From the NCBI GenBank assembly GCA_017623655.1, contig JAGAON010000003.1:1-64000 (forward strand): a stretch of 64,000 nt of DNA. Reading direction: 5' to 3'. Source of the stretch: Prevotella sp. (GTDB lineage Bacteria; Bacteroidota; Bacteroidia; Bacteroidales; Bacteroidaceae). A model generated the notes under the pieces. The model saw only the letters and a list, made by a program, of their open reading frames with translations. It had not been told where the DNA came from and made no database searches. A program made the translations under genes and the position numbers. Positions 1 to 64,000 of this stretch are shown in pieces (the first letter of the stretch is position 1; the number at the start of each line of letters is the position of its first letter).

Positions 1-224
1 AGCACAACGTGCGACGAGGGGTGATATATATATCGCATATCATGCACCGCGACACAAATATATGGCAATCATTCTTTGTGATTTTATGTCACCCCTCGTC
101 GCACGTTGTGCTCCTCGCCTGCCGGCTTCGGGGTTCCCGATACCGTTTTCCCGCCCCAAATGGTAACACAGGGTTTATACCCTGTGCTGTAATATGTCAC
201 CCCTTCGGGGTTCGTTGCGTTATA
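1..224. repeat. Family C long inverted-repeat element, partial at the window edge
   Basis: This is the right arm and centre of the roughly 310-340 bp inverted-repeat element that recurs at 2972-3282, 51529-51864 and 61941-62253. The segment AGCACAACGTGCGACGAGGG at position 1 is answered by its reverse complement at about 92-113. The arm then continues through a GCCTGCCGGCTTCGGGG block, a CACAGGG...CCCTGTG hairpin and a CACCCCTTCGGGG hairpin. The left arm lies outside the window. Open frames across it are by-products of the repeat. The rest of 225-287 shows nothing recognisable. Confidence 0.8.
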
Positions 225-287
225 TTGCGGTTATGTTTGCAACCATAACGTCGGGATGCGGACGGCGGTTCGTGTAATCACAAACCA

Positions 288-2669
288 TTACTTCTTTGGC
301 GACATCTTACGCAACAGCTTGGCGAGGGTGTCGATGTTGTGCCTCGGGTCGGCGTTGACGTCCAGCACGTTGCCCTCCGTGTCCAACAACCTGTACGTGG
401 GATAAGACGTCACATTAAGGTATCTCTCAATGGCTTCCTGCTGTTTCGCGGGCAGGTTGTAATGGTAAACGTCCGGGCCTTCCACCCCATACTCCTTTAT
501 AATGTTCTCAACCGACTTACGGTCGCTTCTGTTCGCCAGATACAGATACACTACATCCGACTGCGACAGTGCCTCATACTCCTCCTTGGAGTGCTTCAAT
601 CCCTTCTTGCAGGGGCTGCACCAAGTGCCCCATACGTCGATGAGCACGGCACGGCCGAGGAACGGTTCCGTTATCTTGCGCAGCAAAGCCTCGCCGTCAC
701 TGACGCCTTTCGCGTCCAGAGAGGTGCGTGGCCGTGAGTTCGCTGCTATCTCCCTGTTGCGCAAGGCGATGTAGATGTCGTTCTTATCCTTAACCTTTTG
801 CATGGCCAACGGCAGCCGCATCGTGCCGGTAAGGTTGGCCATATACTTCTCGCCGAGGGGCAGACGTTGGTTGTCTATGGTCGCTATCGCATCCCCGGCC
901 AGTATCATGTCGCGCATAACCTGCGGCGTTTTGAGCGAGTCAAGTACGCCGCACAGGCCTTCTGTCCACTTCGTCTGTATCCCCGTGCGCACTACCTCAC
1001 TCATCTTCTCGCTTGAAAGCAGTTCCTTAATCTTGGCTGTCAAGGCCTCATTATCCTTTTCATACTTCTCCTCAAGTTCCTTTTTCCGCTCCGGAGCGGC
1101 CTTTACCGCCTCCATAAGCTCTGCGTGCTTATCCTGAAAGGCCTTCACAGTCAGCTTCTCCTCTGCGGTCAGGATGGCGTCACTTTCTTTCAGAATATCA
1201 TCCATTGTCACCGCCGCCTTAATGCCGTACTTGGCATTTTCCATGTAGTCCCGCAGGAAGGCGCGGAGTGAATGCCCGTAGGCCGTATAGGGAACGGGTA
1301 GCTTTTTCCAGTAGTTCTCATAGGCATAGTCCGCCATTACCTTGGGCATGGTATATCTTGGGAAGCGGAACCGCGCCTGACCGACGTTGAATGCCTGGTC
1401 CATAAGATCCGTATTCAGCACATACTGCCTGTATCTTTCGGACAAGGTAGGGTTCGCGGCGAACACGCTGTCGCACCGGGCACGGAACGCGCGGCCGTTT
1501 TCCTTTACCTCTTCTATATACTTTTCCGCGTCAGCGTCCGTCATATCCTTGCCTTTAAGCTCCGGACACCGTCCCTGACCTTTTACCTTTTCCATCAGCA
1601 TCTCGTTCTGCAACCGGCAGTCCCTGCCCATGACCAGACGCCGGCCGGTATCCATATCCAGCAGCAGGAAATACGTCTCGCCCGGCTCCAGCACCATATC
1701 CATGAATACATCCACACTGCTCAAGAATGCGTTTTGGGTGTTGTAAACGGGCATGGTGAAGCGGAAACGCCCCAGAGAGTCAACGGCAAAGGTTTCCGTA
1801 CGCTGCTCGTTGTCGAAGAGATCATCCCATATCACCCTCATCTCCCGCGTCTTCGGGTGTCTGTTCCGGACTGTCTCCCTGAGCCATCCCGTTACGGTAA
1901 CGGAGTCGCCGACGGCATATCCGTTGTCTTTCAGGCCGCTCCTGTCGTCGGCAACGGGGTATGCGGGCAGGCATTTGCCGTCAATCCTGCTGCATTTCAC
2001 GGCCTTCTCCCCGCCGATGCGTATCTCCGCCCGGCCGTTTCTGCACTTGCCTATCCTCACCGTCAGCTCATTGTCGCCGTCGGTAATGACGAACCGTCCG
2101 CGCCTGCCGTCCTTTTCCTTGTATTCCCAGCACTTCCCGGCATACACGGCACCCTCGTCCATCAGTCCGACAAGCCATTCGCCTGTCTCGTCACTGCGCC
2201 AGTTTGCGGGGAACACACTCGTGTCATTCTCCTGCCTTGGCCGTATGTTGAACAGCTCGAAAGCGCCTTTCACGTCACCTTCTATAAAGTCAAACCGTTC
2301 GGTTCCCTCCGGTAAGGGCGGGAAACGGAACGTCATGTCCGCCTCACCACTTGCCGGCATATAGAATTTCTCGTCCGGTTTTATCCCCTCCGAGCCGGTC
2401 ATCACATACCTTTTGCCGTCGGCCAACAGGTAAGTGTCTTTGACAAAGCGCACCCAGTTGTTCGGTATGAACTTCACGTGAAGCTCTACCACGGTCTCGT
2501 CGGCCGTCATCTCCACCCTGTTCACCGTTATGGTAATCCGGCTAAGGCCGCTGGTACATACGCCATCGGCCGCGGGGTGTTCCCACACCACGGGTTTGTA
2601 CTTGGCCATAACGGCCGTGAAACAGCACATCCACAGCAGCAGAAGGCAGAAAATTCTCGTTTTTTTCAT
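288..2669 (-). CDS. Secreted TlpA-like thioredoxin-domain protein
   Basis: A protein of about 793 residues, probably acting in the periplasm as a thiol-disulfide oxidoreductase. The N-terminus (MKKTRIFCLLLLWMCCFTAV) is a signal peptide. The N-terminal 120 residues resemble the beta-rich module typical of Bacteroidales TlpA-type proteins. A long charged helical middle follows, and the last 130 residues form a thioredoxin fold with the active site WCSPC and a cis-Pro loop (TSYPTYR). The frame is open a further 23 codons upstream, but a -7 box (TACCTTTG, minus strand, 2708-2715) lies just ahead of this ATG and would sit close to the longer start, so I chose 2669. Such proteins are often linked to polysaccharide or heme metabolism in the order. 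No partner gene adjoins it here, and its substrate is unknown. Confidence 0.85.
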   Translation of the reverse strand: MKKTRIFCLLLLWMCCFTAVMAKYKPVVWEHPAADGVCTSGLSRITITVNRVEMTADETVVELHVKFIPNNWVRFVKDTYLLADGKRYVMTGSEGIKPDEKFYMPASGEADMTFRFPPLPEGTERFDFIEGDVKGAFELFNIRPRQENDTSVFPANWRSDETGEWLVGLMDEGAVYAGKCWEYKEKDGRRGRFVITDGDNELTVRIGKCRNGRAEIRIGGEKAVKCSRIDGKCLPAYPVADDRSGLKDNGYAVGDSVTVTGWLRETVRNRHPKTREMRVIWDDLFDNEQRTETFAVDSLGRFRFTMPVYNTQNAFLSSVDVFMDMVLEPGETYFLLLDMDTGRRLVMGRDCRLQNEMLMEKVKGQGRCPELKGKDMTDADAEKYIEEVKENGRAFRARCDSVFAANPTLSERYRQYVLNTDLMDQAFNVGQARFRFPRYTMPKVMADYAYENYWKKLPVPYTAYGHSLRAFLRDYMENAKYGIKAAVTMDDILKESDAILTAEEKLTVKAFQDKHAELMEAVKAAPERKKELEEKYEKDNEALTAKIKELLSSEKMSEVVRTGIQTKWTEGLCGVLDSLKTPQVMRDMILAGDAIATIDNQRLPLGEKYMANLTGTMRLPLAMQKVKDKNDIYIALRNREIAANSRPRTSLDAKGVSDGEALLRKITEPFLGRAVLIDVWGTWCSPCKKGLKHSKEEYEALSQSDVVYLYLANRSDRKSVENIIKEYGVEGPDVYHYNLPAKQQEAIERYLNVTSYPTYRLLDTEGNVLDVNADPRHNIDTLAKLLRKMSPKK

Positions 2670-2707
2670 TGGGGTCAGTAGTATAAATAAGATTTTACAA
2701 ATTTCCA

Positions 2708-2715
2708 CAAAGGTA
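2708..2715 (-). promoter_or_regulatory. -7 box for the TlpA-like gene
   Basis: TACCTTTG read on the minus strand matches the Bacteroidota TAnnTTTG element. It lies about 40 bp upstream of the ATG at 2669 and supports that start. Confidence 0.6.
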
Positions 2716-2782
2716 TGGATTATAATCTGTTTACGCAAAAACGGGCGGTACTTTTAACATTCTTTACACCGTATGCAAAAAC

Positions 2783-2865
2783 AAACAGGTGCTGATTACC
2801 TTGTAAACAGCACCTGATTACACTGCAATCAGGCCTCTTTTACAAGGTAATCAGCACCCTTTTAC
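2783..2865. repeat. Family A 22-bp palindrome array, about 4 units
   Basis: Four consecutive 22-bp units, each a 19-bp imperfect palindrome (type GTAAACAGCACCTGATTAC) followed by 3 variable bases. The array lies between the promoter of the TlpA-like gene and family B/C repeats. Confidence 0.8.
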
Positions 2866-2900
2866 GGCGGCGTTTGTAATATGTTGGTTTATAAGATGTT

Positions 2901-2926
2901 GTGGGGACGCACCTTGGCGAGTCCGA
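2901..2926. repeat. Family B hairpin, degenerate copy
   Basis: GGGGACGCACCTTGGCGAGTCC is a diverged copy of the GGACGCACCAAGGTGCGTCC palindrome found throughout the window. It sits between the family A array and the family C element. Confidence 0.55.
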
Positions 2927-2971
2927 ATTGGCGTGTTTCCCCGCATCGGTGAGGGCGTATCAAAATAGCGG

Positions 2972-3282
2972 CGAACCCCGAAGGGGTGACAGAATATAGC
3001 ACAGGGTGTAAACCCTGTGTTATGTTACGATGGGCGATGGAAGGTATTGGAACCCCGAAGCCGGCAGGCGAGGAGCACAACGTGCGACGAGGGGTGTTCA
3101 TCCTTTTTCTTCATTCAAATACATCCTGCATTCCTTTTTCTTTCTATTCTCTTTGCTACCCCTCGTCACACTTCGTGTTCCTCGCCTGCCGGCTTCGGGG
3201 TTCCAATACGTTTTTTGCTTGTAACACTCACGTTCCCAGGGTTAACACCCTGGGCTGTGTTCTGTCACCCCTTCGGGGTTCG
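2972..3282. repeat. Family C long inverted-repeat element
   Basis: A full copy of about 310 bp. The arms begin GAACCCCGAAGGGGTGAC, pass a hairpin CACAGGG/CCCTGTG and a block ACCCCGAAGCCGGCAGGCGA, and converge on a non-conserved centre of roughly 50 bp. The second arm repeats the same blocks in reverse complement up to CACCCCTTCGGGGTTCG. It occupies the gap between a gene start (2669) and a gene end (3373). No coding function is supported. Confidence 0.8.
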
Positions 3283-3372
3283 ATGTCATGTTATTATCCT
3301 TTGCGTTTTGACAAATTCCCCCTACAAAGGCGGGCTACAATATAATGCCACACGGAAACACCGCAATCCGCC

Positions 3373-4008
3373 TCACAACTGCCCCGCTTCCACGAGACGC
3401 ACCACGCGTTCCGTCAGGCGGTCTTTGCCCTCCGGGTCGTATTCTTTCTTCAATGACGCGCCGAACATCCATGCGAATGTCTGGTAGAACACCGCCTTTG
3501 ACGAGCCGAGAAAAGCCTGCACCAACTGGTATGACGAGGAGTTCGTCTCGCGGTATATCAGCTTTATCAGCAGTTTCCCCTGCGACAGCGTGAGCCTTTT
3601 CATCCTCGGCGTGTATTGCGCCTTCACGCTTTTCTCCACAAGTTTCAGGTGTTCCTCCCGCGCTTTTTGGTCAGGCAGCGTGGAGAGGTATTCGTAAGTC
3701 TCGATAATCGCGCGGTTTACCTCCTTGGCGATGGGCAACACCTTCTTCACGTTATGCACCAGCCTGTTGTAAGCCTTGCGCTGTCTTTCGTTCTTGAAGG
3801 TGATGGGCGCATAGACATACACGTTGCTCATCTCCACATACTTTATGCTGTCGCCGCCCTCCAGCACCTTGCCCACCCTCACCATAGGCACAAACGTGGG
3901 GCTGTCCATATCGACCTTGCGGTCTTCCGGATTCACTTTCTTGCTTTTCTGCGCCGCCGACGGCAGGCAGAGAAACGTGCATAATGCTATGACAAAGGCT
4001 TTTTTCAA
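3373..4008 (-). CDS. DUF4294-type exported protein
   Basis: A protein of about 211 residues. The frame is open to an ATG at 4080, but a strong -7 box on the same strand (TACTTTTG, 4058-4065) lies inside that extension, so translation probably starts at the TTG at 4008, giving M-KKAFVIALCTFLCLPSAAQ, a clean signal peptide. The mature part contains a conserved block with YVYAPITFKNERQRKAYNRL and a Lys/Arg-rich helical C-terminal half, as in the Bacteroidota DUF4294 family, whose function is unknown. It stands alone, divergent from the lipoprotein gene at 4185. Confidence 0.75.
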   Translation of the reverse strand: MKKAFVIALCTFLCLPSAAQKSKKVNPEDRKVDMDSPTFVPMVRVGKVLEGGDSIKYVEMSNVYVYAPITFKNERQRKAYNRLVHNVKKVLPIAKEVNRAIIETYEYLSTLPDQKAREEHLKLVEKSVKAQYTPRMKRLTLSQGKLLIKLIYRETNSSSYQLVQAFLGSSKAVFYQTFAWMFGASLKKEYDPEGKDRLTERVVRLVEAGQL

Positions 4009-4057
4009 AATGTGTGCGGATGTGTCTTGCGGTGCCGGAAATATTCCGTAACCACTG

Positions 4058-4065
4058 CAAAAGTA
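4058..4065 (-). promoter_or_regulatory. -7 box for the DUF4294 gene
   Basis: TACTTTTG on the minus strand. It lies inside the longest open frame of the downstream gene and so argues for the shorter TTG start at 4008. Confidence 0.6.
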
Positions 4066-4151
4066 CATATATTTTTCCATACCGCATACAGTTTTGTTCT
4101 TAAAATTACTAAATATACAATGAATTGTTTTGCGATTTACACCTTTTGATG

Positions 4152-4159
4152 TACCTTTG
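4152..4159 (+). promoter_or_regulatory. Promoter of the thioredoxin-like lipoprotein/HAD-RibF operon
   Basis: TACCTTTG with TTTTG ending at 4132, 19 bp upstream, a near-ideal Bacteroidota promoter. The ATG follows 26 bp later. Confidence 0.7.
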
Positions 4160-4184
4160 CAGTGGATTTATACTACTTAATATA

Positions 4185-5345
4185 ATGGTAAGAAACAACA
4201 TACCCCGCTGCCTTGTGGCAGCAATGGCGGCGTTGCTCCTCGTCTCATGCGGCGGAGACAGGTTCCGCATAGAGGGCAGCATAGGCAATGCCAAGGACTC
4301 GACGCTGTACCTTGAACACATGGGACTGAACGGTCCGGAGGTGGAAGACTCCGTTAAGCTGGACGAAGAGGGCACCTTCGCCTTCTCGGGAGACGGCGTG
4401 CAGGCGCCGGAGTTCTACCGCCTGCGCATAGCTAACAGCATCATCAATGTCAGCATCGACTCCACGGAGACGGTGAGGTTCAAGGCTTCGTACCCCACTA
4501 TGGCCACGCAGTACGAGGTGGAGGGCAGCGAGAACTGCAAGAAGATAAAGGAACTCGCGCTGTTGCAGATGCAACTCCTCGGCCGGGCCATAGCGATAGA
4601 CCGGAGCGGGACGCTCGGGATGAAGCAGACGGAGGACAGCATCAACGCCATAGTGGAGCGGTACAAGGACTACGTGAGGGTGAACTACATCTTCAAGGAG
4701 CCGCAGAAGGCGTATGCGTATTTCGCCCTTTTCCAGACGCTTGGCAACAGGCTGATATTCAATCCGCGCAAATCCAACGATGACATACGGTGCTTTGCCG
4801 CCGTGGCAACGTCCTGGGACACCTTCTACCCGGGCAGCGAGAGGGGCGAGAACCTGCACAACATAGCCATAGAGGGGCTGAAGACCATGCGCATACAGCA
4901 GCAGAAAGCCATGAGGGCGGCCATGGACCCGTCGCAGATAGAGGTCACCAACATAATAGACGTGCCCCTGACGGACAACAAGGGCAGGCTGCGCTCGCTG
5001 AAAGAACTGGCGGGAAAGGTGGTGATACTCGACTTCCACGCTTTCGGGGCACCCGGCAGCACAGAGCGCATAATGACGCTCCGTGACATATATGGCAAGT
5101 ATCACGACCGCGGACTGGAGATATATCAGGTGTCCGTTGATCCTGACGAGCATTTCTGGAAGACCCAGACGGCCGCCCTTCCGTGGATAAGCGTACACGA
5201 TGAGGATGCCCTGAACTCGCAGTATCTTTCCCGATACAACGTGCAGCAGGTGCCGACATTCTTCCTGATAGACAAAAGCAACTCCCTGTATAAGCGCGAT
5301 TCGCAGATAAAAAATCTTGAAAATGAAATCGAAGGACTGCTCTGA
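4185..5345 (+). CDS. DUF4369/thioredoxin-like lipoprotein lacking the CxxC site
   Basis: A protein of about 386 residues. The N-terminus ends in a lipobox (AALLLVSCGG), so it is probably a periplasm- or outer-membrane-anchored lipoprotein. Residues about 25-110 fit the DUF4369 beta module (RFRIEGSIGNAKDSTLYLEH), and the C-terminal 130 residues fit a TlpA/AhpC thioredoxin fold ending with a cis-Pro loop (QQVPTFFLI). Where the active site WCxxC should be, the sequence reads FHAFGAPGSTERI, with no cysteine, so redox catalysis by the usual mechanism is unlikely. The ATG at 4185 is preferred because the promoter lies at 4152-4159. The stop overlaps the start of the HAD-RibF gene by 23 bp, which suggests translational coupling. 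Confidence 0.8.
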   Translation: MVRNNIPRCLVAAMAALLLVSCGGDRFRIEGSIGNAKDSTLYLEHMGLNGPEVEDSVKLDEEGTFAFSGDGVQAPEFYRLRIANSIINVSIDSTETVRFKASYPTMATQYEVEGSENCKKIKELALLQMQLLGRAIAIDRSGTLGMKQTEDSINAIVERYKDYVRVNYIFKEPQKAYAYFALFQTLGNRLIFNPRKSNDDIRCFAAVATSWDTFYPGSERGENLHNIAIEGLKTMRIQQQKAMRAAMDPSQIEVTNIIDVPLTDNKGRLRSLKELAGKVVILDFHAFGAPGSTERIMTLRDIYGKYHDRGLEIYQVSVDPDEHFWKTQTAALPWISVHDEDALNSQYLSRYNVQQVPTFFLIDKSNSLYKRDSQIKNLENEIEGLL

Positions 5346-6897
5346 GACACTGTTGCTGTTTGACTTCGGCACGGTGCTGACCGGCCTTTCCAAGCAACGT
5401 TGCATCGATGCGCTGAGGAAGATAGGCTGCGGCAAGATTGCGTACTACGTGGATGAGTGCCGGCAGGAAGACCTGTTTCATGAACTGGAGATAGGCGGCA
5501 GCGTGGAGGCTTTCTGCAACGAGGCCCGCAGACAGTCGGCTTACACCGATGAAACGGGCGTTTTTCATCCCTGCGCGGCTACGAACGACCAGATAATATG
5601 GGCGTGGAACGAGTTGCTCACGGGCATACCCGTGGAGAAACTGCGCATGATCCGTCATCTGCGTGACGACCTCGGCTGCCGCACGGCCATACTGTCGAAC
5701 ACCAACAAGATACATTGGGACAAGGCACTGGCGGACTATTTCACCGCCGACGGCCTGCGGATGGAGGACTATTTTGACGAGGTGTATCTCTCGTTTGTCA
5801 TGGGTAAAGTGAAGCCCGACGATGACATATATCAGGAAGTGAAGCGGAAAGAGGGTGAGAGAGTGAAGAAAATAATCTTCATAGACGACTCAGAGAAGAA
5901 CTGCCGTGCCGCTGAACGCAACGGGATACAGGCTTTCCATGACGCGAAAGGCGACAAGTGGCAGGCCGCCATAGAGCCTTTGCTGAGAGGAAACGGCAAG
6001 GCTGCCGTGATAGGTAATTTCGACGGTGTGCACAAAGGGCACCTTTCCGTCATACGGCATTTGCGCGGGCTCGCAGCGGAACGCCATCTCGTGCCTGTCG
6101 CCCTGACCTTTGACCGCCATCCGCGCGCCGTGTTGAAGGCGGATTTCCGGCCGGAATTTCTCACCACGCAGGACGAACGGCTGTCTCTTTTGCGCTCCGC
6201 GTTGCAGCCGGACGAGGATGACGGCATTGCGGGAGACGTGCATCTGCTGCATTTTACAAAGGAGTTTGCCGCCATGCCGGCACGCCGTTTCATGGAGGAA
6301 GTGCTGCGCGACCAGCTCAATGTGCGGCTGCTGTTGATTGGTTATGACAACCATTTCGGCCGGTATAACCCCGATGAGACCTTCGAGACGTACCGGCAGT
6401 ACGGCATGGAGCTTGACATTGAGGTGCTGATGGCCGTCCCCTTGGACGTGGATAACGTGCGGGTGTCATCTTCCTGCATAAGGGAAATGGTGAGACAGGG
6501 ACGCATGGAAGAGGCTAACGCCTGCCTCGGCTATATGTATAGCATGACGGGACCGGTGGTGCACGGCTATGAGGAAGGACGCAAGATAGGCTTCCCGACG
6601 GCGAACATACTGCCGCCTGACGGCAAGCTGATGCCGCTTGACGGGGTGTATGAGTCGGAGGTGGTTATCGAAGGCGACAGGAAAGTGCGCAAAGGCATGA
6701 CGAACATCGGCACAAGACCTACGTATAACGGCGGGAATGTGACGGTGGAGACGCATATCCTCGGTTTCATAGGCAATGTGTATGGAAAGACAATCACCGT
6801 GAGGCTGAAGCGCATGATACGTCCCGAAATGCAGTTTGACTCGCCGGAGGCATTGCGTGAGCAGATAGAGAAGGACAAGGACGGCATATTACTATAA
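5323..6897 (+). CDS. ribF: HAD phosphatase fused to riboflavin kinase/FAD synthetase
   Basis: A protein of about 524 residues with two enzymes in one chain. Residues about 8-205 are a HAD hydrolase: motif I FDFGTVL (nucleophile Asp, with Gly where some HADs have a second Asp), motif II LSNTN, motif III GKVKPDDDIY, motif IV IFIDDSEKN. From about residue 225 comes a complete RibF: the FMN adenylyltransferase nucleotide-binding motif GNFDGVHKGH, then the riboflavin kinase domain with GRKIGFPTANI. RibF makes FMN and FAD from riboflavin. The fused HAD could remove phosphate from a flavin or from the riboflavin precursor 5-amino-6-(5-phosphoribitylamino)uracil; that is inference. The ATG at 5323 is preferred over the TTG at 5317. 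It overlaps the upstream lipoprotein gene. Confidence 0.9.
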   Translation: MKSKDCSETLLLFDFGTVLTGLSKQRCIDALRKIGCGKIAYYVDECRQEDLFHELEIGGSVEAFCNEARRQSAYTDETGVFHPCAATNDQIIWAWNELLTGIPVEKLRMIRHLRDDLGCRTAILSNTNKIHWDKALADYFTADGLRMEDYFDEVYLSFVMGKVKPDDDIYQEVKRKEGERVKKIIFIDDSEKNCRAAERNGIQAFHDAKGDKWQAAIEPLLRGNGKAAVIGNFDGVHKGHLSVIRHLRGLAAERHLVPVALTFDRHPRAVLKADFRPEFLTTQDERLSLLRSALQPDEDDGIAGDVHLLHFTKEFAAMPARRFMEEVLRDQLNVRLLLIGYDNHFGRYNPDETFETYRQYGMELDIEVLMAVPLDVDNVRVSSSCIREMVRQGRMEEANACLGYMYSMTGPVVHGYEEGRKIGFPTANILPPDGKLMPLDGVYESEVVIEGDRKVRKGMTNIGTRPTYNGGNVTVETHILGFIGNVYGKTITVRLKRMIRPEMQFDSPEALREQIEKDKDGILL

Positions 6898-6904
6898 AGG
6901 AGTA

Positions 6905-6960
6905 ATTTGGAGTTAGCGGGAGGTAACGGGAGTTAGTTGGAGTTAGCGGACAATACATGA
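6905..6960. repeat. Fragment of family D (GGAGTTAGCGG) repeat
   Basis: Repeated GGAGTTAGCGG/GGAGTTAGTTGG words match the interior of the family D MITE-like elements at 36592-36768 and 57819-58014. No terminal inverted repeats are visible, so this is a fragment. Confidence 0.5.
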
Positions 6961-6975
6961 GCGTTTGTGATTGAT

Positions 6976-7000
6976 TGTAGGGACGCACCAAGGTGCACTG
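6976..7000. repeat. Family B hairpin half, left of the IS
   Basis: TGTAGGGACGCACCAAGGTG immediately abuts the left end of the insertion sequence. Its inverted partner abuts the right end (8387-8409). Confidence 0.7.
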
Positions 7001-7101
7001 GTGTCCCAAGAAAATCGTTAACATTCTGCATTATTCTTTGTAAATCAGTATGTTATTATGTATTTTGCAGTGCGGTGGATTTGAAAATGAGTTTATTGTG
7101 T

Positions 7102-7109
7102 TAATTTTG
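7102..7109 (+). promoter_or_regulatory. IS-internal promoter
   Basis: TAATTTTG with TTG at 7081-7083, 18 bp upstream, lies 24 bp before the transposase ATG and inside the IS. Confidence 0.6.
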
Positions 7110-7132
7110 CAGCAAACAGCAAAACCAATACT

Positions 7133-8320
7133 ATGACTCAAATCCCTTATGTTTTCAACCAGCTCACGCAGTGGATTCCCAAGGACGCGTTCGACCGTCT
7201 GGTCGGTATTTACCGCGGCAATGCCTATGTGAAAGACTACACATGCTGGAACCATCTTCTTGTAATGCTCTGGGCGCAGCTGACCTCGCGCCGCAGCCTG
7301 CGTGACATAGAGACCTCACTGCGCGCGCATTGTGACAAACTTTATCGCATGGGTATAGGCAGGCACGTCAGCCGTAATAACATAGCGAACTCCAATGCCA
7401 GGCGGGATGTGTCCATATACCGTGAACTCGCCTGCCGCATGATGTGCAGGGCTTCCTCTGTCAGGATGCGTGACAAAGGGCTTGCGGAACTCGCGGAGAG
7501 GTTTTCCGTAAACGGGTTCTTCGCCGTGGACTCCAGCACGGTAACCCTTAGTCTTGACCGTTGTCCGTGGTGCACTCCGCAGGAAGGCCGTGGAGGTGTG
7601 AAGCTTCACACCATGTACGACCTGATAAGGGAGACACCGAGGATATGCCTCATTACCGGGCATGAGGAGCGTGACCAGACATTCATGGAGGACTATCCTT
7701 ATGAGAGCGGCTGCGTCTATGTGTTTGACAAGGCATACATGAAGACGGCCGGACTGGCCGCCGTCAATGCCGCCGGGGGATATTTCATCGTGCGCAGGAA
7801 AAAGGACATACTGTATGACGTGCTGGAAGACAATCCTGCAGGAGGCGCTGTAATGGCCGACAGGACGATAAGGTTTTCCGGGCGTTGTACGAGAGGGGGA
7901 TACCCTGGGCCGCTCCGTATGGTATCATGCTACGTCGGGGGAAAGAACGAGGTCATGCAGTTCCTGACCAACAACACGGACATGCCGGCTGAAACGGTGG
8001 CGGCGCTATACAAACACAGATGGAAGATAGAGCTGTTCTTCCGGTGGATAAAGCAGCATCTGCGGATTACGTCCTTTTACGGAACATCCGCAAACGCCGT
8101 GATGGTACAGATATACACCGCATTCACCGCATATTGCGTACTGGCGCTTGCGGCGGACGCCTTGAAATACAAGGGAAGCCTGTATGACTTCTCCAATCTT
8201 GTCAGCGTGTCGCTTACGGAGAAGGTCTGGCTAAAAGACCTGATTACGAGATATGAAGACGCAAAAGGTGATTGGCATGACGAACGATGGCCGTCTTTGT
8301 TTGGAGAGGTAAGATATTAG
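7133..8320 (+). CDS. IS4-family transposase (DUF4372 type)
   Basis: A protein of 395 residues that catalyses cut-and-paste movement of the IS. The N-terminal 70 residues (FNQLTQWIPKDAFDRLV) match the DUF4372 module of Bacteroidota IS4 transposases. The DDE core is present: first Asp in FFAVDSSTV, second Asp in VYVFDKAYMK, and the Glu in the YREK-like block YKHRWKIELFFRWIKQ. The length is normal and there is no frameshift, so the gene is probably functional. It has its own promoter at 7102-7109. Confidence 0.92.
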   Translation: MTQIPYVFNQLTQWIPKDAFDRLVGIYRGNAYVKDYTCWNHLLVMLWAQLTSRRSLRDIETSLRAHCDKLYRMGIGRHVSRNNIANSNARRDVSIYRELACRMMCRASSVRMRDKGLAELAERFSVNGFFAVDSSTVTLSLDRCPWCTPQEGRGGVKLHTMYDLIRETPRICLITGHEERDQTFMEDYPYESGCVYVFDKAYMKTAGLAAVNAAGGYFIVRRKKDILYDVLEDNPAGGAVMADRTIRFSGRCTRGGYPGPLRMVSCYVGGKNEVMQFLTNNTDMPAETVAALYKHRWKIELFFRWIKQHLRITSFYGTSANAVMVQIYTAFTAYCVLALAADALKYKGSLYDFSNLVSVSLTEKVWLKDLITRYEDAKGDWHDERWPSLFGEVRY

Positions 8321-8386
8321 AGCCACATACAACAATCCAAATAATAAATATGGGATATGTATATGTTAAAATTTTTCTTGGGACAC

Positions 8387-8409
8387 CTGTGCACCTTGGT
8401 GCGTCCGCA
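8387..8409. repeat. Family B hairpin half, right of the IS
   Basis: CTGTGCACCTTGGTGCGTCC is the inverted counterpart of the sequence left of the IS. Confidence 0.7.
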
Positions 8410-8426
8410 ACGCGGCATAACATGGA

Positions 8427-8451
8427 GGACGCACCAAGGTACGTCCCTACA
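8427..8451. repeat. Family B hairpin
   Basis: GGACGCACCAAGGTACGTCC followed by CTACA is a canonical family B copy between the IS and the CPBP protease gene. Confidence 0.75.
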
Positions 8452-8498
8452 TTTATTCCCTTAACTCCCTATAAAAGTAACTCTCTAAAAATAAAAAA

Positions 8499-9344
8499 AT
8501 GAAGAAAGCAGTAATATATTTCATCGCATTTGTTGTAATGAACCTCGCCGTGTCATTCGGCGTGGATGGTATCTATACCTTGATATACGGCAAGGGTCAT
8601 GAGGCTGACACTACACAGTTGCTGATAATGTCGGGCACGGCATCGGCGCTGACGGTAATCCTTTTCACGGCACTTGGATGGTGTCCGGTGAGCAGGGACT
8701 ATATACGCAGCCGCCCGTGGGCGACATTCTTCTGGACAACGTTGCTCGCCCTTGGTACTATTTTGCCGCTGTCGTGGCTGGAGGGTTTCATACCCGATTC
8801 GCTGACGGAAGACTTCGCCGGCGAGATAATAACAAAAATGCTCGGTACGACGGAAGGCTATTTCGTCATTTGCATGCTGGCTCCCTTGGCGGAGGAGATT
8901 GTTTTCCGCGGCGCGATAATACGGCGGCTGGTGGAATGGGGCAGAACCATAAGGGAAAAACGCCTTGACACGATGGGAAAGAAGGGCGGGACGGCCCTTA
9001 CGGACAGGAAGATAGAGTGGGTGGCGATAATAATAAGCTCTTTGCTCTTTGCCCTTGCGCATCTTAATCCGGCACAGATGCCGCACGCGATAATTGTGGG
9101 TGTGCTGTTGGGGTGGCTGTTTGTGAAGACCGGCAGCATAATGCCGGGATTCCTGTTGCATTGGATAAACAACAGCATGGCATACGTAATGCTCAAGATG
9201 TTCCCGTATATGTCTATGGATTCCAAGCTGATTGCCTATTTCCACGGCAACAGTACGGCTATGTACCAGGCCATATTCAGTTCTTTGCTCATAGCCTTGC
9301 CGGCTCTGTACCAGCTGATTATAATGAAACGCAGGGCTTGGTAG
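8499..9344 (+). CDS. CPBP-family intramembrane metalloprotease
   Basis: A 281-residue polytopic membrane protein of the CAAX protease/bacteriocin-processing (Abi) family. The catalytic motif EExxxR reads PLAEEIVFRGAII (about residues 125-137), followed by the FxxxH-type motif LFALAHLNPAQ and a third conserved segment (LLHWINNSMAYV). About seven hydrophobic segments span the chain. Family members cleave membrane-embedded substrates; the natural substrate here is unknown. The gene is alone, downstream of the IS and family B repeats, with no clear -7 box of its own visible. A long segment (residues about 145-170) is charged and probably forms a cytoplasmic loop. Confidence 0.85.
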   Translation: MKKAVIYFIAFVVMNLAVSFGVDGIYTLIYGKGHEADTTQLLIMSGTASALTVILFTALGWCPVSRDYIRSRPWATFFWTTLLALGTILPLSWLEGFIPDSLTEDFAGEIITKMLGTTEGYFVICMLAPLAEEIVFRGAIIRRLVEWGRTIREKRLDTMGKKGGTALTDRKIEWVAIIISSLLFALAHLNPAQMPHAIIVGVLLGWLFVKTGSIMPGFLLHWINNSMAYVMLKMFPYMSMDSKLIAYFHGNSTAMYQAIFSSLLIALPALYQLIIMKRRAW

Positions 9345-9685
9345 CGTAAATAGGTGCGGCGGTTCTGCGGTTCAGCAAGCGTCCGCCACCGGCATTGTAG
9401 AGACGATGTGTATGTTAAAATGTGTGGTCATGTTGATAAATGCTATGCGGAAAGCCGGGAAGGACGGTGTAGCGCGGTACAGCGTATTTGCCCTTGTGTT
9501 TTAGTTATTTAGGAAGAAAAGGTATTGTGTTGTCATTGCGGGACTTTATGCAAAAATATTACGGAACAGTAACTTTTTTCTTAATACGAATCTTAAATTA
9601 TACTAAATATCATCGGGGGGGTAAACGTGGTGTTAATAATTGTTTATTATCGTGTAATGATTTTTTGTTTTTCATTATAAATGTT
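9345..9685. other. Intergenic region with nothing recognised
   Basis: About 340 bp between the CPBP protease stop and the promoter of the next lipoprotein gene. I see no family A-E repeat, no tRNA and no credible gene. A 74-codon open frame near 9488-9712 has no ribosome binding site or recognisable content. A weak GC-rich pairing just after 9350 could be a terminator. Confidence 0.4.
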
Positions 9686-9693
9686 TACCTTTA
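9686..9693 (+). promoter_or_regulatory. Promoter of the lipoprotein gene at 9748
   Basis: TACCTTTA, a one-base variant of the -7 box, with TTG at 9665-9667, 18 bp upstream. A purine-rich AAAGAAAGGG lies just before the ATG. Confidence 0.55.
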
Positions 9694-9747
9694 CACCACG
9701 AAAATCTATTGAAGAGAAAAAAATAACTAACAAAGAAAGGGAAACAA

Positions 9748-11184
9748 ATGAAAAAGATTAATTTCGGCACCATGCTGGCGATAGCCGTCATGGGAGTGGG
9801 TTTCGCTTCATGCTCAAGCAATGATGACCTTGATGGAAACAACAACGGTAATTTAGAGCTTAAACTGGCTCAGATGACAGAGGTGAAGTGTTATTCCGAA
9901 AGTGAAAAGAATGTAATCGGTGAAAATGAAACATGGTACTATAAAGTACAGGATTATCAGTACACCGGAGCGGAGCACAGACCCGCTGCTTACAATCTTT
10001 TTGCAGACAAAGCTCCGGCACAGGGTAATGGAGAGGCTGTGACGGAAGCTGAAAAAGCATTCGTTATGGACTATCTGAAGAACCATCCTAATGAGGGTTC
10101 CACGGAGTTCAACCACTACAACTACTTTATACAGTATGTAGGCGGTTCGTATGCTACATATAATATGGAATTCATACAGAATGGGGCTGTACATCATACA
10201 CAGCAGATTACAGGCTCAAACCATATTGATTTCATTGAATTCGTAGACCAGAATGGTAAAACAAAGCATATAAATGACTATAACGCAGGTTATGGACCAC
10301 GTGCTCTTGTGCTGAACCTGAAGATTACGGCTGCGAAGTTCCACGATTCATACGCCAACCTCACGTATGACAACAAGTACCAGTTCTATGTTATAAAGGA
10401 TGTGCCACAGGCTGACGGTACAACGGCTACTGGGTACTACCTCTGCTTTGATTACGCTACCAAGAAATGGGACAATGGCGATGGTGAGATTGCAGGTGAT
10501 GGCATATACAATGACTATGTGATAAAGATAACACCTGCGTGTGGTGTAATCGACCCGGACCAGCCGGACCAGCCGGTAGATCCAGATCCAGTTGATCCAG
10601 TTAATCCTGATGACCCGACAGAACCGGACGAGCCGGCAGTTGTAGTGACGAACGGCCATGTTGAGGTGAACCTCTCCGTGAAGGCTAACACTCCGGACTC
10701 TAAACTGTCAGTCCATGTACGTGACACTTGCGACTTCAAGGTATTCATACCTGTACCGGAGCAGTACTACTGCAATGTTGACGATATGTTCATCGTGGAG
10801 AAGCATTATGAGAACATGAGCTACAACGTTGAGCCTACAACAATGGAGCGCACGATAGTTGATAACAAAGTGACATTGACCGTGACATACAAGCCGGAAG
10901 GTATCTATGTAGAGTCCAACGGCATCAACGCAGAAGTGTTGGAGTACCTCCGCAATGTATATGGCGACGGTCTTACTTTCGAGGTTAACAACTACTTCAA
11001 TACTCTGATAACACGCAATGTGCTCATCGCATACCTCAACCAGTCAACGATAGAGTTCAAGAACGGACAGCCGAAGGAGTATATAAATACTATTGTAGAG
11101 GAGTATGAGGATGAGAATGGCAACATCATACAAAACGTGGATGCCGAAGGCAATAAGCTGGACTGCGTGGTAACAAGGAAATAA
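9748..11184 (+). CDS. Large lipoprotein of unknown function
   Basis: A protein of 478 residues that I do not recognise. The signal sequence ends in a lipobox (GVGFASCSSN), so it is lipid-anchored in the envelope. Residues about 25-260 form one domain rich in Tyr, Asn and Asp. A Pro/Asp linker follows (DQPVDPDPVDPVNPDDPTEP, about 270-290), and then a second domain of about 190 residues. The layout of two folded parts joined by a PD-rich linker suits surface-exposed Bacteroidales lipoproteins. It has its own promoter and a terminator-like hairpin (11254-11294), so it is probably monocistronic and separate from the polysaccharide operon that follows. Confidence 0.75.
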   Translation: MKKINFGTMLAIAVMGVGFASCSSNDDLDGNNNGNLELKLAQMTEVKCYSESEKNVIGENETWYYKVQDYQYTGAEHRPAAYNLFADKAPAQGNGEAVTEAEKAFVMDYLKNHPNEGSTEFNHYNYFIQYVGGSYATYNMEFIQNGAVHHTQQITGSNHIDFIEFVDQNGKTKHINDYNAGYGPRALVLNLKITAAKFHDSYANLTYDNKYQFYVIKDVPQADGTTATGYYLCFDYATKKWDNGDGEIAGDGIYNDYVIKITPACGVIDPDQPDQPVDPDPVDPVNPDDPTEPDEPAVVVTNGHVEVNLSVKANTPDSKLSVHVRDTCDFKVFIPVPEQYYCNVDDMFIVEKHYENMSYNVEPTTMERTIVDNKVTLTVTYKPEGIYVESNGINAEVLEYLRNVYGDGLTFEVNNYFNTLITRNVLIAYLNQSTIEFKNGQPKEYINTIVEEYEDENGNIIQNVDAEGNKLDCVVTRK

Positions 11185-11253
11185 ATCCGTATGGTGTGAC
11201 TGTCAGGTTATATATATAATGTATGAGGTCACTTTGATGAGAAAATAATAAAG

Positions 11254-11294
11254 AGAGCCTTGTCTGTAATAATTAACGTTACGGATAAGGCTCT
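11254..11294 (+). terminator. Hairpin terminator after the 9748 lipoprotein gene
   Basis: AGAGCCTTGTCTGTAA pairs with TTACGGATAAGGCTCT across a 9-base loop and is followed by a T-rich stretch. Confidence 0.7.
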
Positions 11295-11375
11295 TCTTTG
11301 TGATACAAACCGATGCTTTTCTTCGTTTTTACATTTTTTAATACGAAAAAGTTGGAAATGACGGAGGAAAAGAAT

Positions 11376-11383
11376 TACCTTTG
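11376..11383 (+). promoter_or_regulatory. Promoter of the exopolysaccharide-like operon
   Basis: TACCTTTG with TTG at 11352-11354. It precedes the five-gene run 11467-19069 and leaves a leader of about 75 bp. Confidence 0.6.
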
Positions 11384-11466
11384 TAAAGACTATATGTAGT
11401 CACGCTATATGTGAAAGTACTCGGCCGGGTTGTCCGCAAACCGGTTTGCTCGCTTTCATAAATGTT

Positions 11467-12732
11467 ATGGTTCAGATTCTTACTCAGACAATCCGATATA
11501 TTGCGTATGCCATGCTGTATTTGCAGGAAACGCTGACTTGTGCCGCCCAGTCCGATTTCGGTACGGTGGAATTTGCCGATTGGGAACTGATAGGATATTA
11601 TCTAAATCTGTTTGCAAACTACTATGCCGGTTATCCGTGGCAGATTTTGATGTCATATTCTATTGCCGTGTGCAGCATAATCTCGCTTGTCGTGCTCTTT
11701 TTCATGTTTGTGTTTAGAGTGTGGAAGCAGCAGCGCATAAAGAAGAAAGAGAAGAAGATGTATTCTGAATACTCCGGGAAACTGCACCATATCCTTGGTG
11801 CGGCAGAGATGATGACGCATGAGCAGATATTGGAGATATTGGGTAAGACCGAGGATGAGATAAGAATGACGGACGCCTATTACTATGCCAATATGCTGGA
11901 GGAAGCGCGTATGGCGATGTATGAGATAGTCTGTCTGCCGAATATGCAGGTGTTGGCGACCACGTTGGGTGTGTGCGACAGGTTCACATATCAGTTGTTG
12001 AAGCATAAGGATGTGTTCCGCACATTGCAGATGCTGCTGATGTTGCAGATAACGGTGAGCGAGGGATTGCTCGCCAACTATGTGAACCATACCAACCGGG
12101 AAATCAGGATGATGGCGCGACTGAACTATATCACGTGTTCAAGGAACGCTCCCTATCGCTATCTGCTTGTGGAACTGAACGAAGAACAGCCGCTGTACAG
12201 GCCGATGATACTTAACTACGTGTTTGGCTGGATGATGTTCCAGGACAGACTGATGCCGAACTTCCTGAACCTTGCCGACCGTGTGGAGAATGAAGACTCT
12301 GCGGCTTTCCTCGTAAGAGAGGTGGCTTTGTGGGGAAAGGAAAACGAGAAGGAAGAGGTAAAGGACTACTTTCTGGATAAAAGGCTGAAAGTAAGATCGG
12401 CGGCGATAGAAGTGGTGGCGACACTGGGTGATGTTTCCGCAGAGGACAAATTGGTGGAATCTTATTTCCAGCAACCGGAGCATATAAGGCAGGAGGTGCT
12501 GCGCACATTGCTGGCTCTCAACTCCGGCAAACGCACGGAGTTCTTCAAGGAGGCGTACGAGATGAGTTCTTCAAGGGAAACGCATGCCGTGGCGTTGCAG
12601 TGCTTGTATAAGTACGGTAATTCCGGCAGGCGTCTGTTTGAAATAATGCGTAATGAGGCTGACGAGGAGACAAGGATGCTGATCGACCAGGTTGACTCTA
12701 TGATTCTGCTGGAACAGTTGCAGGTACTGTGA
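11467..12732 (+). CDS. HEAT-repeat-like inner-membrane protein
   Basis: A protein of about 421 residues. One strong membrane segment lies near residues 60-85 (SIAVCSIISLVVLFFMFVF), with a shorter hydrophobic stretch at the N-terminus. The rest is soluble and alpha-helical, with repeated helix pairs (VRSAAIEVVATLGDVSAEDK, IRQEVLRTLLALNSGKRTEF) that resemble HEAT repeats, probably cytoplasmic. It is the first gene of the operon and lies 57 bp before the glycosyltransferase. I infer a scaffold or regulatory partner of the synthase, in the position where other systems have an accessory membrane subunit. An upstream TTG at 11446 is an alternative start. Confidence 0.75.
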   Translation: MVQILTQTIRYIAYAMLYLQETLTCAAQSDFGTVEFADWELIGYYLNLFANYYAGYPWQILMSYSIAVCSIISLVVLFFMFVFRVWKQQRIKKKEKKMYSEYSGKLHHILGAAEMMTHEQILEILGKTEDEIRMTDAYYYANMLEEARMAMYEIVCLPNMQVLATTLGVCDRFTYQLLKHKDVFRTLQMLLMLQITVSEGLLANYVNHTNREIRMMARLNYITCSRNAPYRYLLVELNEEQPLYRPMILNYVFGWMMFQDRLMPNFLNLADRVENEDSAAFLVREVALWGKENEKEEVKDYFLDKRLKVRSAAIEVVATLGDVSAEDKLVESYFQQPEHIRQEVLRTLLALNSGKRTEFFKEAYEMSSSRETHAVALQCLYKYGNSGRRLFEIMRNEADEETRMLIDQVDSMILLEQLQVL

Positions 12733-12789
12733 CGCTTCGTACAACCCGTAATCTAAAACCAAAGACCAATAACCAACAATCCCACGAAT

Positions 12790-14205
12790 ATGTGGCAGTT
12801 TATATTCACATTCTACGGATACTTCGTATTCTTTTATTCACTGTTGCTGATATTCAGTTATATATTTCTGATTGTCATGGCATACAGTTATACGTCGCAT
12901 TATAAGCGGTGGACGCTGGACTATGTGCAGCAGATGGTTGAGACAAGCCCGTTTACTCCGGGTGTGTCTATCGTGGCGCCGGCATATAACGAAGGTGTGA
13001 ACATTGTGGAGAATGTGAACTCGCTGTTGCAACAGAAGTATCCGAAGTTTGAGGTTATAATAGTGAATGACGGCTCAAAGGACGATACTCTGGAGAAACT
13101 GATAGACAACTTCAGCCTGATAGAGGTGCCTTACGACTATGTGTACCACATAAACTGCAAACCGTTCAAACGGCTTTTCCGTTCCACAGACTATCATTTC
13201 AAGAACCTGACGGTTGTAGATAAGACGAATGGAGGCACAAAGGCGGATGCGGTGAATGGCGGACTGAATGTTGCGCAGTATCCTTATTTCATCAATACCG
13301 ACTCTGACTGTATTCTTTCAAAAGACGCCATATACCAATGCGTGTTCCCCATATTGCTGAACCATGACATCATAGCCGTTTCCGGTACGATGAGTATGAG
13401 TAACGGCTTTGAGTTGAAGAATAACGAGATAGTAGAGTTCAAGACTTCGAGCAATCCCTTGGCGGTGTTTCAGGACTTGGAGTACAAACGCTCGTTCCTT
13501 GTGGGTAAGATGGGATGGTCCAATATCAACGCCATGCCTAACGTGTCAGGCGGATACGGTCTGTTTGACACCGGGGTGGTATTGGCCGCCGGTGGATATG
13601 GCTTTGACTCCTTTGCGGAGGATATGGACATGATATGCCGCATGATAAGGTACTGCTGTGATTTCGGCAGGCCGTATCGTGTAGTTCAGATTCCGCACAC
13701 ATGTTGCTGGACGGAAGGTCCGTCAACGCTGAAGGTGCTTTACAGACAGCGCACGAGGTGGGGGCGTGGACTGATACAGCTTATTCACCAGCATTGGCGG
13801 ATGGTGCTGCGTCCGAAGTACAGGCAGCTGGGGATGATAACGCTTCCGTATATCATCCTGTTCGAGTTTCTCGCTCCTATCATTGAGATGGTAGGTCTGG
13901 TGATGTTCATCTACCTTGTGCTCACAGGCGGTGTCAACTGGGACACGTTTTGGATTGTGTTCACCATGATGTATGTCTTTGCGGTGATGCTGTCGCAGTT
14001 TGTCGTATTTTATGATTATATACTCGGCAGTTCATACACCAAGGCTCGCTCATATTGGCGTTTGCTGGTGGCGGCGATGGTGGAACCTTTCACTTATCAC
14101 CCCATAATAACATATTGCTCCATCCGCGGATACCTTAACTATATCTTCCGCACAAAGGCGTCATGGGGTGCAATGACACGTAAACGTTATAACACGGGAA
14201 AGTAA
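12790..14205 (+). CDS. Processive family-2 glycosyltransferase (PgaC/BcsA-like)
   Basis: A 471-residue membrane glycosyltransferase that probably polymerises and exports a polysaccharide across the inner membrane. It has an N-terminal membrane segment (residues about 5-32). The GT-A core follows, with VSIVAPAYNEG, the nucleotide-sugar Asp in VNDGSKDD, the metal-binding DSD in INTDSDCIL, the acceptor motif AEDMDM (residues about 277-282) and the processivity motif QRTRW. Three to four C-terminal membrane helices come next. This order is typical of poly-beta-linked polymer synthases. No PilZ domain is visible, so c-di-GMP control through this chain is not indicated. Only 3 bp separate it from the outer-membrane protein gene. 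Confidence 0.9.
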   Translation: MWQFIFTFYGYFVFFYSLLLIFSYIFLIVMAYSYTSHYKRWTLDYVQQMVETSPFTPGVSIVAPAYNEGVNIVENVNSLLQQKYPKFEVIIVNDGSKDDTLEKLIDNFSLIEVPYDYVYHINCKPFKRLFRSTDYHFKNLTVVDKTNGGTKADAVNGGLNVAQYPYFINTDSDCILSKDAIYQCVFPILLNHDIIAVSGTMSMSNGFELKNNEIVEFKTSSNPLAVFQDLEYKRSFLVGKMGWSNINAMPNVSGGYGLFDTGVVLAAGGYGFDSFAEDMDMICRMIRYCCDFGRPYRVVQIPHTCCWTEGPSTLKVLYRQRTRWGRGLIQLIHQHWRMVLRPKYRQLGMITLPYIILFEFLAPIIEMVGLVMFIYLVLTGGVNWDTFWIVFTMMYVFAVMLSQFVVFYDYILGSSYTKARSYWRLLVAAMVEPFTYHPIITYCSIRGYLNYIFRTKASWGAMTRKRYNTGK

Positions 14206-14208
14206 GAC

Positions 14209-17184
14209 ATGAAGCATAGAATCATACATATAACCCTTATGGTTGTTCTGCTGTTTGGCTACGCCACGCAGTCGGGCGCTTTGTTCACCAAGTTCAAGAC
14301 TCCGGACTATTACGAGGCCAATACCCGTGAGCATTTCAAGCATAACAGATGGGTGGAAGGCAAGAAACTTCTGGACGAGGGATGGAAAGAATATGGTGAC
14401 CTGTCGGTAATGAACGAGTTGATGGGAAGATACTATTACCACTTCAAAAAGTATGACAAAGCGCGCTTCTATCTTGTGAGAGCCTTGCGTGATGACAATA
14501 CAAACACACAGGCAAGGGAGACGCTGGTGAATGTGGAAGAAGAAACACACAATTATTCCAGTGCCATCTGTTACATCAACGAACTGTTGGAAAGAAACCC
14601 TTACAGCAAGGGATGGTGGAGACGTAAGATTAATATTTACCGCAAACAGGGTAACAATATAGAGGCGGACAGACTGCTGACAAGGCTTCAACAGATTTAT
14701 CCTAATGACAATGCGGTAAAGAAAGACGTGGCGTTCCTGAATGAACAGAGGCTTGTCAAGCAGAAACGCAACGGCGATTTGAGCGGGCAGCTGGAGTCGT
14801 TGCAGAACCTTGTGAAGGCATATCCGGATAATCCGGAATACTATCTGTCGCTGTGCAATATGCTGTTACAGTCCGGCCGCATTGGAGAAGCGGCGGAAGT
14901 GGCGGGCAGGGGCGCACAACGCATGAGAAGCGCGGCACTTATGAGGAAACGCGCGGACATACTGGCCGAGCAGGGCAGATACACGGAGGCGATAAACTAC
15001 CTTAAAGAATGCCAGAGGCTGTACCATACATCATCACTGACGGCGGCGATAAACGAGATTGAGAAGACAGCGGCGGAGAATGCGCAGCTGAATGACCCAT
15101 ACTCATCCATGGCAAGGGTCTATGCCAAGCAACACTCTTCGGAAGCCCTGAACTACCTTCTCAATACCTCCATCTCAAGAGGATATTATGATGACGCCCT
15201 TATGTATATAAAAGAAGCGAAGGGCAAAGGCACAGGCTCGCAGGAACTGTTGTATAAGGAGTTTATCGTGAACCGAAGGCTGGGAAACAAGAATGCCGCT
15301 TTCTCACTGCTGACAAGGTTATACGCGATGAATCCGAAAAACGAAGAGGTGAGAGGCTATCTGTCTGAGATGAGATTTGATACTGCGAAGGAACTGATGC
15401 TTGAAGGACTGTATGCCGATGCCATACCCGATTTGTTGTTCGTTGAGGAAAATGCAGTGGAGAACGACATGAAGGAGGGGGCTATGACACGTCTGTATAA
15501 TTGTTATGTGGAAACAAAGCAGTATGAACAGGCATACGGACAGTTGGACAAGATAAAGTCGTTGCATGACCAGCCTTTTTATATTACGCAATACGCCTCT
15601 CTGTTGAAGGCGGAAGGGCGTACTGAAGCCGCATTGGCCGCATTGGCCGATGCTTACGGAAAGACAGACGACCCGCAAAAGGCGCAGTTGATAGCCTACC
15701 AATATGAGGAGTATGCGCTGCCATATATAAAAGATATGCTGGAGCGCGGCATGATACGCAATGCCAATAAAGCGGTGAAGAACGCATTGCTCGTGTGTCC
15801 TACATCAAACGGCCTGCTGCACCAAGCCATTACCACCTCCGATATTCTTGGATTGAAAGAAGATTATGCGGATATGGTTTCTGCCGGACGGGCAAAATAC
15901 CCCGAAGACCCTTTCTTCATAGTTAAGGAAGCGGGAATAATGGCTTCCAATGGCGATCATGCCAATGCCGTGAAAATGCTGCGTCCGGAACTTGACATTT
16001 ACTTGGGTGACTCAACCCTTGTAAGGGCTTTTTCCGAACACAGCCGTAACTTGGCGCTCGACCAAGCCAAGGCAAAAGCCTATAACTCAGCCATTGCCAC
16101 GCTTGACACCGCCCTTTTGTTCAATCATCAGGACAGGGAACTCCTTTACACCAAAGGACTTGTGTATGAGTCCATGCACAATTACGACTCGGCATACGTA
16201 TATCAGAAATATTACAAGCCCACGCTAATGGACTATCGGGAGCACAGCCGCCATTTGGAAGAATTGCAGGGAATGAGCTTCAACAACGAGATAACCATGG
16301 CGTATCAGCAGGCTCGTCCGGGCAGCGAGGATGTAATATCCGCCAATGCTTACGCCACATATCAGTTGAAAGGCAAGCGCAATGACTACACTTTCAGCCT
16401 TGCATACGCCGGACGTGACGGCTCGGCCATGGAAAACATGACAAAAGAAGAGGTGGAGTCAGGCGGTACGGGCATAATGCTTGGCATAGACTGGCATCAC
16501 CGTTTCAAAGACTCGCCATGGGCATTCACCGTTGGCGCCTCATGGGCAAGCAAATATTTCCCGGAGATTACGTTGCGGGCTGTCGTGGAACGCGAAATGT
16601 GGGACACATGGTTGTTTAATGTTCACGCCAGTTTCCGCCGCATACATGCCTACACACGCAGATATAAATGGATCGTAAACACGGAGAAGGCTTCTCCCAA
16701 TGACCCTGACTATGTGTATTCATTCGACGGTTGGCAGCATAAATACGAGGGTTTGACGCAAGTGGGACTGTCTGCCCAGCGTACTATCAACCGCTTCATT
16801 GTTCAGGGAAGCGTTGACGCTTTCAACATGAACAAGAAACTATACTTTAACGGTTCGCTTAAAGGCCAGTTCTTTCCGATGGAAGGTAGCCGCACACACG
16901 TCTTTGCCTCAGGTGGTGTAGGCACAGCCCCGCAGACGGAGTTGCTTGACAATTCCATGCCGGCAGGCTTCAGCAAACTCAACACCTTTGTGGGAGCGGG
17001 GCTGATGTGGTTCTTCAACAGGCATATTGCGGGCGCACTTACCGGGACATGGTACACCATGTATAGCTCTCAGGAGGTGCAGACAGGAATATGGGGGGGC
17101 GACTATTCAACCATCAGTTCCAGTTCAAATACCGAATATAAGAATATGTATTATATCCAAGGATCGGTCGTTGTAGCGTTCTGA
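14209..17184 (+). CDS. TPR plus YaiO-like beta-barrel outer-membrane protein
   Basis: A 991-residue protein with a signal peptide (MKHRIIHITLMVVLLFGYAT). Residues about 30-700 are helical repeats of TPR type. The last 270 residues alternate like an outer-membrane barrel (YATYQLKGKRNDYTFSLAYA, many aromatic girdle residues) and end in phenylalanine, the usual BAM signal. The same order, TPR superhelix then barrel, is found in PgaA, the export pore for poly-N-acetylglucosamine. The barrel part resembles YaiO, encoded beside a glycosyltransferase in E. coli. The adjoining GT2 gene makes a role as polysaccharide export channel likely. The polymer's identity is not shown by the sequence. Confidence 0.85.
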   Translation: MKHRIIHITLMVVLLFGYATQSGALFTKFKTPDYYEANTREHFKHNRWVEGKKLLDEGWKEYGDLSVMNELMGRYYYHFKKYDKARFYLVRALRDDNTNTQARETLVNVEEETHNYSSAICYINELLERNPYSKGWWRRKINIYRKQGNNIEADRLLTRLQQIYPNDNAVKKDVAFLNEQRLVKQKRNGDLSGQLESLQNLVKAYPDNPEYYLSLCNMLLQSGRIGEAAEVAGRGAQRMRSAALMRKRADILAEQGRYTEAINYLKECQRLYHTSSLTAAINEIEKTAAENAQLNDPYSSMARVYAKQHSSEALNYLLNTSISRGYYDDALMYIKEAKGKGTGSQELLYKEFIVNRRLGNKNAAFSLLTRLYAMNPKNEEVRGYLSEMRFDTAKELMLEGLYADAIPDLLFVEENAVENDMKEGAMTRLYNCYVETKQYEQAYGQLDKIKSLHDQPFYITQYASLLKAEGRTEAALAALADAYGKTDDPQKAQLIAYQYEEYALPYIKDMLERGMIRNANKAVKNALLVCPTSNGLLHQAITTSDILGLKEDYADMVSAGRAKYPEDPFFIVKEAGIMASNGDHANAVKMLRPELDIYLGDSTLVRAFSEHSRNLALDQAKAKAYNSAIATLDTALLFNHQDRELLYTKGLVYESMHNYDSAYVYQKYYKPTLMDYREHSRHLEELQGMSFNNEITMAYQQARPGSEDVISANAYATYQLKGKRNDYTFSLAYAGRDGSAMENMTKEEVESGGTGIMLGIDWHHRFKDSPWAFTVGASWASKYFPEITLRAVVEREMWDTWLFNVHASFRRIHAYTRRYKWIVNTEKASPNDPDYVYSFDGWQHKYEGLTQVGLSAQRTINRFIVQGSVDAFNMNKKLYFNGSLKGQFFPMEGSRTHVFASGGVGTAPQTELLDNSMPAGFSKLNTFVGAGLMWFFNRHIAGALTGTWYTMYSSQEVQTGIWGGDYSTISSSSNTEYKNMYYIQGSVVVAF

Positions 17185-17207
17185 TTACACAAAATTACAA
17201 TACTTTC

Positions 17208-18464
17208 ATGCGTTTACTACATATCATATCCATCTCTTTCCTCCTGCTGTCTGCATGCAGCAGGGCGGCAGTTACCGTGTCAAAACCATTCCAGTTCCGC
17301 GCTTTGTGCACTCCGACCAATGCCAATCCCAAGGAATTTGGTTTGGACAGCACGCACAATGTGGATAACGATTGGGGCTTGTGGGGACACAACCTGTGGA
17401 AAGTCATAGGCGAGGACGCTCCGGAAGAGGTTTATGCCTTGATAGGAACCAAGCGTGACAGCACACAGTACTGCTTTTCCACGCCCAAGATGTATGAAAT
17501 CATTGACAACTGGATATCAGACCAATGGGGGCCGAAGGGATGGAGATTCACCATCATGCCCGCCGACAACAAGAAAGTATGTCAATGCAAGCTGTGCCTT
17601 GCGGCAGGCAATACAAAGGATAATGCTACACCTGCCGTGGCCGCTTTGCTCGACAAACTTGCGAAGAAATACCCCGGACACCAGTTTTTCATGACGGCAT
17701 ACCACACCACCAAGCAGCCGCCAAGGCGCAAACTGCCACCTAATGCCGGCGTGATGCTGTCAACCATGGATATTCCCATGCGTTACATATTTAATGAAAG
17801 CGGCGGCTACCGCAAGTTCGATGCCATGGTGAAAGCATGGAAAAACGTTACGCCGTTGCTGTATGTATGGGAGTATGACCGTAACTTTGACGATTATCTG
17901 ACACCTTACCCCTGTCTGATGATTATGCAGCAACGCCTGAAATACTACCAACAGGCAGGCATCACAGGAGTGTTCATCAACGGTAGCGGCAACGACTATT
18001 CCACCTTTGACGATGTGCAGTCATACGTCTTGGCAAAACTGTTGCTTGATGTCAATGCGGATGTGGAGGCGTTGGTCAGGCAGTTCTATGCCAAGTACTA
18101 TCCGGAATGCGGCAAACTTATAGGCGACTATTATCTGTCACTCGAAGAGAAACTGCGCCGTACCAACCGTGTCATGCCTTACTATGGCACGATAGAGGAG
18201 ACCGTCGCCTCATATCTTAATCCCAAGGAATTTGTGGACTTCTGGGTCTCACTCGACAAGAAAAGCAAAAGCGTCGGCGGAGAGGAGCGCCAGCGTGTCA
18301 ACCGTATGCTGACAGCGATGGCTTACACCCGCCTGCAACTGAAACCATCGGAACGCGACAGGGAAGAAATGATAATCATCCTGAAAGATTATAAGAGCGT
18401 TCCCGGCCTGTTGAACTATAAGGAAACCAACGGCTCGTTGGAGAAATACCTTAAAGGCAAGTAA
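17208..18464 (+). CDS. DUF4838-type lipoprotein, probable glycan-active
   Basis: A protein of about 418 residues. The signal sequence ends in a lipobox (LLLSACSRA). The body resembles the DUF4838 family: a DNDWGLWGHNLWK block, a Cys motif (KVCQCKLC), and a C-terminal part rich in aromatic and acidic residues (LLYVWEYDRNFDDYL) suggestive of a carbohydrate-binding barrel. DUF4838 proteins are often found with glycoside hydrolases. In this operon it takes the place held by PgaB, the lipoprotein that deacetylates or cleaves the polymer during export. I infer a polymer-trimming or polymer-binding role and cannot name catalytic residues. It starts 23 bp after the barrel gene. Confidence 0.7.
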   Translation: MRLLHIISISFLLLSACSRAAVTVSKPFQFRALCTPTNANPKEFGLDSTHNVDNDWGLWGHNLWKVIGEDAPEEVYALIGTKRDSTQYCFSTPKMYEIIDNWISDQWGPKGWRFTIMPADNKKVCQCKLCLAAGNTKDNATPAVAALLDKLAKKYPGHQFFMTAYHTTKQPPRRKLPPNAGVMLSTMDIPMRYIFNESGGYRKFDAMVKAWKNVTPLLYVWEYDRNFDDYLTPYPCLMIMQQRLKYYQQAGITGVFINGSGNDYSTFDDVQSYVLAKLLLDVNADVEALVRQFYAKYYPECGKLIGDYYLSLEEKLRRTNRVMPYYGTIEETVASYLNPKEFVDFWVSLDKKSKSVGGEERQRVNRMLTAMAYTRLQLKPSERDREEMIIILKDYKSVPGLLNYKETNGSLEKYLKGK

Positions 18465-18484
18465 ATCAAAAACGTGAGAACAGC

Positions 18485-19069
18485 ATGAGAAGCAGAAGAC
18501 ATAAATGGAGGATTCTTGTGGCAGTGTCCCTTGTCGTGACACTGTTTGCAGGTGTGTCATGCAACAAAAAACTGCCCCTGACAACCATAATGGTGCAAGA
18601 CTCCATCCGTCACTATTATCCATTGGTGCAAGGCACCGACCTTACCATGCTTTGGCGCATAGCCAATACTGGCGAGACACCGCTCGTGTTGAGTGACATA
18701 CAGCCCTCGTGCGGATGCCTTGTCACTAACTCGGACGACAAGATAGTCGTGCCGCCGGGAAAAGACGCACTGCTCGAATTCGTTTATCACAGCAACGCCA
18801 ACTCCGGATATGTCAGGCATACCATACGCCTCTACGGCAATATCGTCCCCCAAGGTATGGCCAGTCTCGTCTTTGACCTCAACGTCGTAGTCCCCGCATT
18901 GGGCAGTCCGGACTACGAGGAACAACACAAGGACCGCAACGAATATGACGTTATGACGGGTGTGAAGAACCTTGTTGACGGTTATGAGAACCAACGCGGC
19001 TACTGGACGGACGAGAATGACTACTCCCGCGGCTATAACAAGTATTATTGGCACAAGGGAAGGAAATAA
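18485..19069 (+). CDS. DUF1573 lipoprotein, last gene of the operon
   Basis: A 194-residue lipoprotein (lipobox near LFAGVSCNKK). The middle 100 residues are an immunoglobulin-like DUF1573 domain with the hallmark IQPSCGC after an NTGETPL strand. The C-terminal 45 residues are polar and rich in Tyr, Asn and Asp. DUF1573 domains are common in Bacteroidota envelope proteins and have no fixed function. Its place 20 bp behind the DUF4838 gene ties it to the polysaccharide operon, perhaps as an assembly or periplasmic bridging factor; that is inference. Confidence 0.75.
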   Translation: MRSRRHKWRILVAVSLVVTLFAGVSCNKKLPLTTIMVQDSIRHYYPLVQGTDLTMLWRIANTGETPLVLSDIQPSCGCLVTNSDDKIVVPPGKDALLEFVYHSNANSGYVRHTIRLYGNIVPQGMASLVFDLNVVVPALGSPDYEEQHKDRNEYDVMTGVKNLVDGYENQRGYWTDENDYSRGYNKYYWHKGRK

Positions 19070-19115
19070 AAAGAAATACTAATGTACGTTCTATGATTTT
19101 CCAAAAAATAATTCG

Positions 19116-19123
19116 TACCTTTG
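19116..19123 (+). promoter_or_regulatory. -7 box upstream of the zinc-finger protein gene
   Basis: TACCTTTG, about 310 bp before the ATG at 19431. If used, it makes an unusually long leader. Confidence 0.45.
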
Positions 19124-19430
19124 TCCCATCATCTTGACAAACTGCCGCTATTACAGCATCGCTCCGTCACGGATGCGACAAATACACTAACACTAAAAAA
19201 GGAGGTAAACAAACAGAAATACCCACGGAACGCCACGGAACACGACAGTCGGAAGACCGCATTCCGCAGTTGTAGAATCAATCGGCCGCAATCATGCGGC
19301 GAATTATTAACAACGAAAAAGCGTCTCCACTCTTTTCTTGAAAATAACATATTGAGCTTTTAGCTCTTGTATTAAGGAATATAGCTAGAACCATTAGGAG
19401 TTGCGCCCGACACGGATAAGGGAGTCACAA
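19124..19430. other. Long leader or remnant region
   Basis: About 300 bp between a -7 box and the next gene. A purine-rich AAAAAAGGAGG sits near 19194-19204 with no convincing gene behind it. An 80-codon open frame across 19121-19363 shows no recognisable content. It may be an untranslated leader or debris of an insertion; I see no repeat family here. Confidence 0.35.
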
Positions 19431-20075
19431 ATGAAGAGATTTATATTGATTTTGATTTCATTATTGCTTCTGTATTTTTTCTTCAATGAAAACGGTTCTT
19501 GTGAACAGAATACTGATGAAAACCAAGTGGAAACTGCAGAAGAACAAGTGGAAACCGCAGAAGAACAAGTAGAAACTGATGAAGAAATTAGTACAGAAAA
19601 TGTTACTGAGGATAAATACTATGTTTTCAATTTGGGTATGATTACTCAAGAATGGTGGGAACATCCTGACGGAAGTATTACCATAAGATGTAGAACTTTA
19701 TGTACTGCTTGTAGCGGAAGAAATGTTTGTAATATATGTCAGGGGACAGGTAATGGATATAGCATGTTGGTAGGAAGTGGACGTTATATGCCGTGTCCTG
19801 CATGTGGAGCAACTGGCCAGTGTGGAACTTGTCATGGATTGGGATATAGAGAAACAGTCAAAATCTGGCAGCCAGGAGAAGCGGAAGCTTATATAAAAGC
19901 CCATAAAGAAGTGGAACAAGAGTACCGAAATCAGGGAGGGCGTAGGCTTGGCAAACCTCATCGTGGAATTCGAGTGAAAGAATATAGCCCGAATTATACA
20001 GGCGAATATGAAGAGGTTTGGTGCGAAGAATGTAAGGGCTATGATGCTCCACATTATCATAGATGGAAACAATAA
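19431..20075 (+). CDS. Exported DnaJ-type zinc-finger protein
   Basis: A protein of about 214 residues. The N-terminus is a signal anchor or weak lipoprotein signal (MKRFILILISLLLLYFFF). Next comes an acidic heptad repeated three times (VETAEEQ, VETAEEQ, VETDEE), encoded by a 21-bp tandem repeat at 19527-19586. The core has paired Cys motifs resembling the DnaJ central zinc finger (CTACSG, CNICQGTGNG, CPACGATGQC, CGTCHGLGYR) and a last pair CEECKG near the end. Exported proteins with this finger occur in Bacteroidales; function is unknown. Base composition is AT-richer than the neighbours, which suggests separate ancestry. Confidence 0.75.
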   Translation: MKRFILILISLLLLYFFFNENGSCEQNTDENQVETAEEQVETAEEQVETDEEISTENVTEDKYYVFNLGMITQEWWEHPDGSITIRCRTLCTACSGRNVCNICQGTGNGYSMLVGSGRYMPCPACGATGQCGTCHGLGYRETVKIWQPGEAEAYIKAHKEVEQEYRNQGGRRLGKPHRGIRVKEYSPNYTGEYEEVWCEECKGYDAPHYHRWKQ

Positions 20076-20098
20076 TTTACGTTATTTAAGAATTTATA

Positions 20099-20500
20099 AA
20101 GACAAGTGATAACATCTTGGTTTCGGGATGTAAGAACACCGTCATCTCCTCAAGCGTGACATACATTGGAGACTGAGCTTTTTATCTTTACGATGATTCT
20201 TTGGACGACATATACTGTTATGGTTCTATTCCTGCATATAATGGTAGTGAAGCATTCTCACATACCACATACAGCAATTGCACGCTCCATGTGCCTTACG
20301 GGACAATAGATAGATATAAAACCGTAGACGGTTGGAAGAATTTTGCTAATATTGTAGAATTTGACCCGACAGGTATAGAGGCGGTATCAGCAGACAGAAA
20401 GCCCGCGACGGAGCGGAGAATATACAACCTCGGCGGAGCGAGAATGACTGCACCGCAGCGTGGTTTGAACATCATCAACGGTAAGAAGGTGGTGTATTAA
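20099..20500 (+). pseudogene. Remnant of a BspA-type leucine-rich-repeat surface protein
   Basis: Only the 3' end survives. The frame reads an LRR_5-type repeat (NTVISSSVTYIGD, then AFYLYDD) interrupted by an in-frame TGA at 20174-20176. It continues to a C-terminal tail (YNLGGARM...GLNIINGKKVVY) of the kind that ends many secreted Bacteroidales proteins. No start codon or N-terminal signal remains upstream, because another gene ends at 20075. A separate short gene starting at the TTG at 20201 is possible but unlikely. Confidence 0.7.
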
Positions 20501-20536
20501 GTGCAGAGCATACCGCAATTATTTTTTCTTTCATTC

Positions 20537-22834
20537 TCAGTTCTGGAACTTGCTGATTCCGCGCAACATGTGCCTCATGGAACTCAGCAACTCCTGCGAC
20601 TCCTGCACAATAAGCAGGAAGACCGTCGTGGATTCTATGTTGACCTGCCCGCGCTGTATGTCGTCAATGATTCGCTTGCGGTAACCGGAGATGGAAGACT
20701 GCAAGGCCATCGCATCCGCTCTCAGCGTGTCGGCCGCGGCAGCATTGCCGTCGGTGAGGAAATCCTCCGCACGCCGGTATATCTTGAGTATCTCGTTGCG
20801 GTAACTCAGAAAAGATGTGACATATTTCCTGTCGATAGGCATGAAACTGTTGCCCACGTGTTCGCTGCACGGTTCGTTGATGCGTTTCAGACAGTACAGC
20901 ATCTGCCCCACCGAGTTGTTTCCGAGGAAGTACCATGTGTTACGCTCCATCGCCAGTATGGGATTAACCTTCCGCAGTCCTATAATCTCACGTCTCCGCT
21001 GGCGTTTCAGCTCCTTGCGTTCCTCCTCTATCTCCGTTGCGGCACGCCTCAGGCGGCGGTACTCCTCGTTGAGGAAGGCGTCGGTGATGCCTTCGTACGT
21101 CTCCGCCACAAACCGCAGGTGTGCGGTGTTGCTCACGCGTATGTGCCTGCACAGCAGCTCCCAGCGCTTGTCCTCGTCAGGCTCACGCAACATCTGCCGG
21201 AATATCATGTCGTTCTCGCGTACCGTTGTCTTCTTCTTCGCATAAGCTATGTTACTGCGTATAATCAGCACTATGGCTGTCACCACCGCCACAAACATGG
21301 CGAAGAATTTGCCGAAGAACATAAGGTTGGTAATGATATAGCACATCACGAATGCCGCACCTGCCGTGATGAACCATCCTCCGATGACGGACAGCATACC
21401 GGTTATGCGGAACACGGCGCTCTCCCGCCCCCATGCACGGTCGGCGAGTGACGCACCCATAGCAACCATGAATGTCACGTATGTCGTTGACAGGGGCAGT
21501 TTCAGGGAAGTGCCGAGGGCTACCAGCAAGCCTGCCAGCACAAGGTTCACCGCCGCCCTTATGTGGTCGAAGGCCGCACCTTCCTCCAATGTGGCGGCGT
21601 CAGCGTTGAAACGCGAGTTCACCCATCTGCTTACAGGTGCAGGAACGATGCCCGACACCTTTGCGGACACCTTCATGGCATGACGTACCAGCAGGCGTGC
21701 CACGACAGAAGAGCCGAACATCTCGTCGCCCTCGTCACGGCGGCTAAGGTCAACACTTGTCTTTACCACGTTCTGCGCCTTCTTGGAGAACAGCAGTGCC
21801 AGCACCATCACCACGCCGGCAAGTACAAGATAAATCATCGGTGTCTGTGCGCTGTCCATCAAACTCACCATCAGGAACGTGCCGGCGTTGCCGTTGCCGT
21901 GCGCGATGTAATCCTTGTAAGACTCCAGTCCCGTCAGCGGCACACCCACAAAGTTCACAAGGTCGTTGCCGGCAAAAGCCATGGCAAGCGCGAAAGTGCC
22001 GAGCAGCACTACGAATTTCAGCACCGGCACACGCAGTGCGCTGAGCAAAGTCATCACCACGGAGAACGCACCTATGCCGCCGCCTATTATGTACCACGTG
22101 TTGTCATTTATGAAATCCTTTGCCTCCGGGGTCATCAGTGTGGTGCCTTTCAGACCGTTTATCAGCAGGAACCAGATGATAATCGTCACCGCGATGCCGG
22201 AGAAGACACCTATTTTCAATGAGCTGCTTGTCAGTCCGCCCATATTCCCGTCAGCGCAGGTGGTCTTGCCGTTCACGCGGTAAGTGAAGGTAAAAACCAG
22301 ACGGGCAATCCATTGCACCAGCGTTCCGACCACAAAAGCCACTCCCACGCTGAGGAATATGCCGAGAATCACGCTCAGGGCCTTCTCCGTATTCAGCAGG
22401 TCGCCAAGTGTGAGCAGCGTCCCGTCAGCGCCGGTGGTACCGCTTATGATTTTCAGCAGTGCTATGGCGAAAGCTCCGCCAAGCAGTTCGAACACCATGC
22501 TGACAGTGGTTGACGTGGGCATACCGAGCGTGTTGAACACGTCAAGCAGTATGACGTCCGTCACCATCACGGCAAGAAACACGCACATCACGTCATAAAA
22601 GGAGAAATACATCGGCGTCAGAATGCCGTGTCTCGTCACGTCCATCATGCCGTTGCTCATTGCCGCACCGGCGAAGATGCCCACGGCGGCCACGATGAGG
22701 ATAGTCCGGAACGCGGCCACTTTCGCCCCTATGGCGGAGTTGAGGAAGTTCACCGCGTCGTTACTGACACCGACCACAAGGTCGAAAATCGCCAAGACGA
22801 TAAGGAAAATTACGATTCCCAAGAAAAAAATGTC
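20537..22834 (-). CDS. PiT-family inorganic phosphate transporter with C-terminal cytoplasmic extension
   Basis: A protein of about 765 residues. The N-terminal 540 residues are a PiT/PHO4 permease with the family signature GVSNDAVNFLNSAIG near the start and a second related repeat (LPLSTTYVTFMVAMG), about 10-12 membrane helices in all. It probably imports phosphate with a cation. The last 220 residues are soluble and helical, resembling a PhoU-like regulatory bundle (ERKELKRQRRREIIGLRKVN), which may replace a separate PhoU. The ATG at 22834 is chosen because the -7 box lies at 22871-22878; the longer frame would start inside it. Confidence 0.88.
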   Translation of the reverse strand, partial: DIFFLGIVIFLIVLAIFDLVVGVSNDAVNFLNSAIGAKVAAFRTILIVAAVGIFAGAAMSNGMMDVTRHGILTPMYFSFYDVMCVFLAVMVTDVILLDVFNTLGMPTSTTVSMVFELLGGAFAIALLKIISGTTGADGTLLTLGDLLNTEKALSVILGIFLSVGVAFVVGTLVQWIARLVFTFTYRVNGKTTCADGNMGGLTSSSLKIGVFSGIAVTIIIWFLLINGLKGTTLMTPEAKDFINDNTWYIIGGGIGAFSVVMTLLSALRVPVLKFVVLLGTFALAMAFAGNDLVNFVGVPLTGLESYKDYIAHGNGNAGTFLMVSLMDSAQTPMIYLVLAGVVMVLALLFSKKAQNVVKTSVDLSRRDEGDEMFGSSVVARLLVRHAMKVSAKVSGIVPAPVSRWVNSRFNADAATLEEGAAFDHIRAAVNLVLAGLLVALGTSLKLPLSTTYVTFMVAMGASLADRAWGRESAVFRITGMLSVIGGWFITAGAAFVMCYIITNLMFFGKFFAMFVAVVTAIVLIIRSNIAYAKKKTTVRENDMIFRQMLREPDEDKRWELLCRHIRVSNTAHLRFVAETYEGITDAFLNEEYRRLRRAATEIEEERKELKRQRRREIIGLRKVNPILAMERNTWYFLGNNSVGQMLYCLKRINEPCSEHVGNSFMPIDRKYVTSFLSYRNEILKIYRRAEDFLTDGNAAAADTLRADAMALQSSISGYRKRIIDDIQRGQVNIESTTVFLLIVQESQELLSSMRHMLRGISKFQN

Positions 22835-22870
22835 CATATTATCTGATATGTTAAGTTGTTTTTGCTGCTG

Positions 22871-22878
22871 CAAAAGTA
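22871..22878 (-). promoter_or_regulatory. Promoter of the PiT transporter gene
   Basis: TACTTTTG on the minus strand, about 37 bp before the chosen ATG. Confidence 0.6.
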
Positions 22879-23014
22879 CTTATATCAGATTACCCGCATA
22901 TTACGTAAATGTTACAATTCTGTTACAAGGGTGAATGGAACGGAATCTCCCTTTTCCGAGATGCTGTTGCCGTTGCATTACGATGTCATATCTCCTTTTC
23001 TGTTAAATAATTGC

Positions 23015-23055
23015 AAAGGTACACAAGTTTGTGGTTCACAAACTTGTGTACCTTT
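23015..23055. promoter_or_regulatory. Perfect 19-bp palindrome, candidate operator or bidirectional terminator
   Basis: AAAGGTACACAAGTTTGTG, then loop GTT, then the exact reverse complement. Each arm ends in TACCTTT, so a -7-like sequence reads outward on both strands. It lies between the PiT transporter gene and the ATPase gene at 23102. It could be a terminator hairpin, but the lack of a downstream U-run and the built-in -7 boxes fit an operator as well. Confidence 0.6.
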
Positions 23056-23066
23056 ATTATTTTCTG

Positions 23067-23074
23067 TATTTTTG
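23067..23074 (+). promoter_or_regulatory. Promoter of the ATPase gene
   Basis: TATTTTTG, matching TAnnTTTG, 28 bp before the ATG at 23102 and just downstream of the palindrome. Confidence 0.55.
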
Positions 23075-23101
23075 CAACGTATTTCTTAATAAGACAGCAA
23101 T

Positions 23102-24235
23102 ATGACAAAGCCTTTTGTTTATGGAATGTCAGTTGAAGGTGATAACTTTACTGACAGGGAAGAGGAGACAAGGAGACTGAAACGTAACTTTGAGAATGGG
23201 ATGAATGTCATTCTTATATCTCCAAGGCGTATGGGCAAGACATCCCTTGTGAGGAAAGTCCGCTCACAGATAAGCGATCCTGCCGTCAGAATCGTGATGA
23301 TGGATATTTACGATTGCCGCTCGGAGTATGACTTTTACAACCGCTTTGCCGCCACCATAATAAAGGAAACGGCGGGAAAAGTGGAGCAGGCCATAGAGAA
23401 CATACAGCGTTTCCTTGTCAGGTTGACACCTAAAATATCGTTCTCGCCCGAACCGATGTCTGAGTATTCCGTTTCCCTTGGCATTACGCCACAGAACTAT
23501 TCGCCGGAAGAGATTTTGGACTTGCCGGAGACGATAGCGCGGGAGAAAGGACTGCGCATAGTCGTCTGTATAGATGAGTTCCAGCAGATAGGAGAGATGC
23601 CGGACAGCCTTGCCTTGCAGAAACGCATAAGAGGAGTGTGGCAACACCATACTCAGGTCTCTTATTGCCTGTTCGGCAGCAAGAAGCACCTTATGACCAA
23701 CCTTTTTCAGAGCAGGCGGATGCCTTTCTACCAATTTGGGGAAATGAATGAACTTGGGCCTATCCCCACAGAAAAATGGATTCCTTTCTTACAGGAACGG
23801 TTCAGAAGCAACGGGCAGACATTGCCAGAGGAGTATGCGATAGAGATATGCAGCTTTGTGGAAAACCATTCATCATACGTGCAGCAGCTGGCTTGGAATG
23901 TTATGGTGGAGACGGATAAGGAGGTTGACGGCGGGAGTTTCAGAAGGGGATGCGTTACATTGCTGGCTCAGTGTAATAATTATTTTATCGAGCAGACAAG
24001 GGGATTGAGCAGTTACCAGATGAACTTCCTGCGGTTGCTCTGTAACGGTGTGGACAGTAATTTTGGCAACAGCAAGGTGCAATCTGCATTTCCCTTAGGT
24101 TCAAAATCGAATATTTCGCGTATCAAGACGGCACTGGTTGCCAAAGAACTGGTAGAGGAAATGTCCGATGGGACGGTGCGTTTGTGTGACGCCGTGTTCG
24201 GACGATGGTTCAGGCATACGTTTGGCGTACTTTGA
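23102..24235 (+). CDS. Archaeal-type (MNS clade) STAND/AAA ATPase
   Basis: A 377-residue soluble P-loop ATPase. The Walker A motif SPRRMGKTSLV lies at residues about 40-50, the Walker B motif VVCIDEFQQI at about 155-165, and the C-terminal 90 residues look like a winged-helix domain (RIKTALVAKELVEE). This is the pattern of the archaeal-type ATPase family (Pfam PF01637 type), abundant in Bacteroidales as solitary genes with no known role. It stands alone between the palindrome at 23015 and ybeY. No toxin, nuclease or transporter adjoins it, so context gives no function. Confidence 0.8.
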   Translation: MTKPFVYGMSVEGDNFTDREEETRRLKRNFENGMNVILISPRRMGKTSLVRKVRSQISDPAVRIVMMDIYDCRSEYDFYNRFAATIIKETAGKVEQAIENIQRFLVRLTPKISFSPEPMSEYSVSLGITPQNYSPEEILDLPETIAREKGLRIVVCIDEFQQIGEMPDSLALQKRIRGVWQHHTQVSYCLFGSKKHLMTNLFQSRRMPFYQFGEMNELGPIPTEKWIPFLQERFRSNGQTLPEEYAIEICSFVENHSSYVQQLAWNVMVETDKEVDGGSFRRGCVTLLAQCNNYFIEQTRGLSSYQMNFLRLLCNGVDSNFGNSKVQSAFPLGSKSNISRIKTALVAKELVEEMSDGTVRLCDAVFGRWFRHTFGVL

Positions 24236-24310
24236 TTGTTTGTGGCTCAGGGGCTTGGGAGATATGTCTTGCCGTGTAATCCGACACACCACCGGATTCT
24301 CCTGCGCCGC

Positions 24311-24727
24311 TTATCCCTTCCTCATCGCCAGCGCCTTGTTCTCCGCCGCCTCCATAATCTCGCGCTCGCCGGGGCCTTTGTCGTTGATGCCGCAAAGGTG
24401 CAAGATGCCGTGTATGATGACACGGTACAGCTCTTCCTCGTATGTCTTGCCGAACAGTCCGGCGTTTGAGCGTACGGTGTCAAGGGAGATGACGAGGTCG
24501 CCGTTGATTACGTCGCCCTCATCGTAGTCGAATGTAATGATGTCCGTATAATAGTCGTGTTGCAGATACTCGCGGTTCACTTCGAGAATCTTCTCGTCAT
24601 CGCAGAAGAGATAGCCTATCTCGCCAACCTTTCTGCCGTAGGTGGCGGCTACTCTCCTGATCCATGCCGTAGTGTCGCGCTTGCGTATCGGCGGCATTTT
24701 GACGTTTTCTGAGTTGTAGGTAATCAT
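24311..24727 (-). CDS. ybeY: Endoribonuclease YbeY (16S rRNA maturation)
   Basis: A 138-residue cytoplasmic metalloenzyme that trims the 3' end of 16S rRNA and takes part in 70S quality control. The zinc-binding signature is present as HGILHLCGIND near residue 108 (the usual form is HGxLHLxGYDH, so the third His is replaced and an Asn-Asp follows). The earlier segment ITFDYDEGDVINGDLVISLD is also typical. Length is normal. No -7 box is obvious upstream. Family A and B repeats fill the gap to coaD. Confidence 0.88.
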   Translation of the reverse strand: MITYNSENVKMPPIRKRDTTAWIRRVAATYGRKVGEIGYLFCDDEKILEVNREYLQHDYYTDIITFDYDEGDVINGDLVISLDTVRSNAGLFGKTYEEELYRVIIHGILHLCGINDKGPGEREIMEAAENKALAMRKG

Positions 24728-24821
24728 TGTTATGAACTGTTATGTTTTATGTTTTCCGGCGGGGACGGATTGTGTGGCAAAAGACTGTCAGTTATTTATT
24801 ATGTGGCAGTGACGCTGTTTG

Positions 24822-24952
24822 CGGACGCACCAAGGTACGTCCCTACACGGATTGGTGCAGTTGATGATGTTTTTTCCCCGCTTGTAGGGACGCACCTTCT
24901 TGCCGCCGGCATAAAGCCTATGGCAAGCGGCAAAGCCGAGCGGGTGCGTCCG
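24822..24952. repeat. Family B pair with an inserted 46-bp hairpin
   Basis: Two inverted family B copies: GGACGCACCAAGGTACGTCC at 24823 and TAGGGACGCACC...GGGTGCGTCC from about 24884. The second is split by an insert of about 46 bp (CTTGCCGCCGGCATAAAGCC followed by its rough inverse) that recurs in the copy at 61771. Confidence 0.75.
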
Positions 24953-24973
24953 GATGGCCGGAACCATCATACC

Positions 24974-25063
24974 GTTTTGCAATCAGCACCTTTTCACGTT
25001 GCAATCAGCACCTGATTACGGTGTAAACGGCACCTGATTGCAAGGTAATCGGCACCCTTTTGC
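24974..25063. repeat. Family A 22-bp palindrome array, 4 units
   Basis: Four units in exact 22-bp register, for example GCAATCAGCACCTGATTAC plus 3 bases. It lies between ybeY and coaD. Confidence 0.8.
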
Positions 25064-25101
25064 GGGACGGTTGGCAAATGTGTGTAAACCAGCCTGTTCC
25101 G

Positions 25102-25599
25102 CTATGGCAGGAATTTGCTCACGTCCTTGCCGAAATATTGCAGCGTCCTCACTGCGCTCGATGACAGGGCTGCCAGTTCCGGGCGTGCGAAGAACACCAC
25201 CGTTTCCAGTCCTCCGCCCAGCATACTGTTGTATTCCGCCTGCGAACGCTCATACTCGAAGTCCTTTACGGAGCGTACCCCCTTCACCACAGCCGTGGCA
25301 TTATGGCGCGCGGCGAGATCCGCCGCCATGTCGGAGTATGCCTCCACCGTGACCCTCGGCTCGTCCTTATACACCTTTTCTATCTGTGCGGTGCGCTCCC
25401 TCACGTCCGTTTCCTCGCCTTTGCGGGGGTTGTAGCCAATGCCGATGACCACCCTGTCAAACACGTTCAGCGCCCTTGACACTATGTCTGCATGACCTAT
25501 CGTGAAGGGGTTGAACACTCCTGTGAATATAGCTGTTCTTGTAGCCCCCCCCCGGCCTCCCCATTGGGGAGGAGAGAGAGGTGTTCCTGCGTTTGTCAT
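25102..25599 (-). CDS. coaD: Phosphopantetheine adenylyltransferase
   Basis: A protein of about 165 residues for the fourth step of coenzyme A synthesis. The nucleotidyltransferase motif reads AIFTGVFNPFTIGH (the usual form is GSFDPxTxGH), followed by VVKGVRSVKDFEYE and the C-terminal SSSAVR block. The enzyme normally begins one or two residues before the TxIF strand. Here the nearest possible start is 20 codons upstream (MTNAGTPLSPPQWGGRGG), and these extra codons are read from a family E repeat and include a run of nine G residues. No closer ATG, GTG or TTG precedes the motif. The gene is downstream of ruvB on the same strand. Confidence 0.88.
   Translation of the reverse strand: MTNAGTPLSPPQWGGRGGATRTAIFTGVFNPFTIGHADIVSRALNVFDRVVIGIGYNPRKGEETDVRERTAQIEKVYKDEPRVTVEAYSDMAADLAARHNATAVVKGVRSVKDFEYERSQAEYNSMLGGGLETVVFFARPELAALSSSAVRTLQYFGKDVSKFLP
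25541..25580. repeat. Family E GC hairpin inside the 5' end of coaD
   Basis: GGCCTCCCCATTGGGGAGG with a nine-C run just before it (25545-25553, plus strand). It is translated as part of the coaD N-terminus. Confidence 0.75.
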
Positions 25600-25638
25600 T
25601 GTCGTAAAATATACTCTTTTTAGGAAATACCTTTTCGC

Positions 25639-25673
25639 CGCCCGGCCTCCCCTCGGGGAGGTTTGGAGGGGGC
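25639..25673. repeat. Family E GC hairpin between ruvB and coaD
   Basis: CCTCCCCTCGGGGAGG followed by TTTGGAGGGGGCT. The same form occurs at 31281 and 52107. Confidence 0.75.
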
Positions 25674-25703
25674 TCTTTCGGTGTCTTTGGAGGGGATCTC
25701 TTC

Positions 25704-26744
25704 TCAATCGAACAGCGTTGGCGAGATGATGTTGCTGCCCGTGCGGTAGGCGTTGCGCCCGAGGTGCGCGTAAGCCAGCTCCGTGGCCATCCTGCCGCGC
25801 TGCGTCCGCTTTATGAACCCCTCCATTATGAGATACGGCTCATACACGTCCTCTATCGTGCCGGCTTCCTCGCCTATTGCCGTGGCAATGGTTCCCACGC
25901 CCACCGGACCGCCGTGGAATTTGTCGATGATGGTCAGCAGTATCTTGTTGTCTATCTCGTCAAGGCCGTAGCCGTCAATGTTCAAAGCCTCCAAAGCCAC
26001 CTTGGCTATCGCCATGTCGATGCTTCCGTTGCCTTTCACCTGCGCGAAGTCACGCACGCGGCGCAGCAGTCCGTTGGCAATTCGCGGCGTACCGCGCGAG
26101 CGTCGGGCTATCTCGTCGCAGGCGGCGTCGCTTATCGGCACGTTCAGCAGACCAGCGGAGCGGCGTATTATCTTCGCCAGCGTCTTGGGGTCGTAATACT
26201 CAAGGTGCATATTTATGCCGAACCTCGCCCTCAACGGTGCGGTGAGCAGGCCGGAACGGGTGGTGGCTCCCACCAGCGTGAAGGGGTTGAGGTCTATCTG
26301 TATGCTCCTTGCCGAAGGACCCTTGTCTATCATTATGTCGATGCGGTAGTCCTCCATGGCCGAGTACAGGTACTCCTCCACCACGGGCGAGAGGCGGTGT
26401 ATCTCGTCGATGAACAGCACATCGTTCGTCTCCAGCGACGTGAGCAGGCCGGCAAGGTCGCCGGGTTTGTCCAGCACGGGGCCGGATGTGATTTTGAAAC
26501 CGACGCCAAGTTCGTTGGCGATGATATTTGACAGCGTGGTCTTTCCCAGTCCCGGAGGGCCGTGGAGCAGCGTGTGGTCAAGCGGCTCGCCACGATATTT
26601 CGCGGCGTCAACAAAGACTTTCAGGTTCTCCACCACCTTGGGCTGTCCGCTGAAATCGCCGAACTGCAACGGGCGGAGGGCTTTCTCGAAATCCTTTTCC
26701 GTTGAGGTGCTGCGCTCTTTATGTATGTCGAAGTCTTCCGTCAT
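25704..26744 (-). CDS. ruvB: Holliday junction branch-migration helicase RuvB
   Basis: A 346-residue hexameric AAA+ motor that drives branch migration of Holliday junctions with RuvA. Walker A is [19 protein letters not shown], Walker B is [10 protein letters not shown], and the arginine-finger/sensor region ([18 protein letters not shown]) and winged-helix C-terminus ([14 protein letters not shown]) are present. Length is normal for the family. The start is fixed by a promoter 30 bp upstream (26774-26781). RuvA and RuvC are not in the window, as is usual in Bacteroidota. Confidence 0.97.
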
Positions 26745-26773
26745 TAGCTATTAATCAGTCTGTTTACGCCTTG

Positions 26774-26781
26774 CAAAGTTA
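26774..26781 (-). promoter_or_regulatory. Promoter of ruvB
   Basis: TAACTTTG on the minus strand, about 30 bp before the ruvB ATG. Confidence 0.6.
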
Positions 26782-26855
26782 CGGAAAAAACTTTTATGTG
26801 CCAAACAAAAACGCAAATTATATGTGTAAGGCTTGCTTATTAAAGGCTTTTTGAG

Positions 26856-26863
26856 TACCTTTG
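26856..26863 (+). promoter_or_regulatory. Promoter of the reductase/PAP2 pair
   Basis: TACCTTTG about 32 bp before the ATG at 26895. Confidence 0.6.
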
Positions 26864-26894
26864 TGCCGCGAAACACTATTATACCATAACAGCG

Positions 26895-27875
26895 ATGGCA
26901 CAAGAGAAAATACTTATAACGGGCGCTTCGGGCTTTATCGGCTCCTTCATCGTGGAGGAAGCATTGGCGCAAGGCATGGAGGTATGGGCGGCCGTGCGCG
27001 GCACAAGCAGCAAGAAATACCTGCAAGACGAGCGCATAAACATGATAGAACTGGATTTTTCCGACTGTCAGCAGATGGAGAACGCACTGGGCGGGCATGA
27101 CTTCGACTATGTGGTTCATGCCGCGGGAGTGACCAAGGCACTGCGGGACGAGACATTCTTTCATGTCAACACCGACGGGACAAAGAACCTTGTAAAGGCG
27201 CTTGAGGCTACCTCTCCCTCGATGAAACGGCTCGTTTTTATCAGTAGCCTGAGTGTTTTGGGGGCTGTAAGGCAGCACAAGCCATATACGGAGATACGCG
27301 ATACGGACGTGCCACGACCCAATACCGCATACGCAAAAAGCAAGCTGGCGGCGGAGAAGTGGCTGGCGGAGAATGCCAAAGTGCCCTATACCATACTGCG
27401 TCCGACCGGTGTGTATGGACCGAGAGAGAAGGATTACATGATGATGGCGGACAGCATACGCCGCGGTGTGGATGTAGCGGTGGGATATACACGGCAGGAT
27501 CTCACGTTTGTCTATGTGAAAGACGTGGTGCAGGCGGTGTTTAAGTCGATGAAATCGGCAAAAACCGTGGGTAAGGCTTACTTCCTGAGCGACGGTAAGG
27601 TATATACGTCACGCACGTTCAGCGACCTCATCATTGCGGAACTGGGCAAGAAATTCGTGCTGCGCCTGACGCTGCCGGTGTGGTTTCTGCGTGTGGTTTG
27701 CGCCTTTGGTACCTTGCGTTCGCGCATTACGGGCAAGGTTACGACATTGAATAACGACCATTATCACATACTGAAACAGCGTAACTGGCGGTGTGACATA
27801 ACGCCCGCCATGGCCGATTTCGGTTACAAACCGGAGTGGAAACTGGCTGACGGAGTGAGGGAGATGCTGAAATAA
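26895..27875 (+). CDS. NAD-dependent epimerase/dehydratase (extended SDR)
   Basis: A 326-residue Rossmann enzyme. It has the cofactor motif GASGFIG near the N-terminus, the catalytic Ser at VFISSLSVLG, and the YxxxK pair in YAKSKLAAEKW. The substrate cannot be read from the sequence. It is separated by one base from a PAP2 phosphatase gene. In Bacteroides, an extended-SDR protein has been proposed as the 3-ketosphinganine reductase of sphingolipid synthesis, and PAP2 enzymes act on lipid phosphates or make phosphoinositol lipids. A lipid role for this pair is therefore plausible but is inference; a nucleotide-sugar role is the alternative. Confidence 0.8.
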   Translation: MAQEKILITGASGFIGSFIVEEALAQGMEVWAAVRGTSSKKYLQDERINMIELDFSDCQQMENALGGHDFDYVVHAAGVTKALRDETFFHVNTDGTKNLVKALEATSPSMKRLVFISSLSVLGAVRQHKPYTEIRDTDVPRPNTAYAKSKLAAEKWLAENAKVPYTILRPTGVYGPREKDYMMMADSIRRGVDVAVGYTRQDLTFVYVKDVVQAVFKSMKSAKTVGKAYFLSDGKVYTSRTFSDLIIAELGKKFVLRLTLPVWFLRVVCAFGTLRSRITGKVTTLNNDHYHILKQRNWRCDITPAMADFGYKPEWKLADGVREMLK

Positions 27876-27876
27876 A

Positions 27877-28884
27877 ATGACGATGAAATCGATAAAAAAA
27901 CACTTTTTGCCCGTTAAGAACAAACGTGGCGGTACCGCCAAGGGTGCGCCGCTGGGACTTGGACGGTGGGGATTCATGGCTCCGGAACTGGCGCAGTTTG
28001 CATACGCCTTCCTGACAGTGGCGGTGATACTGTTCACATGGACGGGACTTGACAACCCGCAGGCATTGCTTTGGCAGCGCGTCACCATGCTCAGCGGGAC
28101 TGTCGCGCTGTGGATTGTATATAAACTGTGGCCGTGCCGCTTTATGATATTATGCCGCATAGCCTATATGTTGCTGATGCTAAGCTCATGGTATCCCGAT
28201 ACTTACGAGATAAACCACCAGTTCGGGTGCTATGACCATTTCTTCGCCGCATACGAACAGGACCTCTTCGGCATGCAGCCGGCACTGTGGTTCTCGCGCA
28301 TTTTCAGCAGTGGGGTGGTGTCGGAACTGATGTATATGGGCTATGTGTCATACTATCTGTTCTTTGTCGCCATCATAATATATGTCTATTTCCGTGACTA
28401 TCGTCAGTTGGAACGTGTGTCATACATCATCTTCGGCGGCTTTTTCATCTGTTATGCGATATACCTTTTCCTGCCTGTCACCGGTCCGCAGTATTACTAT
28501 CTGGCTGTGGGCGTGGATGAGATAGCGAAAGGTTCTTTTCCCGATGTAGGCTCATATTTCGCCCATTCCATCGAGTGTATGAAGGCTCCGGGATGGGATG
28601 GCGGCCTGTTTTATAACCTTTGCATGATGGCTCATCATGCCGGCGAGAGACCGACGGCGGCATTCCCTTCCAGTCATGTGGCCATAGCCACGCTTGTGAT
28701 GCTGATGGCCGGCAGGATGAGGATGTGGAAATATATGCTGTTCCTTTCTGTGCCATACGTCTTCCTCTGCCTTTCCACGGTCTATATAATGGCTCATTAT
28801 GCCATAGACGCCATCGCCGGGCTGCTGTTCGGGCTTATGTTGTTCCTGCTTCTCGGCGGCATGGAGTTGAAGAAAGTGCAGTAA
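27877..28884 (+). CDS. PAP2-family membrane phosphatase or phosphotransferase
   Basis: A 335-residue membrane protein with about six helices after a basic N-terminus. PAP2 motifs: the middle motif FPSSHVA (Ser-His pair) and the last motif AHYAIDAIAG with its catalytic His and Asp. The first, Lys/Arg motif is weak. The family removes or transfers phosphate on lipids such as phosphatidate, undecaprenyl diphosphate or phosphoinositol ceramide. The length and six-helix layout resemble the larger PAP2 proteins used as inositol-phosphoceramide synthases in Bacteroides, but I cannot decide. It is transcribed with the upstream reductase gene. Confidence 0.82.
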   Translation: MTMKSIKKHFLPVKNKRGGTAKGAPLGLGRWGFMAPELAQFAYAFLTVAVILFTWTGLDNPQALLWQRVTMLSGTVALWIVYKLWPCRFMILCRIAYMLLMLSSWYPDTYEINHQFGCYDHFFAAYEQDLFGMQPALWFSRIFSSGVVSELMYMGYVSYYLFFVAIIIYVYFRDYRQLERVSYIIFGGFFICYAIYLFLPVTGPQYYYLAVGVDEIAKGSFPDVGSYFAHSIECMKAPGWDGGLFYNLCMMAHHAGERPTAAFPSSHVAIATLVMLMAGRMRMWKYMLFLSVPYVFLCLSTVYIMAHYAIDAIAGLLFGLMLFLLLGGMELKKVQ

Positions 28885-28952
28885 TTACGACCTAATTTGC
28901 CATGGCACAGAAAATAATTCCGTAAAAATTAGGAATCGGGGAAAAAGTTTAT

Positions 28953-28960
28953 TACCTTTG
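28953..28960 (+). promoter_or_regulatory. Promoter of the HigA-like gene
   Basis: TACCTTTG, 25 bp before the ATG at 28986. Confidence 0.6.
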
Positions 28961-28985
28961 CAAGCGGAGAAGTAAACCAAGGAAT

Positions 28986-29297
28986 ATGGCGAATATGAAG
29001 TCTGATTATATACCGGCTACTCCAGGCGAAGTGTTGAAGGATGAGATAGAATATCGTGATATTTCGCAGCGTCAGTTGGCTGAAAGGATGAGTATTCCTT
29101 GCAGTCAGCTGAATGATATATTGAATGGCCGGCGGCAAATAACGGTTTCTACCGCCATGATGTTTGAAGCTGCTCTTGATGTTCCGGCTGATTCGTTGTT
29201 GCGTTTGCAGTTGAAATATAATATGTATAAGGCGGCAAACGACAAGACTTTGACAGAACGCCTGAACAAGATAAGGAAATATGTCGCTCTACTTTGA
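28986..29297 (+). CDS. HigA-family antitoxin-like XRE regulator, orphan
   Basis: A 103-residue helix-turn-helix protein. It has the HigA opening IPATPGEVLKDEI, then the XRE fold with RQLAERMSIPCSQLNDILNG as the recognition unit. HigA proteins bind their own promoter and neutralise a RelE-like toxin, HigB, normally encoded just upstream. Here only 100 bp of non-coding DNA with a promoter precede it, and the next gene is a convergent methyltransferase, so no toxin is present. It may be a domesticated regulator. Confidence 0.85.
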   Translation: MANMKSDYIPATPGEVLKDEIEYRDISQRQLAERMSIPCSQLNDILNGRRQITVSTAMMFEAALDVPADSLLRLQLKYNMYKAANDKTLTERLNKIRKYVALL

Positions 29298-29305
29298 GTG
29301 TAGTG

Positions 29306-29914
29306 TTATACAGAAATGTTCGTGTATGCACAGGCAAAGTGCCATATTATTATTCCGCCTGTGACCGACACGTTCAGCGAATGTTTTGTTCCGTACTGCG
29401 GAATTTCAAGGCATCCGTGGCATAGGTCTATCACTTCCTGATGCACTCCCTTCACTTCGTTGCCGAGAACCACGGCGTATTGTCTGCCTTGTGTGTCGTC
29501 TTCCCATTCCGGTTTGAAGTCTCCGAGCATGGTCGAGCCATGCGCCTGCTCTACCGCAAGCACGGTGAAACCGTCGTTTTTCAGCGATTTCACCGCCTCT
29601 TTCGCCGTCTTGAAGTACCGCCATTCCACGCTTTCTTCCGCTCCGAGGGCGGTTTTGTGTATTTCCTGTGCGGCCTTCAAGGTGCAGTCCTTTATGATTG
29701 TGACACCGTCACCGGCCTTTACTTGCTCCGGGGTGGCCGTTATTCCGCACAGGTATATGGCCTTTACGCGGAAAGCGTCGGCCGTCCTGAACACCGAACC
29801 AACGTTGTATAGCGACCTCACATCGTCCAGAACGACGACCAAGGGCATTTTCTCTGCCTTGTGGAACTCGTCCACCGTAAGGCGGTTCATTTCGAGTATG
29901 GTAGTCTTTTGCAT
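29306..29914 (-). CDS. SpoU/TrmH-family RNA methyltransferase
   Basis: A 202-residue SPOUT enzyme that would 2'-O-methylate rRNA or tRNA. SAM-knot motifs are present: LDDVRSLYNVGSVFRTADAF (motif 1), VVLGNEVKGV (motif 2), and IPQYGTKHSLNVSVTGGI (motif 3). The exact target is not deducible. The start lies 5 bp after the sufS stop on the same strand, so the gene is probably carried as the last member of the suf transcription unit. Confidence 0.87.
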   Translation of the reverse strand: MQKTTILEMNRLTVDEFHKAEKMPLVVVLDDVRSLYNVGSVFRTADAFRVKAIYLCGITATPEQVKAGDGVTIIKDCTLKAAQEIHKTALGAEESVEWRYFKTAKEAVKSLKNDGFTVLAVEQAHGSTMLGDFKPEWEDDTQGRQYAVVLGNEVKGVHQEVIDLCHGCLEIPQYGTKHSLNVSVTGGIIIWHFACAYTNISV

Positions 29915-29919
29915 GGCTG

Positions 29920-31167
29920 TCAGAACATGGTCACTATGCGTTTGATGCCTGAAACCAACGCATCTATCTCTTCTTTCGTGTTATACATGGCGAGGGAGGC
30001 GCGTATGGTGCCTTGTATTCCAAGCCTTTTCATCAGAGGTTCGGCGCAATGGTGGCCTGTGCGCACGGCTATTCCGAGGCGGTCGAGCAGTGTTCCCATG
30101 TCCAGATGGTGGATGAACCTGTCGCCCTTGCCGCCGTTTTCCTTCACAAGGAAACTGATAACGGCGTCGCGGACGGTCGCATCCTTAGGGCCGAAGATTG
30201 TCATTCCCGGTATGGTCTGCATCTGTTCCAAGGCGTAACGCGTCAGTTCCCGCTCGTGGCTCTCTATGTTTTCCATTCCGATGCGTTCCATATAGTCTAT
30301 TGCCGTGGCCAGTCCGTGGGTGGCGACATAGTCCGGTGTGCCGGCTTCGAACTTCAATGGCAGTTCAGCGAAGGTCGTCTTCTCAAATGAAACAGTGCCT
30401 ATCATGTCGCCGCCACCTTGGTAAGGGGGCATCTTCTCGAGGTATTTCTCCTTGCCGTACAGCACTCCTATGCCGGTGGGGCCGTACATCTTGTGTCCGG
30501 AGAAGGCGAAGAAGTCGCAGTCCATGTCCTGCATATCCACCTTGAAATGCGGCGCACTTTGCGCTCCGTCAATCATGCACGGCACGCCGTTGGCATGAGA
30601 TAGCCGCACAATCTCTTTTACCGGGTTTACCGTTCCAAGTACGTTGCTCACGTTTGTCACGCTTACCAGCCTGGTCTTTTCGGTAAACAGCGCCTTGAAA
30701 GCGTCCATGTCGAGTATTCCCTCGTCGCTCATGGGGATTACTTTCAGCACAATCCCCTTGCGTTCGGCCTGTAACTGCCACGGCACGATGTTGGAGTGGT
30801 GCTCCATGACGGACACTATCACCTCGTCACCGGGCTGCATATACGCCTCGGTAAATGAGTAGGCCACGAGGTTCAGGCTCTCGGTCGTACCTCTTGTGAA
30901 CACTATTTCCGCGGTGGAACCGGCGTTGATGAACTGTCTTACACGCTCTCTTGCCGCCTCGTGCAGTTCTGTCGCCTGCTGTGACAGGTAGTGTACGCCG
31001 CGGTGAACGTTTGCGTTCACGTTGAGATATTCCTCTCTCATGGCGTCAAGCACGCACAGAGGCTTCTGCGTTGTCGCACCGTTGTCAAGATACACCAGCG
31101 GATATTTGTCGTAGATTTTCCGTGAAAGAATCGGGAAATCGTTGCGTATGGATTGTAAGTCAAGCAT
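29920..31167 (-). CDS. sufS: Cysteine desulfurase SufS
   Basis: A protein of about 415 residues that removes sulfur from cysteine with PLP to supply the SufBCD scaffold. The PLP lysine lies in FFAFSGHKMYGPTG and the active-site cysteine in RTGHHCAEPLM, close to the group II (SufS) pattern. The frame runs 28 codons further upstream into a family E repeat, but the ATG at 31167 (MLDLQSIRNDFPIL) matches the family start and is preferred. The gene follows sufD after a 99-bp gap that holds the repeat. SufE or SufU is not visible nearby. Confidence 0.94.
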   Translation of the reverse strand: MLDLQSIRNDFPILSRKIYDKYPLVYLDNGATTQKPLCVLDAMREEYLNVNANVHRGVHYLSQQATELHEAARERVRQFINAGSTAEIVFTRGTTESLNLVAYSFTEAYMQPGDEVIVSVMEHHSNIVPWQLQAERKGIVLKVIPMSDEGILDMDAFKALFTEKTRLVSVTNVSNVLGTVNPVKEIVRLSHANGVPCMIDGAQSAPHFKVDMQDMDCDFFAFSGHKMYGPTGIGVLYGKEKYLEKMPPYQGGGDMIGTVSFEKTTFAELPLKFEAGTPDYVATHGLATAIDYMERIGMENIESHERELTRYALEQMQTIPGMTIFGPKDATVRDAVISFLVKENGGKGDRFIHHLDMGTLLDRLGIAVRTGHHCAEPLMKRLGIQGTIRASLAMYNTKEEIDALVSGIKRIVTMF

Positions 31168-31170
31168 AAT

Positions 31171-31201
31171 TAGCCCCACCCTGACCCTCCCGAGGGAGGG
31201 A
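31171..31201. repeat. Family E GC hairpin between sufD and sufS
   Basis: CCCTCCCGAGGGAGGG preceded by TAGCCCCACCCTGA. Confidence 0.65.
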
Positions 31202-31266
31202 GATGAATGTGTATTTAAGTTGTTGTTAATTTGTAAAAGCAGTACAATCACGCTGCGTCGGCAAGC

Positions 31267-32571
31267 CTATTCGCCCGCTTCTCCTCCCCTCGGGGAGGTC
31301 GGGAGGGGGCTGCATATCCTGCAACTGCCACAGCGTTCTTCCTTTGACAGGCGTTTATCGACAAGTATATGCAGGCGGTCACGGAATGATTCCCATTTCA
31401 TCTCGTCCACAACCTGCGAGATAAAGGCCGTTTTCAGCAGTGTGCGGGCCGTCTCCAGCGGTATGCCCCGCTGCTGCATATAGAACAACGCAGCCTCGTC
31501 CATCACGCCGACGGTGGAGCCGTGGGCGCATTTCACATCGTCCGCATATATCTCAAGCATCGGCTGCGTGAACATCCTTGCGTCGGATGACGCGCACATA
31601 TTGTTGTTTGTCTCCTGCGATGAGGTCTGCTGTGCGTCCTCCCTGACCATTATCTTTCCGGCGAATGCGCCCACGGCGTTGTCGTCGATGACGTATTTGT
31701 AAAGTTCCTTGGACGTACATCGCGGCACCTGATGGTCGATAATGGTGTTGTTGTCAACGTGTTGCCTGCGGTCGGCGATGACAGCTCCGTTGAGATAAAC
31801 CTCTGATTCCGTTCCTTGCAGATAGACCTCGATTCCGTTTCTGGTCACACCGTTGCTGAGGGTGAGGTTGTTGTGCCTTACGGTAACGTCCTTTCCCGTC
31901 TTGATATACAGGTTACTGAACCGGTTACACTTCTCGTGTGTCTCTTCCAACTCGTACATATCGAGGTGCGCACCGTCCTTTGCCACCACCTCTATCACCT
32001 GTAATGTCAGGAAATTGCTGTCGTTTTTCGCATGGTCAACGAAGAATATGGTGGCGTCAGAGCACTCTTCCATTACTATAAGCACACGCCTTACGATCAT
32101 GGTGTCCTGCTCTCCAGACAGGATGTTCTCTATCCTGATGGGCGTGTTCACCTTCGTTCCCTTGGGAATATGTACCAGCAGTGCGTCATGAGCCAGTGCG
32201 GTGTTAAGCGCAGTCAGTGCGTCCGGCTTGTATTCCCCTTTCAGTTGCTGTATGGAAACGGGCGTTCCGTCCGCCTTTACCGCCGCATCCGCCACCTTAT
32301 TATAGTAAGGCGTGACATCAATCGGCGCGTCCTTCATGGCGTAAACGTATGGTATTCCCTTTATGGTCAGCGGTGCCAGCGACAGGCCGTAGTTCGGTTC
32401 AAAGGCCTTTTCCACGTCCGTGTAGCGGTACCTCTCCACCTTCCGTGTAGGCAATCCGAGGCTCTTGAACGTCTCCATAGCCTTATCCCGCACGTTGTTC
32501 AGTGCCTGACAGGATTGTTTTGCAAGCAATCCCTTCACCTCTTCATACAGTTCTGTATATTGGTTGGTCAT
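31267..32571 (-). CDS. sufD: Fe-S assembly protein SufD
   Basis: A 434-residue partner of SufB in the SufBC2D scaffold that assembles Fe-S clusters. The long beta-helix core is recognisable (NLTLSNGVTRNGIEVYLQGT, VMDEAALFYMQQRGIPLETA). After the expected C-terminus (EERCGSCRIC) the frame runs on for about 14 residues (SPLPTSPRGGEAGE) that are simply the translation of a family E repeat at 31281-31311. The original stop codon appears to have been displaced by the repeat. It is separated from sufC by 117 bp that hold a long hairpin. Confidence 0.93.
   Translation of the reverse strand: MTNQYTELYEEVKGLLAKQSCQALNNVRDKAMETFKSLGLPTRKVERYRYTDVEKAFEPNYGLSLAPLTIKGIPYVYAMKDAPIDVTPYYNKVADAAVKADGTPVSIQQLKGEYKPDALTALNTALAHDALLVHIPKGTKVNTPIRIENILSGEQDTMIVRRVLIVMEECSDATIFFVDHAKNDSNFLTLQVIEVVAKDGAHLDMYELEETHEKCNRFSNLYIKTGKDVTVRHNNLTLSNGVTRNGIEVYLQGTESEVYLNGAVIADRRQHVDNNTIIDHQVPRCTSKELYKYVIDDNAVGAFAGKIMVREDAQQTSSQETNNNMCASSDARMFTQPMLEIYADDVKCAHGSTVGVMDEAALFYMQQRGIPLETARTLLKTAFISQVVDEMKWESFRDRLHILVDKRLSKEERCGSCRICSPLPTSPRGGEAGE
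31281..31311. repeat. Family E GC hairpin inside the 3' end of sufD
   Basis: CTCCCCTCGGGGAGGTCGGG, then AGGGGGCT. It is translated as the last residues of SufD. Confidence 0.75.
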
Positions 32572-32583
32572 TTTTTCCTTCTT

Positions 32584-32685
32584 GGTTGTAGGTTTTCGGT
32601 TTGGGGTTGTAGGTCACTTCGGTTACGGAAGCAGGCCGCATATAGTCCCGAAAGACCTGCAACCCCAAACCGAAAACCTACAACC
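32584..32685. repeat. Long hairpin between sufC and sufD
   Basis: A 32-bp arm beginning GGTTGTAGGTTTTCGGTTTG pairs with its reverse complement at 32654-32685, with one mismatch, across a loop of about 38 bases. It lies within the suf transcription unit. Confidence 0.8.
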
Positions 32686-32688
32686 TCT

Positions 32689-33438
32689 CTACTCCATCTC
32701 CTCTTTTATCCAGTCGAATCCCTCGAATTCAATCTTCTCCGCAAGGTCGGCGCCGCCCGTTTTCACTATCTTTCCGTCGATGAGCACGTGCACAATGTCC
32801 GGCTTTATGTATTCCAACATACGCTGGTAGTGCGTTATTATCATGGCGCTTGTCTGCTTGGTGCGCAGCATATTGAATCCGTTGGCCACTATCCGCAACG
32901 CATCTACGTCGAGACCGGAGTCCGTTTCGTCCAAAATGCAGAACGTAGGCTCCAGCATAGCCATCTGGAATATCTCGTTACGTTTCTTCTCTCCGCCGGA
33001 GAACCCTTCGTTTACGGAGCGGTTCATCAGCCTTTTGTCAATCTCCACCAGTTCCCTTTTCTCCTTCATCAGCTTGATGAAGTCCGCCGCTTTCAGCGGT
33101 TCCTCCCCCTTGGCCTTGCGTCTTGCGTTCACGGCAGCCTTGATAAAGTTCGTCATTGACACACCGGGAATCTCCACGGGAGCCTGGAACGACATGAATA
33201 TCCCTGCGTTGGCACGCTCGTCCGGCTTCATGGCCAGCAGGTCCTTGCCGTCAAACGTTATGCTTCCCTCGGTCACTTCGTAGGCGGGGTTGCCCACTAT
33301 GACGTTGCTCAACGTTGACTTTCCCGCACCGTTGGTGCCCATGAGAGCGTGGATCTCGCCGTCGTTGATGGTGAGGTTCACGCCTTTCAGTATCTCCTTG
33401 CCGCCCACTGCGGCGTGTAAGTTGTGTATCTGTAACAT
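32689..33438 (-). CDS. sufC: Fe-S assembly ATPase SufC
   Basis: A 249-residue ABC-type ATPase that powers the SufBCD scaffold. Walker A is GTNGAGKST, the Q-loop is near FMSFQAPVEIPG, the signature is GFSGGEKKRNEI, and Walker B is FCILDETDSGLD, all in the SufC form. Length is normal. It lies 90 bp downstream of sufB; a family E repeat occupies that gap. Confidence 0.97.
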   Translation of the reverse strand: MLQIHNLHAAVGGKEILKGVNLTINDGEIHALMGTNGAGKSTLSNVIVGNPAYEVTEGSITFDGKDLLAMKPDERANAGIFMSFQAPVEIPGVSMTNFIKAAVNARRKAKGEEPLKAADFIKLMKEKRELVEIDKRLMNRSVNEGFSGGEKKRNEIFQMAMLEPTFCILDETDSGLDVDALRIVANGFNMLRTKQTSAMIITHYQRMLEYIKPDIVHVLIDGKIVKTGGADLAEKIEFEGFDWIKEEME

Positions 33439-33442
33439 ATTT

Positions 33443-33476
33443 GTAGCCCCCCTCTTACTCCCCCGAGGGGGAGGAC
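33443..33476. repeat. Family E GC hairpin between sufB and sufC
   Basis: ACTCCCCCGAGGGGGAG after GTAGCCCCCCTCTT. Confidence 0.65.
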
Positions 33477-33528
33477 AGGGGATTGATGGTTATTTGTTTA
33501 CAATGTAATGTATAAAGCATGCCGCCTT

Positions 33529-34977
33529 TCATCCCACGCTTCCTTCCAGACTTACGCTGAGAAGTTTCTGGGCTTCAACGGCAAACTCCATCGGCAGTTT
33601 CTTCAAGACGTCCTTGGCATAGCCGTTCACTATCAGGCCCACAGCGTCTTCCGTGCTTATGCCCCGCTGGTTGCAGTACATCAGCTGGGCCTCGGAAATC
33701 TTGGAAGTGGTGGCCTCATGCTCCACGATGGCCGACCTGTTGCGTATGTCCATGTACGGGAACGTGTGCGCTCCGCACTTGTCTCCCAATAGCAGGGAAT
33801 CACATGACGAGTAGTTCCTTGCCCCGTCAGCCTTGCTTGCGGCACGCACCAGTCCTCGGTATGAGTTCTGCGAGTGTCCGGCGGATATGCCTTTCGATAT
33901 TATAGTCGATTTGGTGTTCCTGCCGATATGTATCATCTTCGTGCCGGTGTCAGCCTGTTGGTAGTGGTTTGTCACCGCCACGCTGTAAAATTCCGCCACG
34001 CTGTTGTCGCCTCTCAGCACGCAAGAGGGGTACTTCCACGTTATGGCCGAACCCGTCTCCACCTGTGTCCACGACAGTTTCGAGCCCTCTCCGCGCAGGT
34101 CTCCGCGCTTCGTCACGAGGTTGAACACGCCTCCCTTGCCGTTCTCGTCACCCGGATACCAGTTCTGTACCGTAGAGTATTTCACCTCGGCGCGGTCCTT
34201 TATTATAATCTCCACTATGGCGGCGTGCAACTGGTTCTCGTCACGCATGGGGGCGGTGCAGCCCTCAAGGTATGAGACATACGAGTCATCGTCGGCCACT
34301 ATCAGCGTCCTCTCGAACTGGCCCGTACCCGCCGCATTGATGCGGAAGTAGCTTGACAGCTCCATCGGGCACCTCACGCCTTTGGGAATATATACGAACG
34401 AGCCGTCGGAGAACACCGCCGAGTTCAGCGCGGCGAAGAAGTTGTCACGGTAAGGCACCACTGTCCCGAGGTATTCCCTTACCAAGTCGGGGTGTTCCTT
34501 CACCGCCTCTCCTATGGACATGAATATTATCCCTTTCTCTTTCAGTTTCTCCTTGTATGTCGTCTTCACCGACACCGAGTCCATGATGGCATCCACGGCC
34601 ACCCCGCTCAGCGCCAGACGCTCCTCCAAGGGTATGCCCAGCTTGTCGAAAGTCTTTTCCAGTTCCGGGTCAATCTCTTTCTTTCCCTCTTTCTTCTTGG
34701 CCATGGGGTCGGCGTAATACGACACCGCCTGATAGTCAATCTGCGGCAGTTCCACGTGTCCCCACTCCGGTTGCTTCATCGTTTGCCAGTGCCTGAACGC
34801 TTTAAGGCGGAACTCCAGCAGCCATTCCGGCTCGCCTTTCTTCTCTGATATAAGCCTCACGACATCCTCAGTCAGTCCCACCGGTATTATGTCCGTATGC
34901 ACATCGGTGGTGAAGCCGTACTCATACTTTCTGTCGGCCACCTTGCGCACGAAGTCGTTATTGTTGTTTTCGCCCAT
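33529..34977 (-). CDS. sufB: Fe-S assembly scaffold SufB
   Basis: A 482-residue main scaffold subunit. Signature blocks are present: [20 protein letters not shown] near residue 160, [20 protein letters not shown], the [19 protein letters not shown] core, and the C-terminal [20 protein letters not shown]. Length and order are normal. It is the first gene of the sufB-C-D-S-methyltransferase unit; its promoter is at 35039-35046. The cluster supplies Fe-S clusters and is the main system in Bacteroidota, which lack a full Isc system. Confidence 0.97.
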
Positions 34978-35038
34978 AAATCGTATCTGTTAAGCCTCTC
35001 GGGTCTAACCTTTTTACCTTTTCTTATATTATTAAGTG

Positions 35039-35046
35039 CAAAGTTA
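35039..35046 (-). promoter_or_regulatory. Promoter of the suf operon
   Basis: TAACTTTG on the minus strand, about 60 bp before the sufB ATG. No obvious IscR or Fur-like operator is visible. Confidence 0.6.
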
Positions 35047-35129
35047 CATCTTTTTTCCGATATAGTAAAATTTTTCCCGTTGAAATGCAAAAAGTAACAT
35101 TCTCTTGCTTGTTTTATGACTTTTTTGCC

Positions 35130-35137
35130 TATCTTTG
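35130..35137 (+). promoter_or_regulatory. Promoter of the frameshifted secreted-protein gene
   Basis: TATCTTTG with TTG at 35109-35111, 18 bp upstream. The ATG at 35193 follows. Confidence 0.6.
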
Positions 35138-35192
35138 TATCTGATTGTTCTCAGGAACACATTTTGTCAAACATCAAATACGTAAGAATTTT

Positions 35193-36562
35193 ATGAAAAA
35201 TCTGCTACTCTTTGTATTGGCGCTGCTTGCCAACGTCACCGTCTCCGCGCAACAAACGCTTCCCGATGCCACGCTTGTCGCCGATGGTGACATCGTGGAG
35301 TACACCACGGGCGGCTCTGATATATGGAGCAAGATATTCGTCCCGAAAGACCACCGTCTGAGGATAACGTGCCTTGAGGGGCTGTGTCTCAAGGCGAGGC
35401 TATACGCCGAGGATTCCGATGGCACCGGATTGTCCGAGGGATACAGCATAAATATCGCGGACAGTACATACCATACGCGGAGGATGCCCTGCCCCTGTCG
35501 TTTGGCGGCACCGTGACACTCTCCCCGCGCATAGACTTCACGCCGGAAAACGGACGCTGCTACGCCATGAACGTGCGCAAGGGGCAGCTGGTCAGGCTGA
35601 AATGCCTGTCCGGAGAGGTGCGTACCGATTTCTTCATGCTGCGTGACGGTGAAACGGAGCCTTCGGAGATAGCAAGCTATGTCTATCTGCAAGGTCCGGA
35701 GGAGGATGCGGACGAACCGGAAGAGGTGACGCGGATAATGCCCGCCGACGGCACGTTGATACTGAAAGTGGTAAAGCAGCCCACATGGAGCGAGACCGCA
35801 TTCACCGTCAGTGAGGCGGAAGCCCCGACGGTAATAGCCGACGTTGACAACGACGACAGCTTCAAGCCCACGGACGGAGAAGCGCGCTTTGTGCTGCGCA
35901 GGCAGTTTGTCAAGGGATGGAACCAGCTGTGCCTGCCGTTCAATATCAGCACGGACGAACTGTCGGAGACACTGGGAGCCGGCAGGATAGCAACGCTTGA
36001 CAACTTCTTCCTGTATGCGAAGGCCGACACAATGCTCAATGTTCACTTCACCACACTTGACGCCTGTTCCCGTGAAACGATGCGGGCATACACGCCGTTC
36101 ATTTTCTGTCTTGACGAGGAACCCGCCGTTTCCGACTATGATTTCGGCGTGAGGGACGTGACATACAAGCCTTCTTCCGTTGACTGTAACGATTATATAG
36201 ACAATGACGTGGCCCTGTTCCTTGCCAACGCCGGACTTTACACGAGGCCGGTAACCTGTCTTGTCATCAGCGGCGACAGTTTCAAGATACACCAACCGTC
36301 CGCAGGAACGTACAACCTGCGTCCTCTCGGCTGCGGAATGTACCTGTATGACAAGGAGCGGGAAGGCGACTTCACCAAACGGATGAGGGTGTTCATCGAC
36401 GGAGAAATGCTGCAAGACAGCGTCGCCGACGGCGTGACGGACATACAGGCCACACCGTCGCGCGTTTCCGGCTCTGCCGTCTATAACCTCAGCGGACAGC
36501 GTCTGGCGGCACCGGTGAAAGGCGTTAACATAACCAACGGCGGCAAGTTCATCGTAAGGTAA
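35193..36562 (+). pseudogene. Secreted protein with C-terminal sorting-like tail, broken by a frameshift
   Basis: Two overlapping frames make one protein. The first frame starts at 35193 with a signal peptide (MKNLLLFVLALLANVTVSAQ) and stops at 35516 after a nonsense tail. The second, in the -1 frame, is open from before 35384 and carries the rest (EDALPLSFGGTVTLSPRIDF onward). It ends in YNLSGQRLAAPVKGVNITNG, the C-terminal tail seen on many secreted Bacteroidales proteins. The switch point lies about 35440-35475. The intact product would be about 455 residues of unknown function. A sequencing error is as likely as true decay, because both halves otherwise look well kept and have a good promoter. 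Confidence 0.75.
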
Positions 36563-36591
36563 TGCATTCTTATAATGTAACACCTACCGTT

Positions 36592-36768
36592 GAGGGTGTA
36601 TCAAAATGTGGAAGTAAACAGGAGTTATCGCTCCGCTTAGGAGTTACAGGGAGTTAACGGACAAGTGATTTTACCTTGATATTCAGACTATTGTCCGTTA
36701 ACTTCATGCAGCACAAGCCGCATAACTTCCGTTAACTCCCGCTAACTTCCACATTTTGACACACCCTC
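36592..36768. mobile_element. Family D MITE-like element, 177 bp
   Basis: The ends are inverted copies: GAGGGTGTATCAAAATGTGG at the left matches the reverse complement of the right end, with 23 of 24 bases identical. The interior contains GGAGTTATCGCTCCGCTTAG, repeated GGAGTTAACGG words and their inverse TCCGTTAACTTC. There is no gene inside. A related copy lies at 57819-58014. Confidence 0.7.
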
Positions 36769-36880
36769 ATTCTTTCCCCCGCAGTCTCCCCGCCTCATCC
36801 GGAGGTGGAGTCCCCCGCCGTTTTAGGGCTTTCCCTTTTCTTCTTAGGGAAAAAACATTTGCCGGTCCGTGCGGAATGGC

Positions 36881-36888
36881 TAATTTTG
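36881..36888 (+). promoter_or_regulatory. Promoter of the Cys/His-rich protein gene
   Basis: TAATTTTG with TTTG at 36858-36861, 19 bp upstream. Confidence 0.65.
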
Positions 36889-36937
36889 CAATCAGAAAAC
36901 AGAACGGAAATATAAACCCTCAAAAAACGGAAAGACT

Positions 36938-37267
36938 ATGAAACAGTATGTTCTCGGCGTAGTTACAGCCATGATATTGGGCACTACATCATCTCTCGCG
37001 CATCCCCATGGCCGGCATAACGCAGGTTGCTACAACCGTTGTCCGCAGGTGACGGTGGTGAAAAAATGCGACGGACATTGCGGCAACAAGTGTGACAGAC
37101 ACAGGAAAGTATCGCATAAAGGCTATACAAGGCCGGTGAAGAACTGCGCCTGCTCCACCTGCAACAAGCTCCGCCGCAAGGCTGCGAAGTTGCACAACGG
37201 GCATCATGCGGCCGTCACATGGCGCGGAACGCTGGTGGCTTATAACACCGTCACGCCAAGAAGATAG
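36938..37267 (+). CDS. Small exported Cys/His-rich protein
   Basis: A 109-residue protein that I do not recognise. A signal peptide (MKQYVLGVVTAMILGTTSSL) is followed by a mature part of about 88 residues that holds 8 cysteines, among them CYNRC, CDGHCGNKC and CACSTC, about 11 histidines and many Lys/Arg. The composition suggests metal binding or a disulfide-rich fold in the periplasm. It has a strong promoter of its own and no partner gene. The genes on both sides are unrelated. Confidence 0.75.
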   Translation: MKQYVLGVVTAMILGTTSSLAHPHGRHNAGCYNRCPQVTVVKKCDGHCGNKCDRHRKVSHKGYTRPVKNCACSTCNKLRRKAAKLHNGHHAAVTWRGTLVAYNTVTPRR

Positions 37268-37325
37268 GCGTGCACGGCGGGGGAGTGCCTGTTTTCAGGA
37301 AAATGGTAAATTCCCTCCGTGACGC

Positions 37326-37428
37326 AAAAGCATTGTGATTGGCAGGCGAAAGCAATGCTTTTACCATGCAATCACAATGCTTTTACATCGTAATATGGTG
37401 CTGATTACCGCGTAATCGGCACCATATT
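37326..37428. repeat. Family A 22-bp palindrome array, 5 units, divergent words
   Basis: Five units in 22-bp register. The first three use the words AAGCATTGTGATTG and CAATGCTTTTAC in place of GGTGCTGATTAC; the last two are canonical. It lies between two convergent genes. Confidence 0.75.
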
Positions 37429-37525
37429 GTTTAATGTATGCGTAACCGTCATGCAGTCAGGTGAATACGAAAAACGGACAACGGACGCTCCGGAATGGTA
37501 CATTCCGGAAATCCCGGTTTGCAGA

Positions 37526-38794
37526 CTAACGGCAGATACGCTCCTTTATTTCCGCCACCTTGGCGTAGATGTCGGCCGGGTTCACGCCGCATGAGAACTT
37601 GCCGTCCTCGTAGAGCACACGTCCGTTGATCATGGTCATCTTCACGTTCTGCTTGGAACCGCTATATACCAGATTCTTCTCTATGTTGTTTATCGGCTGC
37701 ATATTGGGCTGCATGAGGTCGATCATGATTATGTCGGCCTTCTTCCCCTTTGCCAGCACGTCGCAATCGGTCAGCTTCATCGCCCTTGCGCCGTTGACCG
37801 TGGCCATGCGCAGCACCTCGCGGGCGTCCAGTGCCGCCGCGTCGTTGTCGTGAAGCTTTGCCAGTCCCGCCACGAGGAACATCTCGCGGAAGAAGTCGAG
37901 GCAGTTGTTGGAGGCCGGCCCGTCGGTGCCTATCGCCACGGGTATGCCTCTCCTGAGGTACTCGGTGACGGGAGCTATGCCCGAAGCCAGCTTCGTGTTG
38001 GAGCCGGGGCAGGTCACTACGTACAGCCCCCTCTCCTGCATTATCCTGTAATCCGCCTCCGTCATGTGCACGCCGTGGTATATTCCGCCGCCATGGTCGA
38101 ACAGTCCCACGCTGGCAAGCAGTTCCACCGGCGTCATGCCGTAGCGTTCCTTGCAGCCTTCCACCTCCGCCTTCGTCTCGCAGGCGTGGGTATATACCGG
38201 CGCCTTATACTTCCGTGCCAGTGCGGCGATGGCCTTCATGTTCTCCATGCAGGTGGTGTATTCCGCGTGGAACCCGAAGATGTATGACTGCAAGGAGTCC
38301 GGCTCGTTGCCCGTAAGGTACATCTTCTCCAGCCACTCTATGTTCTGGCTAAAATCGTTCATGCCCCCCACCTGACAGCAGCGGAACCCCATGTCGTCCA
38401 TGCCCTGCGCCACCGACTCCGGGGTGAGGTACATATCGAAGCAGGCGGTGATGCCCGACGTGAGGTATTCCAGTGCCGACAGCTGGCTCATGTAGTAAAT
38501 GTCCTCGTCCGTCATCTTCGCCTCCACGGGGAAGATGGCCTGCGTGAGCCAGTCGTTCAGCGGCAGGTCGTCGGCCAGTGAGCGCAATACGCTCATGCCG
38601 CTGTGTGTGTGCGCGTTCTTGAAACCAGGCATGAGCAGGTTGCCTTGGCAGTCAATCTCGCGGTCGAACACGCCCTCCTGCGGTGCGGAGCCTATGTATG
38701 TGATGCGTGAACCGGTTATGCCTATCTCCCCGCGGAATATCTCTTCCCCCTCGTTCATGGTGAGGATGCGTGCGTTGTAGAGCCTTGTTTTCAT
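37526..38794 (-). CDS. Amidohydrolase, MTA/SAH deaminase-like
   Basis: A 422-residue metal-dependent hydrolase of the cytosine deaminase/TRZ-ATZ group. The metal motif FKNAHTHSGM (HxH), HACETKAE, the later metal His in YHGVHMTE and the metal Asp in IGTDGPASNN are all present. These match S-adenosylhomocysteine/5'-methylthioadenosine deaminases, which convert the nucleoside to its inosine form in methionine-salvage side paths. A related purine or guanidine deaminase is possible. It is monocistronic, with its promoter at 38840-38847. Confidence 0.85.
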   Translation of the reverse strand: MKTRLYNARILTMNEGEEIFRGEIGITGSRITYIGSAPQEGVFDREIDCQGNLLMPGFKNAHTHSGMSVLRSLADDLPLNDWLTQAIFPVEAKMTDEDIYYMSQLSALEYLTSGITACFDMYLTPESVAQGMDDMGFRCCQVGGMNDFSQNIEWLEKMYLTGNEPDSLQSYIFGFHAEYTTCMENMKAIAALARKYKAPVYTHACETKAEVEGCKERYGMTPVELLASVGLFDHGGGIYHGVHMTEADYRIMQERGLYVVTCPGSNTKLASGIAPVTEYLRRGIPVAIGTDGPASNNCLDFFREMFLVAGLAKLHDNDAAALDAREVLRMATVNGARAMKLTDCDVLAKGKKADIIMIDLMQPNMQPINNIEKNLVYSGSKQNVKMTMINGRVLYEDGKFSCGVNPADIYAKVAEIKERICR

Positions 38795-38839
38795 GTTCTG
38801 ATGGTGTATTTTTTAGTCAAAGTGGTGTGAATTTTGATA

Positions 38840-38847
38840 CAAAGGTA
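38840..38847 (-). promoter_or_regulatory. Promoter of the amidohydrolase gene
   Basis: TACCTTTG on the minus strand, about 46 bp before the ATG; divergent from the pectate lyase promoter 44 bp away. Confidence 0.6.
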
Positions 38848-38890
38848 CAAAAAAAGCCGCATATTATATATTTAGGTGGATATTTTTTTA

Positions 38891-38898
38891 TACTTTTG
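38891..38898 (+). promoter_or_regulatory. Promoter of the pectate lyase gene
   Basis: TACTTTTG, about 70 bp before the ATG at 38969. Confidence 0.6.
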
Positions 38899-38968
38899 CA
38901 TCATGGAATGACAAATCTACGGCTATCCGAAAACATCGCACTAACTAAAACAAAGCTATACAACATTA

Positions 38969-41119
38969 ATGAAAAAACTACTACTCACACTGCTCGCCAC
39001 AGTCGTTACGCTGTGTGCGTCGGCACAGTTTGACAGCGCACCCGCCTTTCCCGGCGCGGAAGGTTTCGGCCGTTATACCACCGGCGGACGCGGAGGCGCG
39101 GTCTATCATGTCACTACCCTTGAAGACACGGGGGACAAAGGCTCGTTCCGATGGGCCTGCAACCAGAAAGGGAAGCGTACCATCGTCTTCGACGTGTCAG
39201 GCACTATCTACCTGACTTCGGAGCTGAGGCTGCGCAATGGCGACGTGTCCATCCTCGGACAGACAGCCCCCGGCGACGGCATCTGCATCGCCGACTATCC
39301 GTTTGTAATCGGTGCCAGCAACGTGATAATACGCTTCATGCGTTTCCGTCTGGGCAATTACAATGTGAAATACCATGAAGGTGACGGACTGGGGGGCATG
39401 GATCAGGCGAACATCGTGGTCGATCACTGCTCCGTCAGCTGGTCTATCGACGAGTGCCTGTCCGTATATGGCTCAAAGAATATATCCGTACAGTGGAACA
39501 TTGTCTCACAAAGCCTCGTCAATGCAGGCCACACCAAGGGCCCACACGGTTACGGAGGCAACTGGGGAGGGTCCGGTGCGTCATACCATCACAACCTGAT
39601 GGCGCACCACACAAGCCGCACTCCGCGCCTCGGGCCACGTCCCGGAACGCAGACGGACGAGCGTATGGATATGCGTAACAACGTCATCTACAACTGGGGT
39701 GGCAACGGATGCTACGGCGGTGAGGGCATGAACGTCAACATAGTGAACAACTATTACAAGCCGGGTCCCGGCACTCTCACCAGAAACGCGACCATACAGC
39801 GCCGCATTGCGGCACCGGGAATACGCACGTCGGAATATACCGGGCACAACACCTCCAACCCTAACCAGTGGGATGTGATGTGGCATGTGTGGGGAAAGTA
39901 CTATGTTGTCGGCAACGTGAACAGCAGATTCTCTGACGTTACCAATGACAACTGGACGTATGGCGTGTATAACCAGATTGACGCAAGCGGCAACGACGGC
40001 ACCTATACGCAGGCAACAAAGGACACGATGAGGATAGATGCGCCGATAAGCTACGGCTATGTCACCACCCATACCGCCGACAAGGCATACGAAAAGGTGG
40101 TGGAATATGCCGGTGCTTCATACAAGCGCGATACTCATGACGCTTACATCGCCGACGATGTGCGCAACGGTGTGGCATCACACTGCGCTCCCGGCACCAC
40201 GACGGGCTTCATAGACAATCAGGAGCAGGCCGGAGGATGGCCTGAACTGGCAAGCACCGCCGCTCCAGTTGATACCGACGGTGACGGTATGCCGGACGAG
40301 TGGGAGAAGGAGAACGGCCTTGACCCTAACAATGCTGATGACAGAAACAAGTACAATCTTGACTCACGCCGTTACTATACGAACCTCGAAGTATATTGCA
40401 ACTCCCTCGTAGAAGACCTTGTAAAGGCTCAGAACGCGGAAGCCGTGACCGGCATGGAGAGTGCGTTTGAGGAGTATTACCCTGACTACAAGAACGGTGA
40501 GGCAGTGGCGGCTGCCGTGGTGTATGCCCATCCCGACGGCTCTACGAAGGCCAATACACAGACATGGGACGACGGGGCGAAGCTCACCATCACCGGCAAC
40601 TCAGGCAAGACGCTTGACCCGACCACTCCCATCACATACAAGGAACTTACCACCTACGGCAAGTCGATGAAGACTTCAAACGGTGCTCAAAACACGTTCT
40701 ACTGTCCGGAGGGCAAGGTCGCTACCGGTGTGACGTTCATTTCTTACGTCAACAAGAACCCTATCGTAAGAACTTCATATTGGAAGGAAGTGGCGGGAGT
40801 AAATTATGGCGAGAGCACCGCAACGCTGATGAAGTCGGCGCTGGATGCGGAAAATCCCGATGTCATAAGTTTCTCGCTGCCCAACCTGTCGCAGTTCACC
40901 TTTACGAACACGGGCGAACAGCCCTGTTTCATGTTGGAGGTGACAATGACTGACGCCACTTCCGTAAAGGGAGTGCAGACCGTTGGCGGTGCGGCGGTAA
41001 CGAGTAATGTCTATTCTGTTAACGGAAGACTGCTGATAAAGAACGCTACCGACGCGGACATCAATGCCCTTGGCAGCGGCGTGTATGTGGTTGGCAACAG
41101 GAAGATAATGGTCAGGTAA
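38969..41119 (+). CDS. Secreted pectate lyase (PL1-like) with sorting-like C-terminus
   Basis: A 716-residue exported protein (signal MKKLLLTLLATVVTLCASAQ). Residues about 25-380 are a right-handed parallel beta-helix typical of pectate lyase family 1: FPGAEGFGRYTTGGRGG at the start, then VIIRFMRFRLGN, VDHCSVSWSIDECLSVYG and a TPRLGPRPG segment that supplies the catalytic Arg region. A short calcium-type motif (DTDGDGMPDEWE) follows at about 430-450, then a C-terminal beta domain and a final NGRLLIKNATD tail like those used for surface sorting. It would cleave homogalacturonan by beta-elimination. No SusCD pair or GH28 gene is nearby, so it is not part of a typical PUL in this window. Confidence 0.88.
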   Translation: MKKLLLTLLATVVTLCASAQFDSAPAFPGAEGFGRYTTGGRGGAVYHVTTLEDTGDKGSFRWACNQKGKRTIVFDVSGTIYLTSELRLRNGDVSILGQTAPGDGICIADYPFVIGASNVIIRFMRFRLGNYNVKYHEGDGLGGMDQANIVVDHCSVSWSIDECLSVYGSKNISVQWNIVSQSLVNAGHTKGPHGYGGNWGGSGASYHHNLMAHHTSRTPRLGPRPGTQTDERMDMRNNVIYNWGGNGCYGGEGMNVNIVNNYYKPGPGTLTRNATIQRRIAAPGIRTSEYTGHNTSNPNQWDVMWHVWGKYYVVGNVNSRFSDVTNDNWTYGVYNQIDASGNDGTYTQATKDTMRIDAPISYGYVTTHTADKAYEKVVEYAGASYKRDTHDAYIADDVRNGVASHCAPGTTTGFIDNQEQAGGWPELASTAAPVDTDGDGMPDEWEKENGLDPNNADDRNKYNLDSRRYYTNLEVYCNSLVEDLVKAQNAEAVTGMESAFEEYYPDYKNGEAVAAAVVYAHPDGSTKANTQTWDDGAKLTITGNSGKTLDPTTPITYKELTTYGKSMKTSNGAQNTFYCPEGKVATGVTFISYVNKNPIVRTSYWKEVAGVNYGESTATLMKSALDAENPDVISFSLPNLSQFTFTNTGEQPCFMLEVTMTDATSVKGVQTVGGAAVTSNVYSVNGRLLIKNATDADINALGSGVYVVGNRKIMVR

Positions 41120-41120
41120 T

Positions 41121-41205
41121 TTGTAAACAGGTGCTGATCACCGTGTAAACAGGTGCTGATTATATAGTAAACAGGTGCTGATTGCAATGTAATCGGCACC
41201 CTTTT
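41121..41205. repeat. Family A 22-bp palindrome array, 4 units
   Basis: Three near-identical units GTAAACAGGTGCTGATnnn in 22-bp register, then GTAATCGGCACCCTTTTG. It starts just after the pectate lyase stop. Confidence 0.85.
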
Positions 41206-41241
41206 GTTCTCGTTTCTCTATATGGTTGATTTGCAACGCCT

Positions 41242-41318
41242 TGTAGGGACGTACCTCGGTACGTCCGTTTGCGCGGGGAAATAACTGTGATTCGGACGCA
41301 CCAAGGTACGTCCCTACA
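41242..41318. repeat. Family B hairpin pair
   Basis: TGTAGGGACGTACCTCGGTA at the left and its inverted partner GGACGCACCAAGGTACGTCC, then CTACA, at the right, around a spacer of about 30 bp. Confidence 0.8.
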
Positions 41319-41370
41319 AGGCGTTTGTTATGACTATGAACGAAGAAAGGGTGCGGACTACTATATGACA

Positions 41371-41421
41371 GCCGTATAACTTCCGTTAGCTCCCCGTAAC
41401 TTCCATATTTTGACACATCTT
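41371..41421. repeat. Fragment of family D element (right end)
   Basis: GCCGTATAACTTCCGTTAGC through TTCCATATTTTGACACATC matches the right end of the family D elements. The left end is missing. Confidence 0.6.
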
Positions 41422-41557
41422 CCTGTAACGTTGTTTGTAATATTCCTTTTACGAAAAAAGATGCGGCATATCGGCGGAAGAAACGCCGCAAAAGTGGAAT
41501 TAGGTGCAAAAAACATAAAAAATATAGCATTTTGTTGTGGGATTCAATAAAAAACAG

Positions 41558-41565
41558 TACTTTTG
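41558..41565 (+). promoter_or_regulatory. Promoter of the Lrp/C26-M19/M28 operon
   Basis: TACTTTTG with TTG at 41535-41537, 20 bp upstream, and 45 bp before the lrp-like ATG. Confidence 0.65.
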
Positions 41566-41609
41566 TCTTTTAATTGTATATCATAACTAAACACTATTAG
41601 CGAAGACAA

Positions 41610-42080
41610 ATGGAAAAAGTAGATAAGCTGGATAGAAAGATAATGTCTATCCTCTCAGCCAATGCCCGCATAGCTTTTAAGGACGTGGCGGAAGAGTGTG
41701 GCGTGTCGCGCGCCGCTGTCCACCAGCGTGTGGAGCGCCTTAAGGAGGATGGGGTGATAACAGGCAGCGGTTTTTCCGTTGACCCGAAGGCCGTGGGGTA
41801 CAAGACGTGCACATACGTCGGGATAATATTGGAACGCGGTTCCATGTATAAGGACGTGGTAAAGAAACTTGTAGAGATACCGGAGATAGTGGAATGCCAT
41901 TTCACCACCGGCCCATATACCATGCTTGCGAAACTGTATGTGCGCGACAACGAACAGCTTATGAGACTGCTTAACGGCACGTTGCAGTGCATTGACGGAG
42001 TGGTTTCGACCGAAACGCTCATCTCTCTCGACCAGAGCATCAAGCGTGACGTGCCCATTCACTTTGAGGAGACGGAATGA
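41610..42080 (+). CDS. Lrp/AsnC-family transcriptional regulator
   Basis: A 156-residue regulator. The N-terminal winged helix is LDRKIMSILSANARIAFKDV followed by CGVSRAAVHQRVERLKEDG, and the C-terminal RAM (amino-acid binding) domain runs from about residue 70. Members sense amino acids and often control amino-acid or peptide use. It overlaps the next gene, a peptidase fusion, by 4 bp (ATGA), so it probably senses a product of that pathway and controls its own operon. Confidence 0.9.
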   Translation: MEKVDKLDRKIMSILSANARIAFKDVAEECGVSRAAVHQRVERLKEDGVITGSGFSVDPKAVGYKTCTYVGIILERGSMYKDVVKKLVEIPEIVECHFTTGPYTMLAKLYVRDNEQLMRLLNGTLQCIDGVVSTETLISLDQSIKRDVPIHFEETE

Positions 42081-43945
42081 GGAAGTTCTCGCTGGACAGC
42101 CTTACGGCAGGCGTTTATTCCGCATTCCCGGAGGCGGAGAGACGGCCTGTAATAGGCATTACCGCCAATCACAGTGACATCGACGTGAGCGTGCGGGACG
42201 CTTACCACAAACAGGTGGTGGCGGCAGGGGGCGTGCCGGTGATAATACCGCCTGTGACGGATGCCGGAGTGATAATAAACACGCTGGAAAACATAGACGG
42301 CATAATACTGTCCGGTGGCGGAGACTATAACCCTTTGTGGTGCGGAGAAGAGCCGTCACCGCTGTTGCACTCCATAAACGGCGTGCGGGACAGTGCGGAA
42401 CTGTTGCTGACGCGTCTTGCCTTCAACCGTAACATACCGATGCTCGGTATCTGCCGGGGTATGCAGACGCTGGCGATGGCATTGGGAGGGCACGTGGCGC
42501 AGGATCTGACCGAGGCCAAAGGCCATGAGAACGATAAGGAAACACAGGACAAGGTGAAGCATTCGCAGGATGCGGAGCGTACCGAACCAACGCATTCTGT
42601 GGCCATACCGGAGGGTTCCACCTTATATAATATATATAAAGGAGAAGCTGTTGACGGCGCGCTCACGCTGTGGGTGAACTCTTTTCACCATCAGGCGGTC
42701 GATGATACGGGCCGTGATTTCCGCGCCACGGCGTTCAGTTCCGACGGTTTCATCGAGGCAATGGAGAGCAATGGGCGCAAAAGCGTGATGGGAGTGCAGT
42801 GGCATCCCGAGTGGCTTGGCGAGGACGGGCTGCCTGTTTTCCGCTGGTTGGTGGAGGAGGCCGGAACGTTCCGCAGGGCAAAGGAGGTGCATTCGCGCGT
42901 CATAACGCTTGACACACACTGCGACACGCCGATGTTCTTCCATCAGGGAGTGGACTTTACCAAGCGTGATCCGCGCATACTTGTAGATTTACACAAGATG
43001 ACCGACGGCAGGCAGGACGCCACTATCATGGTCAGTTACCTGCCGCAACCGCCCGGAAGTCTTGACGGAAAGGCCGTGAACGGCGGCAAGTCATTCCGTG
43101 ACATGGTGCATTTCAATGTGGAGTCGCCAAAGGATTATGCGGACTTTATATTCGATGAAATCGGCAAAATCGTGGCTTCAAAGCCGGAATATGTGGCTTT
43201 CGCACGCAATGGTGACGATATATTGCGCAACAAACAGGCCGGAAAGAAAAGTATTATGCTTGGCATCGAGAACGGACTGGCGATAGAACACGACCTGAAC
43301 AATATCAGACACTTTGCGGAGCGTGGCGTTGTGTATATTACCTTGTGCCATAATGGCGACAATCTGATATGTGATTCCGCCCGTACCGTCAATACCCACG
43401 GTGGTGTTTCGGCGTTCGGCGCGGAGGTAATAGCCGAGATGAACCGCCTCGGCATAATGGTTGACCTCAGCCATGGGGGCGAGAAAAGCTTCTATGACGC
43501 TTTGGAAATCAGCGTGGCACCGGTCGTTTGCTCCCATTCCAACTGCCGTAGTCTGTGTGAACATCCACGCAATCTGACCGACGGGCAGTTGCGTGCGTTG
43601 GCCAAGAGGGGCGGAGTGGCGCACACAACGTTCTATCATGGTTTCCTGAAACCGGCCGGAACGGTGCTCGATTGCTCGGAAAACCGCTTGACGGAGGCCG
43701 ATATTCTCGATGGAATCGCGCATTTGGAGCATTCCATAGCGGTGATGGGCATTGATCATGTAGGTATCGGAACGGACTTCGACGGTGACGGAGGAGTGCC
43801 CGGAATGGCCGATTCTTCTGAGGCGATAAACTTTACCATGCACCTGTTGAGGAAGCGTTATTCGGAAGATGACATACGGAAAATATGGGGAGGGAACTGG
43901 CTGCGCGTGATGAAAGAGGTGCAGAGCAAAAGGAAAGACATATAA
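42077..43945 (+). CDS. C26 gamma-glutamyl hydrolase fused to an M19 dipeptidase
   Basis: A 622-residue fusion. Residues about 20-270 are a class I glutamine-amidotransferase-like peptidase C26 (PuuD type): nucleophile Cys126 in GICRGMQ, His243 and Glu245 in VQWHPEW. Residues about 275-622 are an M19 (renal) dipeptidase: the metal pair His281-x-Asp283 in DTHCDT, bridging Glu398 in GIENG, and His466 and His487 in DLSH and CSHSN. Both active sites look complete. The first half would cut a gamma-glutamyl bond and the second a dipeptide, so together they could degrade glutathione-like gamma-glutamyl peptides in two steps; that is inference. No signal peptide is seen, so it is cytoplasmic. Confidence 0.88.
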   Translation: MRKFSLDSLTAGVYSAFPEAERRPVIGITANHSDIDVSVRDAYHKQVVAAGGVPVIIPPVTDAGVIINTLENIDGIILSGGGDYNPLWCGEEPSPLLHSINGVRDSAELLLTRLAFNRNIPMLGICRGMQTLAMALGGHVAQDLTEAKGHENDKETQDKVKHSQDAERTEPTHSVAIPEGSTLYNIYKGEAVDGALTLWVNSFHHQAVDDTGRDFRATAFSSDGFIEAMESNGRKSVMGVQWHPEWLGEDGLPVFRWLVEEAGTFRRAKEVHSRVITLDTHCDTPMFFHQGVDFTKRDPRILVDLHKMTDGRQDATIMVSYLPQPPGSLDGKAVNGGKSFRDMVHFNVESPKDYADFIFDEIGKIVASKPEYVAFARNGDDILRNKQAGKKSIMLGIENGLAIEHDLNNIRHFAERGVVYITLCHNGDNLICDSARTVNTHGGVSAFGAEVIAEMNRLGIMVDLSHGGEKSFYDALEISVAPVVCSHSNCRSLCEHPRNLTDGQLRALAKRGGVAHTTFYHGFLKPAGTVLDCSENRLTEADILDGIAHLEHSIAVMGIDHVGIGTDFDGDGGVPGMADSSEAINFTMHLLRKRYSEDDIRKIWGGNWLRVMKEVQSKRKDI

Positions 43946-43952
43946 ATAGGAA

Positions 43953-44999
43953 ATGAAGTATTTGCATTACATATTCTGTTTCGCTGTGTTGCTGGTCGCA
44001 ATGGCTTGCAACAACGGCAGGAAAGTGGAGGAGAACGGGACGCTTTCCGTCGGTCCGTCATTCAATGAAGACTCCGCTTTCGTCTTCTGCGAGGCGCAAT
44101 GTGCCTTCGGTCCCCGCACCATGAACAGCGATGCGCACGACAAGTGTGAGGCGTGGATAATACAACGTTTCAGGCAGTATGGGTGCGAAGTGACCACGCA
44201 AAAGGCCGACTTGAAAGGCTGGGACGGTACAGTGCTGCGCTCGACAAACATCATAGCGCGCCTCAATCCCGGTGCCGGGACGCGGATACTGATATGTGCT
44301 CACTGGGACAGCAGGCCGTGGGCGGACAATGATCCGGACTCTTCCAACTGGAAAAAGCCGGTGATGGCGGCCAATGACGGTGCTTCCGGCGTGGCGGTAA
44401 TGCTGGAACTGGCTCGTTGTATCAATGCTTTCAGTGCAAAAAACGCCGATTCCATCGCTGCCGACAGCGCCAAACTGGATTTTGGAATAGACTTCGTGTG
44501 CTTTGATGCGGAGGATTATGGCACGCCGTCATGGGCCGGTCAGGATGACTCTGAGGACACATGGGCGCTCGGGGCGCAGCATTTCGCGCGCAATCTGCCG
44601 CAGAACACGGCGGAAAGCGGCGGTGACGCAAACGCGAAGTACGCCTTCGGCATATTGCTTGACATGGTAGGTGGGCAGGGAGCACGTTTCTATCACGAGG
44701 GATTGTCAAAGCATTATGCGCAGGATGTGCTCACGAAAGTGTGGCAGGCGGCGCATGATGCCGGTTACTCGGCGTTCTTCCTGAATCAGGATGGCGGCAC
44801 GGTGACGGACGATCACAAGCCGCTGAATGAGGCGGGAATACCAACCATAGACATTATCGCCTATTATCCTGACTGCGCGCAGAGCGGTTTCGGCCCTACA
44901 TGGCATACTGTCAACGACGATATGCGGCACATAGACAAGAGTACTCTGAAAGCAGTCGGGCAGACACTTGTCCAGTTCTTGTACGGATATAATGATTAA
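43953..44999 (+). CDS. M28-family lipoprotein, glutaminyl-peptide cyclotransferase-like
   Basis: A 348-residue lipoprotein (lipobox FAVLLVAMACNN). The body is an M28 aminopeptidase fold with the metal ligands in AHWDSRPWAD and NDGASGVAVMLE, and later acidic and His ligands (FDAEDYG, GPTWHTVNDD). HWDSRPWAD and the adjoining NDGASG are the form seen in Bacteroidota glutaminyl cyclases, which cyclise N-terminal Gln to pyroglutamate on exported proteins. A true aminopeptidase is the alternative. It starts 7 bp after the C26-M19 gene. Confidence 0.85.
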   Translation: MKYLHYIFCFAVLLVAMACNNGRKVEENGTLSVGPSFNEDSAFVFCEAQCAFGPRTMNSDAHDKCEAWIIQRFRQYGCEVTTQKADLKGWDGTVLRSTNIIARLNPGAGTRILICAHWDSRPWADNDPDSSNWKKPVMAANDGASGVAVMLELARCINAFSAKNADSIAADSAKLDFGIDFVCFDAEDYGTPSWAGQDDSEDTWALGAQHFARNLPQNTAESGGDANAKYAFGILLDMVGGQGARFYHEGLSKHYAQDVLTKVWQAAHDAGYSAFFLNQDGGTVTDDHKPLNEAGIPTIDIIAYYPDCAQSGFGPTWHTVNDDMRHIDKSTLKAVGQTLVQFLYGYND

Positions 45000-45025
45000 A
45001 GTTCTTTGAAAATAAATACAATCAA

Positions 45026-46099
45026 ATGGAAAATACGACTCTTTTTGATAAATGTATAGATAAAGCTCTTGATAGAGAACGTAATCTTATGCTTACGCAG
45101 TCTTCCATATTCATTGTGGACGAGGCGTTGAAAATCGTTTCAGTGAACAATAAAGACGTTCGTTCCGACAGCGCAAGACGCATGGGACCGGGCGATTTTC
45201 TTCAATGTACGAATGCTGCCGAAGGAACGGGCGGGTGCGGAACACACGCATACTGCAAGCATTGCAGCCTTCGTAACTCCGTGAAAAAGGCGTTTGACAC
45301 AAATGCCTTGGTGATGGATGAATGCACATTGATGCAGGCAGACAACAACAAGATAGTCCTTGAATACACCGTTACGCCGTTTGATGTAGGCGGACAGAGA
45401 CACGCGGCGATATTTGCCGTTGATATTTCCGCACGCAAACAAAAGCAGATAATGGACCGCGTGTTCTTCCATGACGTGCTGAATCTGATGGGAGCGCTGA
45501 ACGGTTTTGTGCAGCTTCTGCTGGAAGAGCCTGACCATGAGATGCTGTTGGAAGTGAAGAAACTGAGCGAGCAGGTCATAAACAACATCTCATACCAGAA
45601 GGATGTGATGAATGCCGAGAACAAATCACTGGCTCTTCTCCCCTCCGATGTCACCGTACAGAGTTTCCTTGACGACGTGAGCGTGTCATTATGCTCCACC
45701 GCCCAGAACTTTAACTGCAAGCTGGAAATCAGGAACAACTGTGAGGTCGATGTGGCACTCCGCACCGATGTCAGGCTGCTGCACCGCATAGTGCTCAACA
45801 TGGTGAAGAATGCCGTGGAGGCTTCTGCCGTGGATGGCACCGTTACCGTAACCACCTCCATGCCCGAAAACAAAAACGTTGTAACGTTCTCCGTGCACAA
45901 TGACGGGGTCATACCGGTGCAGTACCGCAGCAGGATATTCCGTTTCGGACAGTCCTCCAAAGGCATCGGGCGAGGCTTGGGAACATACAGCATGAAGCTG
46001 TTTGGCGAAAACTACCTTAAAGGGCAGGTGTGGTTCACCACAAATGAAGAAGAAGGCACCACGTTCTTCCTCAATCTGCCTCTGACCTTGATACCATAG
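45026..46099 (+). CDS. Sensor histidine kinase with a Cys4 PAS-like domain
   Basis: A 357-residue cytoplasmic kinase. Residues about 10-140 are a PAS-like sensor whose loop contains LQCTNAAEGTGGCGTHAYCK, then HCSLRN, placing four cysteines in C-x9-C-x6-C-x2-C order. This pattern recurs in PAS kinases of anaerobes and suits a metal or Fe-S site. The H-box is MDRVFFHDVLNLMGAL and the ATP-binding lid region is SSKGIGRGLGTYSMKLFGEN. No response regulator is adjacent. The gene lies 26 bp after the M28 lipoprotein gene and may share its transcript. Confidence 0.85.
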   Translation: MENTTLFDKCIDKALDRERNLMLTQSSIFIVDEALKIVSVNNKDVRSDSARRMGPGDFLQCTNAAEGTGGCGTHAYCKHCSLRNSVKKAFDTNALVMDECTLMQADNNKIVLEYTVTPFDVGGQRHAAIFAVDISARKQKQIMDRVFFHDVLNLMGALNGFVQLLLEEPDHEMLLEVKKLSEQVINNISYQKDVMNAENKSLALLPSDVTVQSFLDDVSVSLCSTAQNFNCKLEIRNNCEVDVALRTDVRLLHRIVLNMVKNAVEASAVDGTVTVTTSMPENKNVVTFSVHNDGVIPVQYRSRIFRFGQSSKGIGRGLGTYSMKLFGENYLKGQVWFTTNEEEGTTFFLNLPLTLIP

Positions 46100-46174
46100 C
46101 CGGTGCCGCGGCCTGCGTGTCATAAAGGAAACGCCGTGGCATCCCCTTGTGTCTTCTACTAAACAGATAAGGAA

Positions 46175-47308
46175 TTGACAGAACAAACCGCCTCCCTTAC
46201 CATTGCCTTACTTGCCGCCGGCAAGCTGTCGCTGCATGATGCGGTGACGTTATACGAGGCTGCCGGCTCCGCCTGTGGCGTCATGGAGCACCGCATGGAC
46301 ATACGTGCCGTAATCACTGACGCCGCCGACAGCCTTGCGGAACTTCTGAAAGGCGACCTCTCCGCATACGTGGGAAGGGCGGAAGAGGAACTGGAATGGT
46401 GCGCGGAGAAAGGCGTGAAGGTGCTGACATACGCGGACAAGGCATATCCCTGCCGTCTGCGCAACTGCCACGATGCACCCCTTGCGCTGTTCGTCAGGGG
46501 AGAATGCGACCTCAACGCCGCACACATTATTAATATAGTGGGCACACGTCAGTGCACACCTTACGGCAGAGATGTCACGGAAAGCATTGTCAGAGACCTG
46601 AAAACGCTGTGTCCCGATGTGGTGATTGTCAGCGGACTGGCATACGGCATAGACATCGCCGCCCACCGTGCCGCCCTGCGCAACGGCATTGCCACCGTAG
46701 GAGTAGTGGCTCACGGACAGGACAGGCTCTATCCGCAGCTGCACCGCACGGAGGCAAACAAGATGGTGACGGGCGGCGGAGCGGTGGTCACGGAGTACTG
46801 CCGCGGCACACGGCCGGAAGCCAGAAACTTCCTGCAACGCAACCGTCTCATCGCCGGAATGTGCGATGCAACCGTCGTAGTGGAAAGCGCAGCCCACGGA
46901 GGAGGCCTTGTTACGGCGCGGCTGGCGCAGGACTACGGCCGCGAGGTATTTGCCATACCGGGACCGGTGAACGCCGAATACAGCAAGGGATGCAACAATC
47001 TTGTCCGTGACAACAAGGCCGCCCTCATAACCTCTGCCGACGATATAGTCAGCGCAATGATGTGGCAGGACGCCGCAAAGGCAGACAAGGCGAGGAAGCA
47101 GGGCATAGAGCGGACGCTGTTTCCCGAACTGACGGCGGATGAACAGCGCATTGTTGACGCGCTGAAACAGCATGGCGACAGCCAGACCAACGTCCTTGTC
47201 ATGCACACCGGACTGCCAATCAGCACCATAGTGTCACAGTTGTTCTCCCTTGAAATGAAGGGTGTCGTGACCTCTTTGCCCGGCAACGCTTTCCATTTAA
47301 TCAGTTAA
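46175..47308 (+). CDS. dprA: DNA-processing protein DprA
   Basis: A 377-residue protein that binds incoming single-stranded DNA and loads RecA during transformation. The Rossmann core has IVGTRQCTPYG, SGLAYGIDIAAH, the conserved RNRLIAG and HGGGLVTARLA, and ends with a winged-helix DprA_C domain. It begins with TTG (M-TEQTASLTIAL) after a purine-rich AGATAAGGAA. Length is normal. Bacteroidota keep dprA even where natural transformation is unproven. Confidence 0.93.
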   Translation: MTEQTASLTIALLAAGKLSLHDAVTLYEAAGSACGVMEHRMDIRAVITDAADSLAELLKGDLSAYVGRAEEELEWCAEKGVKVLTYADKAYPCRLRNCHDAPLALFVRGECDLNAAHIINIVGTRQCTPYGRDVTESIVRDLKTLCPDVVIVSGLAYGIDIAAHRAALRNGIATVGVVAHGQDRLYPQLHRTEANKMVTGGGAVVTEYCRGTRPEARNFLQRNRLIAGMCDATVVVESAAHGGGLVTARLAQDYGREVFAIPGPVNAEYSKGCNNLVRDNKAALITSADDIVSAMMWQDAAKADKARKQGIERTLFPELTADEQRIVDALKQHGDSQTNVLVMHTGLPISTIVSQLFSLEMKGVVTSLPGNAFHLIS

Positions 47309-47367
47309 AAAACTTGTAAAAACGCATTTTTTCTTGCGAAAAATTTGCACGTTAAGGAAAAAATAAG

Positions 47368-47375
47368 TACCTTTG
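47368..47375 (+). promoter_or_regulatory. Promoter of tRNA-Met
   Basis: TACCTTTG with TTTG at 47344-47347, 20 bp upstream, 27 bp before the tRNA. Confidence 0.65.
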
Positions 47376-47401
47376 CACCGCAATTAGAAAACAATTGTGT
47401 C

Positions 47402-47475
47402 GGGCTTTTAGCTCAGTTGGTTAGAGCAACAGACTCATAATCTGGAGGTCCCAGGTTCAAGCCCTGGATGGCCCA
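47402..47475 (+). tRNA. tRNA-Met (CAT)
   Basis: A 74-nt cloverleaf with GGGCTTT acceptor, D-arm GCTCAGTTGGTTAGAGC, anticodon loop CTCATAA with CAT at 47436-47438, and T-arm CAGGTTCAAGCCCTG. The acceptor has one U-U mismatch. An elongator tRNA is more likely than an initiator, because the initiator hallmark C-A mismatch at the end of the acceptor is absent. A lysidine-modified tRNA-Ile2 cannot be excluded. CCA is not encoded. Confidence 0.9.
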
Positions 47476-47482
47476 CAATTGG

Positions 47483-47519
47483 AAAAGGCAGTTACAAACC
47501 ATTTGTAACTGCCTTTTTT
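47483..47519 (+). terminator. Terminator after tRNA-Met
   Basis: AAAAGGCAGTTACAAA pairs with TTTGTAACTGCCTTTT and is followed by a T-run. Confidence 0.85.
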
Positions 47520-47600
47520 CGTGCCATAAGCCAAGGTGTTGCTACCGTGCAGTGAGCGGATGTCCGCCCCCTTCCCGCCACAACGGTTACAAACGATGTT

Positions 47601-47698
47601 TGTAGGGACGCACCTTGGTGTGTCCGTTGGTACACGGGAACGCGGTAATTCGTATGCGCCGATACGCAAAAGCGGACGCACCAAGGTGCATCCCTACA
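47601..47698. repeat. Family B hairpin pair
   Basis: TGTAGGGACGCACCTTGGTG at the left and GGACGCACCAAGGTGCATCC, then CTACA, at the right, around about 50 bp. Confidence 0.8.
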
Positions 47699-47733
47699 AC
47701 GCGTTATAAGCCAATACGTTACAAGTATTGTTG

Positions 47734-47819
47734 CAAAAGGGTGCTGATTGCGCTGCAAACAGGTGCTGATTACCGTGTAATCAGGCCTCTTTTACGATGT
47801 AATCGGCACCCTTTTACAA
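47734..47819. repeat. Family A 22-bp palindrome array, 4 units
   Basis: Four units in 22-bp register, including one with the GGCC centre (GTAATCAGGCCTCTTTTAC), as at 2827 and 58120. Confidence 0.8.
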
Positions 47820-47956
47820 CTGCGGTTCATGATTACCGCACAGTGAAGCGGGCGGTGCCGGTCATGCGCTCCCGCCTGTAACCATACATTATATTAATGA
47901 GGAAAGCATACGGTCCGTCGCAAGTTGCCCGTGAATCGCCGTCTGCTGCGGACACG

Positions 47957-47997
47957 AAAAAACCGCGGCAGGCTGCTTGCGCATACTGTCGCGGTTG
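47957..47997 (-). terminator. Terminator after tRNA-Lys
   Basis: On the minus strand, AACCGCGACAG pairs with CTGCCGCGGTT and is followed by a T-run. Confidence 0.75.
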
Positions 47998-48003
47998 CTA
48001 TGG

Positions 48004-48076
48004 TGACCTGCTTGGGGCTCGAACCCAAGACCCCCACATTAAAAGTGTGATGCTCTACCAACTGAGCTAGCAGGTC
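48004..48076 (-). tRNA. tRNA-Lys (TTT)
   Basis: A 73-nt cloverleaf read on the minus strand: GACCTGC acceptor, GCTCAGTTGGTAGAGC D-arm, anticodon loop CTTTTAA with TTT, T-arm TTGGGTTCGAGCCCCAA. Discriminator A; CCA is not encoded. Confidence 0.93.
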
Positions 48077-48225
48077 AACCCTTGGTTAATGACTTCCGAA
48101 CGGAGTACCTTCCGAAAGCGAGTGCAAAATTACAAAAAAAACATGAGACGGCAAAAGAATTGTGAAAAGATGTTGTAGTGTTATATATTTTTAACTAATC
48201 CCGTGCGGAATACGAAACTTTTTCG

Positions 48226-48233
48226 TACCTTTG
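48226..48233 (+). promoter_or_regulatory. Promoter of the AI-2E family gene
   Basis: TACCTTTG, 19 bp before the ATG at 48253. Confidence 0.6.
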
Positions 48234-48252
48234 TCACAAAAATAAGTTCATT

Positions 48253-49317
48253 ATGATAGAAGGACCTATAACCTTTGACCGTCTCGCACGCTGGGGACTG
48301 GTGGCCGGCGGCCTTGTGATAACGTTTCTTGTGCTGGACTATCTCAGCGCGGTGTTGCTGCCTTTCTTCGTCGCGTGGCTCTTCGCCTACCTGCTGTATC
48401 CGCTTGTGAAGTTCATACAATACCGTCTCCGGGTGCGCATACGGGCCGTGAGCATAGTGCTGGCGATGATTGTCTGCATCGCGGTATTGGGCGGAGTGAT
48501 ATGGCTCATCATACCGCCGATGATAGAACAGTTCGGCAAATTCACCACTCTTGCCACGCGATACCTGCATCATGTCACCCACATCAGCAACTTTCCGGAG
48601 GCCATACAGTGGTGGATCAATGAGAACAGCGCTGAGATAGAGAAGTATTTGCGGTCTGACAACTTCTCCGCCGCGCTGAAAGAGACCGCCCCGCAGCTGT
48701 TCAGTGTGCTTAGCGAGACGATGAGCGTGATGGTAAGCATCATCGCTTCGTGCATCACCCTGCTCTATATGTTCTTCATTCTCCTCGACTACGAGTATCT
48801 TTCAGAGAACTGGGTCAAGATATTCCCGAAGCGGGCGTGGCCTTTCTGGCGTGAGCTTATGAAGGATGTGGAGAACGCCTTGAACAACTACATCCGCGGA
48901 CAGGGCCTTGTCGCGCTGACCATGGGCATACTGTTCTGCATCGGCTTTACCATAATCGGCTTCCCGATGGCCATCGGTCTGGGCATACTGATAGGCATAA
49001 TGGACATGGTTCCGTACCTGCATACCTTCGCACTGATACCCACCGCTTTCCTTGCGGCCATGAAAGCCGCCGACACCGGGCAGAGTTACTGGGTGGTTCT
49101 GGCGTCGGCCGTGGCGGTGTTCTGCATCGTGCAGGTCATAATAGACGCCATAGTGACGCCCAAGGTGATGAAGGACAAGCTGGGACTGAACCCTGCCGTG
49201 CTGCTGCTGTCGCTCTCGGTATGGGGCGCACTGCTCGGTTTCATCGGGCTTATAATAGCCCTTCCCGCAACGACCATCATCATGGCATACTGGAAAAAGT
49301 ATGTGACGGGAGAATGA
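48253..49317 (+). CDS. AI-2E family membrane transporter
   Basis: A 354-residue protein with about eight membrane helices. The C-terminal half carries the family signature (VIDAIVTPKVMKDKLGLNPA, then LLSLSVWGALLGFIGLIIAL). The family was named for TqsA, tied to autoinducer-2 export in E. coli, but many members are sodium/proton or other exporters, so the substrate is open. Next on the strand, after 85 bp containing TATAATTTAC repeats, is rsmI. Confidence 0.87.
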   Translation: MIEGPITFDRLARWGLVAGGLVITFLVLDYLSAVLLPFFVAWLFAYLLYPLVKFIQYRLRVRIRAVSIVLAMIVCIAVLGGVIWLIIPPMIEQFGKFTTLATRYLHHVTHISNFPEAIQWWINENSAEIEKYLRSDNFSAALKETAPQLFSVLSETMSVMVSIIASCITLLYMFFILLDYEYLSENWVKIFPKRAWPFWRELMKDVENALNNYIRGQGLVALTMGILFCIGFTIIGFPMAIGLGILIGIMDMVPYLHTFALIPTAFLAAMKAADTGQSYWVVLASAVAVFCIVQVIIDAIVTPKVMKDKLGLNPAVLLLSLSVWGALLGFIGLIIALPATTIIMAYWKKYVTGE

Positions 49318-49402
49318 TTAATGTATAATTTACAATGTATAATTTATAATTCACACGGGCAACTCATGCCTGTCAACTTATAACTGTAAACTTCTCACGA
49401 CC

Positions 49403-50209
49403 ATGCTTTATCTCGTTCCCACGCCGGTAGGCAACATGGAGGACATGACTTTCAGGGCTGTCAGGCTGCTGAAGGAGGCTGACCTCATCCTCTGCGAGGA
49501 CACTCGCACAAGCGGAATACTGCTGAAACATTTTGAGATAACCGACAAACGCCTCATGGCTCACCACAAGTTCAACGAGCACGGCACGTCGAAGGCGATA
49601 GTGGAGCGGCTGAAAGGCGGCGAGAACGTGTGCCTCATAACCGATGCCGGCACGCCGGGCGTCAGCGATCCGGGTTTCTTTCTCGTCAGGGAAGCCGTCG
49701 AGGCGGGCGTGGAAGTGCAGACGCTGCCGGGAGCGACGGCCTTTGTTCCCGCTCTGGTAAGTAGCGGGCTGCCGTGCGACAAGTTCTGTTTCGAGGGCTT
49801 CCTGCCGCAAAAGAAAGGTCGCAGGACACGTCTGGAAGAGCTGGCAAGGGAGCCGCGCACGATGATAATATACGAATCTCCGCGCCGGGTGGTGAAGACA
49901 TTGGAGCAGATATGCGAGTTCTTCGGCGGGGAAAGACGCGTCAGCGCGTGCAGGGAAATATCCAAGATACACGAGGAGAGCGTGCGCGGAACGGCGGAAG
50001 AGGTGCTGGAACACTTCGTGAACAACGAGCCGAAGGGCGAGTTTGTCATCGTCATCGGCGGATGCACGGAGGCGCATGACGACGGCGCAAAGGCCGGCGG
50101 GGACAGCCGCAAGGGCGGCAATGCCGTGAGAGAGAGCAAGTATCAACGCAAGATGAGGGAGCGGGAGGAACAGGATGGAGAGGCTGCTGCACTACACATG
50201 GAGGCATAA
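49403..50209 (+). CDS. rsmI: 16S rRNA (cytidine1402-2'-O)-methyltransferase
   Basis: A 268-residue SAM-dependent enzyme that 2'-O-methylates C1402 in the ribosomal P site. The opening LYLVPTPVGNMEDMTFRA, the CEDTRTSGILL block, ITDAGTPGVSDPGF and the EGFLPQKKGRR segment are diagnostic. The C-terminal 45 residues, rich in Lys, Arg, Glu and Gly, extend beyond the usual end. The last 35 bp overlap the DUF2851 gene, so the two are coupled. Confidence 0.95.
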   Translation: MLYLVPTPVGNMEDMTFRAVRLLKEADLILCEDTRTSGILLKHFEITDKRLMAHHKFNEHGTSKAIVERLKGGENVCLITDAGTPGVSDPGFFLVREAVEAGVEVQTLPGATAFVPALVSSGLPCDKFCFEGFLPQKKGRRTRLEELAREPRTMIIYESPRRVVKTLEQICEFFGGERRVSACREISKIHEESVRGTAEEVLEHFVNNEPKGEFVIVIGGCTEAHDDGAKAGGDSRKGGNAVRESKYQRKMREREEQDGEAAALHMEA

Positions 50210-51407
50210 GCTGCTGCCGTTGGCACCGCTCCGCACCACGGACGGCCGTGAGGTGGAGATAGTCAGCCCCGGACTGTATAACGAAAGTGACGCGGGGCCG
50301 GACTTCTTCAATGCGAAGATAAGGCTGGACGGCATGACATGGGCGGGCAACGTGGAACTGCACACCAAGGCGAGTGACTGGTACCGTCACCGGCATGACA
50401 CCGACACGGCATACGACAACGTGATACTTCACGTGGTGGAAGTGGCCGACATGGACGTGGAGACGTCGCAGGCGAAGAGGATTCCGACGCTTGTACTGCC
50501 TGTACCGGAGCGTCTGCGCAGGGACTACGGGGAACTGCTGAACGCCGACAGATACCCTCCCTGCCACAAAATCATACCTTCCCTCTCCACGCTGAAGATA
50601 CATTCGTGGCTCGGCGCGCTGCAAACGGAGCGGCTGGAGCGCAAGACGCAGGCGATGGCGGAGCGTGTAAAGGCAAGGAACGGGTCGTGGGAAGACGGCT
50701 ATTTCGCCACTCTCGCCCGCAACTACGGCTTCGGAATAAACGGCGAGGCGTTCGACACATGGGCGAAGGTGATGCCCATGAGGGCTGCGGACCACCACCG
50801 CGACAACCTGTTTCAGGTGGAGGCGATGTTCATAGGGCAGGCCGGTCTGCTGGACAGGGTTGACGGAAGATACCGCAGCGAGTATGACTATCTGCGGCGG
50901 AAGTTCGGCTTCGAGCCGATGGACGCGGCGCAATGGCGCTATCTCCGCACACGTCCCCAGAACTTCCCGCACGTCAGGCTGTTGCAGCTTGCAAGGATGT
51001 ACCACGAGCATCGCACCGGACTGAGTGCACTGTTGGCCTGCAAAGACGTGAAGGACATAGGCCGCCTGTACGGCATGAAGGGCGCGAGGCTGGAGCTGCT
51101 GACCATCAACACCGCCATCCCCGCCATCTTTGCGTATGGCCGTCACCATGCCAAGGAGCAGTTGTGCGAGCGTGCCTGTGATATGCTGGAGTCGCTGAAA
51201 GCCGAGGACAACAACATTGTCAGGATGTGGGCGGACTGCGGTTTGAAGGTCGCCGATGCCGGAGGCTCGCAGGCTCTCATACAGCTGAAAAAGGAATACT
51301 GCGACCGCAAGGACTGTCTGAGGTGCCGCTTCGGATATGATTTCCTCACGGGAGAGTACCGGAACGCATTTTTCTCGGAAGATACCGGCGGCCAGGCCGA
51401 TATGTAG
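50175..51407 (+). CDS. DUF2851 family protein
   Basis: A 410-residue soluble protein of the Bacteroidota-specific DUF2851 family. The opening HYTWRHKLLPLAPLRTTDGR, the acidic ligand-like ESDAGPDFFNAKI and the WAGNVELHTKASDWYRH block are typical. The C-terminus has a Cys cluster (CDRKDCLRC). The function is unknown; the E...D/NxE-H arrangement near residues 35-70 resembles a nuclease-like core, but that is only a suggestion. The TAG stop is supplied by the first bases of a family B repeat (TGTAGGGACG), so the true end may have been altered by its arrival. Confidence 0.85.
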   Translation: MERLLHYTWRHKLLPLAPLRTTDGREVEIVSPGLYNESDAGPDFFNAKIRLDGMTWAGNVELHTKASDWYRHRHDTDTAYDNVILHVVEVADMDVETSQAKRIPTLVLPVPERLRRDYGELLNADRYPPCHKIIPSLSTLKIHSWLGALQTERLERKTQAMAERVKARNGSWEDGYFATLARNYGFGINGEAFDTWAKVMPMRAADHHRDNLFQVEAMFIGQAGLLDRVDGRYRSEYDYLRRKFGFEPMDAAQWRYLRTRPQNFPHVRLLQLARMYHEHRTGLSALLACKDVKDIGRLYGMKGARLELLTINTAIPAIFAYGRHHAKEQLCERACDMLESLKAEDNNIVRMWADCGLKVADAGGSQALIQLKKEYCDRKDCLRCRFGYDFLTGEYRNAFFSEDTGGQADM

Positions 51408-51478
51408 GGACGCACCTCGGTGCGTCCGCCGATGCGGGAAAAAACGGCGATTCGGACGCACCAAGGTATGTCCCTACA
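51403..51478. repeat. Family B hairpin pair overlapping the DUF2851 stop
   Basis: TGTAGGGACGCACCTCGGTG, spacer GATGCGGGAAAAAACGGCGA, then GGACGCACCAAGGTATGTCC and CTACA. The stop codon of the gene lies inside the left copy. Confidence 0.8.
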
Positions 51479-51528
51479 AGGCGTTGTGAATCAAAAACAT
51501 TGCAAACATCGCCGCAAATATGGGCGAT

Positions 51529-51864
51529 GAACCCTGAAAGGGTGAAATACCCAAGCACAGGGTGTTAACCCTGTGTTAGTATTACAGGCGAAAAATGGAA
51601 TTGGAAACCCCGAAGCCGACAGGCGAGGAGCACAACGTGCGACGAGGGGTGATATAAAATCATGAGGAATCGTCATGAAACGATGTGCCACAATGTATGG
51701 TTTTGGGATAAATGTGTCACCCCTCGGCGGCCTGTGTCCGCCTCGCCTGCCGGCTGCGGGGTTCCTGATACGCCTTGCGGATGCCACGCATTAACACAGG
51801 GTTGGCTAACGCCGAGCTAAACCTTAACACCCTGTGCTGTAATATGTCACCCCTTCGGGGTTCG
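51529..51864. repeat. Family C long inverted-repeat element
   Basis: A copy of about 336 bp with the same arm blocks as at 2972 (GCACAGGGTGTTAACCCTGT, then CCCCGAAGCCGACAGGCGAG, and the inverse), with an extra 30 bp in the right arm (51797-51826 region, GGTTGGCTAACGCCGAGC). Confidence 0.8.
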
Positions 51865-51916
51865 ACGCCGATGCGGGAAAAACGGCGATTCGGACGCACC
51901 AAGGTGCGTCCCTACA
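51865..51916. repeat. Family B hairpin, half pair
   Basis: GATGCGGGAAAAACGGCGAT spacer followed by GGACGCACCAAGGTGCGTCC and CTACA: the right half of the pair at 51403, repeated after the family C element. Confidence 0.8.
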
Positions 51917-51952
51917 AGGCTTTGCAACCCAATGCGTTACCGACGCCGTTGC

Positions 51953-52037
51953 AAAAGAGTGCCGATTACACCGTAAACAGGTGCTGATTACAGTGTAATA
52001 TGGTGCTGATTACACGGTAATCGGGTGCTGATTACGG
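51953..52037. repeat. Family A 22-bp palindrome array, 4 units
   Basis: GTAAACAGGTGCTGATTAC, GTAATATGGTGCTGATTAC and GTAATCGGGTGCTGATTAC, each plus 3 bases, in 22-bp register after a first unit with GTGCCG. Confidence 0.85.
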
Positions 52038-52108
52038 AGACGCTTGCTTGCACTTGATTTTCAATCTACAATAAACGACATAAAAAACAACCGTTTCCCC
52101 ATTCTTCG

Positions 52109-52138
52109 CCTCCCCTCGGGGAGGTCGGGAGGGGGCTA
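52109..52138. repeat. Family E GC hairpin before the SpmAB-like gene
   Basis: CCTCCCCTCGGGGAGGTCGG followed by GAGGGGGCTA, ending 13 bp before the ATG at 52152, so it would be in the leader. Confidence 0.7.
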
Positions 52139-52151
52139 ATATTACTCAACA

Positions 52152-53450
52152 ATGGTACTCAACTACATCTTCGTTTCCTTCTTCCTCGTAGCCTTCGCGG
52201 CAGGTCTTTTCCGGCTCATCGTCATGGGAGACATGGAGGTTTTCCCCGCAATGATGGATTCAACGTTCGCTTCCGCCAAGACGGCCTTCGAGATTTCGCT
52301 CGGCCTTACGGGCGTGCTCTCGCTGTGGCTTGGCATCATGAAGATAGGCGAGAGGGGAGGGGTAATCAACGTAATGGCGCGCCTGCTGTCGCCGGTGTTC
52401 TGCAAACTCTTCCCCGACATACCCAAAGGGCACCCCGTGACGGGCAGCATCTTCATGAACATAGCGGCGAATATGCTGGGACTTGACAACGCCGCCACGC
52501 CACTCGGGCTGAAAGCGATGGAGCAGATGCAGCAGATTAACGAGGAACGCAACGCCAGATGGAGGGCGGAGAACGCCTCGCTGCCTGACGCTGACGCGCG
52601 GATGGCGGAGCGGAACGTGACGGCCACCAACCCGATGATAATGTTTCTCGTGCTGAACACGTCGGGACTGACGCTCATTCCCGTGAGCATCATGGTGTAT
52701 AGGGCGCAGATGGGTGCGGCGCAACCTACCGACGTGTTCGTGCCGCTGCTCATAGCCACCTTCTTCTCCACACTCGCCGGCATAGTGTTCACCAGCCTTT
52801 ACCAGCGCATCAACCTGCTGAACAAGGTGATGGTGCTCACCCTCGGCGGCATGATAACCGCCGTATGCGCCATCATCTGGGGCTTCTCGCAGATGGACAA
52901 GGAGACCATGAACACCGTCAGCACCAGCGTGGCAAACGTCCTTCTGATGTCAATAATAACCGGTTTCATCGTCGCGGGCATATATAAAAAGGTGAATGTC
53001 TATGACGCTTTCATCGAGGGGGCGAAGGAAGGGTTCACCACCGCCGTCCGCATCATCCCCTACCTTGTGGCCATACTCGTGGGCATCGGCGTGTTCCGCG
53101 CCTCCGGTGTCATGGACGCCATCATCGAAGGAGTGAAGTGGTGCGTGGCTTCCTGCGGGCTGAACACGGACTTTGTCGGCGCGTTGCCCACGGCATTGAT
53201 GAAGCCCCTGTCCGGAAGCGGGGCGCGGGGGATGATGGTTGACGCGATGACCACCTACGGGGCGGACTCGTTTGTGGGCCGCCTGAGCAGCATACTGCAA
53301 GGCTCCACCGACACCACATTCTATATCCTTGCCGTCTATTTCGGCAGTATCGGAATACGGAAGACCCGCCACGCCGTGGTATGCGGCCTGCTTGCAGACG
53401 CTTTCGGCATAGCGGCGGCAATAGCGGTAGCATACCTTTTCTTTGGATAA
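52152..53450 (+). CDS. SpmA-SpmB-like nucleoside-recognition membrane protein
   Basis: A 432-residue membrane protein with about ten helices and two Gate (nucleoside recognition) halves. The first half, with NIAANMLGLDNAATPLGLKA, corresponds to spore maturation protein A. The second, with PYLVAILVGIGVFRASGVMD and TALMKPLSGSGARGMM, corresponds to SpmB. Bacteroidota carry them as one fused chain although they do not sporulate; the transport role is unknown. Confidence 0.88.
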   Translation: MVLNYIFVSFFLVAFAAGLFRLIVMGDMEVFPAMMDSTFASAKTAFEISLGLTGVLSLWLGIMKIGERGGVINVMARLLSPVFCKLFPDIPKGHPVTGSIFMNIAANMLGLDNAATPLGLKAMEQMQQINEERNARWRAENASLPDADARMAERNVTATNPMIMFLVLNTSGLTLIPVSIMVYRAQMGAAQPTDVFVPLLIATFFSTLAGIVFTSLYQRINLLNKVMVLTLGGMITAVCAIIWGFSQMDKETMNTVSTSVANVLLMSIITGFIVAGIYKKVNVYDAFIEGAKEGFTTAVRIIPYLVAILVGIGVFRASGVMDAIIEGVKWCVASCGLNTDFVGALPTALMKPLSGSGARGMMVDAMTTYGADSFVGRLSSILQGSTDTTFYILAVYFGSIGIRKTRHAVVCGLLADAFGIAAAIAVAYLFFG

Positions 53451-53497
53451 ACGGTAAAATTGTCCTTGATTTATTGCTGTTTTAGAGAATAAAATCG

Positions 53498-53505
53498 TAC
53501 CTTTG
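53498..53505 (+). promoter_or_regulatory. Promoter of the DUF4143 ATPase gene
   Basis: TACCTTTG. Transcription would start about 53511, at the first base of the 33-bp repeat array. Confidence 0.6.
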
Positions 53506-53510
53506 CAGCG

Positions 53511-53595
53511 GAAAGTCCCTTGAAAAAGTGACGCAGTTGTCTGGAAAGTCCCTTGAAAAAGTGGCGTAATTGTCTAAAAAGTCCCTTGGAAAACA
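53511..53595 (+). repeat. 33-bp tandem repeat forming the leader of the DUF4143 gene
   Basis: Unit 1 at 53511-53543, unit 2 at 53544-53576, and a partial third from 53577. Each begins GAAAGTCCCTTGAAAAAGTG (AAAAGTCCCTTGGAAAA in the third). Because 33 is a multiple of 3, each unit keeps the reading frame of the gene. Unit 1 carries an in-frame TGA after TTGAAAAAG; unit 2 has TGG instead. Confidence 0.85.
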
Positions 53596-53600
53596 GGAAT

Positions 53601-54920
53601 ATGTTGAAGCGGAAGATAGAAGAAATACTTGCGGAATGGAAGCGGGAACCACATCATAAGCCTCTTGTTATCAAGGGTTGCCGACAGTGTGGGAAGACAT
53701 ATTCTGTTAGGAAATTTGCGGAAGAGAACTACGATCACGTTGTTTACGTCAACTTTGTAGAGCAAGAAGACTGCATACTCGCCTTTGAAAACTCGAAGCG
53801 TGTTGATGACATTGTGATGGGATTGACGGCCATTCTTCCCGGGAGTGTATTCAAGGCTGGCTGCACTTGCCTGATATTGGACGAGATTCAGGAGTGTCCG
53901 GGAGCGAGAACAGCCCTTAAATTCTTCCAAATCGACGGACGTTACGATGTCATTGCCACGGGTTCGCTGCTGGGTGTGAGGGGATATAGGGATAATGACG
54001 GTTACAATTCCATTCCGGTAGGCTACGAGCAACATATAAATATGTACCCGCTTGACTTTGAAGAGTTCCTCTGGGCTAACGGCATCACATCCGTAATCCT
54101 TGGGAAAATACAAGAATGTATGAACGAAGCGAGCCCTGTTCCGGAAGCGCTCCACAGCCGTATGAGGCAGTTGCTGCTGCAATATACAGTCGTGGGAGGA
54201 ATGCCTGCTGTTGTTAACACATTCATAAACTCACACGACATGGGGCGTGTTCTCATGGAACAGCGAAGCATTGTCAGCAGTTACGGGGAGGATATGGTCA
54301 AGTATGCGGACAAGAAAGACAAACCGAGGATAAGGGAATGCTTCGAATCCATCCCCAGACAACTAAGCAAAGAGAACAAGAAGTTCCAGTATTCCACCAT
54401 CCGCAAAGGTGCGAAGGCATCCCAATATGAGGGCAGCATACAATGGATTGAGGATGCAGGTATAATATGCCGCTGCCGAAACTTGTCCATAACAGAGCTG
54501 CCTCTTGACGGGAATGCGATGCAAGATGTGTTCAAGATATATATGGTTGACACCGGACTGTTTGTCTCTATGCTGGAAGACGGAACGCAAGCGGACATAC
54601 TTCAAGGCCGGTTGTATGGCTACAAAGGCGCTATATTTGAGAATTTGATAGCCGATATATTCACGAAAATGGAGCGAAAGCTATACTATTTCCATAAAGA
54701 TTCAGGTCTTGAGGTCGATTTTGTCATGAGGATTAAAGGGGAATGTGTGCTGGTTGAGGTCAAATCCCGGACTGGAAACGCAAAGAGTACGAAAACTATT
54801 CTGCGGCATCCGGAGAAATATCATGTGGAGAAAGCCATCAAATTGGGAGACTATAATGTAGGGAAAACAGAAGAAATGCTTATCCTTCCGCTTTACATGG
54901 CGTTCTTGTTGAGAGACTGA
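53601..54920 (+). CDS. AAA_14/DUF4143 ATPase
   Basis: A protein of about 439 residues. Walker A is KGCRQCGKTYSVRKF, Walker B is CLILDEIQECPGA, and the sensor is VIATGSLLG. A DUF4143 domain with a PD-(D/E)XK-like nuclease fold occupies the C-terminal part (DSGLEVDFVMRIKGECVLVE, then VKSRTGN, matching the D...ExK pattern). These proteins are numerous in Bacteroidales and have no established role. The ATG at 53601 is chosen. A TTG at 53553 in the repeat would add 16 residues in frame. It stands alone. Confidence 0.87.
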   Translation: MLKRKIEEILAEWKREPHHKPLVIKGCRQCGKTYSVRKFAEENYDHVVYVNFVEQEDCILAFENSKRVDDIVMGLTAILPGSVFKAGCTCLILDEIQECPGARTALKFFQIDGRYDVIATGSLLGVRGYRDNDGYNSIPVGYEQHINMYPLDFEEFLWANGITSVILGKIQECMNEASPVPEALHSRMRQLLLQYTVVGGMPAVVNTFINSHDMGRVLMEQRSIVSSYGEDMVKYADKKDKPRIRECFESIPRQLSKENKKFQYSTIRKGAKASQYEGSIQWIEDAGIICRCRNLSITELPLDGNAMQDVFKIYMVDTGLFVSMLEDGTQADILQGRLYGYKGAIFENLIADIFTKMERKLYYFHKDSGLEVDFVMRIKGECVLVEVKSRTGNAKSTKTILRHPEKYHVEKAIKLGDYNVGKTEEMLILPLYMAFLLRD

Positions 54921-55001
54921 CGCATACTTCCTAAATATAGAAAAACGACAGAACAAAGCGTTATTTCATCCCAAACGTGCCGCTATCTCATTTATTTTTA
55001 G

Positions 55002-55009
55002 TAACTTTG
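55002..55009 (+). promoter_or_regulatory. Promoter of the DEAD-box helicase gene
   Basis: TAACTTTG, 25 bp before the TTG start at 55034, leaving a very short leader. Confidence 0.65.
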
Positions 55010-55033
55010 CACCCGAATTAAATACATTTATAA

Positions 55034-56983
55034 TTGAAAACATTTAGAGAACTGGGCGTTAGCGAAGAGATTTGTCGCGCCATTGAAGAGTTGGGATTCG
55101 AGCATCCGATGCCGGTGCAGGAGGCTGTTATCCCGTTGTTGGCACCCAAAAAGGCCGTAATCAGCGAAGATGCGCCGGCCGGAGAGGTGCCTGTTGAAAC
55201 AGAAGAAGCACTTGAAGGAAACGCGGAGACAGCCGCAGCAGAGTCGGAAGCGACCGACATCATAGCCCTTGCACAGACCGGTACGGGCAAGACGGCGGCC
55301 TTCGGACTGCCTTTGTTGCAGATGATTGACCCGAAAAACCGTACTATTCAGGCGGTGGTATTGTCGCCTACACGTGAGCTTTGCTTGCAGATAGCCGACG
55401 ATTTGCGGGATTTCTCAAAGTATATAAAGGGCGTTAATATCGTCGCCGTGTATGGCGGAACCAGCATTATGGACCAGATACGTGCCTTGAAGCACGGCGC
55501 ACAGATTGTGGTGGCGACCCCCGGACGTCTCATTGACCTGATGGAAAGGGGCAAGGCGAAGCTCGGTGACGTGGAGCACGTGGTGCTTGACGAGGCCGAC
55601 GAGATGCTGAATATGGGCTTTTCCGAAAGCATAAGCCGCATATTCGACGCCGTTCCGGAAAACAGGCAGACGCTGCTGTTCTCGGCAACGATGAGCCGTG
55701 AGGTGGAGAAAGTGGCCAAAAGCTACCTCAAGAACTACCGCGAAGTGGTGGTAGGCTCACGCAATGAGGGTGCGGAGAACGTCAACCACATATACTATAT
55801 GGTCAATGCCAAGGACAAATATCTTGCCCTCAAGCGCATCGTTGACTACAACCCGCGCATCTTCGGCATCATCTTCTGCCGCACCAAGGTGGAGACTCAG
55901 GAGATAGCCGACAAGCTGATAAAGGACGGATACAACGCCGAAGCACTGCACGGAGACCTCTCCCAGCAGCAGAGGGACCTGACAATGCAGAAATTCAGGC
56001 AGCATCTCACGCAGCTGCTTGTGGCCACCGACGTTGCGGCACGCGGCCTTGACGTGGGCGATCTCACTCATGTCATAAACTATGCCATGCCCGACGACAC
56101 GGAATCATACACCCATCGCTCCGGCCGAACAGGCCGTGCAGGCAAGAAAGGCACGTCAATCGCCATAATACATACACGCGAACGCCGCAAGATACGTGAG
56201 GTTGAGCGCACCATAGGCAAGGAGTTCGTGGCAGGAAAGCTGCCCACTCCCGACGAGATATGCAAGAAACAGCTCTTCCGCGCCATCGACGAGATAGAGA
56301 AAACCGACGTGATAGACGAGCAGATAGAGCCGTTCATGACCGAGATACGCCGCCATTTCGAGTACGTTGACAAGGAGGAGATACTGAAAAAACTGGTCAG
56401 CCGCGAGTTCGGACGCTTCCTGCAATACTACGCCAACGCCCCCGTCATAGAGGAACCGTCCGTAAGTTCCGGTAAGGAGCGTGGCGGACGCGGAGGCAAA
56501 AAGCAGTTCCGCGAGGGCACGCAGGCCGGTTATGCCAAGCTGTTCATCAACCTTGGAAAGAACGACGGGTTCTATCCCGGCGAGGCAATGCAGTTCATCA
56601 ACCGCAACACGCGCGGCACAAGGCAGGAGGTCGGGCACATAGACCTGCAGCCGAAGAGTTGCTTCATCGAGGTGCCGGAGCGTGACGCGAAGAGGCTTAT
56701 CAAGGCTCTTGACGGGCAGTTCTACCGCAACACGAGAGTGAAATGCCACTTTGCCGGCGAGAATGGCGACGCTTTTGCCCGTGGAGGACGCCGCGGCGGC
56801 AAGGACAACGGCAACCGTGGAGGATGGAAAAACGGCGACAACGGCGGGCGGAAAGGCCGCCGCGGAGAGAAACGCAACGGCCATGACGACATCTTCCCGC
56901 CCGGATTCGACGCTCATCAGGCTCTTCTTGAGATGATGGGGAACGTGGAAGAAGGCTCGGCAAGGAGGAAAAAGAAGAAATAA
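55034..56983 (+). CDS. DEAD-box RNA helicase (DeaD/CsdA-like)
   Basis: A 649-residue helicase. The Q motif is FEHPMPVQEAVIPLL, motif I is AQTGTGKTAA, motif II is VLDEADEML, motif III is SATMS and motif VI is HRSGRTGRAGKKG. A DbpA/CsdA-type RNA-binding domain (residues about 495-570) and an Arg-Gly-rich tail (RRGGKDNGNRGG) follow. Family members unwind RNA in ribosome assembly and cold adaptation. Between the Q motif and motif I lies an acidic insertion of about 35 residues (residues about 41-75, SEDAPAGEVPVETEEALEG) that the family lacks. It starts with TTG, and a terminator follows the stop. Confidence 0.95.
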   Translation: MKTFRELGVSEEICRAIEELGFEHPMPVQEAVIPLLAPKKAVISEDAPAGEVPVETEEALEGNAETAAAESEATDIIALAQTGTGKTAAFGLPLLQMIDPKNRTIQAVVLSPTRELCLQIADDLRDFSKYIKGVNIVAVYGGTSIMDQIRALKHGAQIVVATPGRLIDLMERGKAKLGDVEHVVLDEADEMLNMGFSESISRIFDAVPENRQTLLFSATMSREVEKVAKSYLKNYREVVVGSRNEGAENVNHIYYMVNAKDKYLALKRIVDYNPRIFGIIFCRTKVETQEIADKLIKDGYNAEALHGDLSQQQRDLTMQKFRQHLTQLLVATDVAARGLDVGDLTHVINYAMPDDTESYTHRSGRTGRAGKKGTSIAIIHTRERRKIREVERTIGKEFVAGKLPTPDEICKKQLFRAIDEIEKTDVIDEQIEPFMTEIRRHFEYVDKEEILKKLVSREFGRFLQYYANAPVIEEPSVSSGKERGGRGGKKQFREGTQAGYAKLFINLGKNDGFYPGEAMQFINRNTRGTRQEVGHIDLQPKSCFIEVPERDAKRLIKALDGQFYRNTRVKCHFAGENGDAFARGGRRGGKDNGNRGGWKNGDNGGRKGRRGEKRNGHDDIFPPGFDAHQALLEMMGNVEEGSARRKKKK

Positions 56984-56984
56984 G

Positions 56985-57017
56985 TTTCAGTTGCGCACAT
57001 CGTGCGCAACTGAAAAA
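56985..57017 (+). terminator. Terminator of the helicase gene
   Basis: TTTCAGTTGCGCAC pairs perfectly with GTGCGCAACTGAAA across a 3-base loop, followed by further A residues. Confidence 0.85.
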
Positions 57018-57152
57018 TTAATAATTAAGAGTTAAGAATTAAAAGTCGTGATTACCTCTTTTCTGAATCAAATGTCGTGTCTTTGCGATATGGTTCATAA
57101 GCGATATAACCGTAATCACCACCTTTAATTCTTAACTCTTAATTTTTAATTC
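57018..57152. repeat. AT-rich inverted repeat upstream of the WbqC gene
   Basis: AATTAAGAGTTAAGAATTAA at about 57023-57042 and its inverse TTAATTCTTAACTCTTAATT at about 57125-57144 surround about 80 bp. Similar AT words occur at 49320-49350. Confidence 0.6.
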
Positions 57153-57169
57153 AACAAAATCCCCTGCAA

Positions 57170-57751
57170 ATGGTTCTACACACAACATATTTCGGCCCCG
57201 TAAGTTGGTACGCCGCCATAGCCAAACACGGCTCGGCTACGGTGTGCGACAGCGAGGCTTACCGCAGGCAGACAGCGAGAAACCGCTGCCATATAGCCAC
57301 CGCCAACGGCGTGCAGACACTCACCGTCCCCGTAACCGTGCCGTCCCCGGCGCAGGGGGGCAGATGTATCATAAAGGAGGTGCGCGTCAGCGACCACGGC
57401 AACTGGCGCCACCTGCACTGGCAGGCCTTGCAGTCGGCATACGGAATGTCACCCTTTTTCGATTATTACGCCGACGACCTGCGCCCGTTTTTCGAGAAGA
57501 AATGGGACTATCTCCTTGACTTCAACATGGAGATAACCGCCGCCATGCTCCGTCTTCTCGGCATCCACGCCACGTTGGAGGCCACTTCCGCCCCCGTGAC
57601 AACGCCCTGCACCGCCCTTGACGGTACGGGGATAACGTATTACCAGACCTTCCGCCGCCGCCACGGATTCATCCCCGACCTGTCCGTCATTGACCTTTTG
57701 TGCAACGAGGGGCCGGAGGGAGTGCTGCGGCTGCAAGGCTGTCACCGGTAA
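57170..57751 (+). CDS. WbqC-family protein
   Basis: A 193-residue cytoplasmic protein of the WbqC family: the opening TTYFGPVSWYAAIAKHG, the RNRCHIATANGVQTLTVPV strand pair and WRHLHWQALQSAYGMSPFFD are characteristic. Some members are linked to O-antigen or lipopolysaccharide gene clusters; the activity is unknown. In many Bacteroidota it lies beside lepB or dapB, but neither is here. It stands alone, with AT-rich inverted repeats in front and a family D element behind. Confidence 0.85.
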   Translation: MVLHTTYFGPVSWYAAIAKHGSATVCDSEAYRRQTARNRCHIATANGVQTLTVPVTVPSPAQGGRCIIKEVRVSDHGNWRHLHWQALQSAYGMSPFFDYYADDLRPFFEKKWDYLLDFNMEITAAMLRLLGIHATLEATSAPVTTPCTALDGTGITYYQTFRRRHGFIPDLSVIDLLCNEGPEGVLRLQGCHR

Positions 57752-57818
57752 ATTCCGGACATTTCATGACACGTTACAGCCGTCTTTTGCGGCAAAAGGA
57801 AATAAATCCGCACTTGTA

Positions 57819-58014
57819 GGAGGGTTTATAAAAATGAAGTAAACAGGAGTTATCGCTCCGCTTAGGAGTTACAGGGAGTTAGCGGACAAATGTCCGGCTG
57901 ATATTGGTGAGACGATGTAATACATCTTCTCTACTGTTGTCCGTTAACTTCATGCGGCACAAGCCGTATAACTTCCGTTAACTCCTGCTAATTTCCACAT
58001 TTTGATACACTTTC
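57819..58014. mobile_element. Family D MITE-like element, second copy
   Basis: About 196 bp. The left end GGAGGGTTTATAAAAATGAA is decayed. The interior AGGAGTTATCGCTCCGCTTA is identical to the copy at 36592, and the right end TTTCCACATTTTGATACAC matches its terminal repeat. Confidence 0.65.
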
Positions 58015-58039
58015 TTTTATGCTTGAAAACACGGCAATC

Positions 58040-58066
58040 CGGACGCACCAAGGTGCGTCCCTACAA
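58040..58066. repeat. Family B hairpin, single copy
   Basis: GGACGCACCAAGGTGCGTCC followed by CTACAA. Confidence 0.8.
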
Positions 58067-58097
58067 CACGTTGAATTATAATGTGTTACAAAACTCA

Positions 58098-58185
58098 TTG
58101 TAAAAGGGTGCTGATTACTTTGTGAAAGAGGCCTGATTACACTGTAATCAGCACCTGTTTGCAGTGTAATCAGCACCCTTTTGCT
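58098..58185. repeat. Family A 22-bp palindrome array, 4 units
   Basis: Four units in exact 22-bp register: GTAAAAGGGTGCTGATTAC, GTGAAAGAGGCCTGATTAC, GTAATCAGCACCTGTTTGC and GTAATCAGCACCCTTTTGC, each plus 3 bases. Confidence 0.85.
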
Positions 58186-58268
58186 ATGCGCCCTATATTT
58201 TGTTGGCCCAAATCCTGTGCCAATGAGCGAAAAGAAATGAAAAATTTTGTAATATTGGAAAAACTTAT

Positions 58269-58276
58269 TATCTTTG
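58269..58276 (+). promoter_or_regulatory. Promoter of the hybrid histidine kinase gene
   Basis: TATCTTTG, about 55 bp before the ATG at 58331. Confidence 0.55.
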
Positions 58277-58330
58277 CATAATATATTCTGTATTAATGCA
58301 ATCAGACTCTTATCGTAATAGACAAAAACA

Positions 58331-61300
58331 ATGAAAAGAATAAGTGAAAGCCCGTTTTCCGGCAAAATATTCAGGCAAGGCTGTGCGGTGTTGTGCCTTG
58401 TGGTGTCCTGCCTGATGTCCGCATTCCAGCCAGTGTCGGCCGCGCCGGTGCCGAAGAGGATTCTTATTGTCAACTCATACAATGAAAACGCGCCTTGGGT
58501 GCAGGACTATCTGAGGTCCTTTATGCTGACGGCGGCGCAGAATAGCGAGATTGCCTGTGAGCTGGTTCACATGAACAGCTCTCTCATAAGGACTGACTCC
58601 ATGTATATGAAGGTGGCTGACGGCATCTTCGAAAGGTTCAGAAGGAAAAAGCCGGACTACATGATCGTGATAGGACGCACGGCCTTCTCCCTGCGTGACA
58701 GGATGCAGGAAGAGTGGGGCGACGTGCCGATGATATACATTTCGCAGAGAGACAGGATTCAGCCCGGCGAGCGTTGCCTGTCCGGACAGCGTGTGCTGGA
58801 CTCGGACCTTATACCTGTGTCAGACATAAGGAAGAAGTATAACTTCACGTATATCGAGGTGCCGACCCTCTATAAGGAAACCATCGACATGATGGTCAGG
58901 ATGCAGCCGGGCATGAAGAAACTGGTGTTCGCCGCGGACGAACTGCCTGACAATATGGTGCTTGACGAGAAGATAAAGGCTTATGTGTCGGAAAAGTATC
59001 CGCATCTGACATACGAATGGCTCGTTGCGTCTGACGATACGAGAAACGAAATGCAAAGTTATCTTGTGTCCAATGACCTCTCTGTGGGTCTGCTCCTGTC
59101 GTCATGGTACTACGCAAGGCAGAGCGCATTCGGGTATCCTATGCTCGTTGTCGGCGATATGCGCCTGATGTCAACCATTTCCCGTCCCGTGTTCGCGCTG
59201 CAAGAGGCTTATCTCGACTACGGCGCGGTGGGCGGATTCTATCCCGACAAGGACGATATACTCGACCATTGCCGGTACGCTCTGAACGAGATGCTTGCGG
59301 GGGTGGATATGAGGACGGTGCCGTTTTATTATCCGGAGAAGAAACTTCCCAAGGTGAACTACTCGCAGTTGCTGCGTGCAGGGATACCGGCGAAGGACTG
59401 TCCGGAAGACACCGTGTTCGTGGGGAAGCCGAAAACGCTGTGGGAGTCGTATTCATGGCTGATAATATCAGTAGCCATTCTCACGCTGTCCATAATCGTG
59501 GCGTTCATCACATACACCGTGTTCCTGCGCCGGAAGACACGCATGATGGCCATGAGGGATATGCTGCTGAACAATATGCCGATATGTTACATAGGGGGAA
59601 AGGTGACCACCGACAGCTCGGGAAAGCCGGTAAAGGTCGATTTTACATCCGGAAACTATGAGGCGGACAAGCTCCTTTCCGACAATATGACGGACAAGAA
59701 CGCCGCTTCACTGTTTGATATGCCGATGCTGCTTGAACTGCTTGCCCAAGTGTTCAGCACCGGAAAAAGCGTCCTGTTCACGCATTACTTCGAGAAAACA
59801 GGCAAATATTACGACTTCCTCGTGTGCAAGGCCGCAGGAGAAGACGACGTGTGCTTCTTCGGAATGGATGTCACCGACAAGAAGGAGATGGACCTTGAGC
59901 TTAAGGAAACGTCCCGGAAACTGGAGATGACGCTTGGTGTCGCAAGGATAATACCATGGATATGGGATCTGGAAAGCCACACGATAGCGTGCGAGCAGAA
60001 CCTCGTCATGCGGCAGATACAGACCGATGCCTCCGCAACCGGCGACAGCGGGGTGCACATAATAAGCGAGGAAGAGTATTTCAACAACGTGCATCCCGAC
60101 GACGTGGACTATCTCACAAGGTTATACAGGGAACTGATTGAAGGGCAAAAGAGGTACATCAAGTGCGAGTACAGGGTGCTGTCAGACGGTGAAGGCGAGA
60201 ATGCGGTAGATTGGATGGAGGTCAACGCGTCGGTATTGCAGACCGATACCAGCGGCAAGCCGGTCAAGTTGTTGGGCTCAATGCTCATGATTACGGCGCG
60301 CAAGAGGCAGGAGGAGAGGCTCGTGCAGGCCAAAGAGGCGGCCAAGGAGTCCGACAGGCTGAAGTCAGCGTTCCTCGCCAACATGAGCCATGAGATAAGA
60401 ACGCCGCTCAATGCCATCGTGGGCTTCTCGAATTTGCTTGCCACTACCGACGACGAGGAGCAGAAACAGCAGTTCGTTAACATAATAGACACCAACAACC
60501 AGTTGCTGTTACAACTGGTGGCTGACATCCTTGACCTCGCCAAAGTGGAGGCGAACACGCTGGAGTTCATATATAAGTCAACCGACCTTAACGAACTGTT
60601 GAGGGGGATAGAGGCAACGGTGAAGAACAAGGTGAAGCCGGGTGTGACGCTTAACTATTCTCTTGGAGCGGACAACTGCGTGATAGAGACCGAGCCGAAC
60701 CGCCTCTCGCAGGTGATGATAAACCTGCTGGTGAACGCCTGCAAGTTCACCGACAAGGGCAGTGTGACCTACGGTTACGAGATAAAGGGCAGGCAGATAC
60801 GCTTCTTTGTGCGCGACACCGGATGCGGAATATCGCCGGAAGGCCAGAAGAAAGTGTTCCAGCGCTTTGTGAAACTGAACGACTTTGCGCAGGGTACGGG
60901 ACTCGGCCTCACCATCAGCCAGAGCATAGTGAAGAAACTCGGCGGCGAGATTGGCGTGGAATCAGAAGGCGTAGGGCATGGAAGCACGTTCTGGTTCACG
61001 GTGCCTTACACGCCTTCCGTGGTGAAGGAGAAGGAAAAGACGGTGGACGAAACGCCGAAAGAGGTGATAGAACGGGAGAAGATAACGATACTTGTCGCGG
61101 AGGATAATGACAGTAACTTTATGCTCTTCGACACCATACTCGGCCAGAAATACCACATACTGCACGCATGGGACGGCATTGAGGCGGTGGAGATGTTCGA
61201 CAAGTACAGGCCGCAGCTGATTCTGATGGACATAAATATGCCGCGCATGAACGGCTATGAGGCGACGGCGGAGATACGCAAGAGGTCGTCCAAGGTGCCT

Positions 61301-61450
61301 ATCATCGCCGTGACGGCATACGCGTACGCTTCCGACAAGGAGCGTGTGATGGACAGCGGGTTCAACGGTTATGTCTCAAAGCCCATCGACGCGAAACGTC
61401 TGGACGAGGAGATGAAGAACGCGTTAGGGGCACGTTTCCTGATGTTGTGA
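58331..61450 (+). CDS. Hybrid sensor histidine kinase/response regulator
   Basis: A 1039-residue inner-membrane sensor. A signal peptide precedes a periplasmic region (residues about 40-370) that resembles the ABC-type substrate-binding module of hybrid kinases (RILIVNSYNENAPWVQDYLR at its start). One membrane helix lies at about 376-400. PAS-like regions (about 410-650) follow, then HisKA with FLANMSHEIRTPLNAIVGFS, the HATPase with GTGLGLTISQSIVKKLGG, and a C-terminal receiver (ILVAEDNDSNF, phospho-Asp in LILMDINMPRMNG). No DNA-binding domain follows, so output must go to an unlinked partner. It is monocistronic. Confidence 0.93.
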   Translation: MKRISESPFSGKIFRQGCAVLCLVVSCLMSAFQPVSAAPVPKRILIVNSYNENAPWVQDYLRSFMLTAAQNSEIACELVHMNSSLIRTDSMYMKVADGIFERFRRKKPDYMIVIGRTAFSLRDRMQEEWGDVPMIYISQRDRIQPGERCLSGQRVLDSDLIPVSDIRKKYNFTYIEVPTLYKETIDMMVRMQPGMKKLVFAADELPDNMVLDEKIKAYVSEKYPHLTYEWLVASDDTRNEMQSYLVSNDLSVGLLLSSWYYARQSAFGYPMLVVGDMRLMSTISRPVFALQEAYLDYGAVGGFYPDKDDILDHCRYALNEMLAGVDMRTVPFYYPEKKLPKVNYSQLLRAGIPAKDCPEDTVFVGKPKTLWESYSWLIISVAILTLSIIVAFITYTVFLRRKTRMMAMRDMLLNNMPICYIGGKVTTDSSGKPVKVDFTSGNYEADKLLSDNMTDKNAASLFDMPMLLELLAQVFSTGKSVLFTHYFEKTGKYYDFLVCKAAGEDDVCFFGMDVTDKKEMDLELKETSRKLEMTLGVARIIPWIWDLESHTIACEQNLVMRQIQTDASATGDSGVHIISEEEYFNNVHPDDVDYLTRLYRELIEGQKRYIKCEYRVLSDGEGENAVDWMEVNASVLQTDTSGKPVKLLGSMLMITARKRQEERLVQAKEAAKESDRLKSAFLANMSHEIRTPLNAIVGFSNLLATTDDEEQKQQFVNIIDTNNQLLLQLVADILDLAKVEANTLEFIYKSTDLNELLRGIEATVKNKVKPGVTLNYSLGADNCVIETEPNRLSQVMINLLVNACKFTDKGSVTYGYEIKGRQIRFFVRDTGCGISPEGQKKVFQRFVKLNDFAQGTGLGLTISQSIVKKLGGEIGVESEGVGHGSTFWFTVPYTPSVVKEKEKTVDETPKEVIEREKITILVAEDNDSNFMLFDTILGQKYHILHAWDGIEAVEMFDKYRPQLILMDINMPRMNGYEATAEIRKRSSKVPIIAVTAYAYASDKERVMDSGFNGYVSKPIDAKRLDEEMKNALGARFLML

Positions 61451-61525
61451 TTCCGTCTCCGGCAAAAAATGTAGCGGGAAACGCTAAAAGTCATTGTTTT
61501 TCTTGCGTAATTCAGGAAAACATCG

Positions 61526-61533
61526 TAACTTTG
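61526..61533 (+). promoter_or_regulatory. Promoter of tRNA-Arg
   Basis: TAACTTTG with TTG at 61503-61505, 20 bp upstream. Confidence 0.6.
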
Positions 61534-61575
61534 CACAGCTTTGGCGTATGTACTATTGCGCCACAGACGCACGAT

Positions 61576-61647
61576 GGTCTGATAGTTCAATGGATAGAAT
61601 AAGTCTCTCCTAAAGATTAGATCCGGGTTCGATTCCCGGTCGGACCA
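61576..61647 (+). tRNA. tRNA-Arg (CCT)
   Basis: A 72-nt cloverleaf: GGTCTGA acceptor, anticodon loop CTCCTAA (CCT), T-arm CCGGGTTCGATTCCCGG, discriminator A. CCA is not encoded; CC follows by chance. Confidence 0.9.
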
Positions 61648-61652
61648 CCGCA

Positions 61653-61702
61653 AGCCGCAAGGGCTGAAGACCGTAATCACGGCCTTCAGCCCTTGCGGCT
61701 TT
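61653..61702 (+). terminator. Terminator after tRNA-Arg
   Basis: AAGCCGCAAGGGCTGAAG pairs with CTTCAGCCCTTGCGGCTT and is followed by TTT. Confidence 0.85.
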
Positions 61703-61770
61703 TGTATGGTTTCGTGCCGGTCAGGGATTGTGCAGCCTGCAATCCGCTGTACGATGACAGCAGACAATGT

Positions 61771-61890
61771 AGTAGGGACGCACCTTCTTGCCGCCGGCAT
61801 AAAGCCTATGGCAAGCGGCAAAGCCGAGCGGGTGCGTCCGCATCGCCGCATATTTCCGCACAAACGGACGCACCTTGGTGCGTCCCTACA
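61771..61890. repeat. Family B pair with the 46-bp inserted hairpin
   Basis: TAGGGACGCACC...GGGTGCGTCC is split by the same insert seen at 24895 (CTTGCCGCCGGCATAAAGCC), then GGACGCACCTTGGTGCGTCC and CTACA. Confidence 0.75.
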
Positions 61891-61940
61891 AAGTATCGTG
61901 CAGAAAAAATATTGCCAACATCGCCACGACATAACGCAAT

Positions 61941-62253
61941 GCCCCCTGAAAGGGGGAAATATTACAGCACAGGGCGTAAGCCCTGTGTTACCATTTAGGG
62001 CGGGAAAACGGTATCGGGAACCCCGAAGCCGGCAGGCGAGGAGCACAAAGTGCGACGAGGGGTGAAAAGAAACAGACGGGAATACCATTTTATGTATAAT
62101 GAAATATGTTATAAACGCTATGCCGTTTGTAACCCTTCGGCGGCCTGTGGCCACCTCACCTGTCGGCTTCGGGGTTCCAATGCCATTCCCGTTATGTCCT
62201 TCTGACACAGGGCTTACACCCTGTGCTGTAATATGTCACCCCTTCGGGGGTCC
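61941..62253. repeat. Family C long inverted-repeat element
   Basis: About 313 bp. Arms: CCCCTGAAAGGGG, then CACAGGGCGTAAGCCCTGTG, then CCCCGAAGCCGGCAGGCGAG, and the inverse set up to CACCCCTTCGGGGG. Confidence 0.8.
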
Positions 62254-62383
62254 CTCGTTTATTTCCCGTTCAATTGTTAAAGTTTCCTTATCGCAGGGCA
62301 AAATACACCGTATTTCTGTGTTTTGTGTACAAAAATAGCCGCAAAACGCCCTGCGTCCCGCGGCAATTAACACTTGCCTGCAA

Positions 62384-62456
62384 TGCAATCAGGTGCTGAT
62401 TACAACATGAAAGGGTGCTGGTCACAATGTAATCAGGTGCTGATTGCATTGTAGGC
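62384..62456. repeat. Family A 22-bp palindrome array, 3-4 units
   Basis: GCAATCAGGTGCTGATTAC, ATGAAAGGGTGCTGGTCAC and GTAATCAGGTGCTGATTGC, each plus 3 bases, in 22-bp register. Confidence 0.8.
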
Positions 62457-62622
62457 ACAGGCATAAGAAAAGACGGCAAAAACACAATCGCGTTTTTGCC
62501 GCCTTACGTTCGTTCTCGCACCGTCATGTCATCAGACGGGTATAACGCCATCCGCCCCGTTTTAACACGGCAGGATGAGTTTTCTGTTTTCCGCCGATCG
62601 TACCGGTGTTTATATGTCGCCG

Positions 62623-64000
62623 CTACTCGCAGATGGTGAAGTCCAGCTGCTTCTTGTCGAGGTTGGCTCTGGCCACCTGTATCCGTATGGCGTCGCCGAG
62701 CTGGTAACGGTTGTGGCGCCGGCGTCCGACGAGGCAGAAGTTGCGCTCGTCAAACTCGTAATAGTCATCCTTCAGGTCACGGATGGGTATCATTCCCTCG
62801 CAGTGGTTCTCGTCTATCTCGGCGTAGATGCCGTAACTGGTGATGCCGGAGATGTGCGCGTCGAACTCCTCTCCGATGAACTGTCCCATGTATTCCACCA
62901 TCTTGTACTTTATGGAGTCGCGCTCGGCGTTTGCCGCAATCTGCTCCATGTCGCTGCTATGCTCGCACAGTTCCTCGTAATGTTCCTTGTTGGCGGAGCG
63001 TCCTCCCTGCTCGTATCTGGTGAGAAGGCGGTGCACCATCGTGTCGGGATAGCGGCGTATGGGCGACGTGAAGTGTGTGTAATAGTCGAAAGCCAGTCCG
63101 AAGTGCCCGATGTTGTGCGTGCTGTACTTCGCCTTCATCATCGCACGCAGGGCGACAAGCTGTATCGCGTTGCCCTCGGTTCTGCCCTGACACTCGTCCA
63201 TGAGCGCGTTGATGGCGCGGGCGGTGGCTCCCCTTGTGCCGGTAGATTTCATCTTGTAGCCGAATTTCACGACGAAAGAGCGGAGCGTTTCCAGCTTCTG
63301 CGGATCCGGATCGTCATGCACCCGGTAGGGGAGTGTCTTGGCTTTCTTGCCCTTGGGCACCTTGCCCACGCTCTCGGCGACGGTTCTGTTGGCGAGGAGC
63401 ATGAACTCCTCGATGAGTTTGTTGGCGTCTTTTGACCGCTTGAAGTAACATCTTACGGGCTTGCCCGTGCTGTCAATGTCGAACCGCATCTCCTCTCTGT
63501 CGAACTTTACGGAGCCGTTGGCGAAGCGTTTGGCGCGCAACAGCTTGGCGAGACGGTCGAGCGTGAGCAGCTGGTAGGCGTTTTCGCCCTGCAATGTGCC
63601 CGCCTTCATGCGCTTTTCGAGTTCTTCCGCCGTCATGGCCACGCCTTCCACGAACGGTTTTGAGGGGTCGGGGCGGTTGTTCTCTATAAGTTCCTGCACC
63701 TCCTCATACGCATACCGGCGGTTGCTTTTGATTACGGTGTGCACGATGCGGAACTTCTTTACCTCGGCGTTGTCGTCCATGTCGAACACCACACTGTACG
63801 CCAGCTTCTCCTCATCGGGGCGCAGTGAGCAGATGTAGTTGCACAGCCGCTCCGGCAACATGGGTATAGTGCGATCGACAAGGTATATGCTTGTCGCGCG
63901 TTTCACCGCCTCCTTGTCTATGATGGAGCCTTCCTGGACGTAGTGTGACACGTCGGCAATGTGGACACCGACCTGCCACAGTCCGCTGTCAAGCCGCTGT
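62623..64000 (-). CDS. rnr: Ribonuclease R, C-terminal part, truncated by the window edge
   Basis: A 3'-5' exoribonuclease of the RNase II/RNB family. The frame runs in from beyond the right edge. Visible are VGVHIADVSHYV with catalytic Asp residues, FGLAFDYYTHFTSPIRRYPD (the RNB core end, marking RNase R/II) and a C-terminal S1 RNA-binding domain (AHISGITSYGIYAEIDENHC) ending at 62623. The first ATG in view is internal. RNase R degrades structured RNA and takes part in ribosome quality control. The N-terminal cold-shock domains lie outside the window. Confidence 0.95.
   Translation of the reverse strand, partial: QRLDSGLWQVGVHIADVSHYVQEGSIIDKEAVKRATSIYLVDRTIPMLPERLCNYICSLRPDEEKLAYSVVFDMDDNAEVKKFRIVHTVIKSNRRYAYEEVQELIENNRPDPSKPFVEGVAMTAEELEKRMKAGTLQGENAYQLLTLDRLAKLLRAKRFANGSVKFDREEMRFDIDSTGKPVRCYFKRSKDANKLIEEFMLLANRTVAESVGKVPKGKKAKTLPYRVHDDPDPQKLETLRSFVVKFGYKMKSTGTRGATARAINALMDECQGRTEGNAIQLVALRAMMKAKYSTHNIGHFGLAFDYYTHFTSPIRRYPDTMVHRLLTRYEQGGRSANKEHYEELCEHSSDMEQIAANAERDSIKYKMVEYMGQFIGEEFDAHISGITSYGIYAEIDENHCEGMIPIRDLKDDYYEFDERNFCLVGRRRHNRYQLGDAIRIQVARANLDKKQLDFTICE

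Follow-up and report, generated by a model that had tools for sequence, protein, structure and literature searches.

c-di-GMP signalling is rare in Bacteroidota, and neither the control nor the making of synthase-dependent polymers is well known in this phylum. Among the closest described systems is PgaABCD/IcaADBC (poly-beta-1,6-GlcNAc), whose TPR-barrel protein, PgaA, is known from polymer export (available text of PMC9384988). A survey of synthase operons (PMC7112194) contains no occurrence of Bacteroid, Flavobacter, or HEAT in its text, and in the literature searched, the coverage of which was partial, we found neither a HEAT-GT2 nor a DUF4838-GT2 synthase system described. The DUF4838 family of Pfam is CAZy family GH163, a characterised member of which cuts GlcNAc-beta-1,2-Man (available part of PMC10154615). 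GH163 catalytic residues were not found in the literature searched, and many literature matches for GH163 may in fact refer to GH16 subfamily 3, written without its underscore.

The window, a 64,000-nucleotide stretch of Prevotella sp. DNA, carries five same-strand genes at 11467 to 19069 encoding HEAT, GT2, TPR-barrel, DUF4838, and DUF1573 proteins (ORF list and Pfam/NCBIfam), separated by 57, 3, 23, and 20 nt in gene order. A reading made earlier from the DNA letters (the sequence-only reading) had described five tightly spaced genes of these types, which the ORFs, gaps, and domain matches confirm. Its proposal of polymer synthesis and export by the GT2 and the TPR-barrel protein is still the best reading. 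We propose that the five genes form a synthase-dependent exopolysaccharide system whose product is plausibly a HexNAc polymer and whose synthase has a dedicated partner, a HEAT scaffold tethered to the membrane; we estimate the probability of this reading at about 0.72. Behind it are computed results on domains, order of the genes, linkage of HEAT with GT2, profile homology of the barrel, and clade structure. The features are as follows.

9748 to 11184: upstream gene, preceding a terminator-like stem-loop
11253 to 11295, + strand: terminator-like stem-loop closing gene 9748-11184, 18 pairs, a consensus match only
11351 to 11383, + strand: Bacteroidetes-type promoter-like element GTTG-N21-TACCTTTG, a consensus match
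11467 to 12732, + strand: HEAT protein, its repeats, probably on the cytoplasmic side, following a single TM helix near the N-terminus
12790 to 14205, + strand: GT2 membrane synthase, processive-type, PgaC/IcaA-like, with QxxRW (Pfam, NCBIfam, motifs)
14209 to 17184, + strand: TPR superhelix, probably periplasmic, and C-terminal YaiO-like outer-membrane beta-barrel (domain and profile matches)
17208 to 18464, + strand: DUF4838 (GH163-type) lipoprotein, short form, 418 aa (Pfam; lipobox by eye)
18485 to 19069, + strand: DUF1573 lipoprotein (Pfam; lipobox by eye)

Terminator-like sites numbered 16 in the scanned region against 7.8 expected. The consensus behind the element at 11351-11383, which we take to be of Bacteroidetes type, had 3 matches in the window against 0.43 expected, and at least 3 in 2 of 100 shuffles. 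An Rfam search of 9000-21000 gave no match. The HEAT ORF spans 11446-12732 with a TTG start, but in an alignment with a relative (L031) it is the ATG at 11467 that corresponds to the relative's start. Its product matches HEAT_2 of Pfam over two stretches (5.5e-5; 23.8 bits, under the curated cut-off of 27.7) and has one hydrophobic segment, at residues 72-90 of the 428-aa ORF. Pfam domains were matched in the GT2 (7e-21) and DUF1573 (6e-13) proteins, and putative lipoboxes, LLSAC and AGVSC, were seen by eye in the DUF4838 and DUF1573 proteins. As the sequence-only reading had it, none of the five proteins was reported by the Pfam scan to have a PilZ, a deacetylase, or an acyltransferase domain. 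Against L031 and L032, dN/dS was 0.02 to 0.07 in the 6 of 10 comparisons with computable dS; the remaining 4, which include both of those for HEAT, had saturated dS.

Relatives were counted over 122 loci giving 124 GT2 rows, the window not included. The 80 regions fetched cover 81 of 106 phylum-sample GT2 matches (the window's match is among the 25 unfetched). The order sample contributed 31 of its 48 further matches and the genus sample all 8 of its own, and 3 named contigs complete the set. Three loci give two rows each (L033, tandem GT2 genes; L084, a broken gene; L144, two clusters), and L087 gives none because its GT2 is hidden by overlapping frames.

The HEAT gene lies immediately upstream of GT2 in the window and in 115 of the 124 rows of relatives; in 7 rows no HEAT gene was called in the gene run with GT2. 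HEAT profile matches of at least 78 bits, a threshold chosen after the list was viewed, occurred in 65 of the 94 genomes with this GT2 and in 0 of the 301 without it, and 72 of the 74 such matches in the 395 genomes were directly upstream of a GT2 match. Among all 94 HEAT matches, found with a model built from GT2-adjacent proteins and with at most 4 candidates scored per genome, 75 were adjacent to GT2 and 19 were not. The HEAT protein is a near-constant partner of this GT2 across the phylum. The pair bears on both the making and the control of such polymers: it offers a clear candidate for a subunit of the synthase and, possibly, a route for two-component control, and about a quarter of the phylum genomes sampled (94/395) have this GT2. 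At genus level the distribution of the GT2 is patchy, with matches in 9 of 150 genomes, the window's own counted.

All five genes occur in this arrangement in 13 of the 122 fetched loci, which are spread over several families and reach beyond the taxonomic order. The gene order, whose conservation the sequence-only reading had asked to check, is conserved well beyond close relatives. The operon does not stand alone: it is one clade of a Bacteroidota-wide family with a HEAT-GT2 core and, mostly, a receiver and a YaiO-type barrel, here named REC-HEAT-GT2-YaiO. The HEAT-GT2 family is widespread and little studied. In the tree, from which an 83-residue piece of L084 was dropped and to which the window was added, 20 rows of a 21-row clade have the long TPR-barrel. 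DUF1573 was seen only with this barrel type (13 of 13 rows), and this, with the constancy of the HEAT partner, revises the earlier idea that HEAT and DUF1573 proteins replace Pga parts. A receiver gene was in the cluster in 89 of 124 rows of relatives, multi-domain proteins counted; since the family models were built from the same loci, generic TPR and receiver matches may be over-counted and remote members missed. Short receivers accompanied 4 of 20 long-TPR-barrel rows versus 81 of 104 other rows, and Pfam/NCBIfam scans found no receiver among the five window proteins or the two upstream genes scanned. The window branch probably lost the stand-alone receiver and gained DUF1573. In a relative from another class (L052), a diguanylate cyclase gene follows GT2, which counts against the idea that control is free of c-di-GMP throughout; part of the family may respond to c-di-GMP.

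The TPR-barrel protein matches several TPR families (Pfam/NCBIfam) and ends in the YaiO-like barrel (about residues 690-991). It had been likened to the PgaABCD pore, but PgaA model TIGR03939 scored 24.9 bits (cut-off, 366.65), over residues 80-177 in the TPR part only; the protein is YaiO-like by profile and not PgaA-like at equivalog level. In profile-profile comparison, the window-type barrel matched Bacteroidota YaiO proteins with 99.8% probability (E 1e-30). Eight of 15 single barrels of the window type matched Pfam YaiO, the window barrel alone matched no Pfam family, and the L035 barrel scored 37.2 bits against TIGR04390 (cut-off, 32). Hhalign of the window-type profile with single E. 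coli YaiO, PgaA, and NfrA gave 0.1, 6.9, and 0.2% probability; the Bacteroidota YaiO profile itself reached E. coli YaiO at only 19.9%. The best 60 of 193 matches in a PDB profile search were TPR or repeat proteins, with PgaA not among them. In 84 of 124 rows a YaiO or long TPR-barrel gene lay no more than five genes away on the same strand, and 16 further rows have one solely on the opposite strand. On profile evidence, the window barrel is probably homologous to the YaiO barrels of the REC-HEAT-GT2-YaiO family.

The GT2 has DxD and ED motifs and QRTRW at residues 320-324; VNDGS, DxD, ED, and QxxRW are invariant in 14 of 14 aligned GT2s, and QxxRW is present in 121 of 124 rows. Its best full-length family match is PgaC/IcaA (PgaC_IcaA TIGR03937, 120.8 bits, under the equivalog cut-off of 422.3). 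That match, together with GH163 activity on GlcNAc in the available part of the literature, argues against a product that is instead a glucan with a phosphoglycerol or similar group, as in osmoregulated periplasmic glucans, which the DUF4838 protein acts on or only binds; the HexNAc guess would then be wrong. The GT2 profile also weakly reaches cellulose and hyaluronan synthases, and 27 of 124 rows have, as a fusion or close by, a phosphoglycerol-transferase/LtaS-like (MdoB/LtaS-like sulfatase-fold) domain, with which a glucan agrees no less than a HexNAc polymer. Scores in three proteins were all under cut-off (phosphoglycerol transferase I, 47-57 bits in two; LtaS, 35.7 bits in the third). 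Pfam gave no phosphoglycerol-type transferase in the window operon, and we consider a glucan possible but unlikely. Ten hand-chosen accessory ORFs of relatives, three without a Pfam match, contained no deacetylase or acyltransferase.

More doubtful is an operon that puts a short glycan on a surface acceptor (protein or lipid), with the barrel handling the acceptor and no long secreted polymer. GT2 families include non-processive members, and both late proteins look like lipoproteins. However, this GT2 has the QxxRW motif and, at its C-terminus, the TM segments that go with a processive synthase, and its TPR-barrel partner is of a kind known from polymer export, which makes a short glycan improbable.

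The DUF4838 domain is well over its Pfam cut-off (7e-40; 137.6 bits against 26.6). The window protein has 418 aa versus about 735 aa in many relatives, and Glu222 where 24 of 27 have Asp; it has residues in common with unlinked DUF4838 proteins, e.g., D120, W221, Y223, and a Cys motif. In 27 of 124 rows, from 25 loci, a DUF4838 gene lies on the same strand at most five genes away, and a full-length gene follows HEAT-GT2-YaiO in 8 fetched flavobacterial-type loci; a family-level sample gave 28 matches in 61 genomes. A PDB search with the DUF4838 alignment gave 11 matches at E of ≤1, of which only 6q63 was strong. Its match runs through a C-terminal stretch, and the search thus turned up no solved structure related to the DUF4838 barrel. 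Although GH163 has a known part in how Bacteroides thetaiotaomicron uses N-glycans (available part of PMC10154615) and a flavobacterial operon DUF4838 (L038) scores 306.5 bits against the Pfam model, as high as unlinked ones, a catabolic cluster degrading host N-glycans with an incidental GT2 is very improbable, the window protein being divergent (138 bits), and was rejected on gene content (none of the five genes belongs to the SusC or SusD family) and on HEAT-GT2 linkage that persists in loci without DUF4838. In Polaribacter dokdonensis, GT2 MED152_03905 and DUF4838 protein MED152_03915 rose together, 8.8-fold and 18.5-fold (available part of PMC9870897), and the locus tags suggest that both lie in one such operon. 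The sequence-only reading had put DUF4838 in the place of an absent PgaB; a deacetylase is indeed absent, but since DUF4838 is GH163 the hydrolase slot is not empty. DUF4838/GH163 proteins, treated in the available literature as glycan-degrading enzymes, may have a biosynthetic role.

For the exopolysaccharide system that we favor, polymer chemistry, transport direction, HEAT function, hydrolase activity, and loss and gain are inferred as follows. The GT2 would polymerise a beta-linked, plausibly N-acetylhexosamine-based chain from cytoplasmic nucleotide sugar and pass it across the membrane via its own channel, with the HEAT protein, held by one TM tether with its repeats in the cytoplasm, as dedicated scaffold or regulator. 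The TPR arm would take the chain in the periplasm for export by the YaiO-like barrel, and the DUF4838/GH163 lipoprotein may trim or release it. The DUF1573 lipoprotein would be an accessory gained in the branch that lost the stand-alone receiver. Tentatively, and at slightly less than even odds, we suggest a distinct Bacteroidota class of synthase machines with a membrane-tethered HEAT scaffold as dedicated second subunit, in whose ancestral form a stand-alone CheY-like receiver switches the synthase via the scaffold by phosphorylation, the role that c-di-GMP has via PilZ or PgaCD in other phyla; the window branch would have lost this receiver and acquired a longer TPR arm and a DUF1573 lipoprotein, and would share its GH163-type protein with a flavobacterial sister clade.

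The operon resembles PgaABCD/IcaADBC in its PgaC-like GT2, TPR plus beta-barrel protein, and glycosidase-family lipoprotein; it differs in scoring far under the PgaC and PgaA equivalog cut-offs and in having no deacetylase domain. HEAT, DUF4838, and DUF1573 profiles matched no E. coli Pga protein (neither DUF4838 with PgaB nor HEAT with PgaD), no PgaB deacetylase/hydrolase domain was found in the five proteins, and none of them matches the PgaD model. PgaABCD membership was rejected on the equivalog scores and these missing partner matches, in line with the sequence-only reading, which had excluded PgaABCD and noted that PgaD is absent.

The E. coli yaiO-yaiX-yaiP-yaiS locus likewise has a GT2 near a YaiO outer-membrane protein (annotation). 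YaiP, however, is reached more weakly than PgaC: of ten E. coli proteins from the Yai, Pga, and Nfr sets, the GT2 profile matched only PgaC (126.7 bits) and YaiP (52.7 bits). Hhalign with YaiO alone fails, and HEAT, DUF4838, and DUF1573 profiles matched none of YaiO, YaiP, and YaiS. The NfrA/NfrB exopolysaccharide system shares a glycosyltransferase and a large outer-membrane protein, and NfrA was matched by the Bacteroidota YaiO profile at 25.5 bits, probably through TPRs; NfrB, in contrast, is annotated as c-di-GMP-activated and was not matched by the GT2 profile. With other GH163/DUF4838 proteins the window protein shares a domain over the Pfam cut-off and common acidic and Cys residues; it differs in its short form and linkage to a synthase, its activity being predicted. 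With synthase-dependent exopolysaccharide systems in general, the operon shares a processive-type GT2 with QxxRW and TM segments and, by sequence and profile, a TPR and outer-membrane barrel protein.

ORF calling placed five co-directional genes at window positions 11467 to 19069 (forward strand), separated by gaps of 57, 3, 23, and 20 nt. All products were assigned by domain scan, supplemented by hydrophobicity for the first and by lipoboxes recognized by eye for the last two.

Genes of the operon (11467 to 19069, forward strand), in order
Gene 1: HEAT protein with one hydrophobic segment
Gene 2: GT2, 471 aa
Gene 3: TPR protein ending in a barrel region, 991 aa
Gene 4 (17208 to 18464): DUF4838 lipoprotein, 418 aa
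Gene 5: DUF1573 lipoprotein, 194 aa

The operon is preceded by a terminator-like stem and then by a promoter-like element, which we take to be of the Bacteroidetes type from its consensus. On the other side of the stem lies a gene for a 478-aa putative lipoprotein without a Pfam match (9748 to 11184). A DDE transposase gene (DUF4372 plus DDE_Tnp_1; 7133 to 8320) lies ~3 kb upstream of the operon and may bear on its patchy distribution. A hybrid histidine kinase with a receiver domain is encoded far from it, at 58331 to 61450. In the nearest named relatives, Prevotella MAG contigs L031 and L032, the GT2 is 94% and 92% identical, and dN/dS of the operon genes was 0.02 to 0.07 in 6 of 10 comparisons, with dS saturated in the remaining 4.

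Relatives were sampled within the phylum Bacteroidota, with up to four to ten candidates scored per genome and the window's own genome counted in each sample. At E ≤ 1e-60, the GT2 was present in 94 of 395 genomes of the phylum sample, 46 of 393 of the order sample, and 9 of 150 of the genus sample; the gene is widespread but patchy. The 122 loci fetched, with mechanically called ORFs and home-made family models, yielded 124 GT2 entries. Their runs contained a receiver-domain gene in 89 cases, a same-strand gene for a YaiO-type or long TPR-barrel protein in 84 (16 more have it on the opposite strand only), DUF4838 in 27, a separate or fused sulfatase-fold transferase in 27, and DUF1573 in 13. 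The sulfatase-fold domain, a membrane domain resembling phosphoglycerol transferase or LtaS, is fused to the GT2 C terminus in several loci (L043, 7036 to 10521; L044, 5612 to 9409; L046, 8617 to 12051; and others) and is otherwise a separate neighboring gene.

The five-gene operon proposed by the sequence-only reading proved real, its exact order being kept in 13 fetched loci (L031, L032, L034, L035, L036, L083, L085, L086, L110, L111, L114, L115, and L116). Judged by kinship in the three samples, they come from the genus itself, a second genus of its family, three further families of the order, and one family beyond the order. L087 has the same five genes, with the GT2 frame obscured by overlapping ORFs; DUF4838 and DUF1573 sit on the other strand in L082; and in L112 the cluster stops at DUF4838 as mechanically called. 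L033 and L037 read receiver-HEAT-GT2-TPRbarrel-DUF4838, without DUF1573, and L033 ([Flexibacter] sp. ATCC 35208) carries two tandem GT2 genes of the family in one cluster (7529 to 10491). A stop interrupts the GT2 gene of L084 and L113, which could be decay or assembly error. Genes of 373 to 395 aa without Pfam matches adjoin the cluster in L137 (10655 to 11824), L141 (4122 to 5240), and L164 (4613 to 5797); other relatives have genes of similar length.

The HEAT gene lies immediately upstream of the GT2 in 115 of the 124 cases; no HEAT was called in the run of seven (L048, L101, L118, L128, L177, L182, and L185). A profile built from 15 GT2-adjacent HEAT proteins gave 74 matches of ≥78 bits in the 395 phylum-sample genomes, 72 of which immediately precede a GT2 match on the same strand. 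All 65 genomes with such a match had the GT2, and none of the 301 GT2-less genomes had one; 29 of the 94 GT2-bearing genomes also lacked one. Among all 94 reported matches, 75 were GT2 adjacent and 19 were not. These figures overstate a blind test, since the threshold was picked after the list was inspected, the model came from GT2-adjacent proteins, and no more than four candidates were scored in any genome; even so, it is striking that GT2-less genomes have none. The HEAT protein is apparently a synthase partner.

In a quick maximum-likelihood analysis of 124 GT2 sequences (SH-aLRT only, midpoint root), the window's GT2 fell in a group of 21 (support, 96), 20 of which carry the long TPR-barrel; the other is L113, with its interrupted GT2. 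A neighboring group of 11 (support for the pairing, 90) includes 8 with HEAT-GT2-YaiO-DUF4838, all followed by a receiver gene. A receiver occurs in the run of 4 of the 20 long TPR-barrel cases (two in L033, one in L037, and one in L110, where it is downstream) versus 85 of the other 104. Given these groups and counts, and since the early-branching L037 and L033 keep an upstream receiver and lack DUF1573, we read the window's branch as having lost the receiver and gained DUF1573, a reading sensitive to where the tree is rooted. In 97 short receiver ORFs, D fills one column in 92 and K a second in 91, presumably the phospho-acceptor and its Lys as in CheY. As to how the synthase may be controlled, receivers are common in the family, but L052, a distant relative from another class, encodes a protein (5902 to 8634) bearing PAS and GGDEF (diguanylate cyclase) domains directly downstream of the GT2.

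The window DUF4838 protein exceeds the Pfam cutoff. D120, W221, Y223, and two Cys are among the residues invariant in 25 aligned operon members and common to 14 DUF4838 proteins of the family-level sample. At position 222, 24 of 27 have Asp, whereas the window protein has Glu. The window and most loci of its genus have a short form (418 to 575 aa; 739 aa in L111); in many other relatives the protein is ~735 aa long. The GH20b-like N-terminal domain found in the L038 protein is, by length, missing from the window's. One study annotates a DUF4838 protein as GH163 and reports that in P. dokdonensis cocultured with an alga, MED152_03905 (GT2) and MED152_03915 (DUF4838), both listed there as CAZymes, rose 8.8-fold and 18.5-fold (PMC9870897); their locus tags suggest one operon with one gene between. 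A B. thetaiotaomicron GH163 is described as cleaving GlcNAc-β-1,2-Man (PMC10154615).

The most economical reading of the sequence is that the operon directs synthase-dependent exopolysaccharide production. The HEAT-supported GT2 would work in the inner membrane, the TPR arm and barrel would export the polymer, and the GH163-type lipoprotein would trim it. The scaffold role suggested for the TPR arm is modeled on PgaA (PMC9384988). For the polymer, the likeness to PgaC and the GH163 assignment lean toward HexNAc; the relatives' phosphoglycerol-transferase-like genes would also allow a decorated glucan.

All 14 aligned members keep the GT2 motifs VNDGS, DxD, ED, and QxxRW without change. Run against Yai, Pga, and Nfr proteins of E. 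coli, ten in all, the GT2 profile matched only PgaC (126.7 bits; 26% identity to the window GT2 by blastp) and YaiP (52.7 bits). By profile alignment, the C-terminal region of 15 barrel relatives matched 16 YaiO-type proteins (probability, 99.8%; E, 1e-30). Pfam YaiO was matched singly by 8 of the 15 and not by the window protein alone. As single sequences, E. coli YaiO, PgaA, and NfrA failed against the window-type barrel profile (0.1, 6.9, and 0.2%); the Bacteroidota YaiO profile itself reached E. coli YaiO at only 19.9%. A literature search, with most subscription papers outside its reach, returned no account of a synthase system pairing HEAT or DUF4838 with the GT2. The HEAT-GT2 family is real, conserved, and phylum-wide, and its synthase partner is apparently undescribed. 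The operon of five genes, suggested to be a different way to make and export a polymer, is one version of synthase-dependent export and not a new category.
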